From Pseudomonas sp. B21-015 (GTDB lineage Bacteria > Pseudomonadota > Gammaproteobacteria > Pseudomonadales > Pseudomonadaceae): a stretch of DNA of 64,000 nucleotides. The notes beneath the pieces are model-generated. The model was not told where the DNA came from and made no database searches. It saw nothing but the letters and a program-made list of their open reading frames with translations. This document shows, in pieces, positions 1 to 64,000 of the stretch. The translations under genes were made by a program, and so were the position numbers. The DNA is taken from the NCBI RefSeq assembly GCF_024749285.1, contig NZ_CP087196.1, positions 1,612,001 through 1,676,000 of the forward strand, given 5' to 3'. Every line of letters begins with the position of its first letter. Within the stretch, counting starts at the first letter, position 1.

Positions 1-22
1 CTCGGTTCAACGTTGAATCGAG
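1..22. other. Near-perfect palindrome at window edge
   Basis: The first 22 bases form an inverted repeat centred on TTCAACGTTGAA, flanked by CTCG and CGAG with one mismatched pair. It lies about 140 bases before oprB. It may be the hairpin of a terminator for the upstream gene or an operator; the window edge prevents a decision. No T-run follows on the + strand. Confidence 0.3.
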
Positions 23-164
23 TTGATGCCATCGCAGGCAAGCCAGCTCCCACGCAACCCCGCTCCCATTGGGGGATATGTGGCGGGTGCACGCCATCCG
101 TCGCAATCGATGTAAACCGCGTTAGATAAAAACAGTTAATAAAAATAAAGACGAGGATGTAGGG

Positions 165-1511
165 ATGAAGAAGAAGAACAACGCTCAGCTTATCTGCCAA
201 TTGTCGGCTGTTGCGGCGATGATGCTGGCCGGCAGCGTGCACGCGGCTGACGCGTTCAGCGCCGATTCCAAGTGGATGACGGGGGACTGGGGTGGCGAGC
301 GGACCAAGCTGATCGAGCAAGGTATCGACATCAAGGCCGACTATGTCGGTGAAGTGGGCGGCAACCTGCATGGCGGCTACAACGACGACAAGACGGCACG
401 TTACGCCGACCAGTTTGGTTTGGGCGTGGCGCTGGACCTGCAAAAGCTGTGGGGCTGGGATAACACCCAGGCCAAGATCCAGTTCACCAACCGTAACGGT
501 CAGAACATCTCCAATGACCGCGTCGGCGACCCGCGTGCTGGCACCTTGAGTTCCTCGCAGGAAGTCTACGGCCGTGGCCACATGGTCCGTCTGACCCAGT
601 TGTGGGTCCAGCACCAGTTCCTCGACGGTAAACTGGACGTCAAAGCCGGTTACTTCGGCGAAGGCGAAGACTTCAACACCTTCCCTTGCGAGTTCCAGAA
701 CCTGGCGTTCTGCGGTTCCCAGGCGGGTAACTGGGCGACCGGTATCTGGTACAACTGGCCGGTCATGCAGGCGGCGCTTCGCGTGAAGTACAACATCACG
801 CCTGAGTTCTATGCGCAGATCGGCGCATACAACCAGAACCCGTCGCAACTTGAGCACGGTAACGGCTTCAAGCTCAGCGGCAGTGGTACCAAGGGCACCG
901 TCTTGCCGGTTGAACTGGTCTGGTCACCGAAGGTCAACAACCTGCCGGGCGAATACCGTGTCGGTTACTACAAGAGCACTGCCGACGCCAATGATGTCCG
1001 TGAAGACGACAACGGCAACGATGCAGCGACCACCGGCAACGCCTATCGCAGCCACAACAGCAAGCACGGCTACTGGTTCGTGGCGCAGCAACAACTCACC
1101 AGCCACAACGGTGATGCTTCACGCGGTCTGAACATCGCGGCCAACGCTACCTTCCACGACAAGGACACCAACTTCGTCGACAACTACCAGTCGCTGATGT
1201 TTGTTTACAAGGGCCCGTTTGATGCTCGTCCAAAAGACGACGTCGGGATCGGTTTCTCTCGTATCCATGTCAACGATGACGTGAAGAAAAACGCCGAGTT
1301 GGTCAACGCCGCCAATGGTGTCACCGACTACAACGATCCGCTGTTCGCGCCACTGCGCAGCACCGAGTACAACTACGAGATCAACTACGGTTTCCACGTT
1401 ACCAACTGGTTGACGGTACGTCCTAACCTGCAATACATCACTCACCCAGGTGGTGTGGATGAAGTTGATAACGCGCTGGTGGCCGGCCTGAAAATTCAGT
1501 CGGTGTTCTAA
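165..1511 (+). CDS. oprB: Carbohydrate-selective porin OprB
   Basis: 448-residue outer-membrane porin that lets glucose and related sugars into the periplasm. The N-terminus is a Sec signal peptide (KKKNNAQLI, then a hydrophobic stretch ending AGSVHAAD). The mature part opens with the OprB-typical WMTGDWGGERTKL, followed by aromatic, Gly/Asn-rich beta strands and ends in a terminal Phe (IQSVF), as trimeric porins do. A purine-rich Shine-Dalgarno region (GAGGATGTAGGG) precedes the ATG. A terminator follows at 1550. It is the first gene of a glucose-uptake and Entner-Doudoroff block; the matching sugar ABC transporter genes would be expected just left of the window. Family assignment is firm. 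Confidence 0.93.
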   Translation: MKKKNNAQLICQLSAVAAMMLAGSVHAADAFSADSKWMTGDWGGERTKLIEQGIDIKADYVGEVGGNLHGGYNDDKTARYADQFGLGVALDLQKLWGWDNTQAKIQFTNRNGQNISNDRVGDPRAGTLSSSQEVYGRGHMVRLTQLWVQHQFLDGKLDVKAGYFGEGEDFNTFPCEFQNLAFCGSQAGNWATGIWYNWPVMQAALRVKYNITPEFYAQIGAYNQNPSQLEHGNGFKLSGSGTKGTVLPVELVWSPKVNNLPGEYRVGYYKSTADANDVREDDNGNDAATTGNAYRSHNSKHGYWFVAQQQLTSHNGDASRGLNIAANATFHDKDTNFVDNYQSLMFVYKGPFDARPKDDVGIGFSRIHVNDDVKKNAELVNAANGVTDYNDPLFAPLRSTEYNYEINYGFHVTNWLTVRPNLQYITHPGGVDEVDNALVAGLKIQSVF

Positions 1512-1549
1512 CGCTGTTGCGATAAGCTCCTCTCTATGTGCGCATTTTT

Positions 1550-1579
1550 GCGGACGGCCATGGCTGTCCGCTTTTTTTT
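1550..1579 (+). terminator. Rho-independent terminator after oprB
   Basis: A GC-rich hairpin with arms GCGGAC and GTCCGC around a short GGCCATGGC core is followed by eight T residues. It lies 39 bases after the oprB stop. Confidence 0.85.
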
Positions 1580-1627
1580 GGGGGTGGCGCACCCTCGGGT
1601 GACAGATGATTTTCAGGACCGTGGCAC

Positions 1628-2527
1628 ATGCTTGAGCATCCGCTACAACGCTTCTTCAAATCCTTGCGCGAACGTCCGGTGTTTGCGTGGGAGCGCTATC
1701 AGATGCGCGATGTGCTGGTGATTGACCATCCGCTGTGTCAAGCGGTGTTCAGTCGTCAGGGCGCGCAGTTGCTGCACTTCCAGCCAAAGGGGCAGAAACC
1801 CTGGCTGTGGTGCGCGGCGAAATGGCCTCATGTCGGTGCGATTCGCGGCGGCGTGCCGGTGTGCTGGCCTTGGTACGGCCGCCATCCAAGCGAAAACGCC
1901 TGGCCGTCCCATGGCTGGGCGCGCCTGCTCGACTGGAAACTGCTCGACAGCACCAGTGATGACGATGGTGTGCACCTGCACTGGCAGTTACAGCTGTGCG
2001 ACTGGCAAGTGGACTTGCACGCGCACCTGGGCGAGCGCATGGATTTGCACCTGAGCACCGAGCATCAGGACGACATGCCGTGCCAGTTGAGCCAGGCGTT
2101 GCACGCCTATTGGCGTATTGGCGACGTGGGTGAGGTAGCGCTGTCCGGGCTCGACGGCGCGCAAGGCTACGACCAGTTGAACCGTCAGGTTTGCCAGCAG
2201 GAAGGTGAGTTGCGGGTCGATGGCGGGTGTCAGCGAGTGTTCCAGCATGACGGCGAATTACAGCTCAAGGACCACGCCTGGCAGCGGCAATTGTGCATCG
2301 ACACCGGTGACCATGCGGACACGGTGGTCTGGCATCCGGGCTCGCGGCCGCTGTTGGGGGTGAGCTGGAACGAGGTTTTAGAGTTCGTCTGTGTGGAAGC
2401 GGCCAGCGGCGGCACCGACAGCCTGTGCCTGGCACCGGGGGAGCGGGCACATTTGAGTTTGCAGGCGAGGGTGATCGTTCCCACGCTCGGCGTGGGAATG
2501 CCTCAAGGGACGCTCCGCGTCCAGTGA
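1628..2527 (+). CDS. D-hexose-6-phosphate mutarotase (YeaD-like)
   Basis: 299-residue cytoplasmic aldose-1-epimerase-fold enzyme, expected to interconvert the anomers of glucose 6-phosphate before Zwf. Seen: the IRGGVPVCWPWYG stretch, the SHGWAR motif carrying the catalytic His, and a C-terminal WNEVLEFVCVEAA with the likely catalytic Glu. It sits between oprB and hexR, the usual place in pseudomonads. Odd point: the last 19 codons (from 2471) and the stop come from a long inverted repeat (2474-2574), so the tail VIVPTLGVGMPQ... is repeat-encoded and probably not functional. Confidence 0.88.
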   Translation: MLEHPLQRFFKSLRERPVFAWERYQMRDVLVIDHPLCQAVFSRQGAQLLHFQPKGQKPWLWCAAKWPHVGAIRGGVPVCWPWYGRHPSENAWPSHGWARLLDWKLLDSTSDDDGVHLHWQLQLCDWQVDLHAHLGERMDLHLSTEHQDDMPCQLSQALHAYWRIGDVGEVALSGLDGAQGYDQLNRQVCQQEGELRVDGGCQRVFQHDGELQLKDHAWQRQLCIDTGDHADTVVWHPGSRPLLGVSWNEVLEFVCVEAASGGTDSLCLAPGERAHLSLQARVIVPTLGVGMPQGTLRVQ

Positions 2528-2574
2528 CGCGGAGCGTCACGGGCTGCGTTCCCACGCGGGAGCGTGGGAACGAT
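2474..2574. repeat. Long inverted repeat (ATCGTTCCCACGC type)
   Basis: Outer arms ATCGTTCCCACGCTC and GAGCGTGGGAACGAT enclose a second inverted repeat, GACGCTCCGCGTC / GACGCGGAGCGTC. A near copy lies at 23894-24002. It overlaps the 3' end of the mutarotase gene and supplies its stop codon. Confidence 0.85.
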
Positions 2575-2583
2575 CATGGTGGG

Positions 2584-3453
2584 TTAATTAAACTCATCCC
2601 CAATCGGATACCGACTGGCATTCAGGCTTTCCTTGATCTTGCGCAAATGCGGCTGGAAATCCACGCCCCGGCGCAAGGTCATGCCGGTGGCCAACACATC
2701 GAGCACGGTCAACTGAATGATCCGTGACGTCATCGGCATGTAGATATCGGTGTCTTCCGGCAACGGGATGTTCAGGCTCAGGGTACTGGCCTTGGCCAGC
2801 GGCGAACCCTCAGCCGTCAGGCCCAGTACCGAAGCGCCGTTTTCCCGGGCGATGCGCGCCACTTCCACCAGTTCGCGGGTGCGGCCGGTGTAGGAAATGA
2901 TTACGAACAACTCACCGGTGTGGGCCACCGAGGCAATCATGCGTTGCATCAGCACATCGGCATGCGCAGTGACCGCGAGGTTGAAGCGGAAGAACTTGTG
3001 CTGCGCATCCAGCGCCACCGGGGCCGAGGCGCCGAGGCCGAAGAAGTGGATTTGTCGCGCCTGGATCAACAGGTCGACGGCGCGGCTGATCAGGTTCGGG
3101 TCCAGGGCCTGGCAGGCGCTGTCCAGGGACGCGATGGCGCTGCCAAAGATTTTTTGGGTGTAGGCTTCCGGATTGTCGTCGGCTTCCACCGCACGGCTGA
3201 CATACGCCGCGCCACTGGCCAGGCTCTGTGCCAGTTGCAGTTTCAGTTCCGGGTAGCCGCTGACACCGAACGAGCGGCAGAAACGGTTGACCGTCGGCTC
3301 GCTGACCTTTGAAGCCTGGGCGAGGGCGGCGATGCTGAACCGGGTGGCTTGCTGCGGGTTGAGCAGGATCACTTCGGCGACTTTGCGTTCTGCCTTGTTC
3401 AGGTCTTCAAGGCGATTCTGGATCTGTTCCAGTAAATTTCGCACGCGGTCCAT
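2584..3453 (-). CDS. hexR: Transcriptional regulator HexR
   Basis: 289-residue RpiR-family repressor of glucose catabolism. An N-terminal helix-turn-helix domain (about residues 1-77, including the [23 protein letters not shown] recognition region) is followed by a SIS sugar-phosphate-binding domain (about 125-265, [14 protein letters not shown] and [12 protein letters not shown]). In this family KDPG releases the protein from DNA. It is divergent from zwf, with a 218-base gap holding a HexR-type operator at 3591. It likely controls zwf-pgl-eda and itself. Strong call from sequence and context. Confidence 0.95.
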
Positions 3454-3590
3454 ATGGGGTTCCTAGATTCACCTGCGCAAACAAGCGCTCGGCTATGCAA
3501 ATTGGGCCTTTGATACGGCCTGTAACGGTGGCCTATCCTACTGATGGCTCCGACCGACCACCACTCGGAATCTATATTTTGCGAAAATGT

Positions 3591-3606
3591 TGTGGTTATT
3601 ACTACA
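3591..3606. promoter_or_regulatory. HexR-type operator between hexR and zwf
   Basis: TGTGGTTATTACTACA is a 16-bp imperfect palindrome: TGTGGT, four A/T bases, ACTACA, with one mismatched pair. It resembles the TGTARTWWWWYTACA-like sites bound by HexR in gammaproteobacteria. It lies 66 bases before the zwf ATG. The match to the family site is from memory; the palindrome itself is seen. Confidence 0.65.
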
Positions 3607-3671
3607 TTTTCCCTTGAGTGATGCCTTGAAAAAAGGTATTTGTAGCTTAACTTGATAAAAGAACAAACATC

Positions 3672-5141
3672 ATGCCTTCGATTACGGTTGAACCGTGCAC
3701 CTTTGCCTTGTTCGGCGCTCTCGGCGATCTCGCCCTGCGCAAGCTGTTTCCTGCCCTTTATCAACTCGATGGCGCCGGCCTGCTTCATGAGGATACGCGC
3801 ATTATCGCGCTGGCCCGTGAACCCGGCAGCGAGCAACAGCATCTGGCATTCATTGCCACCGAGCTGCGCCGCTACGTAGGCGCCAAAGAGCTGGATGAAG
3901 CTGTACTCGAGCGCTTCCTGGCCCGTTTGAGCTACTTGCACGTCGACTTCCTCAAGGCTGACGATTACGTCGCCCTGGCCGAGCAGGCCGGCAGCGCCCA
4001 GCGGATGATTGCCTACTTCGCCACGCCGGCGGCGGTTTACGGCGCCATTTGCGAGAACCTGTCGAAGGTCGGCCTGACCGAAAACACCCGCGTGGTGCTG
4101 GAAAAGCCCATCGGCTCGGACCTGGAGTCCTCGCGCAAGGTCAACGACGCCGTGGCGCAGTTCTTCCCGGAGAACCGCACCTACCGCATCGACCACTACC
4201 TGGGTAAAGAGACCGTACAAAACCTGATCGCCCTGCGTTTCGCCAACAGCCTGTTCGAAACCCAGTGGAACCAGAATTACATCTCCCACGTGGAAATCAC
4301 CGTGGCCGAGCAGGTCGGTATCGAAGGCCGCTGGGGTTACTTCGACAAGGCCGGCCAGCTGCGGGACATGATCCAGAATCACCTGCTGCAACTGCTCTGC
4401 CTGATCGCCATGGACCCGCCGGCCGACCTGTCCGCCGACAGCATCCGCGACGAGAAAGTCAAAGTGCTCAAGGCGCTGGCGCCGATCAGCCCGGAAGGCC
4501 TGACCACTCAGGTGGTGCGCGGCCAGTACATCGCCGGCCACAGCGAAGGCAAATCGGTGCCGGGGTATCTGGAGGAGCCTAATTCCAACACCCAGAGCGA
4601 CACCGAGACCTTCGTCGCCCTGCGTGCCGACATTCGCAACTGGCGCTGGGCCGGCGTGCCGTTTTACCTGCGCACCGGCAAACGCATGCCGCAGAAGCTG
4701 TCGCAGATCGTCATCCACTTCAAGGAGCCGTCGCACTACATCTTCGCTCCCGAACAGCGCTTGCAGATCAGCAACAAGCTGATCATCCGCCTGCAACCGG
4801 ATGAAGGCATTTCCTTGCGCGTGATGACCAAAGAACAAGGCCTGGACAAGGGCATGCAGCTGCGCAGCGGTCCGTTGCAGCTGAATTTTTCCGACACCTG
4901 GCGTAGCGCGCGGATTCCCGATGCCTACGAGCGGTTGTTGCTGGAAGTGATGCGTGGCAATCAGAACCTGTTTGTCCGTAAAGATGAAATCGAAGCCGCG
5001 TGGAAGTGGTGTGACCAGTTGATCGCCGGGTGGAAAAAATCCGGTGATGCGCCCAAGCCGTACGCGGCCGGGTCCTGGGGGCCGATGAGCTCCATTGCAC
5101 TGATCACGCGGGACGGGAGGTCGTGGTATGGCGATATCTGA
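3672..5141 (+). CDS. zwf: Glucose-6-phosphate 1-dehydrogenase
   Basis: 489-residue dehydrogenase oxidising glucose 6-phosphate to 6-phosphogluconolactone, first step of the Entner-Doudoroff route. Seen: the nucleotide-binding loop [11 protein letters not shown] near residue 14, the active-site motif RIDHYLGKE near residue 173, and the EKPIGSD motif. Length is normal for the family. Its end overlaps the start of pgl by 14 bases, indicating an operon and translational coupling. Regulation by HexR is inferred from the operator at 3591. Confidence 0.97.
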
Positions 5142-5841
5142 ATTGAAGCTGCCTCAGGGCGTCAGCGCCCATGAGTTCAAAAGCCCGGTGCTGTTGGCCG
5201 AAGGCCTGGCATTGACGGTAGCCAGACAACTGAGCGACGCGATCGCTGCACAGGGCGCCGCGACGCTGGTGGTGTCCGGTGGACGCAGCCCGGTGGCGTT
5301 TTTCCAGCATCTGGCCAAGCAGGCGCTGGACTGGTCGAAGGTGGTGGTCAGCCTGGCTGACGAGCGCTGGGTGCCGGTAGAGCATGCCGACAGCAATGCC
5401 GGCCTGCTCAAGCGTTACCTGTTGCAAGGCCCGGCGGCCAAGGCCCAGTTCCTGAGCCTCTACAGTGCCACCGCCAACCTGGAGCAGGCCGCCGAGCAGG
5501 CTGATCGCTTGCTCGCCGAATTGCCGCCGATCGACGTGCTGGTGCTGGGCATGGGCGATGACGGTCACACCGCGTCGCTGTTCCCCAACAGCCCGAACCT
5601 GGCCGACGCCTTGAAAATCGACGGCAGCCGTCGCTGCTGGCCGATGCTGGCGCCGACCGTGCCGCATCAGCGCCTGACCATGAGTCGTGCGCTGCTGGCT
5701 TCGGCCAAGCACACCGTTCTATCGATTTCCGGTCAGTCCAAACTGACCACCCTGAGTGCCGCACTGGCCGGTGACGATGTCGCCGCCATGCCGATTCGGG
5801 CGTTTCTGCAACCTACGTTAGAGATTTACTGGTGCCCATGA
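5128..5841 (+). CDS. pgl: 6-phosphogluconolactonase
   Basis: 237-residue NagB/RpiA-fold hydrolase converting 6-phosphogluconolactone to 6-phosphogluconate. Seen: [13 protein letters not shown] near the N-terminus, SLADERWVP in the middle, and the family signature [13 protein letters not shown]. The start lies inside the zwf 3' end, preceded by GGGACGGGAGG. The stop overlaps the region where eda begins. It is the second gene of zwf-pgl-eda. Confidence 0.96.
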
Positions 5842-5858
5842 ACCAAGGATCAGCCGCT

Positions 5859-6524
5859 ATGACAAACACATCCCCGACCGTTTCCATGGCGGACAAAGTT
5901 GCCCTGATCGACAGCCTCTGCGCCAGGGCGCGGATCCTGCCGGTGATCACCATCGCTCGTGAACAGGACGTGCTGCCGTTGGCCGACGCCCTGGCGGCCG
6001 GTGGCCTGACGGCGCTGGAAGTGACCCTGCGTTCGCAGTTCGGCCTCAAGGCGATCCAGATCTTGCGCGCGCAGCGTCCAGAGCTGGTGACCGGCGCCGG
6101 CACCGTGCTCGATCGCAGCATGTTGGTCGCTGCCGAAGCGGCCGGTTCGCAGTTCATCGTGACGCCGGGCATCACCCGTGATCTGCTCGAAGCCAGTGTC
6201 GACAGCCCGATCCCGCTGTTGCCGGGCATCAGCAATGCCTCCGGCATCATGGAAGGCTATAGCCTGGGTTATCGCCGCTTCAAGCTGTTCCCGGCGGAAG
6301 TCAGCGGCGGCGTCGCGGCTATCAAGGCCCTGGGCGGCCCGTTCGGCGAAGTTAAATTCTGCCCGACCGGCGGCGTCAGCCCGGCCAACATCAAGAGCTA
6401 CATGGCGTTGAAAAACGTGATGTGCGTGGGCGGTAGCTGGATGCTTGACCCCGAGTGGATCAAGAACGGCGACTGGGCCCGCATCCAGGAGTGCACCGCC
6501 GAGGCGTTGGCTCTGCTGGACTGA
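5859..6524 (+). CDS. eda: KDPG/KHG aldolase (Entner-Doudoroff)
   Basis: 221-residue aldolase splitting 2-keto-3-deoxy-6-phosphogluconate into pyruvate and glyceraldehyde 3-phosphate. Seen: ALEVTLRS with the catalytic Glu, TGAGTVLD, and FKLFPAE with the Schiff-base Lys. In-frame starts exist at 5832 (GTG) and 5838 (ATG), but the ATG at 5859 is preceded by AAGGA at a good distance and gives the usual N-terminus (MTNTSPTVSMADK). It is last in the zwf-pgl-eda operon, and a strong terminator follows. Confidence 0.95.
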   Translation: MTNTSPTVSMADKVALIDSLCARARILPVITIAREQDVLPLADALAAGGLTALEVTLRSQFGLKAIQILRAQRPELVTGAGTVLDRSMLVAAEAAGSQFIVTPGITRDLLEASVDSPIPLLPGISNASGIMEGYSLGYRRFKLFPAEVSGGVAAIKALGGPFGEVKFCPTGGVSPANIKSYMALKNVMCVGGSWMLDPEWIKNGDWARIQECTAEALALLD

Positions 6525-6568
6525 TTGAACGGATTTACCAAACACTTCGTTGTGTGTTCTACGGCTTT

Positions 6569-6601
6569 ACGGTGCGCTTGGTCGGTGCACCGTTTTTTTT
6601 T
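6569..6601 (+). terminator. Terminator of zwf-pgl-eda
   Basis: Arms ACGGTGC and GCACCGT enclose an 11-base loop and are followed by eight or nine T residues, 45 bases after the eda stop. Confidence 0.9.
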
Positions 6602-6618
6602 GCCTGAAATAAAACCCC

Positions 6619-6724
6619 TGTGGGAGTGGGCTTGCTCGCGAAGGGGCCGTCACATTCAATGCAGATGTTGACTGTCAGACCGCTTTCGCGAGCAAGTCGG
6701 ATCGCCGCACCGCCGCTTCCACAG
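6619..6724. repeat. Paired REP element
   Basis: TGTGGGAGTGGGCTTGCTCGCGAA and a degenerate reverse copy (TTCGCGAGCAAGTCGG... TTCCACAG) stand head to head about 50 bases apart. This is the layout of Pseudomonas REP doublets (REPINs). The right copy carries an extra internal stretch. Confidence 0.8.
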
Positions 6725-6804
6725 GACATCATGCGATACATAGTTACCGCATCTCGCCGCACGTCCAGCGTTAACCTGCGTTCATCTTATGGAAAGAGAA
6801 CGTC

Positions 6805-7530
6805 ATGGACGACAACACTGCGATTTCATCCCCTTCACCGGTTTATCAACTGTCACCCGAACAGGTCGCCGGTCCGTATTTTCGAAATCCAAAACTGATC
6901 AGACGAAACATCAGCGAAGGCATGGATGGCATTCCCTTGGTGTTGCGGCTGACGATCGTCGATGCCATGACCGGTCAACCGGTCACGGGGGCCGTGGTCG
7001 ATATCTGGCATTGCAACGCACGCGGGGCGTATTCGGGCTGGAGCAAGGTCAACCCGGATAAGGAAGTCGATGTGGGTGATATCGGGTCGATCCCGCGCAC
7101 CGACGACGATACCTATCTGCGCGGTGGGCAATTCTCGGACAAAAAGGGCATCGTGCGGTTTATCACGATTTATCCGGGGTTCTATGCCAGCCGCGCTCTG
7201 CACATTCACGTCGCGGTACGAATCACTGCCGGCAACAACTATCTGGAAGAGCGGCATGTCGCCTGGGTCGGCCAGCTGTACTTTCCCGAGGTGGTGTCGA
7301 GGTCGGTCCTCAATGCCAGAGAGTACAGCGGCCGCGTGGTATCACCGCTGAGCAACGATGAAGATTTTCACTATAGACACCATGGCGGCGAAGCCTCGAC
7401 CCTGAATATTCACACCATAGGTCGAGACTCGAAGGAGGATGGCTTTTTCGGGCACATCACCATCGGTGTCGACACGTTTGCGCTGTCATCGCAGATCAAA
7501 CCCGAGGACTTCGACAAGTACACCGTGTGA
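6805..7530 (+). CDS. Intradiol ring-cleavage dioxygenase
   Basis: 241-residue non-haem Fe(III) dioxygenase of the protocatechuate/catechol family. Seen: QVAGPYF near the N-terminus, VVDIWHCNARGAYSG with the first metal Tyr, then PGFY with the second Tyr and HIHV with both metal His, so the 2-Tyr/2-His iron site is intact. An AAGAGAA Shine-Dalgarno precedes the ATG. It stands alone, without pca or cat genes, so the aromatic substrate cannot be told; stand-alone members of this type are often annotated only by family. The stop lies two bases from the convergent aminotransferase remnant. Confidence 0.85.
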   Translation: MDDNTAISSPSPVYQLSPEQVAGPYFRNPKLIRRNISEGMDGIPLVLRLTIVDAMTGQPVTGAVVDIWHCNARGAYSGWSKVNPDKEVDVGDIGSIPRTDDDTYLRGGQFSDKKGIVRFITIYPGFYASRALHIHVAVRITAGNNYLEERHVAWVGQLYFPEVVSRSVLNAREYSGRVVSPLSNDEDFHYRHHGGEASTLNIHTIGRDSKEDGFFGHITIGVDTFALSSQIKPEDFDKYTV

Positions 7531-7532
7531 CG

Positions 7533-7986
7533 TCAGCGCAATTCGCTCAGCGCCCGGGCCAGCACATCCATGTCGGCTGCTGTGGTGGTGAGCCCCGGTG
7601 TAATGCGAATGCACGGGCCACTCGCCGCGCCGCTGCGCGCCACGGTAAACAGGTTGTAGTCGTTGAGCAGGCGCTCGACCATCGCCTGTTGGTCGGCATG
7701 CCGGGTAAAGCGCATCGAGGTGATGCCGCAATACAGGCGTGGGTCATCCGGGGTCCAGCTGCGTGCGAATCTCGACGCTTTCGCCCTGTTCGAAGCGCTG
7801 GCGCACATGCACCGAGTTGCCGCGGTTGATGAGTTCGATGTTGCGCTGATACTCCTCGACCACAGTGCGTGACATGCGCCCGAAGTAACCGTTCTCCAGG
7901 TTCAGGGGGCCGGGTTCGACAGCGTAGCGATCGGCAAAGGTCTGCCAAAAGACTTCATCACGGGCACGGCGGGTGTTATCGGGCAT
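7533..7986 (-). pseudogene. Class V aminotransferase, internally deleted
   Basis: Two pieces of one PLP-dependent class V aminotransferase (isopenicillin N epimerase-like) are joined out of frame. The 5' piece (7986-7744) encodes a normal N-terminus (RDEVFWQTFADRYAV, NLENGYFGRMS) and stops soon after RFEQGESVEIRTQL. The 3' piece, in another frame up to about 7765, encodes the normal end (DPRLYCGITSMRFTRH, NLFTVARSG, GPCIRITPGLT). Together they make about 150 codons where the family has roughly 400, and the PLP-lysine region is missing. A large internal deletion is inferred; the product would be inactive. Confidence 0.8.
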
Positions 7987-8011
7987 GGGCTACTTGGTGA
8001 GGTAGAACGGG

Positions 8012-8251
8012 TCAGTGACGAGGGGCGGGTTTGCCGTGTTTGACACGCAGCGGTTCGAGCAGCTCCGACAAGCCGTTGTGGTCGATTTCCTGCATCAAGG
8101 CCAGCAAACCGCCCAGTTCACCGTGAGGGAAACCTTCGCGGGCGAACCAGTTCAGGTACTGGCCGGGCAGGTCAGCGATGATGCGGCCCTTGTATTTGCC
8201 GAAGGGCATTTCACGGGTAATCAACAGTTCGAGCTTTTCGGGATTCATCAT
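8012..8251 (-). CDS. DUF3820 family protein
   Basis: 79-residue small cytoplasmic protein. Seen: MPFGKYKGRIIADLPGQYLNWFAREGFPHGELG, the hallmark of DUF3820, sometimes labelled putative quorum-sensing-regulated virulence factor. An open frame extends to 8290, but that start lacks a ribosome site, and the MMNPEKLEL start at 8251 (or 8248) fits the family better. Its biochemical role is unknown. Confidence 0.75.
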   Translation of the reverse strand: MMNPEKLELLITREMPFGKYKGRIIADLPGQYLNWFAREGFPHGELGGLLALMQEIDHNGLSELLEPLRVKHGKPAPRH

Positions 8252-8451
8252 CAGTCGTCTTGATTCAAACAGTCTGGAAAATACAGGCATTCTGCATGCA
8301 GGCCAAATGACAGATCATGCAAAAGAAGCGGATACAGATTTCGCCTTGAAAACTAACTTATTGAAATATAAGTAAAAAGTAATCAATTCAAAGCTGGCAT
8401 GGCGGGTGCAACGCCTTATTGCATCTTTCATCAACCGTAAGGAATTGAAAA

Positions 8452-8919
8452 ATGACCAACATCAACAAAGAAGCGATCTCTGTACTCAACGACCTGATTG
8501 AAACCAGCAAAGACGGTCAGGAAGGGTTCAAGACTTGCGCTGAAGACATCAAGCATCCAGAACTCAAAACCCTGTTCGTTCAGCGCTCCAGCGACTGCGC
8601 CACTGCCGCTGCCGAGTTACAGGCTATGGTGCGTTCCCTGGGCGGTGATCCGGAAACCTCCACCAGTGTCAGTGGCGATCTGCACCGTCGCTGGGTCGAC
8701 GTGAAGGCGATGTTCACCGGCAAGGATGAAGAAGCAGTGCTGAACGAAGCCGAACGCGGTGAAGACCATGCGCTGAAGGCTTACAAAAAAGCGCTGGAGA
8801 AAATCAACAAGGACAACCTGGTGGGCATTCGTGACATCGTTGAACGCCAGTACCACGGCGTGCAACGCAACCACGATCAGGTGAAAGCCCTGCGCAACCA
8901 GGCTCGCGCACGCTCGTAA
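8452..8919 (+). CDS. PA2169-type four-helix-bundle protein
   Basis: 155-residue all-helical, ferritin-like protein of the PA2169/DUF2383 family. Seen: the N-terminal SVLNDLIETSKDGQEGFKTC and the acidic EAERGEDHALKAYKKAL helix. Upstream is an A+T-rich promoter-like stretch and a TAAGGAA ribosome site. The family is associated with stress or stationary-phase functions in pseudomonads, but its reaction is not established. Confidence 0.85.
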   Translation: MTNINKEAISVLNDLIETSKDGQEGFKTCAEDIKHPELKTLFVQRSSDCATAAAELQAMVRSLGGDPETSTSVSGDLHRRWVDVKAMFTGKDEEAVLNEAERGEDHALKAYKKALEKINKDNLVGIRDIVERQYHGVQRNHDQVKALRNQARARS

Positions 8920-8925
8920 GTTCGA

Positions 8926-9061
8926 CCTGTGGCGAGGGAGCTTGCTCCCGTTGGGGGGCGCAGCGCCCCCTAAATCAAACACCGCGTTGGATCTGATCAA
9001 GCGCGGTGACAGGTTTACGACTGCTGCGCAGCCGAACGGGAGCAAGCTCCCTCGCCACAGG
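8926..9061. repeat. Paired REP element (GAGGGAGCTTGCTCCC type)
   Basis: Outer arms CCTGTGGCGAGGGAGCTTGC and its reverse complement (GCAAGCTCCCTCGCCACAGG) bracket about 95 bases that include a second inverted repeat, GGGGGGCGCAGCGCCCCC. It is a different REP family from the GGGCTTGCTCGCGA copies elsewhere in the window. Confidence 0.85.
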
Positions 9062-9091
9062 CAAGGCCTCTCATCACAAGGGAGCGATGAA

Positions 9092-9562
9092 TCAGCCGAT
9101 GCTGATCGCCGGCAACGTCGGCAACGTCACGGTCTGTTGCTTGCGCGGCGCCAGAATCTCCGCCTCGCCATCCACCACCAACTCATCGCGCTGGTTGAAC
9201 ACCCGAGTGGCGATACGCACACGAAACTTCGGCAGTTTCTCGAGGATCTCCAGGCGTACGGTCAGCGTGTCGCCAATCTTTACCGGTTTCTGGAAGCTCA
9301 TCTGCTGACCGATATAAATAGTCCCTGGCCCAGGCAACTCGCAAGCCACCGCCGCGCTGATCAACGCGCCGCTGAACATGCCGTGGGCGATACGCTCCTT
9401 GAACATGGAGGCAGCGGCGAATTCGGCGTCCAGGTGCACCGGGTTATGGTCACCGGACATCGCGGCGAACAACTGAATGTCGCGCTCTTCGACGGTTTTG
9501 CTGTAGCTGGCGGTCTGGCCGACTTCGAGGGCTTCGTAAGGGGTGTTGGTAACCTGGGTCAT
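9092..9562 (-). CDS. MaoC-type (R)-enoyl-CoA hydratase (PhaJ4-like)
   Basis: 156-residue hot-dog-fold hydratase. Seen: the hydratase-2 signature AMSGDHNPVHLDAEFAAAS with catalytic Asp and His, then AHGMFSGALISA. Such enzymes make (R)-3-hydroxyacyl-CoA from enoyl-CoA, linking beta-oxidation to polyhydroxyalkanoates. The start MTQVTNTPYEAL at 9562 has AGGAA upstream; the longer frame to 9598 does not fit the family. Next to a lipase-like gene and fadD2-fadD1, matching the PA3302-PA3299 order of P. aeruginosa. Confidence 0.87.
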   Translation of the reverse strand: MTQVTNTPYEALEVGQTASYSKTVEERDIQLFAAMSGDHNPVHLDAEFAAASMFKERIAHGMFSGALISAAVACELPGPGTIYIGQQMSFQKPVKIGDTLTVRLEILEKLPKFRVRIATRVFNQRDELVVDGEAEILAPRKQQTVTLPTLPAISIG

Positions 9563-9605
9563 CTGTCTCGATTCCTGTGACGAATTAAATAAATCCACAA
9601 AAAAA

Positions 9606-10550
9606 CTATTCGGCTCTGGGGGGCCGGCGGTTGCTCAAGGCTTGGGCGATCCAGTTCAGCACATCGGCAGTCACTTCGTCGCGGTTGCTCTCGTTGAACA
9701 GTTCATGCCGGGCCTGCGGGTAAATAGTCAGCTGCAGGCTCTGGCAGCCAGCGTCGCGCAGGGCGTGGGCCAGATCTATCAGACGTTTGCCTTCGCTCAC
9801 CGGATCACATTCGCCACCGATCACCAGCAGCGGCAGGCCCGGATCGATCTGGGCGAGATTGGACGCTTTGCTGATTTGCTGCAAGCCGCCGAGCAAATCG
9901 ATCCACAGTTGATTGGTGCAGCGAAAGCCGCAGAGCGGGTCGCTGGCGTACTTGTCGACTTCCGCCGGGTCGCGGCTCAGCCAGTCGAACGAGGTGCGCG
10001 CCGGTTTGAACTTCTTGTTGAACGAACCGAACGACAGCCATTCGATCAGCGCACTGCGACCCTTGGGGCCCTGACGCAGGCGTTCGAGGCGAGCAATCTG
10101 CCGCGCTGCACGATAGAGCGCCACGGGCTGGAAGTTCGAACCGCTGAGAATGGCCCCGTGCAGGCTGGCGCTGTGGTGCAGCAAGTAAGCCTGGGCGATG
10201 TAGCTGCCCATGCTGTGGCCCAACAGTACGATCGGAATGCCGGGATGCTGTTGGCCGATGTGTTGGTTAAGGCTGGCCAGGTCGCCGACCACTTTGCACC
10301 AGCCATCGTCGTCGTCGAAATGCCCCAGAGTGCCGTTTTCGGCGGTTTTGCCATGTCCACGCAAGTCCGGTGCGTAAACGCCGTAGTCCTGTTCGCAGAA
10401 CTTTTCTGCCAGACGAGCGTAGCGACCGCTGTGTTCCGCCATGCCGTGGGCCAGCAGGATCACGGCCTTCAACGGTGCAGCCGGCAGCCACTGGTTGACG
10501 AAGAGGCGGCTGTGGTCACTCGCGGTCAGCCAGAAAGTGTCGTGGATCAT
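9606..10550 (-). CDS. Alpha/beta hydrolase (lysophospholipase-like)
   Basis: 314-residue serine hydrolase of the monoacylglycerol lipase/lysophospholipase type. Seen: LLAHGMAEHSGRY (oxyanion region), LRGHGKTAENGTL, and the nucleophile elbow GHSMGSYIAQ. No signal peptide, so cytoplasmic. It lies 43 bases before the hydratase on the same strand, probably co-transcribed, and diverges from fadD2. It may supply fatty acids to the ligases, which is inferred from context. Confidence 0.85.
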   Translation of the reverse strand: MIHDTFWLTASDHSRLFVNQWLPAAPLKAVILLAHGMAEHSGRYARLAEKFCEQDYGVYAPDLRGHGKTAENGTLGHFDDDDGWCKVVGDLASLNQHIGQQHPGIPIVLLGHSMGSYIAQAYLLHHSASLHGAILSGSNFQPVALYRAARQIARLERLRQGPKGRSALIEWLSFGSFNKKFKPARTSFDWLSRDPAEVDKYASDPLCGFRCTNQLWIDLLGGLQQISKASNLAQIDPGLPLLVIGGECDPVSEGKRLIDLAHALRDAGCQSLQLTIYPQARHELFNESNRDEVTADVLNWIAQALSNRRPPRAE

Positions 10551-10794
10551 GGCGATTCCTTTGCATTGGGCTGCATGGGGTTGCAGGGTGGGAAACAGCC
10601 TCGTTGCATTGTATAGCGCATCCGTCGCCTACCGTCTGATCAGGCCACGCCGGGGCAGCAAGATTCACGGGATCAATGACGACTGTGCGCATATTTGCCT
10701 GATTCACCATAGCTGCTAGTGTCCGGGAAGCTCCGTTTTTCAGCAGTGACGGAAAAGCGGCCCCGGATAGATTCAGGTAAAGAGGACAAGAACA

Positions 10795-12483
10795 ATGCAA
10801 CCTGATTTCTGGAATGACAAACGCCCGGCCGGCGTGCCCCTGGATATCGACCTTGGGGCCTATAAGTCGGTAATCGAGGTGTTCGAGCGTTCCTGCAAGA
10901 AATTTGCTGACCGCCCGGCATTCAGCAACATGGGCGTGACCTTGACCTACGCCGAATTGGAACGCTACAGCGCAGCGTTTGCCGGTTACCTGCAAGCCCA
11001 CACCGACCTGGCGCCGGGGGATCGCATCGCGGTGCAGATGCCCAACGTGTTGCATTATCCGATTGCCGTGTTCGGCGCCTTGCGCGCCGGGCTGATCGTG
11101 GTCAACACCAACCCGCTGTACACCGCGCGTGAGATGCGACATCAGTTCAAGGACTCCGGTGCCCGGGCGCTGGTTTACCTGAACGTGTTCGGACAGAAGG
11201 TCCAGGAAGTGCTGCCCGACACCGACATCCAGTACCTGATCGAAGCGAAAATGGGCGACCTGATGCCCACCGCCAAGGGCTGGCTGGTCAATACCGTGGT
11301 CGCCAAGGTCAAGAAAATGGTCCCGGACTATTCCTTGCCGCAGGCCATCTCCTTCAAGAGCGCGCTACGCCTGGGCCGGGGTCTGGGGATCAAACCGCTG
11401 AGCATCGGCCTCGACGACATCGCCGTGCTGCAATACACCGGCGGCACCACCGGGCTGGCCAAAGGCGCGATGCTGACCCACGGCAACCTGGTGGCGAACA
11501 TGCAGCAGGCGCGGGCATGCCTCAGTCAGCTGGGTGCCGACGGTCAGCCGCTGTTGCGCGAAGGCCAGGAAGTGATGATCGCGCCGCTGCCGCTGTACCA
11601 CATCTATGCATTCACGGCGAACTGCATGTGCATGATGGTGACTGGCAACCACAACGTGCTGATCACCAATCCACGGGACATCAAGGGCTTTATCAAGGAA
11701 CTGAAGAACTGGCGGTTCTCGGCGCTGCTGGGGCTCAACACGCTGTTCGTCGCACTGATGGACCATCCCGACTTCAAGACGCTGGATTGCTCCAGTCTCA
11801 AAGTCACCAACTCCGGCGGCACGGCATTGGTCAAGGCCACCGCCGAGCGTTGGGAACAGCTCACCGGTTGCCGCATCACTGAAGGTTACGGCCTGACCGA
11901 GACCTCGCCAGTGGCCTGCACCAACCCTTACGGCGACAGATCGCGCATCGGCACGGTCGGCCTGCCAGTGCCGGGCACCACGCTCAAGGTCATCAACGAT
12001 GAAGGCGTCGAGCAGCCGCTGGGCGAGCGCGGCGAACTGTGTATCAAGGGCCCGCAGATCATGAAGGGCTACTGGCAGAAACCCGAAGCCACCGCCGAAG
12101 TGCTGGATGCCGACGGCTGGTTCAAGTCGGGCGACATTGGGGTGATCGACCCGGACGGATTCGTGCGCATCGTCGATCGCAAGAAAGACATGATCATCGT
12201 CTCGGGCTTCAACGTGTACCCGAACGAGATCGAAGATGTGGTGATGGCCCACCCGAAAGTCGCCAGCTGCGCGGTGATCGGCGTGCCGGACGAGCGGTCG
12301 GGGGAGGCGGTGAAGTTGTTTGTGGTGGCCCGTGAAGCCGGGGTGAGCCTTGAGGAGTTGAAGGCGTACTGCAAGGAAAACTTCACGGCGTACAAAGTGC
12401 CCAAGCACATCGTGTTGCGTGAGTCGTTGCCGATGACGCCGGTGGGCAAGATATTGCGGCGGGAGTTGCGGGATATCGCGTAA
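10795..12483 (+). CDS. fadD2: Long-chain fatty acid-CoA ligase FadD2
   Basis: 562-residue acyl-CoA synthetase of the ANL superfamily that activates fatty acids with ATP and CoA. Seen: the P-loop YTGGTTGLAKGAMLTH, the GYGLTETSP motif, GWFKSGDIG, and VDRKKDMIIVSGFNVYPNEIE around the hinge, with a C-terminal Lys in the GKILRREL motif. An AGAGGA ribosome site precedes the start. First of two tandem paralogues; the symbol follows the P. aeruginosa order. Confidence 0.92.
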   Translation: MQPDFWNDKRPAGVPLDIDLGAYKSVIEVFERSCKKFADRPAFSNMGVTLTYAELERYSAAFAGYLQAHTDLAPGDRIAVQMPNVLHYPIAVFGALRAGLIVVNTNPLYTAREMRHQFKDSGARALVYLNVFGQKVQEVLPDTDIQYLIEAKMGDLMPTAKGWLVNTVVAKVKKMVPDYSLPQAISFKSALRLGRGLGIKPLSIGLDDIAVLQYTGGTTGLAKGAMLTHGNLVANMQQARACLSQLGADGQPLLREGQEVMIAPLPLYHIYAFTANCMCMMVTGNHNVLITNPRDIKGFIKELKNWRFSALLGLNTLFVALMDHPDFKTLDCSSLKVTNSGGTALVKATAERWEQLTGCRITEGYGLTETSPVACTNPYGDRSRIGTVGLPVPGTTLKVINDEGVEQPLGERGELCIKGPQIMKGYWQKPEATAEVLDADGWFKSGDIGVIDPDGFVRIVDRKKDMIIVSGFNVYPNEIEDVVMAHPKVASCAVIGVPDERSGEAVKLFVVAREAGVSLEELKAYCKENFTAYKVPKHIVLRESLPMTPVGKILRRELRDIA

Positions 12484-12839
12484 ACGGTCGTAGACCGAGG
12501 TGGCGCCAAAAGATCGCAGCCTTCGGCAGCTCCTACGGGGATCGCATTCCTCTGTAGGCACTGCCGAAGGCTGCGATCTTTTGCTTTGAAGGCCCGTATT
12601 ACGAGGCTTTTAAGGCTGTATAGGGTTTTTGCTCTAAAATGACTGCTTGTTTGTCTTGAGTCATTAAGGTGACTGTGGGGGCCGTTTTAGGCTCTAGTCG
12701 GCCCTTGGCAAAGCTGCTACTCTCGGCGCGCTTTGTGACTTCTCGGCCTATGTTAAAAGCCAGACTCACTAAAAACACACACCAATAATAATCGCATCAA
12801 ATGCGGTGAAGAATTCGCGTTGCTGAGGAGTGGGCTTCC
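12484..12839 (+). other. fadD2-fadD1 intergenic region
   Basis: This 356-base gap holds the inverted repeat at 12508-12583. After it comes a moderately A+T-rich stretch that must contain the fadD1 promoter, ending in a GAGGAG ribosome site about ten bases before the ATG. I see no gene in it. The spacing and A+T-rich run argue that fadD1 has its own promoter rather than depending on fadD2. Confidence 0.6.
12508..12583. repeat. Inverted repeat (AAAGATCGCAGCCTTCGGCAG type)
   Basis: Arms AAAAGATCGCAGCCTTCGGC and GCCGAAGGCTGCGATCTTTT face each other about 35 bases apart. A second full pair lies at 32147-32241 and a single degenerate arm at 34058. This is a recurrent intergenic family, distinct from the two REP types. 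Confidence 0.85.
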
Positions 12840-14540
12840 ATGATCGAAGACTTTTGGAAGGATAAGTACCCAGCTGGAATTGCTGCCGAGATCAATCCAG
12901 ACGAGTATCCGAATATTCAGGCAGTGTTGAAGCAATCCTGCCAACGCTTCGCTGACAAACCGGCATTCAGCAACCTGGGCAAGACAATCACCTACGGTGA
13001 ACTGTACGAATTGTCCGGTGCCTTTGCTGCTTACCTGCAACAGCATACCGATTTGCAACCCGGCGATCGAATCGCCGTGCAACTGCCCAACGTATTGCAA
13101 TACCCGGTCGCCGTCTTCGGTGCTATCCGCGCCGGGCTGATCGTGGTCAACACCAACCCGCTGTACACCGCGCGGGAAATGGAACACCAATTCAACGACT
13201 CCGGTGCCAAAGCCCTGGTCTGCCTGGCCAATATGGCGCACCTGGCACAGACCGTCGTGCCGAAGACTGGCGTCAAGCATGTGATCGTCACTGAAGTGGC
13301 CGACCTCTTGCTGCCGCTCAAGCGTCTGCTGGTCAATAGCGTCATCAAGTACGTGAAGAAGATGGTTCCGGCGTATCACTTGCCCAAGGCCATCAAATTC
13401 AACGACGTGCTGCGCAAAGGCCATGGCCAGCCAGTGGCTGAAGCCAACCCGGCCAGGAGCGACGTTGCCGTGCTGCAATACACCGGGGGCACCACCGGCG
13501 TGGCCAAGGGCGCGATGCTGACCCACCGCAACCTGGTGGCGAACATGCTGCAGTGCAAGGCGCTGATGGGCTCCAACCTCAATGAAGGTTGCGAGATCCT
13601 GATCACGCCGCTGCCGCTGTACCACATCTATGCCTTCACCTTTCATTGCATGTCGATGATGCTGATCGGCAACCACAACATCCTGATCAGCAACCCGCGC
13701 GACCTGACGGCGATGGTCAAGGAACTGTCGAAGTGGAAGTTCAGCGGTTTCGTCGGCCTGAACACGCTGTTCGTCGCGTTGTGCAACAACGAAGCGTTCC
13801 GCAAGCTGGACTTCTCGAGCCTGAAAATCACCCTGTCCGGCGGCATGGCCTTGCAACTGGCCGCGGCCGAACGCTGGAAAGCGGTCACCGGTTGCCCGAT
13901 CTGCGAAGGTTACGGCATGACCGAAACCAGCCCGGTGGCCACGGTGAACCCGAGCCAGAACATTCAGATCGGCACCATCGGTATTCCGGTGCCGTCGACT
14001 CTGTGCAAAGTCATCGACGATGCAGGCGTTGAACAGCCGTTGGGCGCCATCGGTGAATTGTGTGTGAAAGGTCCGCAAGTGATGAAGGGCTACTGGCAGC
14101 GTCAGGAAGCCACCGATGAAATACTCGACAGCGAAGGCTGGTTGAAGACCGGTGACATCGCACTGATCCAGCCGGACGGTTACATGCGCATTGTCGATCG
14201 CAAGAAAGACATGATCCTGGTCTCCGGTTTCAACGTGTATCCCAATGAGCTGGAAGACGTGCTGGCGACCCTGCCGGGCGTGTTGCAATGCGCGGCCATC
14301 GGCGTGCCGGACGAGAAGTCGGGGGAGGCGATCAAGATCTTCATCGTCGCCAAACCGGGCGTGACCCTGACCAAGGAACAGGTGATGGAGCACATGCGCG
14401 CCAATGTCACCGGCTACAAGGTGCCTAAAGCCGTGGAGTTCCGCGACGCACTGCCGACCACCAATGTCGGCAAGATCCTGCGCCGCGAACTGCGCGACGA
14501 AGAGCTGAAGAAACTGGGCGTGAAGAAAGTAGGCGCCTAG
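12840..14540 (+). CDS. fadD1: Long-chain fatty acid-CoA ligase FadD1
   Basis: 566-residue acyl-CoA synthetase, closely similar to the preceding gene (for example MIEDFWKDKYPAGIAAEI against MQPDFWNDKRPAGVPLDI, and the same adenylate motifs YTGGTTGVAKGAMLTH, GYGMTETSP, GWLKTGDIA). The pair is an old tandem duplication conserved in pseudomonads. The two copies probably differ in chain-length preference and expression. A terminator follows directly. Confidence 0.93.
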   Translation: MIEDFWKDKYPAGIAAEINPDEYPNIQAVLKQSCQRFADKPAFSNLGKTITYGELYELSGAFAAYLQQHTDLQPGDRIAVQLPNVLQYPVAVFGAIRAGLIVVNTNPLYTAREMEHQFNDSGAKALVCLANMAHLAQTVVPKTGVKHVIVTEVADLLLPLKRLLVNSVIKYVKKMVPAYHLPKAIKFNDVLRKGHGQPVAEANPARSDVAVLQYTGGTTGVAKGAMLTHRNLVANMLQCKALMGSNLNEGCEILITPLPLYHIYAFTFHCMSMMLIGNHNILISNPRDLTAMVKELSKWKFSGFVGLNTLFVALCNNEAFRKLDFSSLKITLSGGMALQLAAAERWKAVTGCPICEGYGMTETSPVATVNPSQNIQIGTIGIPVPSTLCKVIDDAGVEQPLGAIGELCVKGPQVMKGYWQRQEATDEILDSEGWLKTGDIALIQPDGYMRIVDRKKDMILVSGFNVYPNELEDVLATLPGVLQCAAIGVPDEKSGEAIKIFIVAKPGVTLTKEQVMEHMRANVTGYKVPKAVEFRDALPTTNVGKILRRELRDEELKKLGVKKVGA

Positions 14541-14548
14541 TCAAACAA

Positions 14549-14577
14549 AAGCCCCGCAGATGCGGGGCTTCTTGTTT
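14549..14577 (+). terminator. Terminator after fadD1
   Basis: AAGCCCCGCA and TGCGGGGCTT form a ten-pair stem with a two-base gap, followed by TTCTTGTTT, 9 bases past the stop. Confidence 0.85.
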
Positions 14578-14612
14578 CTGGCCAGGGCATTTTCAGCGCC
14601 TGTCAGGCCGCC

Positions 14613-14695
14613 TTCGCGAGCAGGCTCGCTCCCACATGTGATCGCATTCTTTCTGAAGGAACTCGGTTAAATGTGGGAGCGAGCCTGCTCGCGAT
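14613..14695. repeat. Paired REP element
   Basis: TTCGCGAGCAGGCTCGCTCCCACAT and ATGTGGGAGCGAGCCTGCTCGCGAT stand as an inverted pair about 33 bases apart (the GAGCCTGCTCGCGA subtype). Confidence 0.85.
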
Positions 14696-14703
14696 GTTCT
14701 GGG

Positions 14704-15081
14704 TTACTGACGGAACTGCGCGAAATTGACGTTGGTGCCCGCCGGGCGCATGTCTTGCAGGTACGAGTCCTTGTCGGCACTCAGTTCCAGGCTCAGGGCC
14801 GCTTTGCGTTTGCCCTGGTTGCGCACCACCAGGCCTTCGAGCTTCTCGCGCAGGAACACCGTCGGCACTTTCAGGTGCAGCAGTTCGTCGGTATCCGGGG
14901 TGTGCATCAGCAAGTGAATCCATTCGTACTGACCAATGGCCAGCCGCGCGACCGGGATATCGAACCAGAAAATGTTGCGGTTACGGTTCAATTCGGTGAA
15001 ATGGCAGTTGTTGACGCCAAGCACAGCACCGCCAAGTTCCTGGTTTCTGCGGGCAATGGCCTGCTTTTTATCGAGTTTCAT
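14704..15081 (-). CDS. Conserved hypothetical protein
   Basis: 125-residue soluble protein that I do not recognise. It starts MKLDKKQAIARRNQELGGAV with AGGAA nine bases upstream, and contains CHFTELNRNRNIFWFDIPVA and LLMHTPDTDELLHLKVPTVFL. No signal peptide, membrane segment or known motif is visible. Codon use is like the host, and the gene looks intact. It lies between a REP pair and a divergent csbD-like gene. Confidence 0.7.
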   Translation of the reverse strand: MKLDKKQAIARRNQELGGAVLGVNNCHFTELNRNRNIFWFDIPVARLAIGQYEWIHLLMHTPDTDELLHLKVPTVFLREKLEGLVVRNQGKRKAALSLELSADKDSYLQDMRPAGTNVNFAQFRQ

Positions 15082-15282
15082 AACGTTCCTACGGGATTGG
15101 ATCTTCAGCGCCATGGCCTGAATACGTTGCGCATTCTCGGGGCAAAGCCTGCAAACATAAAGCCTAACCTGCCTGGAGCGATGAAATGTTCTGTTGGGAA
15201 ATAAATGAAACTCCGCGCAAAGGCTTTCGGTCCACCCTTATGTAACGACTTTCCCCGTTGAAATGTTCACAGGAGAAATACC

Positions 15283-15474
15283 ATGAGCAGCACTGGCGAT
15301 AAAGTTAAAGGCATGGCAAACGAAGCGGCCGGCAACGTCAAGCAAGGCGTTGGCAAGGCCACCGGTAACGACAGGCTGCGCGCCGAAGGCGTCGTGCAGG
15401 AAAAGAAAGGCGAAGCCCAGCAAGCGATCGGCAAAGCCAAGGATGCTCTCAAAAAAGGCATCGACAAGGCATAA
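15283..15474 (+). CDS. CsbD family stress protein
   Basis: 63-residue, highly charged, Ala/Lys-rich helical protein. Seen: [31 protein letters not shown], the CsbD-like repeat. Homologues are abundant general-stress proteins of unknown biochemical role. GGAGAAATACC precedes the start, and a terminator follows. Confidence 0.9.
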
Positions 15475-15498
15475 TCCGACCTTTGACGAGTAACAGAA

Positions 15499-15524
15499 AC
15501 GGCCATCTGCGGATGGCCGTTTTT
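15499..15524 (+). terminator. Terminator after csbD-like gene
   Basis: ACGGCCATC and GATGGCCGT form a stem with a four-base loop, followed by five T residues. Confidence 0.85.
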
Positions 15525-15644
15525 GTGTCAGCTTGAACTTGAGCAATGAAATTGTTTCAAAGTCGCCAAGTAGGCTACTTTGTTGTAGAAAACGGCCCCT
15601 GAGTCGCCATGACTTCAACCTTTTTGCGGCGAAAGGAGACGCTA

Positions 15645-16589
15645 ATGTTTTTTCCGACCATGAAAGGTTTGCCCTTGCATCGCGTGATGATGCGCACGGT
15701 CACCGAGTTCGTCGCCGACGAGATGTCGACCTATGCCTCGGCGCTGGCCTATCAAATGCTGTTCTCGCTGTTCCCTTTCATCCTGTTCCTGATCGCCCTG
15801 ATCGGTTTTCTGCATTTGCCGGACTTCTTCTCCTGGCTGCGCCTGCAATCGGAACTGGTCCTGCCGCCCCAGGCGCTGGAGCAGGTGAACCCGGTGATCG
15901 ACCAGCTCCAGCAATCCAAGGGCGGTTTGCTCTCGGTGGGTATCGTGATCGCCCTGTGGACCGCGTCCGCCGGTGTGCGGCTGATGATGAGCGCGATGAA
16001 CGCCGCGTACGACGTGGTCGAAGGTCGCCCGGTCTGGAAGCGTTTTCCACTGTCGATTTTCTACACCATCGGCATCGCCGGCATGCTGCTGGCCGCCGCT
16101 GCGCTGATGGTGCTCGGGCCGCAGGTGATGGCCTGGATCGCTTCGCAAGTGGGCCTCGAAGATTTCATCGTGACCGTCTGGACCATTGTGCGCTGGCCGG
16201 TGATCGTGATTCTGTTGATGATGGCCGTGGCACTGATTTACTACGTCATGCCCGACGTCAAACAAGAGTTTCGCTTCATCACCCCGGGTTCGGTGCTGGC
16301 CGTGGTGGTGTGGATCGTCGCCTCGCTGGGCTTCGGTCTTTACGTCAAAACCTTTGCCAACTACAACGCCATGTATGGCAGTATCGGCGCGATCATCGTG
16401 TTGCTGCTGTACTTCTATATTTCCGCCGCGGTGCTGTTGCTCGGCGCGGAAATGAACGCGGTGATCGAGCACATGTCGTCCGAAGGCAAGAAGCCTGGCG
16501 AAATAGTGCCCGAAGAACCCAAACACCACGTTTCGGGACTGGGACGGGATCACTCGCTCAAGCCGACCACCGACGAAGTCATCAAATGA
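15645..16589 (+). CDS. YihY/BrkB family inner-membrane protein
   Basis: 314-residue membrane protein with about six hydrophobic segments. Seen: [28 protein letters not shown] near the N-terminus, the typical start of the BrkB/YihY family, and later [23 protein letters not shown]. The start at 15645 has AAAGGAG seven bases upstream; an upstream in-frame ATG at 15609 is poorer. The family's transport role is unsettled. The stop overlaps the def start in ATGA, so the two are coupled. Confidence 0.87.
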
Positions 16590-17125
16590 TCCGTGAAATT
16601 CTGAAAATGGGCGATGAGCGCCTGCTGCGCATTGCCCCGCCGGTGCCGGCGCAAATGTTCGACAGCCCCGAGTTGTGGCACCTGATCGACGACATGTTCC
16701 AGACCATGGAAAGTGTCGGCGGAGTCGGCCTGGCCGCGCCGCAGATCGGTGTCGACCTGCAACTGGTGATCTTCGGTTTCGAGCACAGCGAGCGCTATCC
16801 GGACGCCGAAGCAGTGCCGCAGACGATTCTGATCAATCCACTGATCACGCCCTTGAGCCCGACCCTCGAAGAGGGATTCGAAGGGTGCCTGTCGGTGCCG
16901 GGCCTGCGCGGCGCGGTGGATCGTTATCAGCAGATTCGTTATGAAGGCTTCGATCCCAAGGGCGAGCCAATCGTGCGCATTGCCTCGGGGTTCCATGCGC
17001 GGGTGGTGCAGCATGAATGCGATCACCTGATCGGCCGGTTATACCCGTCGCGCATCAGTGATTTCAGCAAGTTCGGGTTTACCGAGGTGATGTTTCCGGA
17101 CCTGGACCCAGCGGCGGACGACTGA
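16586..17125 (+). CDS. def: Peptide deformylase
   Basis: 179-residue metallo-hydrolase removing the formyl group from new N-termini. All three family motifs are present: [18 protein letters not shown] (metal Cys) and QHECDHL (HExxH with two metal His). The ATG overlaps the preceding stop (ATGA). A much longer open frame runs leftward from here, but the family N-terminus ([17 protein letters not shown]) fixes the start. Its distance from fmt suggests it is a second, paralogous deformylase; that is inference. Confidence 0.93.
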
Positions 17126-17153
17126 CCCCGTCCTTCGAATCCACCGCAAAACC

Positions 17154-17247
17154 AATGTGGGAGCGAGCCTGCTCGCGATGAGGCCCTGACAGTCAATATT
17201 GATGGTGACTGTCACACCGCTATCGCGAGCAGGCTCGCTCCCACATT
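17154..17247. repeat. Paired REP element
   Basis: AATGTGGGAGCGAGCCTGCTCG and CGAGCAGGCTCGCTCCCACATT are inverted about 50 bases apart, with a small inner inverted repeat (GACAGTCA / TGACTGTC). Confidence 0.85.
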
Positions 17248-17263
17248 TAATCTTCACAGGTCT

Positions 17264-17680
17264 CTAGTGCTTCGGTTCCAAACCCATCGCAATCATCGGT
17301 TTACTGCGCGCATATCGGCTCAACCGTTCAGCCATGGCGTAGGGCAGGGGCGGGTCGAAAGTAAAACCTCGACGCTCATAAAAATCACGCAAATCCGGAT
17401 GGCAGAACAACCACACTGGCTCTTCGAGGTGCTTGACGGCGTGTGCGATCAACGCCGCGGCGATCCCTTGCTCGCGACAGCCCGGATCGACGAACAACCC
17501 GGTCAGCCAATGCCCACCGGCCACCGGCCGCAAACATAACGCGGCAATGATCTCTTCGCGTTTTGCGACCCATAGCCGTGCGTCGCGGACCGCTTTCATC
17601 GACGATTGGTGGGCGCGGTAAAACTTGTTCATCAACGGCCATGACGGCTCGTCGAGCAAGGTGTACTGGGTGTTGGGCAT
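17264..17680 (-). CDS. GNAT family N-acetyltransferase
   Basis: 138-residue acetyltransferase. Seen: LTGLFVDPGCREQGIAAALIAHAV, the acetyl-CoA-binding R/Q-x-x-G-x-A motif, then FCHPDLRDFYERRGFTFD, the C-terminal GNAT strand. The open frame continues to 18064, but the family start MPNTQYTLLDEPSW at 17680 gives the right length. Substrate unknown. Confidence 0.83.
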   Translation of the reverse strand: MPNTQYTLLDEPSWPLMNKFYRAHQSSMKAVRDARLWVAKREEIIAALCLRPVAGGHWLTGLFVDPGCREQGIAAALIAHAVKHLEEPVWLFCHPDLRDFYERRGFTFDPPLPYAMAERLSRYARSKPMIAMGLEPKH

Positions 17681-17783
17681 GGGCTCGGACTGTCGGTACG
17701 CAAAGCGGGCTATTATAAAAGAACGCCAGCGCGGGGATAGGTGTATACCTGATCTCACATCCCGTATGAGTGGAGTACGTATC

Positions 17784-17894
17784 ATGGCCAAAGGCATGGA
17801 TTCAAAGAAAGCGGCGAAAAAGAAACCGGCGAAAACCGCCATTGAGAAACGTGCGGACAAGAAGGCCAAGAAGGTGGGTGTGTTCGGCCACTGA
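17784..17894 (+). CDS. Small Lys-rich basic protein
   Basis: 36-residue protein beginning MAKGMDSKKAAKKKP, with about a third lysine. A GTGGAG ribosome site sits upstream, and a strong terminator follows 12 bases after the stop, so it looks like a genuine one-gene unit. The composition suggests nucleic-acid binding or a stress role, but no function is known to me. It is divergent from the acetyltransferase gene. Confidence 0.7.
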   Translation: MAKGMDSKKAAKKKPAKTAIEKRADKKAKKVGVFGH

Positions 17895-17906
17895 TCCCGC
17901 GCCAAC

Positions 17907-17936
17907 GGAGCCCGAGTCCTCGGGCTCCTGTTTTTT
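17907..17936 (+). terminator. Terminator after small basic protein gene
   Basis: GGAGCCCGAG and CTCGGGCTCC form a ten-pair stem with a two-base loop; TGTTTTTT follows. Confidence 0.9.
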
Positions 17937-18021
17937 ACGTCTATCGAAATAACCAAACAATCTGCAAGAAATCCCTGCGCCATTGCACAGAGGGGGACTG
18001 GTTCCTGTTCTGAGCAAAGCC

Positions 18022-18117
18022 ATGCCCCATTACTTCGATGCTGCCCACCGTGAAGAAATCGCAACTTTGCGCCAACGCCTGACAGCCCGCGGCATCCGTT
18101 TCATTGATTGCCAATGA
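18022..18117 (+). CDS. Possible 31-residue peptide
   Basis: Small open frame MPHYFDAAHREEIATLRQRL followed by TARGIRFIDCQ, with host-like codon use and an amphipathic helical middle. No convincing ribosome site is seen close to the ATG. It may be a true short protein or chance; a conservation check would settle it. Confidence 0.4.
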   Translation: MPHYFDAAHREEIATLRQRLTARGIRFIDCQ

Positions 18118-18121
18118 ACCC

Positions 18122-18146
18122 TGTGGGAGCGGGCTTGCTCGCGAAT
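18122..18146. repeat. Single REP element
   Basis: TGTGGGAGCGGGCTTGCTCG plus CGAA, unpaired, between the small peptide frame and the glutathione transferase gene. Confidence 0.75.
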
Positions 18147-18157
18147 GATCTCAAGCC

Positions 18158-18760
18158 TTACACCAATTCCGCAGCCAACGCCGCTTTCACGCTTGGCCGC
18201 GAATCAACCCTGGCCTGAAACCGCGCCAACGCCGGCCACTGATTCAAGTCGATGCCAAACAGCTGCGTCCAGCGCAACACCGTAAACAGATACGCATCAG
18301 CAATACTGAATCCACCAGCCATCAAATAACCCTGCCCCTCCAGCGTCTGGCACAGCACGGCAAAACGCTTGAACAGCTTCTCTTTGATGAGCACTTTTAC
18401 CTCATCCGGAAACTGTGAATTGAACAGCCAACCCAGCCCGCCATGAATCTCGGTCGAAACGAAATTCAGCCATTCCTGCAAACGCACCCGCTCGAACGTT
18501 CCGTTCGCCGGTGCCAGGTTCGCCTCGGGCCGCAGATCCGCCAGGTATTGCAGGATCGCCGGGCCTTCGGTCAGCACATCACCGTTATCCAGTTGCAACG
18601 CCGCGACGTAGCCTTTGGGGTTAATGGCGAGGAAGTCGTCACCGGTGACGGTTTTCTTGGTGCTGTTGTCGACGCGGACCATCTCGAACGGCAGCTCCAG
18701 TTCGCGCAGCACAATGTGCGGCGCCAATGAACAGGCTTGTGGGGCGTAATACAACTTCAT
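18158..18760 (-). CDS. Glutathione S-transferase (GstA-like)
   Basis: 200-residue cytosolic beta-class glutathione transferase. The N-terminal thioredoxin-fold half begins MKLYYAPQACSLAPHIVLRE and carries NPKGYVAALQLDNG and LTEGPAILQYLAD for glutathione binding; the C-terminal half is helical (FSIADAYLFTVLRW). The active-site Cys of beta-class enzymes is present at residue 10. It is divergent from a LysR gene 100 bases away, which likely controls it. Confidence 0.9.
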   Translation of the reverse strand: MKLYYAPQACSLAPHIVLRELELPFEMVRVDNSTKKTVTGDDFLAINPKGYVAALQLDNGDVLTEGPAILQYLADLRPEANLAPANGTFERVRLQEWLNFVSTEIHGGLGWLFNSQFPDEVKVLIKEKLFKRFAVLCQTLEGQGYLMAGGFSIADAYLFTVLRWTQLFGIDLNQWPALARFQARVDSRPSVKAALAAELV

Positions 18761-18859
18761 GGGCAGGGCTCTGGTTGCGGATTTGCGCCAGTGTCATAGT
18801 GCGCGGCACACTCGGTAAAATTAATCTTTCAGAAAACTGCCATTAGGAAAGCTACTGCC

Positions 18860-19747
18860 ATGATGAACCTGATGCACTGGCGAATGGTGGTGGCGGTGGC
18901 CGATACCGGCAACATTACCCGGGCCGCCGAGCGGGTTGGCATGACCCAGTCCGGTGCCAGTCAGGCGCTGGCACTGATCGAAGAAAACCTGGGTGTTCAG
19001 CTGTTCAGCCGGGAAAACCGCCAGACCTTGCCGACCGCCATCGGCTTGCCTGTGATCGAACAGGCGCGAACCATGCTTGGCGCCCTGGAAAACATTCGCA
19101 GCACCGTCGAGGCCGCTAAAGGCATCCAGCGCGGGACGATTCGTCTGGCCAGTTTCCCTATGGTGCTGGCGACCTTCCTGCCGCCGCTGTTGCGCCAGTT
19201 CAATCGGCTTTACCCCGGTATACATGTGGTGGCGCTGGAGGTCAGCGACGATGAAGTGGAAACGTTGCTCGGTGCCGGGCTGGTGGATGTCGGCGTAGTG
19301 TTGAACCCGGCGCCAGCGCGCAATGCCGGTCGCTTGGGGCGTGATGCCTGGATGGCGGTTCTGCCCGGTGGCCATCCCTTGGCGCGCCGCTCGAATGAAG
19401 AGGGCCTCTCGCTGGCGGAGCTGGCGGAGCAACCGTTCGTGCTGGCCACGGGCGGGTGTTCGACCAATGCCCGCAGCCTGGCTGCCGATGCCGGGTTGCA
19501 TCTGCTGGATGTGCGGGCCGAGGTGCGTGAGTGGAGCAGTGCGTTCACCCTGGTGCGGGAAAACATCGGCGTGACCCTGGTACCGGAAATGACCCTGCCG
19601 GCTAATCGCCAAGGCCTGCGGATAGTGCCGGTGACACCGCGCATCGATCGCGAGTTTGCCTTGGTGGTCGCGCCCGACAAAGCACCTTCGGCAGCGGTGC
19701 TGGCGCTGTTGGGGATGCTTGCGGAACATCCGCTATCGCCTGACTAG
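18860..19747 (+). CDS. LysR family transcriptional regulator
   Basis: 295-residue LysR-type regulator. The N-terminal winged helix-turn-helix is seen in NITRAAERVGMTQSGASQAL and NLGVQLFSRENRQTLPT, followed by the periplasmic-binding-like effector domain from about residue 90. AGGAAAG precedes the start. It is divergent from the glutathione transferase gene, and the short shared gap makes that gene its probable target. Effector unknown. Confidence 0.9.
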   Translation: MMNLMHWRMVVAVADTGNITRAAERVGMTQSGASQALALIEENLGVQLFSRENRQTLPTAIGLPVIEQARTMLGALENIRSTVEAAKGIQRGTIRLASFPMVLATFLPPLLRQFNRLYPGIHVVALEVSDDEVETLLGAGLVDVGVVLNPAPARNAGRLGRDAWMAVLPGGHPLARRSNEEGLSLAELAEQPFVLATGGCSTNARSLAADAGLHLLDVRAEVREWSSAFTLVRENIGVTLVPEMTLPANRQGLRIVPVTPRIDREFALVVAPDKAPSAAVLALLGMLAEHPLSPD

Positions 19748-19781
19748 TCATGGGGGAGTACCGGTCAGTCAAGTGCGATCT

Positions 19782-19873
19782 ATGTGGGAGCGGGCTTGCT
19801 CGCGAAGGGGCCACGTCAATCAACATTGATGTCGCCTGATACACCGCTTCCGCGAGCAAGCCCGCTCCCACAG
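19782..19873. repeat. Paired REP element
   Basis: ATGTGGGAGCGGGCTTGCTC and GAGCAAGCCCGCTCCCACAG are inverted about 42 bases apart. Confidence 0.85.
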
Positions 19874-19927
19874 GTTCCGTGCCTCACTTAATTGATTGGC
19901 ATTACCGGGTAAATCGTTCAGGTGCAA

Positions 19928-20560
19928 TCAAGGCACGCCATTACAGCCGTGTGCCATGAACCCCGGCCGCAGCGCCAGTCGTTGGCAATAGGCGTCGACG
20001 GCGGGATAGTCCGGGCGCTCCATCGGGGTCATCCGCCAGCGGTTGATCGACAAGCCGATAAGGATATCGGCCAGGGTGAAGTGTGGGCCGGCGACATACG
20101 CGCCGGTCGCCGCGAGTTGCTGTTCGAGGATGCCCATTTTCGCGTTCCAGCCGCGAACGCCATCCGCGATCCGCTGTGCGTCCTGAAAGTCCGGCAATTG
20201 CCGGACCAGCGCAAAAAAGGCGTAGCCCCAGGACGGATTGAGTTCGGTGGCTTGCCAGTCCATCCACTGCTCCACGCGAGCGCGCGCCGCCGGCTCGATG
20301 GGCAACAGGTCGGTGTTTTGGTATTTGCCGGCCAGATAGCGACAGATGGTATTGGATTCCCACAGCACGCCGGCTTCGTCGATGAGTACCGGCACCTGTG
20401 CGTTGGGGTTGAGCTGGAGAAATTCCGGACTCCGGGTCGATGCAAAACCGCTGCCCCAGTCCTCCCGTTCGTAGGAAACACCCAGCTCGTCGCACGCCCA
20501 CAGGACTTTTCTGACGTTGATTGACGAGGCCCTACCCAAAATCTTCAGCGTATGTCCCAT
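19928..20560 (-). CDS. Glutathione S-transferase family protein
   Basis: 210-residue cytosolic protein. Seen: KILGRASSINVRKVLWACDELG (N-terminal thioredoxin fold), PNAQVPVLIDEAGVLWESNTICRYLA (glutathione-binding cis-Pro and ES motif), and HFTLADILIGLSINRW in the helical domain. A Ser sits at the usual catalytic position, suggesting a theta/zeta-like enzyme. It is unrelated in detail to the 18158 gene, so this is not a tandem copy. Substrate unknown. Confidence 0.87.
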   Translation of the reverse strand: MGHTLKILGRASSINVRKVLWACDELGVSYEREDWGSGFASTRSPEFLQLNPNAQVPVLIDEAGVLWESNTICRYLAGKYQNTDLLPIEPAARARVEQWMDWQATELNPSWGYAFFALVRQLPDFQDAQRIADGVRGWNAKMGILEQQLAATGAYVAGPHFTLADILIGLSINRWRMTPMERPDYPAVDAYCQRLALRPGFMAHGCNGVP

Positions 20561-20624
20561 TGAGCTTCTCCGTTTGCTGTTCCAGGTGCCGGGAATCTAG
20601 CACGAGCAACGGGACAATCGTGTA

Positions 20625-21656
20625 TCAGGTGCTCTCGCGCACCTTCAACTCAAACCCCATGTCCTGCACCGGTTTGGCCACCGAATTGCCCGCTAATAAG
20701 GTCAGCATCAACTCCGCCGAGCGACGGCCAATGGCTTCTCTCGGAGTGCTGATGCTGCTCAGGCGCGGGACCATGTGGGCCGAGGCTGGCAGATCGTTGA
20801 AGCCGAGGATAGCCACTTGTTCGGGGATCTTGATGCCGCAGCGCAGGGCTTCGAGCAGTGCGCCGTGGGCCAGGTCGTCGTTGCCGAAGAAGATCGCGTC
20901 GACCTGCGGATGACTGGCCATCAATTGCAAAAACAGCTCGCCCCCCAAGCCGACGGAGGAGGGGCGTGGCGTCAGCACTTCCAGGGCCGGATCATACAAA
21001 CCGGCCTTTTGCAGCGCGTGGCGGAAACCTTCACCCCGCAGCAGCGTGCGCTGGTCCAGCTGCGCACCGATGTAGGCCAGGCGTTTGCGACCGCGGGAAA
21101 GCAAATGTTCGGCCGCCGTTTCGCCGGCGGCGACTTGCGAAAAGCCGACGCAATTGAGCCCGGCCGCGCTGTCCAGTTCCATCATGTAGACGCAGGGAAT
21201 GTTGCTGGCCTCGATCATCCGCCGCGAACTTTCGGTGCGATCGAAACCGGTCAGCAGCAAGCCGCGAGGCTGATAAGCCATGTAATTGCGCAGCAGGTTT
21301 TCTTCTTCGTCACGGGAGTAGTGGAAGTTACCGATCAGCACTTCGAAGCCCTTCGGTCGCAAAACCTGATGAATGGCTTCCAGCGTGTCGATGAACAGCA
21401 GGTTGGACAGCGATGGCACCAGAACCACCACGGAATGGCTCTGGGCCGAGGCTAACGCGCGTGCGGCGGGGTTGACCACGTAGTTCAGGTCGAGGGCGGC
21501 CTTCTGGACTTTTTCCACCAGTTCGGTGGCCACCGTACTGACGCCGCGCAGGGCGCGGGACGCGGTAATCGGGCTGACACCGGCCAGGCGCGCGACTTCG
21601 TTGAGGGTAGGGCGGCCAGTGGTGCGAGTATTTTTATCGTTTTTAGGGGTCATCAT
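20625..21656 (-). CDS. gntR: Gluconate repressor GntR (LacI family)
   Basis: 343-residue LacI-type repressor. Helix-turn-helix RPTLNEVARLAGVSPITASRALRG and the hinge helix NPAARALASA precede a periplasmic-binding-like sugar domain ending in the FNDLPASAHMVPRLSSI region. It is divergent from gntK-gntP, and an operator-like site ACTAAGGTAGCGCT lies about 30 bases before its own start. The family releases DNA on binding gluconate or 6-phosphogluconate. The open frame begins with TTG at 21671; ATG at 21656 or 21653 is the likelier start. Confidence 0.93.
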   Translation of the reverse strand: MMTPKNDKNTRTTGRPTLNEVARLAGVSPITASRALRGVSTVATELVEKVQKAALDLNYVVNPAARALASAQSHSVVVLVPSLSNLLFIDTLEAIHQVLRPKGFEVLIGNFHYSRDEEENLLRNYMAYQPRGLLLTGFDRTESSRRMIEASNIPCVYMMELDSAAGLNCVGFSQVAAGETAAEHLLSRGRKRLAYIGAQLDQRTLLRGEGFRHALQKAGLYDPALEVLTPRPSSVGLGGELFLQLMASHPQVDAIFFGNDDLAHGALLEALRCGIKIPEQVAILGFNDLPASAHMVPRLSSISTPREAIGRRSAELMLTLLAGNSVAKPVQDMGFELKVREST

Positions 21657-21685
21657 CGGACGGCTTGCCAAACAAAATTCAAGGC

Positions 21686-21703
21686 ACTAAGGTAGCGCTG
21701 TCT
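21686..21703. promoter_or_regulatory. GntR operator-like site (gntR side)
   Basis: ACTAAGGTAGCGCTGTCT matches the AC-N-AAG-N-TAGCGCT pattern that I recall for Pseudomonas GntR. The same core, TAGCGCTGTC, recurs before gntK and before gntP. Autoregulation is inferred. Confidence 0.75.
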
Positions 21704-21836
21704 CGACGCAGCTGCAAATGCGTGAGCGGGGTTTGCCTGATCCTCGCTTTTCGGCATCGAGAACGAACATGCTGCAACCCATAAAAATGACAAGAAGGCG
21801 TCGGCAACTTCTGCTTTTGCACTAGCGTTTTACGTA

Positions 21837-21854
21837 GCAAAGGTAGCGCTGTCT
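21837..21854. promoter_or_regulatory. GntR operator-like site (gntK side)
   Basis: GCAAAGGTAGCGCTGTCT lies 18 bases before the gntK ATG. It shares AAGGTAGCGCTGTCT exactly with the gntR-side site 151 bases away, so the two could be bridged by one repressor tetramer. Confidence 0.75.
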
Positions 21855-21871
21855 GCGCGCTGAGGTGTTAC

Positions 21872-22405
21872 ATGAATCATCCCATCACCGCCCTGGTCAT
21901 CATGGGCGTTGCCGGTTGCGGCAAGACGTGCGTCAGCCAGGCCCTGTGCCAGCTCAGCGGCGCGACCGCCATTGAAGGCGACACTTTCCACCCTGCCGCC
22001 AATATCGAAAAGATGAGCGCGGGTATCCCCCTGAACGATGAAGACCGTGCCGGCTGGCTCGACAGCCTGTGCGATGAACTGCGCCGCGTCGACACCCAAG
22101 GCGAGCGCCCGGTGCTGACGTGCTCGGCCCTCAAACACAGTTACCGCGAACGCTTGCGCGGTGCCTTGCCGGGCCTGGGCTTCGTTTTCCTTGAGCTGAC
22201 CCCCGAAGTCGCCACTGATCGTGTGTCTCATCGGCCGGGCCACTTTATGCCGTCGACCTTGATCGACAGCCAGTTCGCCACACTTGAATCGCCCGTTGGT
22301 GAGCCCCTGACCCTGGCTCTGGATGCTTCGAGCCACAGCGTCGATGAGTTGGCGAAGCAGGCGCATGCCTGGTGGCTCGATCATGGCTTGAAACTCGCCA
22401 GTTGA
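21872..22405 (+). CDS. gntK: Gluconokinase
   Basis: 177-residue kinase phosphorylating gluconate to 6-phosphogluconate. The P-loop GVAGCGKT near residue 11 begins the fold, followed by EGDTFHPAANIEKMSAGIPLNDEDRAGWLD, the gluconokinase signature, and LTCSALKHSYRERLRG. Length is normal. Divergent from gntR and followed by gntP, with GntR-like operators before both. The product enters the Entner-Doudoroff pathway completed by eda at 5859. Confidence 0.95.
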   Translation: MNHPITALVIMGVAGCGKTCVSQALCQLSGATAIEGDTFHPAANIEKMSAGIPLNDEDRAGWLDSLCDELRRVDTQGERPVLTCSALKHSYRERLRGALPGLGFVFLELTPEVATDRVSHRPGHFMPSTLIDSQFATLESPVGEPLTLALDASSHSVDELAKQAHAWWLDHGLKLAS

Positions 22406-22414
22406 GTTTTGCTC

Positions 22415-22431
22415 CAAGAGATAGCGCTGTC
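22415..22431. promoter_or_regulatory. GntR operator-like site before gntP
   Basis: AAGAGATAGCGCTGTCC keeps the TAGCGCTGTC core of the two sites near gntR and gntK, with a weaker left half. It lies between the gntK stop and the gntP start, suggesting separate control of the permease. Confidence 0.65.
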
Positions 22432-22486
22432 CTGACGGCTTCTGAATAACCGCTTTAATAACAACAACAACCAGGAGACACCCCTA

Positions 22487-23839
22487 ATGTTTGGCATGTC
22501 CCACGAGACGTTTCTGCTGCTAGACGCAGTGGTCACGGTGATCGGACTTATCGTCCTGATCACCAAGTTCAAGCTGCACCCATTCCTCGCACTGATCATC
22601 GCCGCCGCCTTCCTCGGGCTGACGTCCGGCATGCCGATCGGCACCATCATCAAGGCGTTCCAGGACGGCTTCGGTGGCGTGCTTGGTTTCGTAGGCATCA
22701 TCCTGGCGCTGGGCACCATGCTCGGCAAAATGATGGCCGAATCAGGCGGTGCGGATCAGATTGCGCAGACGCTGATTCGCGCCTTCGGCAAGGACAAGGT
22801 GCAGTGGGCGATGATGTTCGCCGCGTTCCTGGTCGGCATTCCGCTGTTCTTCGAAATCGGCTTCGTACTGCTGATTCCGCTGGTGTTCATCGTGGCCCGT
22901 CGCACTGGCGTGTCGATCATCAAGATCGGTATCCCGCTGCTGGCTGGTTTGTCCGCGGTACACGGCCTGGTGCCGCCGCACCCGGGTCCGCTGCTGGCCA
23001 TCGGTGTGTTCGGTGCCGACATCGGTAAAACCATTCTGTACGGTCTGATCGTTGCGTTGCCGACCGCTATTATCGCCGGTCCGATCTACGGCACGTTCAT
23101 TGCCAAGCACATTCCGGGTCATCCGAATCAGGAACTGGTGGATCAACTGGTGCGCGATGAGGATGCAGGCGATCTGCCTAGCTTCGGCATCACCCTGATC
23201 ACTGTGCTGTCGCCCGTGTTCCTGATGCTGCTCAAGACCTTTGCCGATGTGGCGCTGCCGGACGGCAACTTCTTCCGCACCTTCATGGACCTGATCGGTC
23301 ACCCGATCTCGGCTCTCCTGCTGGCATTGCTGCTGTCGCTGTACACCTTCGGCTACAAGCAGGGCATCGGTTCGCAACAGATGCTTAAATGGCTGGACGC
23401 GAGCCTTGCGCCGACCGCTGCGATCATCCTGATCATCGGTGCCGGTGGTGGCTTCAAGCAGATGCTGGTGACCAGCGGTGTGGGTAACGTGATCGGCAAC
23501 ATGGCGGTGGCTGCACAGATCTCGCCGATCCTGCTGGCCTGGCTGGTGGCGGCGGTGATTCGTATCGCGACGGGTTCAGCGACCGTGGCGACCATTACTG
23601 GCGCGGGCATTGTGGTGCCGGTAGTGGGGATGATCCCGGGTGTGAACCGTGAGCTGCTGGTGCTGGCGACCGGTGCCGGTTCGTTGATCCTGTCCCACGT
23701 CAACGACGCAGGTTTCTGGCTGGTGAAGCAGTACTTCAACATGACCGTGGCGGAAACCTTCAAGACCTGGACCGCGATGGAAACCATTCTGTCCGTGGTG
23801 GGCCTGGGCTTCATCCTGCTGTTGTCGTTGTTCGTTTAA
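22487..23839 (+). CDS. gntP: Gluconate permease
   Basis: 450-residue inner-membrane GntP-family symporter with about twelve hydrophobic helices. Seen: GFGGVLGFVGIILALGTMLGKMMAESGGADQIA and GLSAVHGLVPPHPGPLLAI, both family hallmarks, and LSHVNDAGFWLVKQYFNM near the C-terminus. AACCAGGAGA is the ribosome site. Lies 81 bases after gntK, with its own operator-like site, and is followed by a terminator. Confidence 0.95.
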   Translation: MFGMSHETFLLLDAVVTVIGLIVLITKFKLHPFLALIIAAAFLGLTSGMPIGTIIKAFQDGFGGVLGFVGIILALGTMLGKMMAESGGADQIAQTLIRAFGKDKVQWAMMFAAFLVGIPLFFEIGFVLLIPLVFIVARRTGVSIIKIGIPLLAGLSAVHGLVPPHPGPLLAIGVFGADIGKTILYGLIVALPTAIIAGPIYGTFIAKHIPGHPNQELVDQLVRDEDAGDLPSFGITLITVLSPVFLMLLKTFADVALPDGNFFRTFMDLIGHPISALLLALLLSLYTFGYKQGIGSQQMLKWLDASLAPTAAIILIIGAGGGFKQMLVTSGVGNVIGNMAVAAQISPILLAWLVAAVIRIATGSATVATITGAGIVVPVVGMIPGVNRELLVLATGAGSLILSHVNDAGFWLVKQYFNMTVAETFKTWTAMETILSVVGLGFILLLSLFV

Positions 23840-23855
23840 GCCGATCGGCAGACAC

Positions 23856-23883
23856 AAAAAAACCGCAGCGATGCGGTTTTTTT
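23856..23883. terminator. Bidirectional terminator between gntP and alaC
   Basis: AAAAAAACCGCA and TGCGGTTTTTTT flank a three-base loop, giving a T-run on both strands between two convergent genes. Confidence 0.9.
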
Positions 23884-23893
23884 GTGGGTGATG

Positions 23894-24002
23894 ATCGTTC
23901 CCACGCTCTGCGTGGGAATGCCTCAACGGACGCTTCGCGTTCGGCTCTGGAAGGGACGCGGAGCGTCCCGGGCTGCATTCCCACGCAGAGCGTGGGAACG
24001 AT
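23894..24002. repeat. Long inverted repeat, second copy
   Basis: ATCGTTCCCACGCTCTGCGT and ACGCAGAGCGTGGGAACGAT form the outer arms, with an inner inverted pair built on GGGACGCTCCGCGTC-like sequence. It is the same family as 2474-2574. Confidence 0.85.
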
Positions 24003-24006
24003 CGTG

Positions 24007-25224
24007 TCAGGCGTTGGTTTTGGTCACTAGCCCATCCGCCCGGAACATCCCGCGAATCCCGCGCACGGCCTGACGAATCCGATCCTGGTTTTCGATCAGC
24101 GCGAAGCGCACATGATCATCCCCATATTCGCCAAATCCCACACCCGGTGAGACACAGACCTTGGCCTCGGCCAGCAGCTTCTTGGCGAATTCCAGCGAGC
24201 CCATGTGTGCATAAGCCTCGGGAATCTTGGCCCAGACGTACATCGACGCTTTCGGGTTTTCGACCATCCAGCCCAGTTCATGCAGGCCTTTGACCAGCAC
24301 GTTGCGACGCTGCCGATACTGCTCGGCGATGTCTTTGACGCACTGCTGATCGCCTTCCAGCGCCGCGATGGCCGCGACCTGCAGCGGGGTGAAGGTGCCA
24401 TAGTCGTGGTAGCTCTTGATCCGCGCCAGGGCGCTGACCAGTTCCGGGTTGCCGACCATGAAACCGATGCGCCAGCCCGCCATGTTGTAGCTCTTGGACA
24501 GGGTGAAAAACTCCACCGCGATGTCCTTGGCGCCGGGCACCTGCATGATCGACGGGGCTTTCCAGCCGTCGTAGACGATGTCGGCGTAGGCCAGGTCGTG
24601 CACCACCAAAACGTCGTACTGTTTGGCGAGGGCGATCACCCGCTCGAAGAAGTCCAGCTCCACGCACTGGGCGGTGGGGTTGGACGGGAAGCCGAGGATC
24701 ATCATTTTCGGTTTCGGGATCGAGCCGCGAATCGCCCGTTCCAGCTCGGCGAAAAAGTCCACGCCAGGGATCAGCGGCACCGACCGCACCTGGGCACCGG
24801 CAATCACCGCACCGTAGATGTGAATCGGGTAGCTCGGGTTTGGCACCAGCACGGTGTCGCCCTGATCGAGGGTGGCCAGCATCAAATGCGCCAGGCCTTC
24901 CTTGGAACCGATGGTGACGATGGCTTCGCTTTCCGGGTCGATGTCGACCTCGTAGCGATCCTTATACCAGTTGGAAATCGCGCGGCGCAGGCGCGGAATC
25001 CCTTTGGACGTGGAGTAGCCGTGGGTGTCTTCGCGCTGGGCGACGGTGACCAGTTTTTCGACAATGTGCGGCGGCGTGGCGCCGTCGGGGTTGCCCATGC
25101 TCAAGTCGATGATGTCTTCGCCACGACGACGGGCGGCCATCTTCAGCTCGGCAGTGATGTTGAAAACGTAAGGGGGGAGTCGATCGATGCGCGCAAAGCG
25201 GCGCGGGGAACCTTGTTCGGCCAT
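24007..25224 (-). CDS. alaC: Alanine-type aminotransferase AlaC
   Basis: 405-residue class I/II PLP enzyme that makes alanine from pyruvate and glutamate. Seen: [34 protein letters not shown] at the N-terminus, and [15 protein letters not shown], where the Lys binds PLP. Length and N-terminus match the AlaC (YfdZ) subgroup rather than AspC. In pseudomonads this gene usually lies alone, as here. The stop lies close to the inverted repeat at 23894. Confidence 0.88.
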
Positions 25225-25362
25225 TGTTGCCTCGGATAACGTAAGCGCCCGGAACCGTCCGAGCGACGCTGGCCACTGCGGTGGCCTGTGGCGGAATGTA
25301 AGGGCAGTCGTGGCAAACTGTCTAGCCTGCGCATCAATAAATTTTTCCCAAGGAAATGGTCG

Positions 25363-26025
25363 ATGGAATTTACCAGTGGCTTCCTGCTAAGCCTTTCGCT
25401 GTGTCTGGACATCGGCGTGGCCAATATCGCGATGATCACGCTGGCGATGCAGCGCGGCTATTTTCAAGGCTTTGCCCTGGGGCTGGGGACTTGTGTCGGC
25501 GACCTTATTTACGCGGTGCTGGCACTGGCCGGCATGACCGTATTGCTGCAGTACGAGACCGTGCGCTGGGTGTTGTGGATCGGTGGGTCGGCGTTGCTGC
25601 TGTACTTCGCGGCGAAAATGATTCATTCGGCGATTTATCACAACGCTGTGTTGGCCGAGACCGCCGAAGTTGGCCACAACTCCCATCGCAAGGAGTTCTT
25701 GCGGGGGATTTTCCTCGCCATGTCGTCGCCCAGTGCGATTCTCTGGTTCGCGGCGGTGGGTGGCACCCTGATTGCCCGTTCCGGTGGTGGGGGCACTCTC
25801 AGCTCGGTGTTGTTTCTAGGTGGATTTCTCTGTGCGGGGATTCTCTGGTGCGTCACGCTGTGCTTCGCGGCGAGCCATGGCGGCAAGTTGCTCGGTGACA
25901 AACTGTTGCGTTATTCCTACATGGCATCGGCCGCGATCTTCTGCTATTTCGCGGTCTACGTGATTCTATCGGGCTACAACGAGTTTGTCGGTGCGCCCGC
26001 CGCCGGGCAGCTTCCGGGGCTCTGA
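25363..26025 (+). CDS. LysE/RhtB family amino-acid exporter
   Basis: 220-residue inner-membrane protein with about six hydrophobic helices. It begins [25 protein letters not shown], typical of LysE exporters, and has [22 protein letters not shown], the family's central motif. AAGGAA precedes the ATG at 25363; the frame opens earlier but without a ribosome site. Divergent from alaC. It could export alanine or another amino acid; the substrate is not evident. Confidence 0.85.
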
Positions 26026-26094
26026 CTGGGCGAATCGGGTTTGGCCTCTATACTCCCAGCCGAACCCACCTTTTTCGTTCCCAGGAGTCGAGTC

Positions 26095-26583
26095 ATGGAT
26101 GAGCAAACACGCGATGATCAGGCTGAGCCACGCTTCGAACACGGGCACTTCATGCTCATAGCGGGGCTTGGCGGGCGACTTACCCAAGCGACGGCCAAAA
26201 AACAGATTCCCAAGCTGTGGGATCAATTCGTCCCTCACATCGGCAATGTACCCGGGCAAATTGACGAAGTGACCTACGGCGTTTGCTGCAACTCAGACGA
26301 CAAGGGCGGTTTCGAATACATCGCCGGCGTCGAGATCAGCAAGCTCGACGACCTGCCCGAGAAATACCGTTGGGTCGAGATTCAGCCCCAGTATTACGCG
26401 GTGTTCAAGCACAAGGGCTCGCTGGATACGCTGCCGCAAACCTTTCAGTACATCCGGGAAACCTGGTTGCCGAAGTCCGGTCGCGAGGCGGCGGATGCCC
26501 CGGAGTTCGAACGTTACAGCGACGATTTCAACCCCAAGCTCAATACCGGCGTGCTGGAAATCTGGCTGCCGATCAAAGCGTAA
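26095..26583 (+). CDS. GyrI-like effector-binding domain protein
   Basis: 162-residue stand-alone small-molecule-binding domain of the AraC-effector/GyrI type. Seen: the opening strand FMLIAGLGGRLTQATAKKQIPKLWDQF, VTYGVCCNSDDKGGFEYIAGVEIS, and the closing strand NTGVLEIWLPIK. No DNA-binding domain is attached. CAGGAG lies upstream of the chosen ATG. Function unknown; such proteins may bind toxic hydrophobic compounds. Confidence 0.8.
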   Translation: MDEQTRDDQAEPRFEHGHFMLIAGLGGRLTQATAKKQIPKLWDQFVPHIGNVPGQIDEVTYGVCCNSDDKGGFEYIAGVEISKLDDLPEKYRWVEIQPQYYAVFKHKGSLDTLPQTFQYIRETWLPKSGREAADAPEFERYSDDFNPKLNTGVLEIWLPIKA

Positions 26584-26684
26584 CGAAGGGGGCGAGGGGC
26601 GGATCGGCGGTCCGCCTTTCTGATCGATATGAACACCTTGTTAATTTATGATCCCAGCCTTTCTCCCGCCGATTCCGAGTTGCC

Positions 26685-27173
26685 ATGAACACCGTCATCC
26701 GCCACGTCACCGCCGCTGACCTGGACCGCTGCTACGCCATCGAAACCGTTGCCTACGAAGGCGACGAAGCCGCCACCCGCGAGAAAATCGCCACCCGCAT
26801 CGCCACCTGGCCCGAGGGCTTCATCGTGACTGAAGTGGATGGGATGGTAGCCGGCTTCATCAATTCCGGTGCGGCGTTTGAGGTGGAGATGTCGGACGAG
26901 GCGTTCAAGGAACTGATCGGCCACGACCCGGCCGGCCCGCACGTGGTGATCATGTCGGTGGTGGTGCATCCGGACTACCAAGGGCAGGGCCTGGCGAAAC
27001 GCTTGATGGGTGAGTTCATCCAGCACATGCGCGCACTGAACAAGGCCAGCATCCACCTGATGTGCAAAGAGCGGCACATTGCGCTGTATGCCGGGTTTGG
27101 TTTTGCCTACATCAAGCCTTCGGCGTCTGACCATGGTGGGATGGCGTGGCATGAGATGGTGTTGACGCTGTAG
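26685..27173 (+). CDS. GNAT family N-acetyltransferase
   Basis: 162-residue acetyltransferase resembling serotonin/arylalkylamine-type members. Seen: VVIMSVVVHPDYQGQGLAKRLMGEFI, the acetyl-CoA motif Q-G-Q-G-L-A, and LMCKERHIALYAGFGFAYIKPSASDHGGMAWHEM at the end. The EGDEAATREKIATRIATWPEGFIV stretch is typical of the arylalkylamine subgroup. Substrate unknown. Confidence 0.85.
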   Translation: MNTVIRHVTAADLDRCYAIETVAYEGDEAATREKIATRIATWPEGFIVTEVDGMVAGFINSGAAFEVEMSDEAFKELIGHDPAGPHVVIMSVVVHPDYQGQGLAKRLMGEFIQHMRALNKASIHLMCKERHIALYAGFGFAYIKPSASDHGGMAWHEMVLTL

Positions 27174-27197
27174 TTCCAGTGTGGGAGCGGCGTTGTG

Positions 27198-27803
27198 TCA
27201 GTAGAGGCTATCGCGCACTCTGGTCGGCGCTTCCCGGTCATAGGTTTCGGCATCGAACTGTCCGTCGTTCAGCCGTTTGTGAAATGCGCCCGCCGTTGGC
27301 AGGGCAGAGCGGTCGAGGTAGCGCTCGGGGTTCCACAGATCCGAACGCACGATCGCTTTCGAGCAATGGAAGTACGCCGCTTCCACCGTCACCAGCATTA
27401 CCGTGCGCGCCGGTTTGCCGTTGACTGCAAAACTCTCCAGCAACGCGGGTTCGGCGCTGATCTGCGCCGTGCCATTGACCCGCAATGTCTCGCCTATCCC
27501 CGGAATGATGAACAGCAGCGATACTCGCGAATCGAGCACGACATTGCGCAGGGTGTCGATGCGGTTGTTGCCCGGGCGATCCGGGATGGCCAGCGTGCGT
27601 TCATCGACGATCCGCACAAAACCCGGCGTATCGCCGCGCGGCGAGCCGTCCATGCCATCGGGGCCGACCGAGCTGATAATCACCAGCGGCGAGGCGCGGA
27701 CCATCGCCTGATAGTCTTCGTTCAGAAAGGGGATCTGCTTGCGCACAGCGCGGTCATGGGGCAGGCCGTAGATCGCTTCCAGCGCTTCGATTGAATTCAA
27801 CAT
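27198..27803 (-). CDS. Pyridoxamine-phosphate-oxidase-like FMN protein
   Basis: 201-residue protein of the split-barrel flavin family (MSMEG_1061-like subgroup). Seen: ASPLVIISSVGPDGMDGSPRGDTPGFVRIVDE, then IPDRPGNNRIDTLRNVV and VRSDLWNPERYLDRSALPTAG at the end. Members bind FMN or related cofactors, and most lack an assigned reaction. The short gap to the next gene on the same strand (18 bases) suggests co-transcription. Confidence 0.83.
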   Translation of the reverse strand: MLNSIEALEAIYGLPHDRAVRKQIPFLNEDYQAMVRASPLVIISSVGPDGMDGSPRGDTPGFVRIVDERTLAIPDRPGNNRIDTLRNVVLDSRVSLLFIIPGIGETLRVNGTAQISAEPALLESFAVNGKPARTVMLVTVEAAYFHCSKAIVRSDLWNPERYLDRSALPTAGAFHKRLNDGQFDAETYDREAPTRVRDSLY

Positions 27804-27821
27804 CGTTCATCCCTCTACGAA

Positions 27822-28307
27822 TCAGAAAACCAGCCCCATCCGCCGTTCGTAACCGATCCGGCCCTTGTACGCTTCGCCGCTGTCGACAAAGCCATATTTG
27901 GCATACAGCGCGATGGCCGACTCATTGTCCGCATCCACCGACAACTCCAGCCCTTTGATTTCCGGCCAGGCCTGGCGCGCAACCTCGGGCAGGGCTTGCA
28001 GGCAGGCTTTGCCATAACCTTTGCCCTGGGCGCGGCGATCGACTTGCAGGGCGTGCAGGGTGGCGCTGTGTTCGTCGGCCCAGGCCGGCAGCACCGGCGG
28101 GCGCTTGAGCAGCAGGAAGGCCACCGGAACATCCTCCACCAGCAGCGCAAAGCCTTTGACGCCAGGGCCAGGCTTGGACAGCAAGGTGTGCAATGCACCG
28201 TGGATGTCGCCGGAGAATCTGATTTGTTCAGCGTGGATTTCGATGGCCTCGACCTGTTGGCGCTGCAAGGCGTTCAGGCTTTCGTAAGGCACGAGTCGGG
28301 CTGTCAC
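27822..28307 (-). CDS. GNAT family N-acetyltransferase
   Basis: 161-residue acetyltransferase. Seen: HALQVDRRAQGKGYGKACLQALP, the acetyl-CoA loop, and SAIALYAKYGFVDSGEAYKGRIGYERRM, the C-terminal GNAT strand. A GTG at 28307 has AAGGA nearby; the ATG at 28364 has none, so the GTG is preferred, though the longer form is possible. Upstream of and probably co-transcribed with the flavin-type gene. Confidence 0.82.
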   Translation of the reverse strand: MTARLVPYESLNALQRQQVEAIEIHAEQIRFSGDIHGALHTLLSKPGPGVKGFALLVEDVPVAFLLLKRPPVLPAWADEHSATLHALQVDRRAQGKGYGKACLQALPEVARQAWPEIKGLELSVDADNESAIALYAKYGFVDSGEAYKGRIGYERRMGLVF

Positions 28308-28446
28308 TGGAGTGTCCTTTTTCCAACGGAAATGAGCCTCGGATTCTAGCGAGTTTGCCGCCATGGATTATTTTTATTTCGGTTGTCGATTTGGCTTTTC
28401 GCCAGTCGACTAAAGGTGTCTTCAACAAAAAACACGGAGAACCCTC

Positions 28447-28872
28447 ATGAATGCTCAGACACAAATCCATAACCTGATCGAGAACTATCGCCAGGCGGTC
28501 ATCGCCAAGGACGTGGAAAAGGTCATGGCCCTGTACGCCGACGACATCGTCTCCTTCGATGCCGTCAAAGCCCTGCAATTCAAGGGCAAGGCGGCCTACC
28601 GTGCGCATTGGCAGGAATGCATGGAGATGTGCCCCGGCCCGCACATTTTCGAGTTCCACGAGATCGACATCGTGCCGTCGCAGGAGATCGCTTTCGCTCA
28701 CTGGCTGGCGCATTGCGGCGGCACCAATGAAAAGGGTGAAACCCAAGCCTGCTGGATGCGCGTCACCGCGTGCTACCGGCAGGAAGCGGGGCTTTGGCAG
28801 ATCGTCCACGAACACTGGTCGGCACCGTTCGACATGACGAATGGCGCGGCGCTGTTCAACCTGCAACCCTGA
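28447..28872 (+). CDS. SnoaL/NTF2-like fold protein
   Basis: 141-residue cone-shaped NTF2-fold protein of the YybH/SnoaL type. Seen: QIHNLIENYRQAVIAKDVEKVMALYADDIVSFDA, the typical opening, and GLWQIVHEHWSAPFD at the end. GGAGAACC precedes the start. It lies 98 bases ahead of the YciI/DGPF gene and may share its regulation by the adjacent ECF sigma factor; such small proteins are common partners in these clusters. Confidence 0.82.
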   Translation: MNAQTQIHNLIENYRQAVIAKDVEKVMALYADDIVSFDAVKALQFKGKAAYRAHWQECMEMCPGPHIFEFHEIDIVPSQEIAFAHWLAHCGGTNEKGETQACWMRVTACYRQEAGLWQIVHEHWSAPFDMTNGAALFNLQP

Positions 28873-28970
28873 TGGCCGGGCTGTTTATCGGAAAGCAGCG
28901 CCAAGGCGCCAATCGACAGCCATAGTTGATCAGTTCGGTCACGGCAGAGCCGCCTGAAATGGAGATCCCC

Positions 28971-29315
28971 ATGAAGTATTTATGCCTGGTCTACAGCAAC
29001 GAGCACGAATTGCACTCACTGCCCGAAAGCCCCAACGACACCGAGTGCATGGCCTACGCCGAATCGATCCAGGGCAGCGGCCGGATGATCGCCGCCGAAG
29101 CGCTGGAGTCGGTGCAGACCGCGACCACCGTGCGCATGCGCAACGGCAAAATGTCGATCACCGACGGCCCGTTCGCTGAAACCAAGGAGCAGTTGGCCGG
29201 CTTCTACCTGATCGATGCCAAGGACCTCAACGAAGCCCTCCAGATCGCCGGCAACATCCCGGCGGCCCGGGTCGGTTGTGTCGAGGTGCGGCCCGTTCGC
29301 CAGTTGAATCCCTGA
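28971..29315 (+). CDS. YciI/DGPF-domain protein
   Basis: 114-residue dimeric alpha/beta protein. Seen: MKYLCLVYSNEHEL, and ITDGPFAETKEQLAGFYLIDAKDLNEAL, which contains the DGPF core. A GGAGATCCCC ribosome site fits this ATG. Genes of this type commonly lie beside ECF42-group sigma factors, as here (next gene, 76 bases on). It is the probable main target of that sigma factor. Confidence 0.9.
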   Translation: MKYLCLVYSNEHELHSLPESPNDTECMAYAESIQGSGRMIAAEALESVQTATTVRMRNGKMSITDGPFAETKEQLAGFYLIDAKDLNEALQIAGNIPAARVGCVEVRPVRQLNP

Positions 29316-29341
29316 ATAACCCTCACCACGGGAGTTCTTTT

Positions 29342-29392
29342 ATGAGTGTGCAATCCGTCCAGCGAAAAATGGCCCCAGGCATGCCGGACTGA
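29342..29392 (+). CDS. Possible 16-residue leader peptide
   Basis: A short frame, MSVQSVQRKMAPGMPD, follows a clear GGGAG ribosome site, and its TGA overlaps the next ATG (TGATG). The larger sigma-factor gene has no good ribosome site of its own, so coupled translation through this leader is plausible. It may also be a frameshifted former N-terminus. Confidence 0.45.
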   Translation: MSVQSVQRKMAPGMPD

Positions 29393-30627
29393 TGCCGGGC
29401 GAATCGGTACGGGCGCAAGTCGAGCAGGTCTACCGCGACGAGTCGCGGCGGATTCTGGCGACGCTGATCCGTCTGCTCGGCGACTTCGACCTCGCCGAAG
29501 AGGCGCTGCACGAGGCGTTCTTCGTTGCGGTCGAACGCTGGCAGCGCGACGGTGTGCCGGACAATCCGCGCACCTGGCTGGTGTCCACCGGGCGCTTCAA
29601 GGCCATCGATGTATTGCGCCGGCGCGCGCGTTTTAATGCATCCCGGCCGATGTTGATCGCTCAACTGGAGGCGCTGGAGCAGGCCGACTGGAGTGATGAA
29701 GACGTGGAAGACGATCGCCTGCGCCTGATCTTCACCTGTTGTCACCCGGCACTGGCGGCAGACGCTCAAGTGCCGTTGACCTTGCGCGAAGTCTGCGACC
29801 TGACCACCGAAGAAATCGCCCGGGCCTTTCTCTCGGCACCGGCCACCATCGCCCAGCGCATCGTGCGGGCCAAGGCCAAGATCCGTGACGCGAAAATTCC
29901 TTATCAAGTGCCCGCCCTGACGGAACTGCCCGAGCGTCTCGACAGCGTACTGCGGGTGATTTACCTGGTGTTCAACGAAGGATACTCGGCGTCCATCGGT
30001 AGCGAACTGACCCGCGAGGACTTGACGCGTGAAGCGATTCGCCTCGGTCGGTTGTTGATGGACCTGTTGCCCGAACCGGAGGTGATGGGGCTTTTGGCGC
30101 TGATGCTGTTGCATGAGTCGCGGCGTTCGGCCAGGACCTCATCGAGCGGTGAACTGATTGTGCTGGATGAACAGGATCGCTCGCTGTGGGACGCCGAGCT
30201 GATTGCCGAAGGCTGCGCCCTGATTGAGCGGGCGCTGACGACGCGGCGCTTCGGGCCCTATTGCCTGCAAGCGGCGATTGCGGCGGTGCATGCCGAAGCG
30301 CCCACGGCGGCGGAGACGGACTGGCCGCAGATTGTCGGTCTGTATGACGTGCTGCTGCGGGCGGTGCCGTCGCCGGTGATCGAATTGAACCGTGCGGCGG
30401 CGCTGGCCAAACGCGATGGACCACTGGCCGGGCTGACGTTGATCGAAGGGATTCTGGATCGTGGTGAGTTGCTGGATTACCACCTGGCGCACTCGGCGCG
30501 GGCAGAGTTTTACCGGCAGTTGGGGAGGGTGGAAGAGGCGCGTGCGGCGTATGAGCGGGCGCTGGAATTGACACAGCAGGTGCCGGAGCGGCGGTTTATC
30601 GAGGGACGGCTCCGGGCGTTGGGATGA
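29392..30627 (+). CDS. ECF sigma factor, ECF42 type
   Basis: 411-residue sigma factor, about twice the length of a simple ECF. Sigma2 is seen in ESRRILATLIRLLGDFDLAEEALHEAF, sigma4 near LTLREVCDLTTEEIARAFL, and a long C-terminal extension from about residue 190 (LIFNEGYSAS-like VFNEGYSASIG, LLHESRR, FGPYCLQAAIAAVHAEA) with TPR-like helices. That extension and the adjacent DGPF gene identify the ECF42 group, which controls DGPF genes without an anti-sigma factor in known examples. The start follows a 16-codon leader. Confidence 0.88.
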   Translation: MPGESVRAQVEQVYRDESRRILATLIRLLGDFDLAEEALHEAFFVAVERWQRDGVPDNPRTWLVSTGRFKAIDVLRRRARFNASRPMLIAQLEALEQADWSDEDVEDDRLRLIFTCCHPALAADAQVPLTLREVCDLTTEEIARAFLSAPATIAQRIVRAKAKIRDAKIPYQVPALTELPERLDSVLRVIYLVFNEGYSASIGSELTREDLTREAIRLGRLLMDLLPEPEVMGLLALMLLHESRRSARTSSSGELIVLDEQDRSLWDAELIAEGCALIERALTTRRFGPYCLQAAIAAVHAEAPTAAETDWPQIVGLYDVLLRAVPSPVIELNRAAALAKRDGPLAGLTLIEGILDRGELLDYHLAHSARAEFYRQLGRVEEARAAYERALELTQQVPERRFIEGRLRALG

Positions 30628-30657
30628 TCATGGGTGTGCGGCGTGGCGGCTGGCCTC

Positions 30658-30753
30658 TTCGCGGGCAAGCCCGCTCCCACATTTGATCGTCGGTGTATAG
30701 AAAATAGGTGCCCGACATGGAACCCATGTGGAGGCGGGCTTGCTCGCGAATGG
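30658..30753. repeat. Paired REP element
   Basis: TTCGCGGGCAAGCCCGCTCC (plus CAC) and GTGGAGGCGGGCTTGCTCGC form an inverted pair about 43 bases apart, between the convergent sigma factor and LysR genes. Confidence 0.8.
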
Positions 30754-30761
30754 CGACACCG

Positions 30762-31616
30762 CTATTCCAGCATCTTGCTCAGTAACCAACTCCCCGCCGG
30801 CCCTGGTGGATGCAGTCGCGACCACAGCGCATCGACGTACACCGGTTTCGGCCATCCACGCACCTTCAGCTCTACCAACGAACCGGCCCCGAACCGCCCC
30901 ACCAGCCACCGTGGCAACGGTGCCCAGCCAAACCCGCCCTGAGCCATTTCCAGCAGCATCAAGTAACTCGGCGCCGACCAGACACGCCCCTTCGCTCGGC
31001 TTTCATACGGATTGACGATCGTTGCCAGACGCAGTTCTCGGTGCTGCTGCAGCACGTCCTGATCGACTGCGCTCAGCTTCGCCAACGGGTGCGCAGGTGA
31101 CACGAACAGGGCGATTTCCGTGCGCTCGTCCACCGTCGAACTGACCAGATCCGGCGGGTAGCTGTCCTGCATCTCGGCGAAGGCGACGTGCGCTCGTCCG
31201 CGTTGCACCAGGGCCACCAGGTCATCGCATTCGGCGATCAGGCATTCAAGTTCCAGGTCTGGGTAACGCTGCTCGAAAGCACTGAGCGCCGCTTCGAAAC
31301 GGTCGGACTGATAGGTGTCGGAAATCGCCACGGTCAGCTTCGGTTCGACCCCTTGGGACAGTTGGCTGGCGGTCATTTCCAGACGGCTGGTGGCGGCCAG
31401 AATCTCCTCGGCCCGTTGCAACATGACATGCCCGGCGGGGGTCAGGCTTGGCTTGCGGCTGCTGCGGTCGAAGAGGGCAAGGTTCAGGTCGATTTCAAGG
31501 CTCGCCACTGCGGCGCTGATGGTCGACTGACTGCGGCCGAGCTTGCGCGCCGCGGCGGAAAACGAGCCTTGAGTCGCGGCTTGGACAAACGCCAGCAGCA
31601 CTTCGTGGGAGGCCAT
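30762..31616 (-). CDS. LysR family transcriptional regulator
   Basis: 284-residue LysR-type regulator. Winged helix-turn-helix seen in GSFSAAARKLGRSQSTISAAVASLE, then the effector domain (PKLTVAISDTYQSDRFEAAL). It is divergent from a PACE efflux gene 89 bases away, the same arrangement as the known AceR-AceI pair, so control of that transporter is likely. Confidence 0.88.
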   Translation of the reverse strand: MASHEVLLAFVQAATQGSFSAAARKLGRSQSTISAAVASLEIDLNLALFDRSSRKPSLTPAGHVMLQRAEEILAATSRLEMTASQLSQGVEPKLTVAISDTYQSDRFEAALSAFEQRYPDLELECLIAECDDLVALVQRGRAHVAFAEMQDSYPPDLVSSTVDERTEIALFVSPAHPLAKLSAVDQDVLQQHRELRLATIVNPYESRAKGRVWSAPSYLMLLEMAQGGFGWAPLPRWLVGRFGAGSLVELKVRGWPKPVYVDALWSRLHPPGPAGSWLLSKMLE

Positions 31617-31705
31617 GAACTATCGCCTTGATCGATGGTTATTGGTTATGAAGTATCGGTTCGATGGCGGACCATGGCAACCACAGTCACTCAGGGAGTC
31701 TGGCC

Positions 31706-32143
31706 ATGAACGCCAAAAAATCCATCACTGAACGCATTTTCCAGGCCATCGGTTTCGAACTGCTGGCTGTTTTGATCTGTACCCCGTTGCTGGCCTGGGT
31801 CATGGACAAACCCATGGTGGAAATGGGCGTGGCGACCGTGGCCATCGCAGCGCTTGCCCTGGCCTGGAACGTGGTCTTCAACGGTCTGTTCGACCGCTTG
31901 CTCAAGCGCTTTGCCATTGTGCGCAACGCTTGGGTGCGCGTGATGCATGCGCTGTTGTTCGAAGGCGGGCTGGTCGCGTTCGGCGTGCCGTTGATTGCCT
32001 GGTGGCTGAAGATCAGCCTGTGGCAAGCGTTCCTGCTGGACATCGGCGTACTGTTGTTCTTCCTGCCGTACACCTACGTGTACCACTGGGGCTATGACGT
32101 GGTGCGTGGGCGGCTGTTGGTGCGCAGGGCTTGCGAAGGGTAA
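31706..32143 (+). CDS. PACE family efflux transporter (AceI-like)
   Basis: 145-residue inner-membrane protein with four predicted helices arranged as two tandem transmembrane pairs. Seen: TERIFQAIGFELLAVLICTPLLAWVMDKP and, in the second repeat, RVMHALLFEGGLVAFGVPLIAWWLK, each carrying the conserved acidic residue (FE). PACE proteins export cationic biocides such as chlorhexidine and, natively, polyamines. GGGAG precedes the start. Confidence 0.88.
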   Translation: MNAKKSITERIFQAIGFELLAVLICTPLLAWVMDKPMVEMGVATVAIAALALAWNVVFNGLFDRLLKRFAIVRNAWVRVMHALLFEGGLVAFGVPLIAWWLKISLWQAFLLDIGVLLFFLPYTYVYHWGYDVVRGRLLVRRACEG

Positions 32144-32146
32144 AAG

Positions 32147-32241
32147 CAAAGATCGCAGCCTTCGGCAGTTCCAGGATCGGATACAACCATTATTTTGGAT
32201 GTACCCGATCCTGCAGGAGCTGCCGAAGGCTGCGATCTTTT
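32147..32241. repeat. Inverted repeat (AAAGATCGCAGCCTTCGGCAG type)
   Basis: AAAGATCGCAGCCTTCGGCA and TGCCGAAGGCTGCGATCTTT face each other, with an inner pair GGATCGG / CCGATCC. It is the same family as 12508-12583, just after the efflux gene. Confidence 0.85.
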
Positions 32242-32311
32242 GATCTTTGTTTACTACCGCAGGTGATCCGATCAACGATCTGAACATGTGCGGGCTATTT
32301 CTCAGCTTCTA

Positions 32312-32346
32312 AACCTGCTCCATCCATAGGAAGGAGCAGGTTTTTC
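32312..32346. terminator. Terminator hairpin between convergent genes
   Basis: AACCTGCTCC and GGAGCAGGTT enclose an 11-base loop; the + strand then has TTTT. It is placed just after the methyltransferase stop on the - strand. Confidence 0.75.
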
Positions 32347-32347
32347 A

Positions 32348-33070
32348 TTAGACGTGGAAGTAGCCCACGCACGAATCGAACGGCAGGCGCTTGAGTTCGA
32401 TCTTGTTCAGGTCGAGCACTTCGCGCAAGGCTTTGGTTTCGCCCGGGAAGTTGCGGTAAGCGACTTCGTCGAGCACCACGATCGCGCCTTTTGGCATGTA
32501 CGGCAGGAAGGTTTCCAGAGCGACTTTGGTCGATTCATACAGGTCGGTGTCGAGGATCAGCATCGCCACCACCAGGTCCGGACGGGTCTGGACCCACTCC
32601 GGTACAGTCTTGACGATGTCGCCTTTGACCAGCTCGCAGCGCGGGATACGGTTGACCGGGCGCAGCAGGTCGTTGGCGTCGATCATGTCCTGGATCAGCG
32701 ACTGGTCGGTGTCGGAGAACATGGTTTCGTTGACGTCCGACGGGTCTTCTTTCTTGTCGATACTCTGGAAGCCTTCGAAGGTGTCGAAGCCGATGATCGA
32801 ACGGTTGATCGCGTAGGGCTCCAGAATCATCGACAGGTGCATGTAGAGCATCAGCGAATTGCCCTTGTATACGCCGCACTCAATGATCGCGCCCGGGATT
32901 TCGGCGACTTTCTTGAACAGCTCCATGCGCGACAGGGCAGCGGTCACGCCGATGCGGTTGGCGAAGACAAATGGCGCGTCGGCCACATACTCGGCGTCAA
33001 CCCGTTTCAAGACATTGGCACGGGTTTCGTTGTACTGGGCCTCGGCGGGCGTGATGCGGCGCTTGGTCAT
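32348..33070 (-). CDS. TylF/MycF-like O-methyltransferase family protein
   Basis: 240-residue SAM-dependent methyltransferase of the macrocin O-methyltransferase type. Seen: IPGAIIECGVYKGNSLMLYMHL (SAM loop E-C-G-V-x-x-G), IIGFDTFEGF, and ILDTDLYESTKVALETFLPYMPKGAIVVLDEV with the metal-binding Asp residues of the family. It is the second gene of a pair: its ATG overlaps the stop of the preceding dioxygenase gene (ATGA). Known relatives methylate sugar hydroxyls in antibiotics or polysaccharides. The substrate here is unknown, and no other biosynthesis genes are adjacent. Confidence 0.83.
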   Translation of the reverse strand: MTKRRITPAEAQYNETRANVLKRVDAEYVADAPFVFANRIGVTAALSRMELFKKVAEIPGAIIECGVYKGNSLMLYMHLSMILEPYAINRSIIGFDTFEGFQSIDKKEDPSDVNETMFSDTDQSLIQDMIDANDLLRPVNRIPRCELVKGDIVKTVPEWVQTRPDLVVAMLILDTDLYESTKVALETFLPYMPKGAIVVLDEVAYRNFPGETKALREVLDLNKIELKRLPFDSCVGYFHV

Positions 33071-33933
33071 TGCTGGATTCCTTGGAAATTCGAAAAGTCG
33101 TGAGCGTGGAAATAATCTTTGAACCCTGCACCGACGTCCGGGCAGGCGCTGTCGACGTTGATCGCGCCGCGCTTGTGCTTGAGGTCGTCAAGGTGCATCA
33201 GGCGAAAGTCCACGCTGAAGCGGGTCTGTTGCGTGTAGTTGGGAACGGTACCGTGCAGGTGCGAACCGGAAAAAATCAGCATGTCGCCTGTGTTGCCGGC
33301 CACGCGGATTTCCGATGAAGTATTGATCTCCTCCAGTGGAACCGGGTGTACCCGTACTTCTTCCTTGAGGTTTTCCTTGGCCCGATGACGCTGGTTGCTG
33401 ATCCAGTCGGACAGGCTCCAGTCCTTTGAAGTGTTCTTCACCGGCACATCGAAATAACCGCCATTGATCATCATGGTCTGGTCAGGGCTGATGGTATGCA
33501 CCGGCATCCAGGTGTTGATCTGACAGTCGACGCTGCCGTACCAAGTGTCGCGATGGGGTTTGTAGGCATAGCTGACACCAGCGTGCAGGTAGTCGTAGTT
33601 GGGCACTACGCGGATCCGTGGCACGTCGAAAATATACTCGCGAGGGTCGACACCGATTTCATCGATGAAGCCCAGGATCAAGTCCTTGGCTCGCTGGCTG
33701 TTGGTGAACTGGCCCTTGAGGCGAGTCACCAGAACCACGAATTCTTCCACCGGCATCAACGTGTGCAGTGCCTGGTGGTTGGTCTCGCCGTCGAAGGCGG
33801 CGGTGATGCTTTCCTGGGCGAACGCACACAATTCTTTGGCAGTGCGCAGCTGAGTGTTCAGGAAGATGTCGCCTGCGTAGATGGCTTCTTTGAAGTCAGC
33901 TTTCTTCTGAAGCTGATTGATATACAGATTCAC
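33067..33933 (-). CDS. Putative Fe(II)/2-oxoglutarate dioxygenase
   Basis: 288-residue soluble protein. A double-stranded beta-helix metal site is suggested by H127-R-D129 (YKPHRDTWYGS), H225 or H227 (GSHLHGTVPNYTQQTRFSVDFR), and R238 or R244 for 2-oxoglutarate. The chosen GTG start (33933) is preceded by a perfect AGGAGG eight bases upstream; the frame opens earlier but with no ribosome site. Its stop overlaps the methyltransferase start. Together they look like a two-step tailoring module (hydroxylation and methylation) of unknown target. Family assignment is by motif only. Confidence 0.72.
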   Translation of the reverse strand: MNLYINQLQKKADFKEAIYAGDIFLNTQLRTAKELCAFAQESITAAFDGETNHQALHTLMPVEEFVVLVTRLKGQFTNSQRAKDLILGFIDEIGVDPREYIFDVPRIRVVPNYDYLHAGVSYAYKPHRDTWYGSVDCQINTWMPVHTISPDQTMMINGGYFDVPVKNTSKDWSLSDWISNQRHRAKENLKEEVRVHPVPLEEINTSSEIRVAGNTGDMLIFSGSHLHGTVPNYTQQTRFSVDFRLMHLDDLKHKRGAINVDSACPDVGAGFKDYFHAHDFSNFQGIQQ

Positions 33934-34057
33934 GGTTCCCCTCCTGAATACATCGAGTCTCTTAAGAGTCGGCAACACGGTAGCAAACTGAAGTGCTATT
34001 TGGCGGGAGGTGAATCAATAAACGATTAATCCCATGAATTTGCGACGAAATGCTTAA

Positions 34058-34094
34058 AGGCAGGAGCTGCCGCAGGCTGCGATCTTTCGATCTT
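34058..34094. repeat. Single arm of the GATCGCAG repeat family
   Basis: AGGCAGGAGCTGCCGCAGGC followed by TGCGATCTTTCGATCTT, an unpaired, slightly changed copy of the element at 12508 and 32147. It touches the CorA-type gene stop. Confidence 0.6.
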
Positions 34095-35115
34095 AATAAT
34101 CCCGCCGCTTGCGAAACGCCCAGCGCCCGGCAATCAGGGTAAACGTCGCGACCAGCGCCACCAGAATCCAGAACCCCTCCGGATCACCGGCAAGCGGCAC
34201 GCCGCCGACGTTCATGCCGAAGAAACCGGCGATGATGTTGATCGGCAGCGCCAGCACCGTGACCACGGTCAGGGTGAACAGCGTGCGGTTGCTCTGTTCG
34301 TTGAGGTTGGCGGCGATTTCTTCCTGCAACAGCTTGATCCGCTCTCCGAGGGCCGTGAGGTCGCTGATGATCAGCGCGAACTCCTCGGTGGACTTGCGCA
34401 GCTCCTTGACGTCCTCCTTCTGCAACCATTGCGGCGGGCGATTGAGCAGGCGTAGCAGCGAGCCTGGCTCCAGCGCCAACAACCGTTGCAGGCGCACCAG
34501 CACCCGGCGGTTGGCGCCCAGTTCGGCGCGGTTGGTGGACAGGCGCGAAGACAGCAATTCATCTTCGATCTGATCGACACTGAGGCTGGTCTTGCGCACG
34601 ATCTGGGTCAGCACTTCGCCCTGATCGCGCAGCAGGTGCACCAGCAACTCCAGCGGTGAGCGAAAGCATTCACCGGCCTTCACCGAAGAGCGCAGCTTGT
34701 CCACCGAGTGCAGCGGTTGCAGGCGCGCGCTGATGATCAGCCGACTGCGGGCGCAGACCCACAGCGTCGAAACATCCGAGGAGACCATGCTGCTGAGGTT
34801 GAACACCACGTCGTTGACCACCGCCAGCAACGCCGAATCGACATGCTCGATGCGCGTCGATCGGGAGCCTTCGTGCAAGGCTTCGAAAAACTCGTCGGGT
34901 AATTCCAGATGGCTTTTCATCCAGCGCTCGCACGCGGCATGGGCCAGGTTCAGGTGCAGCCAGAGAAACTCGTCATTGTCCCCTGGTTGTTGCAGGCAGC
35001 GCAGCGCCTTGGCCGAATCGATCTCTCGACCGCGCTCGCCAGGGCGAAAACTGAAACCGTAAAGCAGGCCGAACAGGTCGGAATCGCGATGGCGTTGGTC
35101 GATGCTGTGGTTCAT
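34093..35115 (-). CDS. CorA/ZntB family metal channel
   Basis: 340-residue inner-membrane protein. A long cytoplasmic N-terminal domain is followed by a stalk helix and two C-terminal membrane helices; the GMN signature follows the first (IIAGFFGMNVGGVP), and the tail is basic (FRKRRDY). The YGFSFRPGERGREID start region and an MPEL-free loop favour ZntB (zinc efflux) over CorA magnesium uptake, but this is not certain. MNHSIDQRH at 35115 is the preferred start over the longer frame. Confidence 0.85.
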   Translation of the reverse strand: MNHSIDQRHRDSDLFGLLYGFSFRPGERGREIDSAKALRCLQQPGDNDEFLWLHLNLAHAACERWMKSHLELPDEFFEALHEGSRSTRIEHVDSALLAVVNDVVFNLSSMVSSDVSTLWVCARSRLIISARLQPLHSVDKLRSSVKAGECFRSPLELLVHLLRDQGEVLTQIVRKTSLSVDQIEDELLSSRLSTNRAELGANRRVLVRLQRLLALEPGSLLRLLNRPPQWLQKEDVKELRKSTEEFALIISDLTALGERIKLLQEEIAANLNEQSNRTLFTLTVVTVLALPINIIAGFFGMNVGGVPLAGDPEGFWILVALVATFTLIAGRWAFRKRRDY

Positions 35116-35389
35116 GAGGTCTCGCTGTGAGGGGGCGCCTGTCACAGGTTTCACAGGTTCACTTGAGCCCCATCATACGCAACGTATTTTGAAGGTTTTG
35201 TGACAGTTCAATGGCGCCGGAAATCCGCCTCGTGCCGGTGGTCGGAAACATTAAAGAATGGGGCTGGCGCGCCGATGTTGCTGATGTCGATCTTCTGATT
35301 CTGGTCGTGAGCCAGCGTCGCTGACAGGGATGTCCGGACATCTTGCTCGCCACTTGAGCGTGCCTTATCCCTGCCATGAGATATCCCCG

Positions 35390-37015
35390 ATGCTTTTGCA
35401 AAAATCCCTGAGAGCGCAAATCCTCGCCCTGTTGAGCGGCAGCCTGTTGGCGATGTTGCTGATCGCTTTGGCCTGCTTTCACTTCCTGTCCAATGGCGTT
35501 CAGAACTACGCGAATCTGATCGAAGGTCCGTTGCGCACCTCGCAATTGATCGATGAAGCCAACCTGCAATTCAAGGTGCAGGTGCAGGAGTGGAAAAACG
35601 TCCTGCTGCGCGGCAAGGACCCGGCGAACCTGGACAAATACTGGAAGCAATTCGAGGATGGCCAGCGCAACGTGCAGGGCATCCTGGGGGAATTGGCCGG
35701 GCAGAAAGGCATCGAGCCGCAACTCAAGACCCGTATCGAACGTTTGCGTGAAGAGCATCGTGTTTTAGGTGCGGCCTATCAGAAGGGCCGTGATGCCTAC
35801 GTGGCGGCCGGTGCCGACCCAGCGGCCGGCGACAACGCGGTCAAGGGCGTGGACCGTGCCGCCAGCGAACAGATGAATGAACTGGTTGGCGAACTGCGCA
35901 AGCAGGGCACCGAGCAATCAAAGCTGATCAGTGCCAGCGCTGATCGCACCGTGTTGTTGGGGCTCGCGGTGATGTTGGTGTCGGGTCTGCTGATTGGCCT
36001 GTTGAGCCTGTGGCTGGTCAACCGCAACCTGGTGGAGCCGATTCGTAAACTGATCGACTACGTGGCACAACTCAGCCAGGGGCGGTTCGCCGAGCGCGTG
36101 GCCAGCACCCGTCAGGACGAGTTGGGCAACCTGGCCAAGGCCGCCAACACCTTGCGCGACTTCCTCGCTGAAACCTTCACTCGGTTGCAGCGCAGTGCGA
36201 CGGATCTGAACAGCGCCAGCGGTGAGTTGAGCTCGATTGCCGGCCTTATGGCCAGCGGCACCAACGAGCAGTTCAATCGCACCGATCAGGTGGCCACGGC
36301 GATGAACGAAATGTCCGCCACTGCACAAGAAGTCGCGCGCCACGCAGGCGATGCGGCACGTGCGGCCGACGATGCCGACCAGTCTGCCCAACAGGGCGGA
36401 AAAGTCATGCAGGGCACCATTCGCACCATCACCCAAATGCGTGGCGAAATCGCCAACACCGCCACCGTCATCCGTCGTCTGGAAGAAGACAGCGGGCGCA
36501 TCGGCAAGGTGCTGGAAGTGATTCGCGGCATCGCCGAGCAAACCAACCTGCTGGCGCTCAACGCGGCGATCGAAGCGGCCCGTGCCGGTGAAGCCGGGCG
36601 CGGTTTTGCGGTGGTCGCCGATGAAGTGCGCAGCCTGGCCCAGCGCACGGCAGCGTCGATCATCGAGATCAACCAGATCATTCAAACCGTGCAAACCGGG
36701 GCGGTAGACGCGGCTCAGGCGATCGAAAGCGGCCAGTCGCGCAGTGAAGAAAGCGTCGAACAAGTGACCCAGGCCGGCGCCATGCTCGAGCGGATCACCC
36801 ATGCCGTGGAAGCCATTCGTGACATGAACCGCCAGATCGCCACCGCTGCTGAAGAGCAGACTTCAGTGGCCGAAGACATCTCGCGCAACCTCACTGAAAT
36901 CACCAGCATTGCCAGCACCAACCTGGACAACGTGCAGCGTACCGAAGCGGCCAGCCACAACCTGCACGGGTTGTCGGGGCAGTTGAATGAAGTGACGGCA
37001 CGGTTGAGCGCCTAG
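35390..37015 (+). CDS. Methyl-accepting chemotaxis protein
   Basis: 541-residue chemoreceptor. First membrane helix near residues 8-32 ([23 protein letters not shown]), periplasmic four-helix sensing domain to about 185, second helix [23 protein letters not shown], a HAMP domain ([19 protein letters not shown]), and the signalling tip [34 protein letters not shown]. The start at 35390 gives a normal membrane-anchored N-terminus. Stand-alone receptor; ligand unknown. Confidence 0.93.
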
Positions 37016-37126
37016 TGCAATGGGCTGTGTACCGATTCGGTTACTGAATCGGTACACAGTCGCTCTCAAGTTCGTGCTGCGCCCGTCGATGACGGTGTTA
37101 CCCAAACTCCACATTGGATAACTCCC

Positions 37127-37579
37127 ATGGTCAGCATCAGTTCTGTTTCGATCAATCAGACCGTCTCGACGTCTTCAAGCCAAGTCTCGATCAGCGGCAG
37201 TACCGAAGACACCTCCGCCGCCACAACCGCCAGTGCCTCCAGCGACTCCAGCGATTCCAGCGATTCCACGAAGGTTGCCGCTGGCGGTGCGCCTTCCTCA
37301 AGCGGCAGCAGCTCCAGCAGCACCGAATCCGATACGGTGAAAGAGCTGCGCAAGCAGATCGCCGAGTTGCAAAAGCAATTGCAGGAAGAACAGCGGCAAC
37401 TGCAAGCAGCCCAGGCCAAGCAGGAAAGCGCCGAAGCCAAAGCTGCAACCGTTGCGGCGGCTCAGTCGCAGATTGCGGCCACTTCGGCTTCGTTGCAGAC
37501 GGTGACGGCGGCGTTGACGCAAGCGTTGCAGGATGAGGGGGGCAGTACGTCGGGTTCGTTGGTCAGCACCACTGCTTAA
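37127..37579 (+). CDS. Ser-rich coiled-coil protein (FlxA-like)
   Basis: 150-residue protein with a Ser/Thr-rich N-terminal half (repeats of SSDSSDSSDS and SSGSSSSS) and a coiled coil from about residue 70 (VKELRKQIAELQKQLQEEQRQLQ), ending in an Ala/Thr-rich tail. No signal peptide. The layout resembles FlxA-family proteins linked to flagellar regulons; its place right after a chemoreceptor gene agrees. Function not known. A bidirectional terminator follows. Confidence 0.7.
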   Translation: MVSISSVSINQTVSTSSSQVSISGSTEDTSAATTASASSDSSDSSDSTKVAAGGAPSSSGSSSSSTESDTVKELRKQIAELQKQLQEEQRQLQAAQAKQESAEAKAATVAAAQSQIAATSASLQTVTAALTQALQDEGGSTSGSLVSTTA

Positions 37580-37652
37580 GTCCGTGGGGCAAGCTGAAGG
37601 TAAACGTCGTGACCTGTTGCTCGGTCGACCTGCCTGATGCCTGATGCAAAAA

Positions 37653-37684
37653 AGCCGCACGATCCGAAAATCGTGCGGCTTTTT
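37653..37684. terminator. Bidirectional terminator
   Basis: AGCCGCACGA and TCGTGCGGCT enclose an eight-base loop, with T-runs on both strands, between the convergent coiled-coil and PepSY genes. Confidence 0.9.
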
Positions 37685-37693
37685 GTTGTTGAA

Positions 37694-37999
37694 TCACGTG
37701 TCTTGCTTGTTGCTCAGAACCTTGCCGGTAGTGGCGTCGAAGTCCACGTCCCACTCTGTGCCGTCGGCCAAACGCAGTTCGACTTCATATTCGTAACCGT
37801 TGAAGTGGTTATCCAGGTCTGTATCGGTAATCGTGGCGCCCGGGTGCAACTTCAGTGCGGCCTGGTTCATTTCTTCCAGTGGTTTGATCTTGCCACTCTT
37901 GACCAGCTCGGGGATCTGGTCGACACGAACGTCAGCCTGGGCCAGGCCAGCGGCGAGAGTCAGGGCAGCAGCGGTGAACAGGGCAGTTAAGGTTTTCAT
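37694..37999 (-). CDS. Secreted PepSY-domain protein
   Basis: 101-residue periplasmic protein. Signal peptide MKTLTALFTAAALTLAAGLA ends at AQA, then a PepSY-like domain: DQIPELVKSGKIKPLEEMNQAAL, GYEYEVELRLADGTEWDVDFDATTGKVLS. Such proteins may bind or inhibit peptidases, or act with two-component systems. Upstream lie a perfect 9-base inverted repeat (38021-38047) and an OmpR-family-type direct repeat (38053-38069), suggesting control by a response regulator. Confidence 0.87.
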   Translation of the reverse strand: MKTLTALFTAAALTLAAGLAQADVRVDQIPELVKSGKIKPLEEMNQAALKLHPGATITDTDLDNHFNGYEYEVELRLADGTEWDVDFDATTGKVLSNKQDT

Positions 38000-38020
38000 G
38001 AAGTTCTTTCCTTGGGTGAA

Positions 38021-38047
38021 CTGTTTAAGTGGGGTCAGCTTAAACAG
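38021..38047. promoter_or_regulatory. Inverted repeat before PepSY gene
   Basis: CTGTTTAAG and CTTAAACAG are perfect 9-base arms around TGGGGTCAG, 22 bases before the PepSY start codon. A leader hairpin or an operator is possible. Confidence 0.55.
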
Positions 38048-38052
38048 CGCAA

Positions 38053-38069
38053 CTTAATTCACCCTTAAT
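38053..38069 (-). promoter_or_regulatory. OmpR/PmrA-family-type direct repeat box
   Basis: CTTAAT-TCACC-CTTAAT is a 6-5-6 direct repeat, the layout of PmrA/PhoP/ColR-type response-regulator boxes (YTTAAK, five bases, YTTAAK). It is placed 54 bases before the PepSY start. The repeat is seen; the binding protein is inferred. Confidence 0.55.
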
Positions 38070-38099
38070 CCCCCGCGAAGCAGACGCCACGGTCTCGAA

Positions 38100-39227
38100 T
38101 CAATAACCGTTGTTCTGCAACAACTGCGTAACGCTCGCCGCCGCCGGACGCTTATAGAACTTCAGCAGTTCGCTGGCGCGGTTGGTGAAGATGCCATCGA
38201 CGCCGGCATCCGCCACTTTCTGATAATCCACGGCATCGTCGATGGTGTAGACGTGCACCAGCAAGCCCTGATCGTGGGTGTACTGGTTCATCCACGGTTT
38301 CACCAGGTCCGAATAACTCTGATCGCCACCCTTGGTCAGCGCGGCCGAAGGACCGGTACCGATAGCGCCCTGGGCCTTGGCGTACTCGACCCATTGCTGG
38401 AATTCGGCTTTGTCTTTCGGTTCCTGTCTGGCGTAGTAAGTCGCTTTGTCCTTGTCACCGGACTCGGCGAACGTCACTTTGGATTTCGGCTCGATGCTGC
38501 CTTCGCCTACCCACAGCAGCAGGATTTTCGGCACTTTCGGCATTTCCTTCTCGAGCAGTTCGAGGCTGCTTTTCTCGAAGGTCTGCAGCACCACCTTGCC
38601 TTTACCCTGGCCAACCGCCAGATCGCTCTTCGCCAGTTTCGAACCGGTCGGGCTCAGCCAGCCGCGATCCTGGAGTTTGTCCTTGAGGTCGCGCTCGATG
38701 CCGGGAAACTGCTTCGGCTCTTTGGTTTCGATGTACAGGCCAGGCTTGTGCAGGGGATTGCCTTGGGCGATGTCGATGATTTCGTCCAGGGTCAGGATCT
38801 TCAGACCCGCGTAGCTCGGACGCGCGCGATCCGGGTAAGCGGCGTTGAACCAGCTGCCGGCATCCAGGGTTTTGAGTTCGGCGAGGGTGAATTCGTTGGC
38901 CGGGCTGTCCTTGCGTTCAGGGAACTTGGTGGCGACGTCGGTGGTGCGTTGCAGGTTGTTGTCGTGCAGGGCAAACAGCACGCCATCCTTGCTGCGTTGC
39001 AGGTCCATTTCCAGGTAATCGGCGCCCAGGTCGCGGGCCAGTTTGTAGGCCGCGGCAGTGGATTCCGGTGCATCGAAGGATGCGCCGCGGTGGGCGATCA
39101 CCGCCGGGTGCGGAATGCCCTGGCGGGTCGCCAGTGCGGTGGGGCTTGGCTCGCTGGCGGCCTGTGCCTGGCCGAGGCCGAGCATCAGGCTCAGCAACAG
39201 GGCGCTTTGGGTGAAGGTAACAGGCAT
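38100..39227 (-). CDS. glpQ: Periplasmic glycerophosphodiester phosphodiesterase
   Basis: 375-residue secreted GDPD hydrolysing glycerophosphodiesters to glycerol 3-phosphate plus alcohol. Signal peptide MPVTFTQSALLLSLMLGLGQ ends near AQA. Catalytic motif IAHRGASFDAPEST, EMDLQRSKDGVLFALHD (metal Glu/Asp and second His), and a GDPD insertion typical of GlpQ rather than UgpQ. AAGGAC precedes the chosen ATG; the frame opens 16 codons earlier. Confidence 0.9.
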   Translation of the reverse strand: MPVTFTQSALLLSLMLGLGQAQAASEPSPTALATRQGIPHPAVIAHRGASFDAPESTAAAYKLARDLGADYLEMDLQRSKDGVLFALHDNNLQRTTDVATKFPERKDSPANEFTLAELKTLDAGSWFNAAYPDRARPSYAGLKILTLDEIIDIAQGNPLHKPGLYIETKEPKQFPGIERDLKDKLQDRGWLSPTGSKLAKSDLAVGQGKGKVVLQTFEKSSLELLEKEMPKVPKILLLWVGEGSIEPKSKVTFAESGDKDKATYYARQEPKDKAEFQQWVEYAKAQGAIGTGPSAALTKGGDQSYSDLVKPWMNQYTHDQGLLVHVYTIDDAVDYQKVADAGVDGIFTNRASELLKFYKRPAAASVTQLLQNNGY

Positions 39228-39462
39228 GGTCGAAGTCCTTTTGCGATAGATTTTCAAAGACGTATCTTTTAGCAACTGAGCGCCGCTCGCGCTATCGTCA
39301 GACCGACATAAACGTGTTTAAAGGAGATGTTTTCAACGCTTTTGTGCGCTCCTTTGCAGTACTCTTGAGCGAGGCGTTTCCCCGGCAGAGGGAAGCCCGT
39401 TCGCTTGCCCGGCGTGTAAACCATCGAGCACCGGTCCTTTGTGGCCTTTTGTGAGGTTTACC

Positions 39463-39789
39463 ATGCGCATCACTTCCGAACTCATCTGCCAGGCCGCCGA
39501 CCAACTCAAAGGCTTTGTCGGCCTCAATCGCAAGACCGGCCGCTACATCGTGCGCTTCAGCGAAGACGCCTTCGGCATGGACGTGGCCGACGACGGCATC
39601 ATCCCCGCCCGTGAGTTCGTCTGGGCCCCCGGCCCCGCGCAGACCATGACGCTCAAGCGCGAGCTGATCCAGCTGCTGCTGGACCAAAACATCGACGACC
39701 GGATCAGCATAACTGAGCCGTTGCGGGTGTACATGAACCGGCGGGAAGTGCCGGAAATCTCGGCGGTGAGGCGTCTGGTGCAGAGCTGA
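39463..39789 (+). CDS. DUF2025 family protein
   Basis: 108-residue soluble protein. It begins MRITSELICQAADQLKGFVG and contains GRYIVRFSEDAFGMDVADDGIIPAREFVW, matching the DUF2025 family confined mostly to pseudomonads. GAGG precedes the ATG. Function unknown. About 160 bases upstream carry no gene that I can support. Confidence 0.82.
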   Translation: MRITSELICQAADQLKGFVGLNRKTGRYIVRFSEDAFGMDVADDGIIPAREFVWAPGPAQTMTLKRELIQLLLDQNIDDRISITEPLRVYMNRREVPEISAVRRLVQS

Positions 39790-39813
39790 ATATTGCGCTG
39801 ACTTGGCTGGCCC

Positions 39814-39890
39814 TATCGCGAGCAGGCTCGCTCCCACATTGGTCTTGTGATCGACACCTAATCAATGTGGGAGCGAGCCTGCTCGCGATG
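39814..39890. repeat. Paired REP element
   Basis: TATCGCGAGCAGGCTCGCTC and GAGCGAGCCTGCTCGCGATG form an inverted pair about 27 bases apart. Confidence 0.85.
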
Positions 39891-39914
39891 GCGGCCTAAA
39901 ACACACCGCAATTA

Positions 39915-40238
39915 TTACTGCTCAAACAGATACGCCCGCTCAACCCTGCACACCCGCGTATGACACGCCGAATACCAGGTCGACCGCCCACGTTCCCGAA
40001 TCACGCTGTGCTCGGGGTGGTGTTTCCAGGCCAGAATCGCCGCTTCGCTGGCCCAGTAAGACACCGTAATCCCGAGCCCATCCACACCCCGGGCCGATTC
40101 CACGCCAAGGAAGCCGGGTTGTTCGCGGGCCAGTTCCACCATGCGTTCGGCGGCCTGTTCATAACCGTGATCGCCGTCGGTGCGCAGCGAGGTGAAAATC
40201 ACCGCGTAGTAAGGCGTTTCAGGTGCCTGGGCGATCAA
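39915..40238 (-). CDS. ABM-type monooxygenase domain protein
   Basis: 107-residue ferredoxin-like-fold protein of the antibiotic biosynthesis monooxygenase family. Seen: YYAVIFTSLRTDGDHGYEQAAERMVELAREQPGFLGVESARG and VSYWASEAAILAWKHHPEH, the classic core with conserved Trp and His. It starts with TTG overlapping the stop of the upstream amidotransferase-like gene (TTGA), so the two are coupled. Substrate unknown. Confidence 0.83.
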   Translation of the reverse strand: MIAQAPETPYYAVIFTSLRTDGDHGYEQAAERMVELAREQPGFLGVESARGVDGLGITVSYWASEAAILAWKHHPEHSVIRERGRSTWYSACHTRVCRVERAYLFEQ

Positions 40239-40942
40239 GGTTTTTGCCTCGCACAGGCTTCAATCAACGCCCTGACCAACGGCGGCAGCAAGCCCTTGAG
40301 CGCGGCGCGTTCCGGCTGGAACAGTGTCGCGACAAAGAACGGATGATCTTTTAGCTCCACCGCCCGCAGGTCCCCCGCCGAATCGTGGCCAACCGCATGT
40401 AGCTGTTGCTTCAATAGCTCCCGTTCAAACTCAGGATTCACACCATAACGGCAGCGATATCCCTCACGGATCTCAGTATTTTCGTACGCCTTGGCGATCA
40501 ACGAACCTTCAACCAAATGAATGCTGTCGACGGCCTCCACCAGCGCGCAGGTCAGCGGCGTGAGTAACGCCCGCGTCGCCTCGGGCGATGTCTCGCCGTG
40601 TTCGGCATCTTTCCAGCCCAGAACGTTACGGGCGAATTCGAGTACCGCGTGCTGAAAACCGCCACACGTGCCGAGGAACGGTCGCCGCTGTTCCCGGGCA
40701 AAACGGATCGCCCGTGACGCGCCATCCATGTCGCGATAAGGGCTGGCGGGTACGCACCAGAAACCATCGAAGTCACTCAGTGGCGTCTCGGCGTTGATGC
40801 AGTCGGTGGCCAGCCATTGGACCTGTATGTTCCTGCCTGAGTGTTCGGCGGCCATGCCGAGGGCGACGGGGATGGCTTGATGGGCGGTGACTTGAGGGTC
40901 GTGATCGCCGATCAGGGCGATGCGAATGGCGCTGGTTTCCAT
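40235..40942 (-). CDS. Glutamine-amidotransferase-like protein (CTP synthase C-terminal type)
   Basis: 235-residue class I GATase-fold protein of the group labelled CTP synthase C-terminal-related (seleno)protein. The nucleophile motif GTCGGFQHAVLEFARNVLG puts Cys at residue 93, where relatives may carry selenocysteine. The usual HPE triad region reads FQPER, so the catalytic His is replaced by Gln; glutaminase activity is therefore doubtful. METSAIRIALIGDHD at 40942 is the likely start. Coupled to the ABM gene and divergent from a LysR gene. Confidence 0.82.
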   Translation of the reverse strand: METSAIRIALIGDHDPQVTAHQAIPVALGMAAEHSGRNIQVQWLATDCINAETPLSDFDGFWCVPASPYRDMDGASRAIRFAREQRRPFLGTCGGFQHAVLEFARNVLGWKDAEHGETSPEATRALLTPLTCALVEAVDSIHLVEGSLIAKAYENTEIREGYRCRYGVNPEFERELLKQQLHAVGHDSAGDLRAVELKDHPFFVATLFQPERAALKGLLPPLVRALIEACARQKP

Positions 40943-41035
40943 GAGTGATCTCGACGCTTGTTGATTCCTGGTGCCCACTATAGATTGGCGTTCACGCAAT
41001 CAATATTGGCGTTATCCCAAGTGATCAATGCATCG

Positions 41036-41899
41036 ATGCACTATCGGCTGGACTACCCGGATCTGTCCCTGATTCTCGCTTTGGTGCGCGGCGGCTCTCT
41101 GGCCCGGGCCTCGGCGTTGTTGAAGGTCGATGTCTCGACGGTGTTTCGCGCCGTCCGCCGACTGGAAGCAGCGCTGGGCCAGCAACTGTTCGACAAGAGC
41201 CGCGCCGGTTACTTGCCCACCACGCTGGCGCAGACTTTGGCCGAGCAGGCTGAGCGTGCCGAACAAGCGCTGGAGGCGGCGCGCATTGGCGTGGAGCAGG
41301 GCGGTGAGGTCATCAGTGGCACCGTGCGCCTGACCTGCACCGATTCGGTCCTGCAAAGTCTGCTGTTGCCGGCGCTGGCGCGGTTCATGCCGTCTTACCC
41401 GGCGCTGACCCTTGAACTCTGCACCTCCAACGACTTTGCCAACCTCAGCCGCCGCGATGCCGACATCGCCTTGCGGCTGACCCGTACGCCGCCCGAGCAT
41501 TTGGTTGGCCGGCGTCTGGCGGACATTTCCTACCGGGTTTGTGCCAGTTCGACCTATCTGCAATCGGTCGATTCCCACGATCTGGCCTCATTGACCTGGA
41601 TCGCCCCGGACGACTTTCTGCCCGATCACCCCACTGTTGCGTGGCGGCGTCAGCAATTGCCTGGCGTAACACCCGGTTACCGCTGCAACAGCATGTTGTC
41701 GGTGACCGAGTTGGTGCGGGCCGGGCTGGGCGTCGCGGCGTTACCGGACTTTCTGATCGGTGACGGACTGCAACCGTTGACCGAGCCTTTGCACGGTTAT
41801 GACACCGCGCTGTGGTTGCTGACCCGCCCGGACTGCCGCGCGTTGCGCTCGGTGGTCACGTTGTTCGATGAGTTGGGGCAGGCGCTGAAGTTGCCTTGA
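41036..41899 (+). CDS. LysR family transcriptional regulator
   Basis: 287-residue LysR-type regulator. Helix-turn-helix seen in LVRGGSLARASALLKVDVSTVFRAVRRLEAALGQQLFDK; the effector domain follows (SGTVRLTCTDSVLQSLL). The first part lacks the usual Phe-rich variant but is intact. No good ribosome site is seen for any of the in-frame starts, so 41036 is tentative. Divergent from the amidotransferase-like/ABM pair, a likely target. Confidence 0.85.
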   Translation: MHYRLDYPDLSLILALVRGGSLARASALLKVDVSTVFRAVRRLEAALGQQLFDKSRAGYLPTTLAQTLAEQAERAEQALEAARIGVEQGGEVISGTVRLTCTDSVLQSLLLPALARFMPSYPALTLELCTSNDFANLSRRDADIALRLTRTPPEHLVGRRLADISYRVCASSTYLQSVDSHDLASLTWIAPDDFLPDHPTVAWRRQQLPGVTPGYRCNSMLSVTELVRAGLGVAALPDFLIGDGLQPLTEPLHGYDTALWLLTRPDCRALRSVVTLFDELGQALKLP

Positions 41900-41905
41900 G
41901 TCGGA

Positions 41906-42445
41906 TCACGCCTTCGGTGGCTCGTTGCCTACGAAGTGTTGATGTATTTGCGACGTCAGGCTTTCGACACGCTCGGTCAGGGTCTTGGTGATTTCGGTGA
42001 GCCGGGTGTTTTGTTCCAGCAACTCCATCAGTTGCGCGGTGGTTTGCGCAGCCTGGGCCTGACGTTCACTGTTGGCGACGGCCAAGGCTTCACGGTGTCG
42101 CGCATCGGCGTCTGACTGGGCTTTGTCCCGCGCGGCCTGGCGTGTCTGGGCCAGCAAAATCAGCGGTGCGGCATAGGCCGCTTGCAGGCTGAACGCCAGG
42201 TTGAGCAGGATGAACGGGTACATATCGAAATGGGTTATACCGGACAGGTTCAGGTACATCCAGATCACCACCATCAGGGTCTGGGCGCCGAGGAAGGTCG
42301 GCGTGCCGAAGAACCGTGCAAAGGCCTCAGCGCGCAGGGCAAAACGGTCGGTACCAAAAGTAGGTGCCAGGTGAGCGTGAGGGCGATGGAAACGCAGGTG
42401 ATCGACAGGGGCGGTGGCTTCGGTTTCGCGGGTCGGAGTGCTCAT
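41906..42445 (-). CDS. DUF1003 family membrane protein
   Basis: 179-residue inner-membrane protein. Two helices are seen (FLGAQTLMVVIWMYLNLSG and FDMYPFILLNLAFSLQAAYAAPLILLA, with the DUF1003 signature PFILLNL), followed by a coiled-coil C-terminus rich in Gln and Glu (TAQLMELLEQNTRLTEITKTL). MSTPTRETEATAP at 42445 is taken as start. Function unknown. Confidence 0.85.
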   Translation of the reverse strand: MSTPTRETEATAPVDHLRFHRPHAHLAPTFGTDRFALRAEAFARFFGTPTFLGAQTLMVVIWMYLNLSGITHFDMYPFILLNLAFSLQAAYAAPLILLAQTRQAARDKAQSDADARHREALAVANSERQAQAAQTTAQLMELLEQNTRLTEITKTLTERVESLTSQIHQHFVGNEPPKA

Positions 42446-42585
42446 GATGCTCTCTGTATCGTGCTGGGACTGAGGCTCACTATAGTCGCCAGCGCCAGTT
42501 TCATTCTGAAACACATTGCGGTGTTCTATTCAGAGCGACCGATCAGCGATAACGCGGCGGACATTGTCATTTTTTACAGCTCGTT

Positions 42586-43194
42586 TCAGCGCTCATAACA
42601 GGCCAGGAACATGTCCAGCGCCGACTCCACCACGGTGTGCTGCATCTCGGGCGACAGGCCTGGCTGGCCCATGGAGATCTGTGGCCAGAACGCAAAGGAC
42701 TTGAGCAATCCCTGGACCTGTTGCGCGGCGAGCTCAGGCGCGGCCGGTTTCAATCGACCATCGGCCTGGGCGGCGCGAATCCACACCGTCAGGTTTTCTT
42801 CGCGCTCACCCATTCGGGCGACCATGTTTTGCGCACGCTCGGGAGAATGGATGGTGGCGGCGATCGCCACCCGCGCCAGGTCGAGAAAATTCTCATCGGC
42901 CAGCATCTGCAGTTTCGTCTGCAACATCAGACGCAACTGATCGCGCAAGGGCAGGTCAGGGCGGTAGGCCGTTTCCTGTACGGCCGTCACGCGCGCCCAT
43001 AATTGATTGAGGATTTCGGCAAACAACTCTTCCTTGCTCGGGAAGTGGTTGTACACCGTGCGCTTCGACACGCCAGCGGTGGCGGCGATCTTGTCCATGC
43101 TGGTGATGTCGAAACCGTTGGCACGGAATTCGGCAATCGCCGCCTGGATGATGGCTTCGCGTTTACGGTCGGTGAGGCGCTGTGGAGCTGTCAT
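42586..43194 (-). CDS. TetR family transcriptional regulator
   Basis: 202-residue TetR-type repressor. The N-terminal domain is clear: RKREAIIQAAIAEFRANGFDITSMDKIAATAGVSKRTVYNHFPSKEELF. The C-terminal half is all-helical (AefR/YbiH-like). It is divergent from a metallo-hydrolase gene 216 bases away. The gap carries the palindrome TACACTGTGCAGTGTA, a good candidate for its operator. Confidence 0.9.
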   Translation of the reverse strand: MTAPQRLTDRKREAIIQAAIAEFRANGFDITSMDKIAATAGVSKRTVYNHFPSKEELFAEILNQLWARVTAVQETAYRPDLPLRDQLRLMLQTKLQMLADENFLDLARVAIAATIHSPERAQNMVARMGEREENLTVWIRAAQADGRLKPAAPELAAQQVQGLLKSFAFWPQISMGQPGLSPEMQHTVVESALDMFLACYER

Positions 43195-43272
43195 AAATAC
43201 GCTTCGGCAGGAAGAAGTGGAGAATTACACTTGGTAGTTTACTTGTGATCGGCTTTGATGCAACCTAGAAAC

Positions 43273-43288
43273 TACACTGTGCAGTGTA
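43273..43288. promoter_or_regulatory. Perfect palindrome, candidate TetR operator
   Basis: TACACTGTGCAGTGTA has perfect seven-base arms and a two-base centre, in the gap between the TetR gene and the metallo-hydrolase gene. A half-site-like TGCACAGTG lies 18 bases to the right. Operator use is inferred from position. Confidence 0.6.
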
Positions 43289-43410
43289 ATGTTTTGTTAA
43301 TCCTGCACAGTGAAATATAGAATCTCCGGCTGATGCGTGCGTGCCTTGGCCATTAAATCGTCCCAAGCGGAAAATCGCCAATCGTGCGGTTTTTCTGGAG
43401 TCATTCAGTC

Positions 43411-44469
43411 ATGACCACCTCAACTTCCCCAACGGATAATGCCTCAACGCCTGAAGCGTCTCGACAGGCTCAAGGGCAGTACCGAAACCATGTGCCCGTG
43501 CAGCGCGAAGGCTTTCGCAAAACCTTGCGCATCCTGTGGAACTTCATCTTCCACAAACCGCATGACACCCGGCCGTCGGCCCCCGTCCCGGTGCAAACCC
43601 TGACCCAGGCAGCGTTGATCGCCGCGCCCAACCACAGTGTCTATCGTCTCGGCCACTCCACGGTACTGCTCAAGCTGCGGGACAAATTCTGGATCACCGA
43701 TCCGGTCTTCGCCGAACGTGCCTCGCCAGTGCAATGGGCCGGCCCCAAGCGTTTCCACCAACCACCGATCAGCCTCGAAGACCTGCCGCCGATTGAAGCG
43801 GTGATCCTGTCCCACGATCACTACGACCACCTCGATTATCAGGCCGTGCTCAAACTGGCGGACAAGACCCGTTACTTCCTCACACCGCTGGGCGTGGGCG
43901 ACACCCTGATCAAGTGGGGCGTCGACGCCAGCAAAGTGCGACAACTGGATTGGTGGCAGGGCACCGAGGTCGATGGCCTTCAATTCGTCGCCACACCTTC
44001 GCAACACTTTTCCGGGCGTGGCCTGTTTGACGGCAACAGCACCCTTTGGGCGTCGTGGGTGATGATCGACGGCGACACGCGAATCTTCTTCAGCGGCGAC
44101 AGCGGCTACTTCGACGGCTTCAAACGCATCGGCGAACAGCACGGCCCGTTCGACCTGACGCTCATGGAAACCGGCGCTTACAACGTCGAGTGGCCACACG
44201 TGCACATGCAGCCCGAGCAAACCCTGCAAGCGCACATCGACCTTAAAGGGCGCTGGTTGCTGCCGATCCATAACGGCACCTTCGACCTGTCGATGCACGC
44301 CTGGTACGAACCCTTCGACCGTATTCTGGCGTTGGCCTGGGAGCGGAACGTGTCGATCACCACGCCGCGGATGGGCGAGGCGTTCAATGTGATGTACCCG
44401 CAACGTGGTCACACTTGGTGGCTGGGATTGGAAGGTGCAAGTGATCAGGCAACAGTGCAGAACGCTTGA
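43411..44469 (+). CDS. MBL-fold metallo-hydrolase (NAPE-PLD-like)
   Basis: 352-residue metallo-beta-lactamase-fold enzyme. Metal motif ILSHDHYDHLD, then later H-rich region FVATPSQHFSGRG and FFSGDSGYFDGF, and a C-terminal PIHNGTFDLSMHAWYEP, as in N-acylphosphatidylethanolamine phospholipase D relatives. No signal peptide. It is likely controlled by the divergent TetR regulator. Substrate unknown; a lipid-related ester is possible. A terminator follows. Confidence 0.87.
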   Translation: MTTSTSPTDNASTPEASRQAQGQYRNHVPVQREGFRKTLRILWNFIFHKPHDTRPSAPVPVQTLTQAALIAAPNHSVYRLGHSTVLLKLRDKFWITDPVFAERASPVQWAGPKRFHQPPISLEDLPPIEAVILSHDHYDHLDYQAVLKLADKTRYFLTPLGVGDTLIKWGVDASKVRQLDWWQGTEVDGLQFVATPSQHFSGRGLFDGNSTLWASWVMIDGDTRIFFSGDSGYFDGFKRIGEQHGPFDLTLMETGAYNVEWPHVHMQPEQTLQAHIDLKGRWLLPIHNGTFDLSMHAWYEPFDRILALAWERNVSITTPRMGEAFNVMYPQRGHTWWLGLEGASDQATVQNA

Positions 44470-44479
44470 TGTTGTGCTG

Positions 44480-44515
44480 CCGGGGCGCCTGCCGTGCAAG
44501 CGCCCCGGTTTTTTT
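44480..44515 (+). terminator. Terminator after metallo-hydrolase gene
   Basis: CCGGGGCGC and GCGCCCCGG form a nine-pair stem with an 11-base loop, followed by seven T residues. Confidence 0.9.
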
Positions 44516-44723
44516 ATCTGCGTTCGTCCAGTAACAGGTTTGTATATTCCGAGATTTTTGCCACGGTCAGATCGCAACATTCTCCACGGAGTATTTCGTT
44601 CAGTTCCTCCTCAGACAATCCGAGCCGATGGGCAGCCTCAGCCTGACTCAACCGACCGGTTTCGAGGAGCATGCCTATCTTCATAACGTATTCGGCTTTG
44701 GCCCGCATCTGCTGAAACCTCAC
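44514..44723 (-). CDS. Small XRE-type helix-turn-helix protein
   Basis: 69-residue protein with one helix-turn-helix, GRLSQAEAAHRLGLSEEELNEILRG. It starts with GTG overlapping the stop of the upstream XRE gene (GTGA), so the two are translationally coupled. It resembles the antitoxin-like or phage-type XRE domain, but no toxin gene is adjacent. Target unknown. Confidence 0.75.
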   Translation of the reverse strand: MRFQQMRAKAEYVMKIGMLLETGRLSQAEAAHRLGLSEEELNEILRGECCDLTVAKISEYTNLLLDERR

Positions 44724-45037
44724 TCAACCATCGCATAATCCGCCCGCCCCACCGGATCCGGTGTCGACCCCTTCACGTTCATCCCTCTCCCCGGTGCAAA
44801 CCCCGGGAAAAACGCCAAACCTTGCGATTCAAACCGATACGCCAACGCCAGCCGGGTGACATCCAGCACATCTCGCTCCGCCTCGAATCGCTGAATGGCA
44901 TCAATGGAAACCCCGGATTCCTCAGACAACTCTTCCACACTCCAGCCCAGCATCGCTCGGGCCTGGGCGCAGTGGGCGGGGGTGAACTGGAAGAGGGCGA
45001 TACGTTCCAGGGTGATTTTCATCGCAAGAGAGGCCAT
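44720..45037 (-). CDS. XRE family transcriptional regulator
   Basis: 105-residue protein; helix-turn-helix near residues 20-60 (ARAMLGWSVEELSEESGVSIDAIQRFE), followed by a short tail (GLAFFPGFAPGRGMNVKG). The start MASLAMKITLERIA at 45037 has GGAGAACACC upstream. First of a two-gene unit with the 44514 gene. An ACTGT-N8-ACAGT box lies 36-60 bases upstream and might be its own operator or a LexA site. Confidence 0.78.
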   Translation of the reverse strand: MASLAMKITLERIALFQFTPAHCAQARAMLGWSVEELSEESGVSIDAIQRFEAERDVLDVTRLALAYRFESQGLAFFPGFAPGRGMNVKGSTPDPVGRADYAMVE

Positions 45038-45075
45038 GGTGTTCTCCGGGTTCGAAAGTGGCGATTCGATAAGGT

Positions 45076-45093
45076 ACTGTGTTTTTGTACAGT
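45076..45093. promoter_or_regulatory. LexA-like box or XRE operator
   Basis: ACTGTGTTTTTGTACAGT satisfies CTG-N10-CAG with T-rich centre, the pattern of gammaproteobacterial SOS boxes. It lies upstream of the XRE pair. It could equally be the XRE protein's own operator. Confidence 0.5.
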
Positions 45094-45315
45094 TGTTTTG
45101 AGTCCGGATCAAACTCATTTTTTTGATCGATTCTCTTTTTATGCTCAGGCAGGGGCGCTGGAGCGACTACGCTACTTCTATGCGGGCTCCTGAACGCCCA
45201 ATGGGTTTTCAATACCGTCAGCAGCAATGATTGAACGTCAGCCTTCTGATCTTCAATGCAGGAAAGGTGGCGTTTCAAAAGCAGTGCGCCACAGCGTTAT
45301 GCGGGGAAGGGAATC

Positions 45316-47598
45316 ATGAAAAGACTACGTCTGCTATGTGCCCTGATCAGTTTTACAACTCTGCCGGTCCTGGCCGATACGGTATCGCCAAACAAAGATG
45401 CCTTTGTCACCAACCTCATCAATCAGATGACCCTCGACGAAAAAATCGGCCAACTGCGGCTGATCGCTATCGATGAAAAAATGACCCCCGAAAGGATTTA
45501 CCAGGAGATCACAGCCGGGCGAATCGGGGGGACGTATGGCTCTGTAAGCCGTTACATCAACCGCCCCATGCAGGACGCGGCTCAACAAAGCCGTTTGAAA
45601 ATACCGATGTTTTTCGGCTGGGACGTGATACACGGTCATCGAACCATTTTTCCCATCGGCCTGGCCCTGGCCTCCAGCTGGGATATGGACGCCATCGAGT
45701 TGAGCGGTCGAACGGCGGCGAAAGAAGCCAGCGCTGACGGTATCGATCTGACCTTTGCACCGATGATAGATGTCGCCCGTGATCCTCGCTGGGGACGTAC
45801 ATCCGAAGGCTTCGGTGAAGACACCTATCTGGTTTCGCGCATTGCCAAAGTGATGGTTCAGGCCTACCAGGGCCAAAGCCTGAATGCACCCGACAGCATC
45901 ATGGCCAGCGCCAAACACTTCGCGTTGTATGGTGCTGTCGAGGGTGGACGCGACTACAACAGCGTCGACATGGGCCTGGCCAGGATGTACCAGGACTACC
46001 TGCCACCTTATCGTTCGGCGATCGAGGGTGGCGCGGGAGCGGTGATGGCGGCGCTTAACTCGATAAATGGTGTGCCGGCAGCGGCCAATGCATGGTTGAT
46101 GCAAGACCTGCTTCGCAAAGCATGGGGCTTCAAGGGGCTGGTCATCAGCGACCATAACGGGGTCACCGATCTGGTTCAGCATGGTGTTGCGAGGGATCAT
46201 CGCGAAGCGGCCAGGCTCGCCATCAGGGCCGGCATTGATATGAGCATGAACGACTCCTCCTACGGTCCGGAGCTACCCGGGCTGCTTGAGTCTGGCGCTG
46301 TTTCCCAGAACAATATCGATGACGCGGTGCGGGAAGTCCTGGGTGCCAAGTACGACATGGGGCTGTTCGAAGACCCTTATCGGCGCATCGGCATTGCCAG
46401 TGAAGACCCCGCTGATACCAACGACGAAAACCGTCTGCACAGAGCGCAGGCCCGTGAAGTGGCACGCAAGACGTTGGTGCTGCTGAAGAATGAAAACGGG
46501 CTCTTGCCGCTAAAAAAAGAGGCGGCGATTGCGCTCATCGGCCCGTTGGCAAAAAGTGCCGTCGACATCATGGGCAGTTGGTCTGCAAGCGGCGTGGCCT
46601 CGCAATCGGTGACGATCTACGACGGGCTGAAAAACGCTATGGATAAGGGCTCGCTGATCTATGCCCGAGGCGCCAATCTCACGGAGGATCCTGAGGTCGT
46701 TGATTATCTGGGAGTGTTCGAAGTCAAGAACGACGCTCGCCCGGCAGCAGAAATGATTGACGAAGCGGTCAAGGCCGCAGAGCAAGCCGATGTTGTGATT
46801 GCAGTGGTGGGCGAGCCCCGCAGCATGTCCCATGAAGCAGCCAGTCGAACCAGCCTCGATCTGCCAGGGCGCCAGAGTGAATTGATCACCGCCCTGAAAG
46901 CCACCGGCAAGCCGCTGGTCCTGGTATTGATGAACGGTCGGCCACTGTCCATCGGCAAGGAGCAGAAACAGGCCGACGCGATTCTGGAAACCTGGTACAG
47001 CGGCTCCGAGGGGGGCAATGCCGTTGCCGATGTCTTGTTCGGCGACTACAACCCGTCGGGCAAGTTACCCATCACCTTTCCACGCTCCGTGGGGCAGATC
47101 CCGAGTTACTACAGCCACTTGAACACCGGTCGCCCCTACCTGCCAGGTGCGCCTCGCAACTACACGTCTCAATATTTCGATCAATCCTATGGTCCGCTGT
47201 ATCCCTTCGGCTATGGGCTGAGTTATACCGATTTCAGCCTGACCGACATGGCCCTGTCTTCGACCACACTGAATAAGACCGAGAACCTCGTCGCCAGCAT
47301 CATGGTGAAAAATACCGGCCAGCGCGACGGCGAAACAGTGGTTCAGCTGTATATCCGCGATGTCGTCGGCTCCGTCAGCCGCCCGGTCAAAGAACTGAAG
47401 AACTTTCAAAAAATCATGCTCAAGGCCGGAGAGGAGAAAGCGGTCCATTTCAGCATTGGTGAGAACGACTTGAAGTTCTTCAACGCCCAGCTGGAATACA
47501 CCGCCGAGCCGGGCGAGTTCCGGGTGCAAATCGGTCTGGATTCCCAGGATGTGAAGGAGCAGAGTTTTGAGTTGCTGTCAGAACAAGGCAATGGCTAA
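45316..47598 (+). CDS. bglX: Periplasmic beta-glucosidase BglX (GH3)
   Basis: 760-residue glycoside hydrolase family 3 enzyme. Signal peptide MKRLRLLCALISFTTLPVLA, the TIM-barrel domain with KHFALYGAVEGGRDYNSVDMG and GLVISDHNGVTDL (nucleophile Asp near residue 279), the second alpha/beta domain (LIGPLAKSAVDIMGSWSA), and a C-terminal fibronectin III-like domain (VKNTGQRDGETVVQLYIRD). It cleaves beta-glucosides in the periplasm, releasing glucose that can feed the pathway at 3.7 kb. GAAGGGAATC precedes the start. Confidence 0.95.
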   Translation: MKRLRLLCALISFTTLPVLADTVSPNKDAFVTNLINQMTLDEKIGQLRLIAIDEKMTPERIYQEITAGRIGGTYGSVSRYINRPMQDAAQQSRLKIPMFFGWDVIHGHRTIFPIGLALASSWDMDAIELSGRTAAKEASADGIDLTFAPMIDVARDPRWGRTSEGFGEDTYLVSRIAKVMVQAYQGQSLNAPDSIMASAKHFALYGAVEGGRDYNSVDMGLARMYQDYLPPYRSAIEGGAGAVMAALNSINGVPAAANAWLMQDLLRKAWGFKGLVISDHNGVTDLVQHGVARDHREAARLAIRAGIDMSMNDSSYGPELPGLLESGAVSQNNIDDAVREVLGAKYDMGLFEDPYRRIGIASEDPADTNDENRLHRAQAREVARKTLVLLKNENGLLPLKKEAAIALIGPLAKSAVDIMGSWSASGVASQSVTIYDGLKNAMDKGSLIYARGANLTEDPEVVDYLGVFEVKNDARPAAEMIDEAVKAAEQADVVIAVVGEPRSMSHEAASRTSLDLPGRQSELITALKATGKPLVLVLMNGRPLSIGKEQKQADAILETWYSGSEGGNAVADVLFGDYNPSGKLPITFPRSVGQIPSYYSHLNTGRPYLPGAPRNYTSQYFDQSYGPLYPFGYGLSYTDFSLTDMALSSTTLNKTENLVASIMVKNTGQRDGETVVQLYIRDVVGSVSRPVKELKNFQKIMLKAGEEKAVHFSIGENDLKFFNAQLEYTAEPGEFRVQIGLDSQDVKEQSFELLSEQGNG

Positions 47599-47636
47599 GG
47601 CCGCTCAGTCAAGACAATGAAGTGCCAAGCGCAGAA

Positions 47637-47653
47637 CCTGTGGCGAGGGGGCA
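47637..47653. repeat. REP half-element
   Basis: CCTGTGGCGAGGGGGCA resembles one arm of the REP family at 8926, unpaired here, right after bglX. Confidence 0.5.
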
Positions 47654-47684
47654 GCCCAAATGCCTATCAGCTAAGGTGCACAAC

Positions 47685-47776
47685 TTGTGGGAGCGAGCCT
47701 GCTCGCGATGACGGCGGTACATTCAGCATCCATGTTGGCTGACCCGCCGCTATCGCGAGCAGGCTCGCTCCCACAT
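47685..47776. repeat. Paired REP element
   Basis: TTGTGGGAGCGAGCCTGCTC and GAGCAGGCTCGCTCCCACAT are inverted about 40 bases apart, between bglX and the AraC remnant. Confidence 0.85.
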
Positions 47777-47785
47777 GGATTGCGT

Positions 47786-48240
47786 TTAACTGACTGGCAT
47801 CAGCAGCCGCGACCTCTCTATTTCGCCCCCCTCCAACCAAACGGACGGTGCCTGCCCCAGCACACGACGAAACATCGTCGAGAACGCCACCGGGCTGTCG
47901 TAGCCAAAATCAAAAGCAATCCGCGTCACCGGCGTACCCACCGCCAGCCGCGCCAACGCCAGCACCACACAAGCCCGCTGCCGCCATTGGCTGAAACTCA
48001 GGCCGGTCTGTTGACGGAACAGACGATTGAACGTACGCAGGCTGATATGCAACTGATCGGCCCATTGTTGCGGCGATTGATGAGTGTTCGGTTGCTGGAG
48101 AAACGCCTGACACAACCCGAGCAGTCGCGAATCCATGGGCAACGGAATGTGCAACGGCAAGTGAGCGCTGCGGGCCAGTTCATGCAGCAGCAAGTCGATC
48201 AACGCACCGTCGCGCCCGGCCTCGTCGTATTCCTGCGCTT
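47786..48240 (-). pseudogene. AraC family regulator, 5' half missing
   Basis: Only the C-terminal part of a cupin-AraC regulator is left: the linker EYDEAGRDGALIDLLLHELA, then both helix-turn-helix motifs (WADQLHISLRTFNRLFRQQTGLSF and VTRIAFDFGYDSPVAFSTMFRRVLG). The N-terminal effector domain of about 110 residues is absent. Upstream in frame a TAG lies 17 codons before the linker, and there is no ATG or GTG. The sequence past 48240 codes for an unrelated protein on the other strand. A TTG at 48202 could start a DNA-binding fragment. Confidence 0.75.
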
Positions 48241-48360
48241 GGGTCGCTGGTGGGGATTCGGCTGGCTACGCCGTGGATCGGGCGGATACCGGATCGGGTG
48301 CATGCGTGGGTTTATAGTGGTTTGCTGGTGGTGGTGATGCTGAGTATGTGCGCCAAGTAA
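48241..48360 (+). pseudogene. 3' remnant of membrane transporter (TauE/SafE-like)
   Basis: In frame from 48241 the + strand reads GSLVGIRLATPWIGRIPDRV, HAWVYSGLLVVVMLSMCAK, stop. This looks like the last membrane helix of a TauE/SafE-type sulfite exporter, a family often divergent from AraC genes. It lacks a start and everything upstream. The family assignment is tentative, but that it is a coding remnant seems likely. Confidence 0.55.
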
Positions 48361-48431
48361 GGTTGGAATCTGTGGGCTTATTCGCAAGAATAGGCCTTTG
48401 CATTATTTAACATTTCACGTAGGAGAACGTC

Positions 48432-48794
48432 ATGCCGATCCTCGAAAGCGACTGGAAGAAATTCAAGGAATTGCGCGAGATTGCGCTCGATCGTTTCTGC
48501 CTGGGTGTGCTCGCCGATGCCGAAACCATCGCCCAGCACAGTGCGCTGTCGCCTCACGCCCGGTACAGAATGCTCTACCGTCTCACCCGTGATCGGGACA
48601 AAGATATCGTTCATACCTTCGACCTCTGTAGCCGTTCCAGTGCGCTCATGGCTTTGAGAATGATGGTCATGCATGATCTGTTGACCGACGCGGAATTATC
48701 TATCCTCAGCGAAGAAACGCGTGAAAAAATTTCCGGTGTTATTCGTCAGCCTTACGAGCTTGAGTGGGTTGAAGAGATCGTGCGACCAGACTGA
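48432..48794 (+). CDS. Hypothetical protein
   Basis: 120-residue, all-helical soluble protein that I do not recognise. It begins MPILESDWKKFKELREIALD, contains a Leu/Met-rich helix (SSALMALRMMVMHDLLTDAE), and ends acidic. A strong AGGAG precedes the ATG. It lies 32 bases before the next gene, so the two probably form an operon. No nuclease, toxin or DNA-binding motif is visible. Confidence 0.75.
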   Translation: MPILESDWKKFKELREIALDRFCLGVLADAETIAQHSALSPHARYRMLYRLTRDRDKDIVHTFDLCSRSSALMALRMMVMHDLLTDAELSILSEETREKISGVIRQPYELEWVEEIVRPD

Positions 48795-48826
48795 GCGACA
48801 TAACCCTATTAATCAAAGGATCAGGG

Positions 48827-49516
48827 ATGTTGATCTTCAACTGCACCGAAGCGGCCAGCACCTTCTTCAGCCGCGTCCACAAGGGCAAGAAAATGACTCC
48901 CGTGGAGAAACCGCCATCGTTCGTTATCGAGGACGATGAGCAGGGTGACTCAGCCGAACAGTGGCTGGTCCACGCCATCACCGTTCAACGCAAGCACGTG
49001 TTGTTCGTCATCCATGTGGAAACCCGTTATTGCATGATTTTCGCGGACGCGAAAAAGGCTGACGTGGAAGGTTTTGTTCAACGGTTTGCCGAGCGATGGA
49101 TCAATGGCCTGATACGCCATGCGGGGCAGAACGATATCCTGCAGTGGGTTAACGATGAGCCGATGATGGAGCGTTTCCAGGAAAACTGCGGCCAGTACAC
49201 GTTTTACAAACGCGGTCATCGCGGTGCGCAAAAACACATCAACGAGATCGCCTGGATTTTTGAGGATTGCGCCGCGGAATGGGGATCTCTGCCTTCGGAC
49301 GAATACTCGGCTGGCCGTTTCGATGGTGATATGAACTACACCCTGAGAGGCGGTAAAGGGCACAAGGACTATTACTTTCCGGATGAGGAAATGATGGTCC
49401 ATTGGTTACGCCAGTACTGCGGCCTCGACGAGTCAGGCATACAGGCTGCGCGTGATCGGCGCAAAGAAGTGAGACGGGAAACTCGAGAACTGATGCATCA
49501 GTTTGATCAGGGTTGA
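48827..49516 (+). CDS. Hypothetical protein (DUF6933-like)
   Basis: 229-residue soluble protein. The first part, MLIFNCTEAASTFFSRVHKG with WLVHAITVQRKHVLFVIHVETRYCMIF, resembles DUF6933 proteins; the rest (residues about 100-229) has conserved-looking RFDGDMNYTLRGGKGHKDYYFPDEEMM but no known motif. It follows the 48432 gene and likely shares its transcript. Function unknown. Confidence 0.72.
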   Translation: MLIFNCTEAASTFFSRVHKGKKMTPVEKPPSFVIEDDEQGDSAEQWLVHAITVQRKHVLFVIHVETRYCMIFADAKKADVEGFVQRFAERWINGLIRHAGQNDILQWVNDEPMMERFQENCGQYTFYKRGHRGAQKHINEIAWIFEDCAAEWGSLPSDEYSAGRFDGDMNYTLRGGKGHKDYYFPDEEMMVHWLRQYCGLDESGIQAARDRRKEVRRETRELMHQFDQG

Positions 49517-49605
49517 TTAGACCATATCGATTCTTGGACGCTGCTTCGCCATAATCCGTGCCACGATTTCACGAGTAGACGCTCGCTTCTTTCAAGGATG
49601 TTTTG

Positions 49606-50790
49606 ATGTTCAAAGGATTGTTACGCCTGGCGCCAGTCGCCACGCTGTTACTCATGCTGTGTTCCACTGCTCATGCCGAGGACGGGAGACGAGTGTTCAC
49701 CGGCACCCTGGGCAAGATGCCGATCGTGCTGGAACTCAACACCAACCAGCCGGACGAAGTCACCGGCCGCTACTTCTATGAGAAATACCATCGCGACCTG
49801 GAACTGAGCGGCTCGCTGCAAGAAAAGACCCTGACGTTAACCGAAGGCAACAACCGCTACAGCGAAGACAAACCCCAGCCAACCCTGAAGTTGCAAGAAA
49901 CGGCCAACGGCTGGCAAGGCGAATGGAAAGGCCCCAAGGGCAAAGTTCTGCAAATGCAATTGACCGAGGCCAAGATCCCGGCACCGGCTGCAGACGTCTT
50001 GCCCTTCATCGCCGCGCTGCCGAAAAGCGACCCTTACGAATATCTGCGCTTGCAAGGCTTGAAACTCAAACCGGGCAAGAAAGAGTCCTTCATGGGCTAC
50101 GACCTGCAATGGTGGACGGAGCCCGCGTCCGGTCTCTCCATGTTCAGCATCGAGTCCGGCTACCCGAAAGCTGACCAGCAGCGGATCAATCAGCAATTGT
50201 TGGAGCGGCTCTGGAGCGAAGTCATCAACTACCACGGCTGCTTGCTGGGAGGTAGGGAATTTGCCGAGTTCGACCAAGGTGTCGCCCCCCAATTCCTATC
50301 GCCCGATGTGGTCAGCCTGAACATCTCCACCGGCTACAGCTGCGGCGGCGCTCACCCGGATTTTGGCAATTCGCCGATTAACCTCGACGTTCACACCGGT
50401 CATAGCCTGTCGCTGGAAGACGTGCTGTGGATTGGCCAAGGCAAGCCGCTGCTGCATGCCGACCGCTACGGCGCTGGCGATACATCCTTGACCGAGGAAG
50501 AGAGCAACGCACGATTCACCTATCAGCGCGAAGTGTTCGTACCATGGCTGATCAAGCAATTCAGCGCGCTGTACCCCGATGAAATGCAGAAGCCGGCGGA
50601 CGAGGAAGGCTGCGACTACACCGACGAAAGCGTTTGGGGTTATTCCAACTGGCACTTCACCGCAAAAGGCCTGTACCTGGGACCGTACTTCGCCCGCATA
50701 CAACGCAATTGCGATGATCCGGGCTGGTCAGTGCTGCCGTACGCCGTGGTCAAGCAACATCCCGGCGGCGTGGCTGTGCAACTTCCCTGA
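49606..50790 (+). CDS. Secreted tandem-paralogue protein, copy 1
   Basis: 394-residue exported protein. Signal peptide MFKGLLRLAPVATLLLMLCS ends near AHA. The N-terminal domain (VFTGTLGKMPIVLELNTNQPDEVTGRYFYEKYHRDLELSG) resembles beta-rich domains of unknown function; the C-terminal half (VVSLNISTGYSCGGAHPDFG, LDVHTGHSLSLEDVL) resembles the DUF3298/RsiV-type fold. Four or more Cys are conserved among the copies. AAGGA precedes the ATG at 49606. First of three tandem copies, and the most divergent. Confidence 0.83.
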   Translation: MFKGLLRLAPVATLLLMLCSTAHAEDGRRVFTGTLGKMPIVLELNTNQPDEVTGRYFYEKYHRDLELSGSLQEKTLTLTEGNNRYSEDKPQPTLKLQETANGWQGEWKGPKGKVLQMQLTEAKIPAPAADVLPFIAALPKSDPYEYLRLQGLKLKPGKKESFMGYDLQWWTEPASGLSMFSIESGYPKADQQRINQQLLERLWSEVINYHGCLLGGREFAEFDQGVAPQFLSPDVVSLNISTGYSCGGAHPDFGNSPINLDVHTGHSLSLEDVLWIGQGKPLLHADRYGAGDTSLTEEESNARFTYQREVFVPWLIKQFSALYPDEMQKPADEEGCDYTDESVWGYSNWHFTAKGLYLGPYFARIQRNCDDPGWSVLPYAVVKQHPGGVAVQLP

Positions 50791-50889
50791 GGTTGGGTTA
50801 CATAAGTATTGCGGACTTGGTGCGTATGGCTTCAAGCAGCACCTGGTCATCCCCCACGAGCATGTGCTCGTTTATACAAGGATGATGTT

Positions 50890-52050
50890 ATGTTCAAAGG
50901 ACTGTTTCGTCTGACCGGCATTGTCGCGCTGGCGTGCACAACTTTTTCTACCGCGCTGTGGGCTGAAAACGGTACTCAGGTCTACACCGGAACCGTGGGC
51001 AAATCGCCGATTGTGCTGGAGGTGAACGCCAACGGCGGTGAGGGGCGGTACTTTTATCAGAAGTACCGCAAGGACTTGGTGCTCACCGGCAAAAAAGAAG
51101 GCGAAATCCTGGTCCTTGACGAAGGAAACCAGCGGTATGGTGAGGATACAGCCCTCCCGCAAATTCGCTTGCAACCCAAGCCCAACGGCTGGTCCGGCGA
51201 ATGGACCAGCCCTCAGGGCAAAGTCCTCAAGGTCGAGTTGCAGCAAGCCACTCTCCCGCCAGTGTCCGCCGACACCTTGCCTTATCTCGCAGCACTCCAT
51301 GAAAACTCGCCTTACGAATATTTGCGGCTTCAAGGCATGAAGCTCAAACCAGGAAAGACTGAAACGTTCAACGGCTACTCACTGCAATGGTGGAGCGAGC
51401 CGCAAACAAAGACGACGCTGTTTGAAGTCGTTTCGGGCTACGCCACTGAAGAGCGTCAGCGCATCAATCAACAGTTGATGGGGCGCTTGTGGCAGGAAGT
51501 GGTGGGTTATTACGGATGTCTCGCTGGCGGTGGCGTGAACTTCTACTACCAAACGATCAAACCGGTGTTGATGACGCCTTCGGTCATCAGCGTGAACATT
51601 GGTACTGAGTACAACTGTGGCGGCGCTTACCCGGATCAGAACGATGTACCGCTTAACCTCGATGCCAAGACCGGCAAGCCCTTGGTGCTTGAGGATATTC
51701 TTTGGATAGGGGAGGGCAAACCCCTGCATTACGAAGAACTCTATGGAGAAAGCGACCAATCACCTGACACGTTCACCGCGTTTTCTGCGTACCGTTCCAA
51801 CGAGCTCGCGCCATGGCTGGTGGCGCAGCTCAGTAAGCTTTATCCAGATCAAATGACCAGTGATGAGGATTGTGCCTACAGTGACGAAGACCGGTGGCGT
51901 TACCTGTCTTGGTACTTCACTGAAAACGGTATCAAGCTAGAGCCATCATTTGCTCATGTAGACGCTTCATGTGGGCATGTTGAATGGAGCGTCCTGCCTT
52001 ACAACCTCATCAAACAACACCCCGGTGGTGTAGCGGTGCAACTGCCTTGA
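50890..52050 (+). CDS. Secreted tandem-paralogue protein, copy 2
   Basis: 386-residue exported protein closely related to its neighbours. Signal peptide MFKGLFRLTGIVALACTTFS, then VYTGTVGKSPIVLEVNANGGEGRYFYQKYRKDLVL, and a C-terminal region with VISVNIGTEYNCGGAYPDQN and the end LIKQHPGGVAVQLP identical to copy 1. The ribosome-site block ACAAGGATGAT is also shared with copy 3, so the duplicated unit includes upstream sequence. Likely periplasmic; role unknown. Confidence 0.83.
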   Translation: MFKGLFRLTGIVALACTTFSTALWAENGTQVYTGTVGKSPIVLEVNANGGEGRYFYQKYRKDLVLTGKKEGEILVLDEGNQRYGEDTALPQIRLQPKPNGWSGEWTSPQGKVLKVELQQATLPPVSADTLPYLAALHENSPYEYLRLQGMKLKPGKTETFNGYSLQWWSEPQTKTTLFEVVSGYATEERQRINQQLMGRLWQEVVGYYGCLAGGGVNFYYQTIKPVLMTPSVISVNIGTEYNCGGAYPDQNDVPLNLDAKTGKPLVLEDILWIGEGKPLHYEELYGESDQSPDTFTAFSAYRSNELAPWLVAQLSKLYPDQMTSDEDCAYSDEDRWRYLSWYFTENGIKLEPSFAHVDASCGHVEWSVLPYNLIKQHPGGVAVQLP

Positions 52051-52128
52051 GGCTGGGTTACGTATGGCTTTCAAGCCGCACCTGGCTATCTCCCGCGAGC
52101 ACGCGTTCATTTATACAAGGATGATTTG

Positions 52129-53310
52129 ATGTTCAAGGGGCTGTGGCGTTTGATCGGCATTGTTGTGCTGGTGTGCTCAACCTTTTCTACTGCGCTGGGG
52201 GCCGACGGTGGCAAGCAGGTTTACATCGGAACGTTAGGCCAATCGCCGATAGTGTTGGAGATGAACACCCATAACCCTGATGGCGTGAGTGGGCGTTACT
52301 TCTACCAAAAATACCGCAAGGACTTAATGCTCAGTGGCAGTAAGGACGGCGAGACGCTGGTAGTCGATGAGGGTAACGATAGCGATCATGAGGACACGCC
52401 GCGCCCGAAAATTCGTCTTCGGCCCACGCCCAATGGCTTGTCTGGGGAATGGACCAGCCCCCAAGGCAAAGCCCTGAAGATAGAATTACTGCAAGCAAAA
52501 CTACCACCGGTTCCTGCTGGTACTTTGCCTTATCTCGCTATGCTTCATGACGTGACGCCTTATGAGTACTTGCGCCTGCAAGGTATGAAACTCAAACAAG
52601 GCAAGACCGAAACCTTCATGGGCTACACACTGCAATGGTGGAGCGAGCCGCAATCCAGGATGTCGATGTTTGAAGTGGTCTCGGGTTACACCGCCGAAGA
52701 GCAGCAACGCATCAATCAGCAGTTGATGGGGCGTTTGTGGCAGCAAGTCGTCATCTTCCATGATTGCCTCACCCAGGTCGGCATGAACACCTATAGCCAA
52801 ACGGCCGATCCGTTGTGGATGTCACCCTCGGTGATCAGCGTGAACATCAGGGCCGAGTCCAACTGTGGCGGGTCTTATTCCGATGAGGACGACATGCCAT
52901 TCAATCTCGAAGCCAAGACCGGCAAGACCCTGGCGCTGGAAGATGTGCTTTGGATAGGACGGGGCGAGCCGAAGCATTACGAACTAAGCGAGCTCGACGA
53001 CAAGGCGTCCTATGATGCTTATCTCGCCTATTCCGAATACCGCACCAAAGAATTGGCACCGTGGCTGGTGGGTCAATTGCGTACGCTCTATCCCGAGCAA
53101 GTCACCAGCTCGACTGATCGAAATGATGATTGCGTCTACGGTGAAGAGCAGTCGTGGATCTTCCCTTCCTGGTATTTCACCGACAAAGGCATCAAGTTGC
53201 TGCCTGCATTTGCCCACAACCAAGCCATGTGCCGAAACGTGGAATGGAGCATCCTGCCGTACAACCTGATCAAACAACACGCTGGGCATGTGGCATTGAA
53301 GTTGCCCTGA
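52129..53310 (+). CDS. Secreted tandem-paralogue protein, copy 3
   Basis: 393-residue exported protein. Signal peptide MFKGLWRLIGIVVLVCSTFS, then VYIGTLGQSPIVLEMNTHNPDGVSGRYFYQKYRKDLML and, near the end, VISVNIRAESNCGGSYSDED. Closer to copy 2 than to copy 1, which suggests two rounds of duplication. Intact. Its 3' end runs into a fragment of a neighbouring gene (53318). Confidence 0.83.
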   Translation: MFKGLWRLIGIVVLVCSTFSTALGADGGKQVYIGTLGQSPIVLEMNTHNPDGVSGRYFYQKYRKDLMLSGSKDGETLVVDEGNDSDHEDTPRPKIRLRPTPNGLSGEWTSPQGKALKIELLQAKLPPVPAGTLPYLAMLHDVTPYEYLRLQGMKLKQGKTETFMGYTLQWWSEPQSRMSMFEVVSGYTAEEQQRINQQLMGRLWQQVVIFHDCLTQVGMNTYSQTADPLWMSPSVISVNIRAESNCGGSYSDEDDMPFNLEAKTGKTLALEDVLWIGRGEPKHYELSELDDKASYDAYLAYSEYRTKELAPWLVGQLRTLYPEQVTSSTDRNDDCVYGEEQSWIFPSWYFTDKGIKLLPAFAHNQAMCRNVEWSILPYNLIKQHAGHVALKLP

Positions 53311-53317
53311 CGCTGAA

Positions 53318-53435
53318 TTACTTATCCGCCAACCCCGGCGCTTCCCGAATAATGAAGTGATCCAGGTTCTCGATATTGGCACTGAACACCCCGAACGTCT
53401 GTTCGGGGTTTTTCATGCTCGGCACCTGCTTCAAC
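53318..53435 (-). pseudogene. 3'-end duplicate of the 55.5-kb zinc-finger-like gene
   Basis: The - strand codes for KQVPSMKNPEQTFGVFSANI, ENLDHFIIREAPGLADK, stop, nearly identical to the last 37 residues of the gene at 55543-56532, with roughly seven or eight base differences in 115. The similarity ends abruptly at about 53435. Both copies face the same way, making a direct repeat 2.2 kb apart that brackets the diguanylate cyclase and response regulator genes. Confidence 0.88.
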
Positions 53436-53474
53436 GCTCTTGTCCGCCGCCACCGTTGGGTTGGGCTGCTTTAT

Positions 53475-54428
53475 TTACTCATACACCGTCACCCGATTGC
53501 GCCCGACCTTCTTCGACGCATACAGCGCGTGGTCCGCCCAGGTGATCAGGTCGGTGTAGTTGGTCGAGGGCTGACTCAGATCGGCCACCCCCAGGCTGAT
53601 GGTGAAACGGATGCTCTGGCCGTTGTGCAGCACTTCCAGTTCTTCGATTGCCTTACGCAGACGCTCGGCGAAATCCCGTGCACCGCTCTTGTCGGTGTCT
53701 GAAAGCACCACGGCGAACTCTTCACCGCCATAACGCCCGGCCACATCGGTGTCGCGCACATGCTCACGGACCAGCCTGGCGACTTGCTCGATGACCTTGT
53801 CGCCCGCCTGGTGACCATAGGTGTCGTTGACCCGCTTGAAGTGGTCGATATCGAACATCACCAGGCTGGTGGCATTGCCATAGCGCTGGTGCCGGGCATA
53901 GGCGACTTTCAGGTTTTCTTCCCAATGACCACGGTTGTACAGCCCCGTCAGCCGATCAGTACTGGAGAGTTGTTGCAGTTGCGCATTGGCGGCCTGGAGC
54001 TGATGCCGGTTGGCGGCGACGTCGGTGACGTCATAGATCACCAGGCAGATATGGTTGATTTTGCTGTCGGTGGAGCGCAGCGGGAACAACGTGGTGTTCT
54101 GGTACATGAACGCTTCCTGGCCGGTGATCGGCTGGTAGTTCTTGAACCGCACCAAATACGGGCGCTGCTCCCAGACAGTGAACGCTGGCGTGCCCAGGGT
54201 CACGACGCTTTCCACCTTGCGGCGGAACCATTGGCGGTCGATTTCGGGAAACAGATTGAAGAAATACTGATTGTGAGCATCCTTGGGCTGTACCCCGGAG
54301 CGGTTCTCCATGAAGGCGTTCCAGACCTGCACGCAGTAGTCGCGGTCGAGCACCACCACACCGACGTCGATGCTCTGGACGATCGCCAGCAACCAGTGAA
54401 ACTCGTTCAGATCGATAGGATCGTTCAT
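53475..54428 (-). CDS. PAS-GGDEF diguanylate cyclase
   Basis: 317-residue cytoplasmic protein making cyclic di-GMP. A PAS domain (about 10-135, SIDVGVVVLDRDYCVQVWNAFMENRSG) is followed by a GGDEF domain: STDRLTGLYNRGHWEE, MFDIDHFKRVNDTYGHQAGD, and an intact active site GGEEF (residues 234-238) with a product-inhibition site RDTD five residues before. Its ATG lies 3 bases after the response regulator stop, so the two are coupled. Output likely depends on that regulator. Confidence 0.93.
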   Translation of the reverse strand: MNDPIDLNEFHWLLAIVQSIDVGVVVLDRDYCVQVWNAFMENRSGVQPKDAHNQYFFNLFPEIDRQWFRRKVESVVTLGTPAFTVWEQRPYLVRFKNYQPITGQEAFMYQNTTLFPLRSTDSKINHICLVIYDVTDVAANRHQLQAANAQLQQLSSTDRLTGLYNRGHWEENLKVAYARHQRYGNATSLVMFDIDHFKRVNDTYGHQAGDKVIEQVARLVREHVRDTDVAGRYGGEEFAVVLSDTDKSGARDFAERLRKAIEELEVLHNGQSIRFTISLGVADLSQPSTNYTDLITWADHALYASKKVGRNRVTVYE

Positions 54429-54431
54429 GGC

Positions 54432-55445
54432 TCAATTCATCAAGTAGGCGAGTTTGTGGGTCAACCGCTCGATTGAGTCTTCCGTGAACAGCAACAATAG
54501 GTCGAAACGAATGTCATGCCCTTCCAGGCTATAGCTGATTTCCACCGCCAGGGTCTTTTTCCAGCGCTTGTGATTGACCCGGATCAGCTCATCGATGGCC
54601 GCGTGCTGGCCGAGGATCTGCGGGTGACCTTGAGAAAACGCCACATCGATCTGTTCGGCAATGCTGCTCAGGCAAGCACCGATCAGAACGCTGGAGAGGT
54701 CCAGCAGCATTTCCAGGTCTGAATAGTCGGCGCTCTGGCGTTGCATCAATTGCGCGATGTCAGCGATTTCCGAGTCGTGAAACATCAGCAGGGCTTCGCC
54801 GGCAATGCCACTGCCGATAAAACCCTGGCAGATGGCCGTGAGTTGCTTGCGACTGCTGGCATCGGTCAGCGCCATGTGCAACTCGCCGACCTCGAGGATG
54901 TTCACGTTCGGTACCGGCAACTGCACAAAGACGCCCAACACCTTGGCGATCAGGGCGGCCGCCCGGCCGATGGCAACGTTGACCGTTTCACGGAACACAT
55001 CGTGAAAACTGATGACGGTGTTCGCCGCCGGACGACTCCCCAGCGACGCCTGGCCAGATTCCGTCAGTAGCCCTAGCTGACTGAGTGTCTGGCGCAGCTC
55101 GTGTTCGTCGAAAGGCTTTTTCAGAAACGCCAGCGCACCCAGCTCACGCACGCGACGCACCGCTTCTTCCTGAACGTCACCAGAGATCACGATGACGTGC
55201 GCCTTCAATCCTTCGGCGCGCAAGGCGCTCAACACCTGATAACCATCCATCTTCGGCATGGTCAGGTCGAGCAGCACCACCTGCCCCAACCCCCGGCGTA
55301 TGGCCTCCATTGCCTGATGACCATTACCGGCCTCGGTGACCGACACCGGCCAATCCGCCGGCAGTGCCCGTAATACTTGCTTACGAGCCATGCTGGAGTC
55401 GTCACAGACCAGTAGGGGAATCACTGACACAGATAAGCCACTCAT
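54432..55445 (-). CDS. Response regulator with CheC/CheX-like domain
   Basis: 337-residue protein. An N-terminal receiver domain has the acidic pair D15-D16, phospho-acceptor D60 (LLDLTMP) and K110. The C-terminal part is a CheC/CheX-like fold: the first site DVFRETVN (D149-xxx-E153-xx-N156) is intact, and the second is degenerate. It may act as a phosphatase or adaptor tied to the downstream cyclase. MSGLSVSVIPLLVCDDS at 55445 is the likely start; the frame opens 8 codons earlier. Confidence 0.85.
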   Translation of the reverse strand: MSGLSVSVIPLLVCDDSSMARKQVLRALPADWPVSVTEAGNGHQAMEAIRRGLGQVVLLDLTMPKMDGYQVLSALRAEGLKAHVIVISGDVQEEAVRRVRELGALAFLKKPFDEHELRQTLSQLGLLTESGQASLGSRPAANTVISFHDVFRETVNVAIGRAAALIAKVLGVFVQLPVPNVNILEVGELHMALTDASSRKQLTAICQGFIGSGIAGEALLMFHDSEIADIAQLMQRQSADYSDLEMLLDLSSVLIGACLSSIAEQIDVAFSQGHPQILGQHAAIDELIRVNHKRWKKTLAVEISYSLEGHDIRFDLLLLFTEDSIERLTHKLAYLMN

Positions 55446-55542
55446 CAGGGAAAATACTAGCGGCATCATGTCACAAGCTTACAAAGGCCACCTAACAAAC
55501 GAGGTCTTACTAAGGACGACGTCCGGCAGGGTGGGCGAATGA

Positions 55543-56532
55543 CTATTTACTCGCCAACCCCGGCGCTTCACGAATGATGAAGTGGTCCAGGTTCTCGATA
55601 TTGGCACTGAACACGCCGAACGTCTGCTCGGGGTTTTTCTTGCTCGGCACCTGCTTCAACTCCGGCGTCACGCCATAAAAGAAGCAATACAACTGCGCGT
55701 CACTGTCGACGGCGTGCTTGATCTCTTCCAGAAACGCTTTGCGCTTGCGGTAGTTGTCGATCAGCTTCTTGCTCAGATAAACGTTGACCGAATAAGGCTT
55801 CTTCTTCGCCTCGCCCGGTTGCTTGACCCAGACCTTTTGTTCGAAATCGATGCGAAAGCTCTGCGTGTAATCCTTGATCTCCTTGATCTTGCCCCAGTAA
55901 ATCAGCCCCTTGTTGTCCTGCAGGTATTCGATCTTCTTGAAGAACGACCCATAAGGCGCCGTGTGCTCGCCAATCTTCAGCGGCATACGCTTGAGCAGAT
56001 CCTTGTCCTCGAAGTTCGACACAAAACACTCCACCGGATGGGCGAAGACACTGGTCTTGTCCGGCGCCGACTCCCGGCTCGGATGCTCGACGTTACTGGC
56101 CGCTGAAGTGGGTGTTGGGTCATCCCGCATGACATCCGCCGCCACCGCCGGGTTGGACGGCTTGCGCACATACTCACGTCGAGTCAGCAACAACTCCGAC
56201 GGGAAATGCTCCTCCCGACTGTCATCCGATTCCGCCCCGTCCGCCTCCAGGCCCGACGCCGGCGTTTTCAGGCTGACATAAGGACAACCCTCGACATGCC
56301 GGGTGCTGGGGATGTTCTTGAAGTGCGGCGTGCGTACGTAATTCACATTCTTGGCGTTGAATGTTCCCAGCACATTCGCCGCATCAAAGGCCGCCCTGCA
56401 ATTGTCATTGGGGCACTGGAAATGCTCCTTGGCGGAATCGAACTCCATCGTCTCGTCGAAATTCAAATCACGCACGTCATAGATCGACAGCTTGTCGTCG
56501 AGGCTGAGGCAGTAGGCGAGGTCGAATTTCAT
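55543..56532 (-). CDS. Zinc-finger-like hypothetical protein
   Basis: 329-residue soluble protein of unknown function. Near the N-terminus C40-x4-C45 and H70-x8-H79-x3-C83 (HFQCPNDNCRAAFDA, TPHFKNIPSTRHVEGCPY) look like a zinc site similar to that of CoiA-like proteins. A low-complexity linker follows (100-165), then a Lys/Tyr-rich C-terminal domain (SFFKKIEYLQDNKGLIYWGKI). No nuclease motif is clear. Its 3' end is duplicated at 53318. It lies next to vsr and may belong to the defence island. Confidence 0.75.
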   Translation of the reverse strand: MKFDLAYCLSLDDKLSIYDVRDLNFDETMEFDSAKEHFQCPNDNCRAAFDAANVLGTFNAKNVNYVRTPHFKNIPSTRHVEGCPYVSLKTPASGLEADGAESDDSREEHFPSELLLTRREYVRKPSNPAVAADVMRDDPTPTSAASNVEHPSRESAPDKTSVFAHPVECFVSNFEDKDLLKRMPLKIGEHTAPYGSFFKKIEYLQDNKGLIYWGKIKEIKDYTQSFRIDFEQKVWVKQPGEAKKKPYSVNVYLSKKLIDNYRKRKAFLEEIKHAVDSDAQLYCFFYGVTPELKQVPSKKNPEQTFGVFSANIENLDHFIIREAPGLASK

Positions 56533-56563
56533 GGTGGGGCTCTAAGTCCTTTAGGTAAGGCGT

Positions 56564-56980
56564 CTATTCGAGGTGGGTGGTGAGCATTTGAATTTTTTCT
56601 TTGATGCGGTCGAGGTCTTTTAACTCGCACTCCCAAATCACATCCACCCGCCAATCCATCAGCTTTAATCGGTTGATGCATCGCTCGTCACGGCTAGCGT
56701 TAGTTCCGAACTTCGTTGCCCAGTAATCGGGGCGGGTTTTAGGCGTCGATGTGTATTTGCACCCGTGTTGATGCCAAAAACAGCCATGAACAAAAAGACA
56801 TAGCCGATATTTTGGGAACACTAGATCGGGTGTGCCTGGCAGATCTCGCCGATGAAGTCGAAACCTCAGCCCCATCGCGTGGCACAAGGACCGAACGACC
56901 ATCTCTGGTTTCGTATTCTTGCTCTTTACCTGCGCCATGATCTTGGATCGCTGTTCTGGTGTGACTTTATCAGCGCACAT
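56564..56980 (-). CDS. vsr: Very-short-patch-repair endonuclease
   Basis: 138-residue Vsr endonuclease that nicks T:G mismatches arising from deaminated 5-methylcytosine. Seen: D52 in LPGTPDLVFPK, H65, C67, H70, H72 and C74 in LFVHGCFWHQHGCKY, matching the catalytic Asp/His and structural zinc residues of the family. Its partner is normally a cytosine-5 methyltransferase, here the gene at 60592, separated by four kilobases. AGAGGG lies upstream. Confidence 0.93.
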   Translation of the reverse strand: MCADKVTPEQRSKIMAQVKSKNTKPEMVVRSLCHAMGLRFRLHRRDLPGTPDLVFPKYRLCLFVHGCFWHQHGCKYTSTPKTRPDYWATKFGTNASRDERCINRLKLMDWRVDVIWECELKDLDRIKEKIQMLTTHLE

Positions 56981-57074
56981 TCAGATTTGCCCTCTCGACT
57001 GCCATGCATCTTGGGAGAGCATGCTAACGGTGTCACCGTTAGGTCAAGGCCAGTCTGGAAAACCGCTGGATAGC

Positions 57075-57788
57075 CTACTCACGAATGAGTCGGCCGATCT
57101 TCAAATACAGTGACTCGGTGTAGTCGTCTTTATCGGTCGCATGGTGACAGCGCTGATGGCAATTCGGGCACAGCGCAACAGCATTGGTGGTGCGGTCCGA
57201 ACCTTTTTTCGCGAGAGGTTTGACGTGGTGGACTTCCAGATAAGGTAGTCCGAGTTTTTGAAACGGAGCGGGCCGATCACAGCCTTCACAATGGCCTTCG
57301 GCTACATTTCGAACCCAGGCTCTGACTTCGGGATCACGCACGTACACCGAACCTGAATTTGGAGCGCGTTTCGGTTTCAAAATGCCCTTTGGCGGTTGCT
57401 TCATCTTTTGCTTTTGAAGCGCAACGGCGCGGCGTTCTAGCGTGTCATCATCGGCGGTAGGAATGGATTCGTCGCCGGCGAGAATACCTCGGCTGGCAAG
57501 GACGTCGCGGATTGAGTTTTCGACATTCGAGCCGACATGAGGTGCTGACTTGTAGCCATTGATGCGCTGCTTGCCCATCCGCTCCAGCACAGTTGAGATG
57601 TTAAGCATCCGGAACTCGACGGAGCTTTCGGTGCGCCCAGCCAACGCGCCCGCTCGCAGAGTTCGATTTTCGTGGGCCTTGTTGAGTTTCTGCCCGTTCT
57701 CTTCGAGCTTCAGCATCTTCAGATAAGCGTCAACTGCTGCTTCGAGCTCAGTGACACTCCAATCGGTGTTGCTGGTTCCAATATCCAT
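57075..57788 (-). CDS. HNH endonuclease
   Basis: 237-residue protein. An N-terminal helical domain (about 8-100, WSVTELEAAVDAYLKM, AGRTESSVEFRMLNIS) common in HNH restriction-type enzymes is followed by a zinc HNH nuclease: C167-x2-C170, EVHHVKPLAKKGSDRTTNAVALCPNCH with H187, H188, N202, C207 and C210. All expected residues are present. It is the likely nuclease of the adjacent methyltransferase system, although it might also be a modification-dependent enzyme. Confidence 0.87.
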   Translation of the reverse strand: MDIGTSNTDWSVTELEAAVDAYLKMLKLEENGQKLNKAHENRTLRAGALAGRTESSVEFRMLNISTVLERMGKQRINGYKSAPHVGSNVENSIRDVLASRGILAGDESIPTADDDTLERRAVALQKQKMKQPPKGILKPKRAPNSGSVYVRDPEVRAWVRNVAEGHCEGCDRPAPFQKLGLPYLEVHHVKPLAKKGSDRTTNAVALCPNCHQRCHHATDKDDYTESLYLKIGRLIRE

Positions 57789-57796
57789 AAGATCGC

Positions 57797-57816
57797 CGAG
57801 GGTTGAAAACCCTCGG
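57797..57816. terminator. Hairpin between BRO and HNH genes
   Basis: CCGAGGGTTGAAAACCCTCGG-type stem (seven pairs, GAAA-like loop) with no T-run. It may be a transcript end for the BRO gene or a simple hairpin. Confidence 0.45.
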
Positions 57817-57909
57817 ACGATACTGAGTGGCCACTACGAATGTCTACGAAATTTCCTACAGAATTAACCGACGCATCGCTCAGTCGATGCCTACGAAAGA
57901 GTAATGGCA

Positions 57910-58488
57910 CTAACCCACCGAGTGCCTGGAAAACTGAAATATATCCAGTACTTTTCGCCACCAAGGCTTAACCGTCGGTACTCGCCGCCGCGTACGATTT
58001 GGCAGCAGATAAGGCATGTCACGCAATCGAATCCAGCCTTCATCTTGCCAATGCAACAGACTCAACGACATTTCTGGCCAATCCAACAAACTTAACATCG
58101 GTCGGTCAGCATTTTTTGACTGCACCGCATCGCGCAATGTTGGGACCACTTGATGGGTCAACCACTCGCGCAATAACCGATTACCCGGTGCGTAGTGGTA
58201 GACCAGCAACGCATAGGCTCCGGATTCGCTGAGCATTAGTCGCTTTTCTGATTTCCCATAGTATGTAATCAATAACGTATGTCGCTGATCCTCATCCAGT
58301 TTGCTGACAACGCGATCACTCAGATGGAATCCCATTAAGCGACCTAGATCTCGGGCGCAGAACCAAGGTTGGTTTTCCACAAGAAGCGCATGTAGGTGCA
58401 GATTTTGGCGTAGAAAAATTGTTGAAATGAAAGGTTCAGGGCCGACCTCCAAAAGTGGAAGGTGGTCATGCGGATTTAATGTGGGCAT
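57910..58488 (-). CDS. BRO-N domain protein (antirepressor-like)
   Basis: 192-residue protein with an N-terminal BRO domain: FLRQNLHLHALLVENQPWFCARDLGRLMGF and LMLSESGAYALLVYHYAPGNRLLREWLTHQVVPTLR. Such domains bind DNA in phage antirepressors. The C-terminal 70 residues do not match a known partner. Here it lies in a defence island without other phage genes; it may control island expression. The region upstream to 58815 is non-coding. Confidence 0.87.
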   Translation of the reverse strand: MPTLNPHDHLPLLEVGPEPFISTIFLRQNLHLHALLVENQPWFCARDLGRLMGFHLSDRVVSKLDEDQRHTLLITYYGKSEKRLMLSESGAYALLVYHYAPGNRLLREWLTHQVVPTLRDAVQSKNADRPMLSLLDWPEMSLSLLHWQDEGWIRLRDMPYLLPNRTRRRVPTVKPWWRKVLDIFQFSRHSVG

Positions 58489-58815
58489 TTCTATTACCTC
58501 TACAGATAAATTTGTAGGAGGCCAGCACCCGACGTAGAGAATCTAAGAAATCCCAACAAGCAGTTTTTTCACCCACGTTTTGCGCATGTCTTTTAACGGC
58601 AGCACAAGTTGTATGTGTGAGGAACTCAGCTTTCTACGTTGGGCGTTTCTTAGGCACCTGCGAATAGCGTAGGGAAGCCTGGATACGTCGTCAATCGAGA
58701 AAAATCAGTATCTTATGTGAGAGGTTTCTAGTGTTTTTGATAGCTATTAAACGGCGTGTTAAAAAATCAAAAGGGGGAGGGTGGTATGCCCCTCCCCCAG
58801 ACAAGAAATAACGTA
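58489..58815. other. A+T-rich non-coding gap inside island
   Basis: This 327-base gap carries the BRO gene promoter region and, at its right end, the ATPase terminator (58773). I found no open frame with a ribosome site and no clear repeat. The composition is as A+T-rich as the ATPase gene. Confidence 0.55.
58773..58798 (-). terminator. Terminator of the ATPase-methyltransferase unit
   Basis: GGGGGAGG and CCTCCCCC form an eight-pair stem; on the - strand the hairpin is followed by TTTTGATTTTTT. It lies 18 bases past the ATPase stop. Confidence 0.85.
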
Positions 58816-60579
58816 TTAGTTTTCTAAGAGTGTCTGTAGTGCTTTGTAGGCATTGTTTCTTATTTGGTTTACTTCAGAGTTGTCCGTTAGTACGCCATCT
58901 TCATGCACAATTCCGTTTATAGTGGACAGGTCTTTTTTGAATTTTCCTAATGACAGACTGGCAGCCCGTCTATGATCATTCGGAAGATTTTCTGTGTTTT
59001 GCAGTAACCACGTAATCATCTTCTGAAGATTGGGTGAGTAATCTTTTTTTTGCTTGTCAGTAAACGGTCTTCCAGCAAAGTCTTGCTCTGAAAAATATGA
59101 TTCTTTGATTGTGTTGTAAAATTTATGTCTTATTGCAAACTCGCGTAGCGCACACTCGAATAAGACCCGTAACAGCACAATTGCCGTATATGGATGTTGT
59201 TTTATGGAAATCTCTTTCGCTTCCTGCAGTAGGGAGGTGGTGCGTGGCGATGTTGAAATTGTATTGATGTCATAGACGAGGTAGTCCATGTCATTTGTAT
59301 GTAAGTTGTTTTTTTCATTGTTGGTCGTAACGCCAGCGCCTACTCCAGCGGCAGGTTTCCAATCATTGCTTTTCGGCTTAGAGTTCTGAGAGCCGGACAA
59401 TGCACTAGGGTCTTTTGGTCGGATAATAGGAGTAGGGTTGGATGCTGGTGCAGCGGCTTTAGTCTTTCTGAGTTTACGGTTGTCGGTTCTGTAGCTGTCA
59501 GCAAGGCCTTTCAGTATGGGTAAGCTTTCTTCGTGCGCTTTATTGTTACTGTTTATGCCGGTTTTTTTACTGTCCCATGGTAATAAAGATGGGTCTTCAC
59601 TTACGTAGTAAGCCCATCCTAGAAACCCATGATATTCATTGTGCCAACTAGTCGTCCAACCAGTGATTTTGGATTTATCTGCAACTAAAATTATTCTATC
59701 ATTGCAGACAATATACCATCCATACTCTTTAGTTAGTTCGGGTATTCCAGATTTTAACTCCTGGTAGTCATTATCGACACTTCTGATTCGGTAGTCCTGG
59801 TGTAGGCCTGATTCCATATATATATTTACACGCGATTGAGAGAATAGCGTTCTCTCCCGCTTTCTTAAAAAAACCGGATCGCGTATTTCAGGGCCAAAGG
59901 TGCCAATTGGAACGTCGTTGATCAGGATTTTTAAGTTTTTACTTGTGAATATTCCATAACGCTTTCGAATTTCTTCTGTAGTGGATTTAAGCCAAATGGC
60001 AGAGCCCAAATCAGAATAAACCTCACTGTTTATGTCGCTTATTTTTATAAGGTTGAATTTTTTATTTGTTGTTTTTAGTTTAATTGCTTTAATTTCTAAG
60101 GTGTTCGCTACGGCTTTTCTAACTTCGCTTTCGGAAAATGTCAGAGAGAATTGGTCAGTTCCGTCGTCTGTTGTAAGGTGAACCCTTGCCCCGAGTTTGA
60201 AGATTGCTCGGTTTAAGCCTACGCCATAGTGTCCGATCCCGTAAGGGTGTTGAGAACGGCTTCCTATCGTGAAGGTCTTATTGGAAAGGGTTTGTTCGTC
60301 AATACCAGAACAATTATCCAGAATGGTGACGTTTTTATTGTCTATTGAAACTCTGATTTCATAACCGTTGTACGATGCGGGAAGTCCAAATTTATCTTTT
60401 TTTGTATCCGTCTTTAAAAGCGAGTTTCGTGCGGCATCTATCGAGTTGTCGATAAGGTCGTAGATGCACTCGATCGTCGTCACGTCAGAAGTTAGTCCTT
60501 TGATTACATAGTCAGGGTCGGACGAAAAGCTTACGCGGACTTCACCGGGCTCATTGACTTCATTGTCTATTTTTTTCAT
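58816..60579 (-). CDS. GHKL ATPase (MutL/MORC-like)
   Basis: 587-residue protein with an N-terminal Bergerat ATP-binding fold. N-box CIYDLIDNSIDAA (D41, N45, D48; the usual catalytic Glu position is Asp), G1 motif DNCSGID, and G2 GIGHYGVG (114-121). A transducer-like middle follows, then a Ser/Pro/Lys-rich linker (370-430) and a helical C-terminal domain (430-587, SIKQHPYTAIVLLRVLFECALREFA). It lies 12 bases after the methyltransferase gene. In related systems such ATPases assist methyl-directed restriction. Confidence 0.85.
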   Translation of the reverse strand: MKKIDNEVNEPGEVRVSFSSDPDYVIKGLTSDVTTIECIYDLIDNSIDAARNSLLKTDTKKDKFGLPASYNGYEIRVSIDNKNVTILDNCSGIDEQTLSNKTFTIGSRSQHPYGIGHYGVGLNRAIFKLGARVHLTTDDGTDQFSLTFSESEVRKAVANTLEIKAIKLKTTNKKFNLIKISDINSEVYSDLGSAIWLKSTTEEIRKRYGIFTSKNLKILINDVPIGTFGPEIRDPVFLRKRERTLFSQSRVNIYMESGLHQDYRIRSVDNDYQELKSGIPELTKEYGWYIVCNDRIILVADKSKITGWTTSWHNEYHGFLGWAYYVSEDPSLLPWDSKKTGINSNNKAHEESLPILKGLADSYRTDNRKLRKTKAAAPASNPTPIIRPKDPSALSGSQNSKPKSNDWKPAAGVGAGVTTNNEKNNLHTNDMDYLVYDINTISTSPRTTSLLQEAKEISIKQHPYTAIVLLRVLFECALREFAIRHKFYNTIKESYFSEQDFAGRPFTDKQKKDYSPNLQKMITWLLQNTENLPNDHRRAASLSLGKFKKDLSTINGIVHEDGVLTDNSEVNQIRNNAYKALQTLLEN

Positions 60580-60591
60580 TTTATAATTCCG

Positions 60592-61728
60592 TCAGGCGGC
60601 GAGTTTTTGTTCGAGTTTTTTTCGAATGGCTGATAGTAGGCGCGCAGACATTACCGGGGATACGCTATTTCCGATCATTCTAAACGAATGCCAGATAGTT
60701 GGATGAAATAGAAACCAGTCCGGAAACCCTTGCAGTCGAGCTGCTTCTCTTACAGTAATAACTCTAGGCTCTATCGGATGTATCGGCCTCATTGCTTGAT
60801 AGCTTCCCTTGTCGCTCCCAGTTCCCGCTCTAAGAGTCGGACAAAAGCCTTTTGGGTTCAGTCTAGGATATCGACTAATAGGCTCAATTTTTCCTTGTGT
60901 TGTATTCAGGAATCGGTCAATCACTATGTCGGTATGTCTGGTCCCCATTAGCCCAGAAACCTTGCCGTTACGTAGGTTTTCAATAGATATTTTGGCACCG
61001 AGCCCTGCTGGAGGTAGTTGTCTTAAATACTTTGCATAGTCTGAAATTTGATTTGATTCTGGGTATAGGGCCCACGTGTAGTCTGATTTTGACGCGGGCT
61101 TTGACAATATAGGAGAAGGCAAATCGTAAATTGCTTGCTCCACAGTCGTAGGTGGTCGATTTATTTCTTCTAATAACGATAGAAGCTCTATTTTTTCAAC
61201 ATGAGACGGGTCGTAGCCAATAATTACAATCCTCTTGCGGGAAGTTGCCGCGCCGCAGTCAAGAGCATTTATTCGCACAGGGCCCAGGACTATGTAGTTT
61301 TTTGGGACGGTTTCTAATCCCGCATAAAGGATTTCTCGATTTCCATCATCAAGTATTCCCTCCACATTTTCCATGATGAAGAAGTATGGTTTTAGCTCTA
61401 TGACTTGGCGAAAAAAATGTCCGACTAAGTTGTTGCGAGGATCATTGGGCTGCCTCCGTCCTATCCTACTAAACCCCTGACAAGGTGGACCACCCACTAT
61501 CCCGTCGGGACGTGTATCGCCGATTATTTCTTTCCAGGATTTTCGGTCAAGTAGCCCTACGTCGGCCTGAATAGTTTTGGTATTGGGGAAGTTTAAGCGA
61601 TAGGCTGATTGAAGGTCTGAATCAATGTCGACAGCCGCTAGCGAGTGGAAACCGGCTAGCTCCGCGCCCAATCCAAGTCCGCCGCAGCCGCAGAATAAAT
61701 CTATTATGGTTGGTTTTGTCGACAGCAT
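60592..61728 (-). CDS. dcm: DNA (cytosine-5-)-methyltransferase
   Basis: 378-residue C5 methyltransferase. Motif I IDLFCGCGGLGLG (SAM), motif IV GGPPCQGFSRIG with catalytic C83, motif VI MENVEGIL, motif VIII SRKRIVIIG, a target-recognition region about 200-310, and motifs IX/X RVITVREAARLQGFPDWF, RMIGNSVSPVMS. All needed motifs are intact. It heads an A+T-rich two-gene unit with the GHKL ATPase and has Vsr nearby. The recognition sequence cannot be read from the protein. Confidence 0.93.
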   Translation of the reverse strand: MLSTKPTIIDLFCGCGGLGLGAELAGFHSLAAVDIDSDLQSAYRLNFPNTKTIQADVGLLDRKSWKEIIGDTRPDGIVGGPPCQGFSRIGRRQPNDPRNNLVGHFFRQVIELKPYFFIMENVEGILDDGNREILYAGLETVPKNYIVLGPVRINALDCGAATSRKRIVIIGYDPSHVEKIELLSLLEEINRPPTTVEQAIYDLPSPILSKPASKSDYTWALYPESNQISDYAKYLRQLPPAGLGAKISIENLRNGKVSGLMGTRHTDIVIDRFLNTTQGKIEPISRYPRLNPKGFCPTLRAGTGSDKGSYQAMRPIHPIEPRVITVREAARLQGFPDWFLFHPTIWHSFRMIGNSVSPVMSARLLSAIRKKLEQKLAA

Positions 61729-61806
61729 GAATGTCCTTAGTTAGACCTTCGCTTGTTTAGAGTTTTTCTAAAGAAAGCTTTTTGAATATTAAAATCTAGA
61801 TGTGCA

Positions 61807-61831
61807 AAGCCTCGCAATAGCGAGGCTTTTT
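61807..61831. terminator. Terminator hairpin between nrdB and the island
   Basis: AAGCCTCGC and GCGAGGCTT enclose a four-base loop, with T-rich sequence on the + strand and a short T-run on the - strand, 25 bases past the nrdB stop. Confidence 0.75.
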
Positions 61832-61855
61832 ATTTGGGGAAGGTTCAGCTAGGAG

Positions 61856-63106
61856 TCAATCCCAGCTCAAAGCCCCACCAGTCTGATACTCAATAACCCG
61901 AGTCTCAAAGAAATTCTTCTCTTTCTTCAAGTCCATAATTTCACTCATCCAAGGGAACGGGTTAGTCGTCCCTGGATACTCTTCCTTCAAACCAATCTGC
62001 GACAGACGACGGTTAGCGATGAACTTCAGATAATCCTCCATCATCGCCGCATTCATGCCCAACACGCCGCGTGGCATGGTATCCCGAGCGTATTCAATCT
62101 CCAGCTGAGTCCCCTGCAGAATCATCTGGCTCGCTTCTTCCTTCATTTCAGCGTCCCACAAATGCGGGTTTTCGATTTTGATCTGGTTGATCACGTCGAT
62201 GCCGAAGTTCAGGTGCATGGATTCGTCGCGCAGGATGTACTGGAACTGCTCGGCGACGCCGGTCATTTTGTTGCGGCGGCCCATGGAGAGGATTTGGGTG
62301 AAGCCGCAGTAGAAGAAGATGCCTTCCAGAACGCAGTAGTAGGCGATCAGGTTGCGCAGCAGCTCTTTGTCGGTTTCGACGGTGCCGGTTTCGAACTTCG
62401 GATCGGAGATCGAACGGGTGTATTTCAGGCCCCAGGTGGCTTTTTTCGCGACCGATGGGATCTCGTGGTACATGTTGAAGATTTCGCCTTCATCCATGGC
62501 CAACGATTCGATGCAGTACTGGTAGGCGTGGGTGTGGATCGCCTCTTCGAAGGCCTGGCGCAGGATGTACTGGCGGCATTCCGGGTTGGTGATCAGGCGG
62601 TACACGGCCAGGACCAGGTTGTTGGCAACCAGGGAGTCGGCGGTGGAGAAGAAGCCGAGGTTGCGCATCACGATGCGGCGCTCGTCGTCGGTCAGGCCTT
62701 CCGGGTCTTTCCAGAGGGCGATGTCGGCGGTCATGTTGACTTCTTGCGGCATCCAGTGGTTTGCGCAACCGTCCAGGTACTTCTGCCAAGCCCAGTCGTA
62801 TTTGAATGGCACGAGCTGGTTGAGGTCGGCGCGGCAGTTGATCATGCGCTTTTCATCGACGGCTACACGGGCAGAGGCGCCTTCCAGTTCGGCGAGGCCT
62901 TCGGCGACGTCGAGGGAATCCAGGGCAGCCTTGGCGCGGGCGATCGCGGCGGAGTCCGTCGCGGTCACGGCGCGGGCCTCTTGAGCGGCGGCACCACCGG
63001 CGCTGTCGAGGCGGTCCATGTTGGCTTCAGAAGCGTGGCCGGCATTGGCGCCTTTTACAGCGACTTCGCCGTCATCTTCTTTGTCGAATTCGTCCCAGCT
63101 CAGCAT
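61856..63106 (-). CDS. nrdB: Ribonucleotide reductase beta subunit
   Basis: 416-residue class Ia R2 subunit carrying the diiron-tyrosyl radical. The iron ligands appear in [16 protein letters not shown] and [20 protein letters not shown]. The radical-transfer tail ends in GGALSWD. An N-terminal extension of about 80 residues ([18 protein letters not shown] then an Ala-rich stretch) precedes the core, common in pseudomonads. The alpha subunit gene must lie elsewhere. A long leader precedes the gene. Confidence 0.95.
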
Positions 63107-63674
63107 GACGTGTCGTCTCCTGCGTGAGGGCCAGATTGCCCGTGTGAAAACTGATAGGTTGGTTTTTCACACAGCCTTTTCTGGCCGCGTTGGATCTAAA
63201 GGAAATCGTTTGTTGCAGCAGTACAACGCAGGCAATAAACAGAATTTTGTACGGGTGTTCCGAAGCCACTGATGGGCGCAGAGAACGTGAGCCGCTCTGC
63301 GTGGGCTTCAGACTGGCTTTTCACCCCTGTAAGGGAATATTGCAGGCCCGTTTAAGTGCGCATTATAAGGAAATTTTCAGCCCCGTGGTGCGGCGAAATG
63401 GCACCTGGAGCGGTTGGCGAGGGGCGTTTTCTGGTTGGAGCGAGGGTTTACAGGGCTTTGGCGGAGGAAGTTTTTTTTTCGCCTGTTTTGGCTGGTTTTT
63501 GACGGTGAGGCCGGGGTGTTCGCGCCGTTACGGGCAGCTGTTGCGGCGCAAGCCAGGTGGGGCGGGGCTTGCAGGGCAATAGACGGGGTTTTGTGGGCGA
63601 GATTGTGTGCAATTCTGAGCTGCAAAGGGTCTTGAAAAGCGTTGCTCAAAAAACAACCAAAAAACCATATTTTT

Positions 63675-63689
63675 CACTACATGTTGTGG
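63675..63689. promoter_or_regulatory. NrdR-box-like palindrome
   Basis: CACTACATGTTGTGG is a near palindrome (CAC-W-ACATGT-W-GTG) like the boxes bound by the NrdR repressor. It lies about 570 bases before the nrdB start. The usual second box about 31 bases away is not evident, so the call is weak. Confidence 0.35.
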
Positions 63690-63723
63690 TTTTGGTCGAT
63701 TTTTAACCACTCCAGACACAACT

Positions 63724-63745
63724 GAGCCCGACCGAAGTCGGGCTG
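63724..63745. terminator. Hairpin after repeat-protein gene
   Basis: AGCCCGAC and GTCGGGCT form a stem with a four-base loop just past the stop of the right-edge gene. No long T-run follows on either strand. Confidence 0.6.
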
Positions 63746-63763
63746 TGAGGTCGCGCTGGGTGT

Positions 63764-64000
63764 TCAGCTGAAACGAGCGGCCCCCACGCGGTCGGAACCA
63801 TCGGCAGCAACCTTGGCGGCGCCGGTGTGATCGGAGCCGTCAGCAGCGACTTTGGCAGCGCCGGTACGATCGAAACCGTCAGCCGCGAAAGAGGCAGAGC
63901 CGGTGTGGTCGTAACCGTCAGAAGCGACAGCCGCGTCGTTGAAAGCAGCCGAGCCTGTGCGGTCGTAGCCATCGGCGGCGAAGGTGTTGGCGGCCAGGAC
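63764..64000 (-). CDS. Secreted tandem-repeat protein (3' part)
   Basis: The gene runs off the right edge; 78 residues are visible, then the stop. They consist of about five repeats of a 13-14-residue unit: FAADGYDRTGSAA, VASDGYDHTGSAS, FAADGFDRTGAAK, VAADGSDHTGAAK, VAADGSDRVGAAR. The start would be upstream, probably with a signal peptide. Secretion is inferred from similar small Pseudomonas proteins; function unknown. Confidence 0.7.
   Translation of the reverse strand, partial: VLAANTFAADGYDRTGSAAFNDAAVASDGYDHTGSASFAADGFDRTGAAKVAADGSDHTGAAKVAADGSDRVGAARFS

Follow-up and report, generated by a model that had tools for sequence, protein, structure and literature searches.

A C5 cytosine DNA methyltransferase gene (dcm) and a gene for a MORC-like GHKL-S5 ATPase, whose C-terminal domain resembles HEPN and PD-Lambda-5_A proteins, form a conserved pair in Pseudomonas sp. 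B21-015, inserted next to nrdB and independent of the BRO, HNH, and 329-residue-protein genes that follow on the same strand. The pair is a compact, mobile unit that probably blocks phages. As the best reading, which we hold at about even confidence, the methylase and a MORC-HEPN abortive effector would make up a methylation-gated abortive system rather than a classic restriction system.

A dcm-GHKL gene pair in A+T-rich DNA

The window, i.e., the whole stretch of 64,000 nucleotides analyzed here, is part of a complete 6.59-Mb genome. A preliminary description had read six of its genes as one methylation-linked defense island, and all six open frames were found on the minus strand where it had placed them. 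The features of the locus are the following:

61856..63106, minus strand: nrdB, left border of the hotspot (NCBIfam, 6e-216)
60592..61728, minus strand: dcm, C5 cytosine DNA methyltransferase, first gene of the pair (Pfam PF00145, PDB 3g7u, motifs)
58816..60579, minus strand: MORC-like GHKL-S5 ATPase with a HEPN-like C-terminal domain (Pfam HATPase_c_3, AlphaFold models, structural matches, MORC motif)
58703..61850, approximate: inserted segment with dcm, the GHKL gene, and the terminator only (homology breaks against 12 relatives, low G+C)
58773..58798, minus strand: terminator-like hairpin 3' of the GHKL gene (terminator scan)
58489..58702, minus strand: conserved non-coding BRO leader of type A, resident and outside the pair (25-base core at 58634-58658)
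57910..58488, minus strand: BRO-N protein, hotspot resident (Pfam Bro-N; 33 of 56 relatives)
57075..57788, minus strand: McrA-like HNH protein with a PDC-S36-like front part, hotspot resident (PDB 6ghc, PADLOC)
56564..56980, minus strand: Vsr mismatch endonuclease, probable helper of the methylase (TIGR00632, 5e-44; at most 1 kb from the pair in 6 of 17 loci)
55543..56532, minus strand: conserved chromosomal Pseudomonas gene for a 329-residue protein, right border of the hotspot and outside the pair (58 of 119 genomes)

As previously described, dcm and the GHKL gene are tightly spaced, with 12 bases (60580-60591) from the stop codon of dcm to the start of the GHKL gene, and the pair ends in a terminator-like hairpin at 58798-58773, in which a strong stem of 9 pairs, all but one of them G-C, precedes a run of T's; the whole scan returned 7 terminator-like sites against a shuffle mean of 7.0, i.e., no excess. 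The pair is also A+T rich, with a G+C content of 0.415-0.452 in the four 1-kb steps of 58,001-62,000, compared to 0.535-0.555 over 55,001-58,000 and 0.535-0.592 in the flanking 1-kb steps overall. Since G+C is low only across 58,001-62,000, the A+T-richness is limited to the pair. Pfam confirmed the family calls for the C5 methylase (1.5e-53), HATPase_c_3 (4e-11), Bro-N (7e-10), HNH (6e-11), and Vsr (1e-32). The label "zinc-finger-like" given to the 329-residue protein found no support: no Pfam family scored above the cut-off (best E 0.18, chance level), and no NCBIfam family, PHROG family, or PDB chain matched.

The pair is conserved in distant bacteria

Scans of a genome collection and a viral collection yielded 22 and 10 loci, respectively, four of the viral ones being full-length. 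With a P. tremae contig that appeared as L094, L105, and L122 counted once and the locus of genome G097 (L093) added, 17 distinct full-length GHKL loci were available. In all 17, dcm lay directly upstream of the GHKL gene, in agreement with the proposal of a conserved pair. L123 and L124 were excluded from this set and from the C-terminal counts because their C-terminal part differs; only the ATPase part matches there, and dcm is directly upstream there too. Near the other partial GHKL matches (L095, L096, L109-L117, and L125-L128), dcm lay on the other strand or farther downstream, or was not seen. GHKL relatives occurred in 6 of 298 genomes, and those of G000, G056, and G097 were full-length with dcm directly upstream; dcm itself, at E 1e-60, was present in 6 of the 119 genus genomes. 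Hosts of the full-type pair include Plastoroseomonas, Akkermansiaceae, Caulobacter, Methylobacterium, and Collimonas.

The companions proposed for the pair fared unequally when tabulated along the 17 loci. Besides dcm, Vsr recurred, at most 1 kb away in 6 of them (L101, L103, L104, L107, L108, and L121) and farther off in L097 (1.9 kb) and L098 (2.3 kb). BRO and HNH did not accompany the pair: they lay near it in a single locus, although companions could be missed in L102, L104, and L120, because these contigs stop within ~1 kb of the pair. This locus, L097 of Pseudomonas sp. 6D_7.1_Bac1, occupies the same nrdB spot in the order nrdB-dcm-GHKL-BRO-HNH-Vsr, with a split GHKL reading frame and unequal identities (dcm, 83%; GHKL, 77%; BRO, 80%; HNH, 66%; Vsr, 50%). 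No recurrent nuclease other than Vsr was found among the pair's neighbors within 3.5 kb. L098 and L099 encode a shorter GHKL protein and a partner of 326-359 residues beside the pair. Related ORFs with the look of a phage repressor neighbor the pair in P. tremae (L094/L105) and in L119, and L119 and L124 have in common an ORF that looks like an integrase.

BRO, HNH, and the 329-residue-protein gene are independent of the pair

We searched 119 genus genomes with the 329-residue protein and found its gene in 58, the genome of the window included. Neighborhoods were mapped in 56 of the 57 relatives, since G016, with the gene at a contig end, was omitted; as the loci were fetched through this gene, its presence in the 56 is by construction. 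At the nrdB spot, BRO was found in 33 of the 56 and HNH, counted when 80% or more of its length was covered, in 22; where both were present (16 relatives), they were always adjacent (gaps of 105-137). Vsr was there in 9 relatives. The GHKL protein was found at this spot in none of the 56, and a single one (L053, 24% identity) had a C5 methylase alignable with 80% of dcm; distant methylases (23-24% at the protein level) occur in L053, L059, L060, L064, and L086 within other systems. Of the 119 genomes, 25, the window's own included, had an HNH match with an E of at most 3.4e-48, one copy bearing an internal stop.

Because BRO, HNH, and the 329-residue-protein gene are present at this spot in relatives whose loci lack the GHKL gene, they are independent of the pair. 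The preliminary description had named independent variation of HNH and BRO as a result that would speak against it, and this is what we observed. The 329-residue protein, which it had taken for an added part, is encoded by a common chromosomal gene, and the idea of a single six-gene unit, with BRO and HNH missing near the pair in 16 of 17 loci, was rejected on co-occurrence across both relatives and pair loci. The methylation-linked defense reading holds for dcm and the MORC-like GHKL gene, a pair of defense type, and not for the six-gene membership.

The pair lies in an nrdB-linked defense hotspot

Comparison with 12 relatives, our choice out of the 56, delimited a foreign segment of ~3.15 kb (about 58,703-61,850) that holds only dcm and the GHKL gene, between nrdB and the resident BRO-HNH block. 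On the nrdB side, homology ends at 61,850-61,860, at the nrdB stop codon. It picks up again at 58,660-58,702 in the 10 compared relatives that have BRO, and only at the 329-residue-protein gene in L069 and L071, which lack BRO; in L069, 159 bases in all separate the two borders. The junctions are approximate, as the relatives have a little sequence of their own between these limits. A tRNA or visible repeats as marks of the integration were considered and rejected: the window contains no tRNA, and the only repeat over 56,900-62,000 was a single 21-base pair of copies within the GHKL gene.

nrdB was visible in 49 of the 56 relatives' loci, at 159 to 12,394 bases (median, 4,900) from the 329-residue-protein gene, and defense-type cargo lay mainly between nrdB and BRO. 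Among 28 cargo proteins that we chose out of 219 ORFs, 18 had PADLOC matches (E 1e-5 or better), some of them to profiles of a broad ATPase or helicase kind, and 10 were unmatched. The cargo includes an MzaB-like GHKL protein with a helicase and dcm in L039 (L053 has the same clusters), type II restriction-modification (R-M) parts, PDC-M38, a methyl-directed type II enzyme, a CBASS cyclase, NsnA, PDC-S06, a HEC-04-like ATPase, BstA, a dGTPase, and Gabija. Several relatives (e.g., L074-L076, L079, L083, and L085) have other genes on the far side, beyond HNH. The nrdB spot is a defense hotspot of Pseudomonas that collects different phage defenses. We rejected its identity with a P. aeruginosa core hotspot, as the borders of cDHS1 and cDHS2 differ in the portion of PMC10250203 consulted. 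The literature matches listed (titles and abstracts, with few subscription papers covered) contained no description of the nrdB site in Pseudomonas, and this hotspot is less described in print than the methylase/MORC-HEPN combination.

The GHKL protein joins a MORC-like ATPase to a HEPN-like domain

AlphaFold models divide the GHKL protein into a GHKL-S5 part (about residues 13-375), a low-confidence linker (378-430), and a C-terminal domain (about 432-587). Asp41, Asp44, Asn45, Asp48, Asp88, and Asn89, as well as Gly92, Gly116, Gly119, Gly121, and Arg124, are invariant in 16 of 16 GHKL proteins and in all 18 alignment rows, and the protein has the ATP-binding motifs by which PMC2292703 defines the MORC family. 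The MORC S5 motif of the same source, GhXhhpXXRhl, is present in 18 of 18 rows (residues 287-297 of the window protein); it does not single out the window's subfamily, because L095, the sole group II GHKL protein tested, shares it. Judged from the S5 motif and from structural matches of its model, the ATPase part is MORC-like.

The whole-model fold search covered only residues 1-375, and the C-terminal domain was therefore folded alone. Structural matches of its model identified a HEPN-like helical fold. Among PADLOC defense families, the domain matched PD-Lambda-5_A alone at E 0.001; these profile matches begin no earlier than residue 376 of 587, leaving the front part unmatched. A C-terminal His is kept in 16 of 16 of the C-terminal domains. 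The canonical HEPN motif R-x4-6-H is absent from the window protein, and an Arg at the required distance occurs in 1 of the 16 (L108). For the whole GHKL protein, Pfam listed no Ymh (PF09509) and recognized no nuclease domain; for 8 of these 16 domains, Ymh was likewise missing from listings extended to E 10, HMMER filters dropping most weak matches. The effector is more likely this HEPN-like domain within the GHKL protein than the HNH protein.

The methylase, the HNH protein, and Vsr

Used as a profile with three relatives, dcm matched PDB 3g7u over almost its whole length (E 8e-143), and its PCQ and ENV motifs can be read directly. The HNH protein matched 6ghc ("5-methylcytosine-specific restriction enzyme A") at E 4e-32 and 5zmm at E 2e-12, and, in PADLOC, mREase_IV (3e-32) and PDC-S36 (5e-24). 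Its likeness to EcoKMcrA (6ghc) extends over residues 48-234, with the HNH at 167-216 and a weaker alignment over the ~120 residues before it, but its N-terminal 47 residues are unaligned. By sequence it is a McrA relative, from a 5-methylcytosine (5mC)-dependent family. This kinship makes partnership with a 5mC methylase unlikely: beside a C5 methylase, a member of such a family would have to avoid the host mark, so HNH would more plausibly be a separate defense. The effector role initially assigned to HNH, like that of a cognate restriction enzyme, is unlikely for a McrA relative usually found without the pair, unless its specificity spares the host mark. Vsr enzymes repair the T:G mismatches left by 5mC deamination, and the Vsr of the window is a probable helper of the methylase.

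BRO genes are preceded by conserved leaders

One of two conserved non-coding elements, types A and B, precedes 33 of 35 aligned BRO genes; L048 and L061, which have BRO and neither leader type, were omitted from the leader alignments. Type B is Rfam RF02221, sRNA-Xcc1 (75.8 bits; cut-off, 53); 30 of 119 genomes contain it, at 34 places in all, and the window's own genome does not. BRO lies directly downstream in 34 of 34 places, 19 of them tested specifically (BRO start 18-221 bases on) and 15 in loci fetched for other reasons; at L151, the downstream BRO is a 98-residue partial match only. Three variants of RF02221 form 8-10 pairs with their own ribosome-binding region and 4-6 with those of the others. 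In the RF02221 alignment, 12 cells were changed on both sides, above every one of 500 shuffles, and the counts of both-side-changing pairs and of pair types were not above shuffles.

Of 119 genomes, 20 contain the 25-base motif of type A, the leader in the window (0 for the backward control), and in 19 it was followed by BRO; the twentieth reaches a contig end 82 bases on. For both types together, BRO came next in all 53 checkable places. Against Rfam, the window's own leader gave nothing at gathering scores and chance-level rows only at E up to 5. As type A shows no covariation, its arms being nearly invariant, and an ordinary folding energy (z -1.16), its proposed structure derives from complementarity alone. 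sRNA-Xcc1 precedes symE in integrons of Xanthomonas (PMC12444791, in part), and in X. campestris it gives a Northern band of ~100 nt with mapped ends of 88 nt (PMC2996969, in part). Our literature search did not find sRNA-Xcc1 together with the BRO family, and a structured BRO leader is less described in print. The BRO leader suggests that, in Pseudomonas at least, an RNA reported as an sRNA acting in trans is instead a leader in cis, which may hide the BRO start site.

A possible mechanism and its alternatives

In the methylation-gated abortive reading, the C5 methylase would mark host DNA at its motif. A DNA clamp of the MORC type (GHKL plus S5), driven by ATP and carrying the HEPN-like effector on a flexible linker, would bind invading DNA without the mark, or with the mark lost or altered. 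Dimerization of the clamp on ATP may then bring two HEPN domains together, and the joined domains would halt translation or kill the infected cell, the HEPN target and the phage protection both being predicted. Vsr, where present, would mend T:G mismatches from 5mC deamination, and BRO-HNH and the 329-residue-protein gene would be resident neighbors at an nrdB-linked landing site. A more specific version, in which a bacterial MORC gated by 5mC from its paired methylase serves as a DNA-sensing clamp and turns on a HEPN-like effector whose active site is non-standard, the whole being carried in an undescribed nrdB hotspot, is tentative and somewhat doubtful.

Classic R-M, in which the GHKL protein would be a restriction subunit like HgiDII/BbrUII or a DNA looper for a separate nuclease and the C-terminal domain would only dimerize, appears rather unlikely. 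The available portion of PMC2292703 reads MORC and paraMORC proteins as DNA-looping R-M parts, and the GHKL protein weakly matches the NCBIfam BbrUII/HgiDII restriction family NF050001 (E 9e-4, residues 74-226), but scores 17.8 bits where the cut-off is 550; moreover, Pfam sees no nuclease in it, and the only recurrent nuclease gene beside the pair is Vsr, in 6 of 17 loci. The pair might also be an addiction-like module or a prophage superinfection-exclusion cassette, with host defense as a by-product, an explanation that we regard as quite unlikely and that is compatible with our main reading, the two not being mutually exclusive. The repressor-like ORFs of P. tremae and L119, the integrase-like ORF of L119 and L124, and the loci from the viral collection fit it, but the window site is a chromosomal defense hotspot and the remaining 15 full-length loci have no such phage-like neighbors.

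A six-gene system with HNH as effector, BRO as regulator, and the 329-residue protein as an added part is highly improbable. The shared strand of the six genes and the unchanged gene order from nrdB to Vsr at the corresponding spot of L097, a second Pseudomonas, speak for it. They are outweighed by the BRO and HNH genes at relatives' loci without the GHKL gene, the 16 of 17 pair loci without nearby BRO and HNH (three contigs ending within ~1 kb of the pair), the unequal identities in L097, the 5mC-dependent family of HNH, and the leader that BRO has of its own.

Relation to known systems

The likenesses below refer to the portions of the cited papers that were available. Like the MORC/paraMORC ATPases of R-M systems (Iyer, Abhiman and Aravind 2008, PMC2292703), the window protein has the GHKL motifs, the S5 domain, and the MORC-specific S5 motif, with a C5 methylase and sometimes Vsr as neighbors; unlike them, it has a HEPN-like C-terminal domain, and the insert holds no superfamily II helicase or nuclease gene. 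With the paraMORC-HEPN (Ymh) fusions (Anantharaman et al. 2013, PMC3710099), it has in common a GHKL ATPase, a C-terminal domain of HEPN type, and a place beside R-M genes, but it lacks a Pfam Ymh match and the canonical R-x4-6-H. PD-Lambda-5 (Vassallo et al. 2022, PMC9519451) likewise includes a predicted methyltransferase, and PD-Lambda-5_A profiles are the only ones matched by the C-terminal domain, whereas the MORC-like front part is unmatched by them. HEF_HK/Response_reg_2 elements (PMC8011034) also combine a HATPase_c_3 GHKL protein with an upstream C5 methylase and have Vsr and HNH types in their neighborhoods, but Pfam lists neither domain for the window GHKL protein, and the insert has no response-regulator-like partner. 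Finally, GHKL-Shedu (VcSduA/paraMORC3, PMC12137116) joins a GHKL ATPase to a C-terminal effector, and its defense requires an ATPase residue; there, the effector is a PD-(D/E)xK nuclease, and the portion available does not mention a methylase. An R-M/Abi hybrid of the pair's type is already anticipated in print, and our literature search found no report combining MORC, HEPN, methyltransferase, and anti-phage activity.

Significance

The nrdB hotspot offers a place to seek new defense systems in Pseudomonas species. Eukaryotic MORC proteins have a role in silencing methylated DNA; to our knowledge, what is known of bacterial MORC relatives comes mainly from sequence. With a minimal methylase plus MORC-HEPN pair, whether MORC senses methylation and what it switches on could be tested with two genes in E. 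coli, and if the 5mC-gated MORC reading is true, methylation-sensing MORC biology would become directly testable using two bacterial genes.

A Pseudomonas insertion hotspot between nrdB and the 329-residue gene

The interval from nrdB to the gene for the 329-residue protein (window positions 55543-63106; neighbourhoods L037-L092 in Pseudomonas relatives) is a Pseudomonas insertion hotspot. Its span ranged from 159 to 12,394 bases among 49 relatives, and it carries many defence genes, which lie mainly in the part between nrdB and BRO. The only relative with the parts in the same order as the window, the 329-residue gene excepted, was Pseudomonas sp. 6D_7.1_Bac1 (L097), where the GHKL reading frame is broken into two overlapping pieces (7992-9738), by either a mutation or a sequencing error.

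The BRO leader and the gene that follows BRO

We found that 33 of the 35 BRO genes at the hotspot were preceded by a conserved leader of one of two types. One type corresponds to the Rfam family sRNA-Xcc1 (RF02221), which had BRO downstream at all 34 places where it occurred (119 genomes); the window carries the other. In most relatives having the post-BRO gene, its PDC-S36-like front domain is joined to HNH, and in L067 it is fused to a KAP-type ATPase. An 837-residue protein in L054 shares this front with L067 and the HNH fusions.

Leaders and the ATPase fusion
58489-58702 (window): BRO leader, not the sRNA-Xcc1 type
6467-6549 (L070): BRO leader, sRNA-Xcc1 type (type B)
5057-8209 (L067), minus strand: post-BRO gene, PDC-S36-like front and KAP-type ATPase, 1050 residues

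Genes beside the hotspot

The last 117 bases of the 329-residue gene are present twice (92% identical), at window positions 55544-55660 and 53319-53435, the second copy lying beyond a response regulator gene and a GGDEF gene. These two signalling genes look inserted beside the 329-residue gene, because the downstream gene family lies at most 40 bases from the latter in 20 of the 21 relatives where this family is visible. Farther out are three tandem paralogues.

Flanking genes
49603-53310 (window): three tandem paralogues, 394-413 residues

They look like secreted proteins, and the two that were scanned had no Pfam family. In 21 of 56 relatives, members of their family flank the hotspot.

A second GHKL type

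A second type of GHKL protein, of about 460-490 residues, was seen with a partner of ∼325-360 residues in five loci (L006, L095, L096, L098, and L099). The partner belongs to PF20553 in L096, a locus that by eye resembles DISARM class 1, and in L095 dcm lies on the opposite strand. A relative is carried by the filamentous Pseudomonas phage PfAC20.
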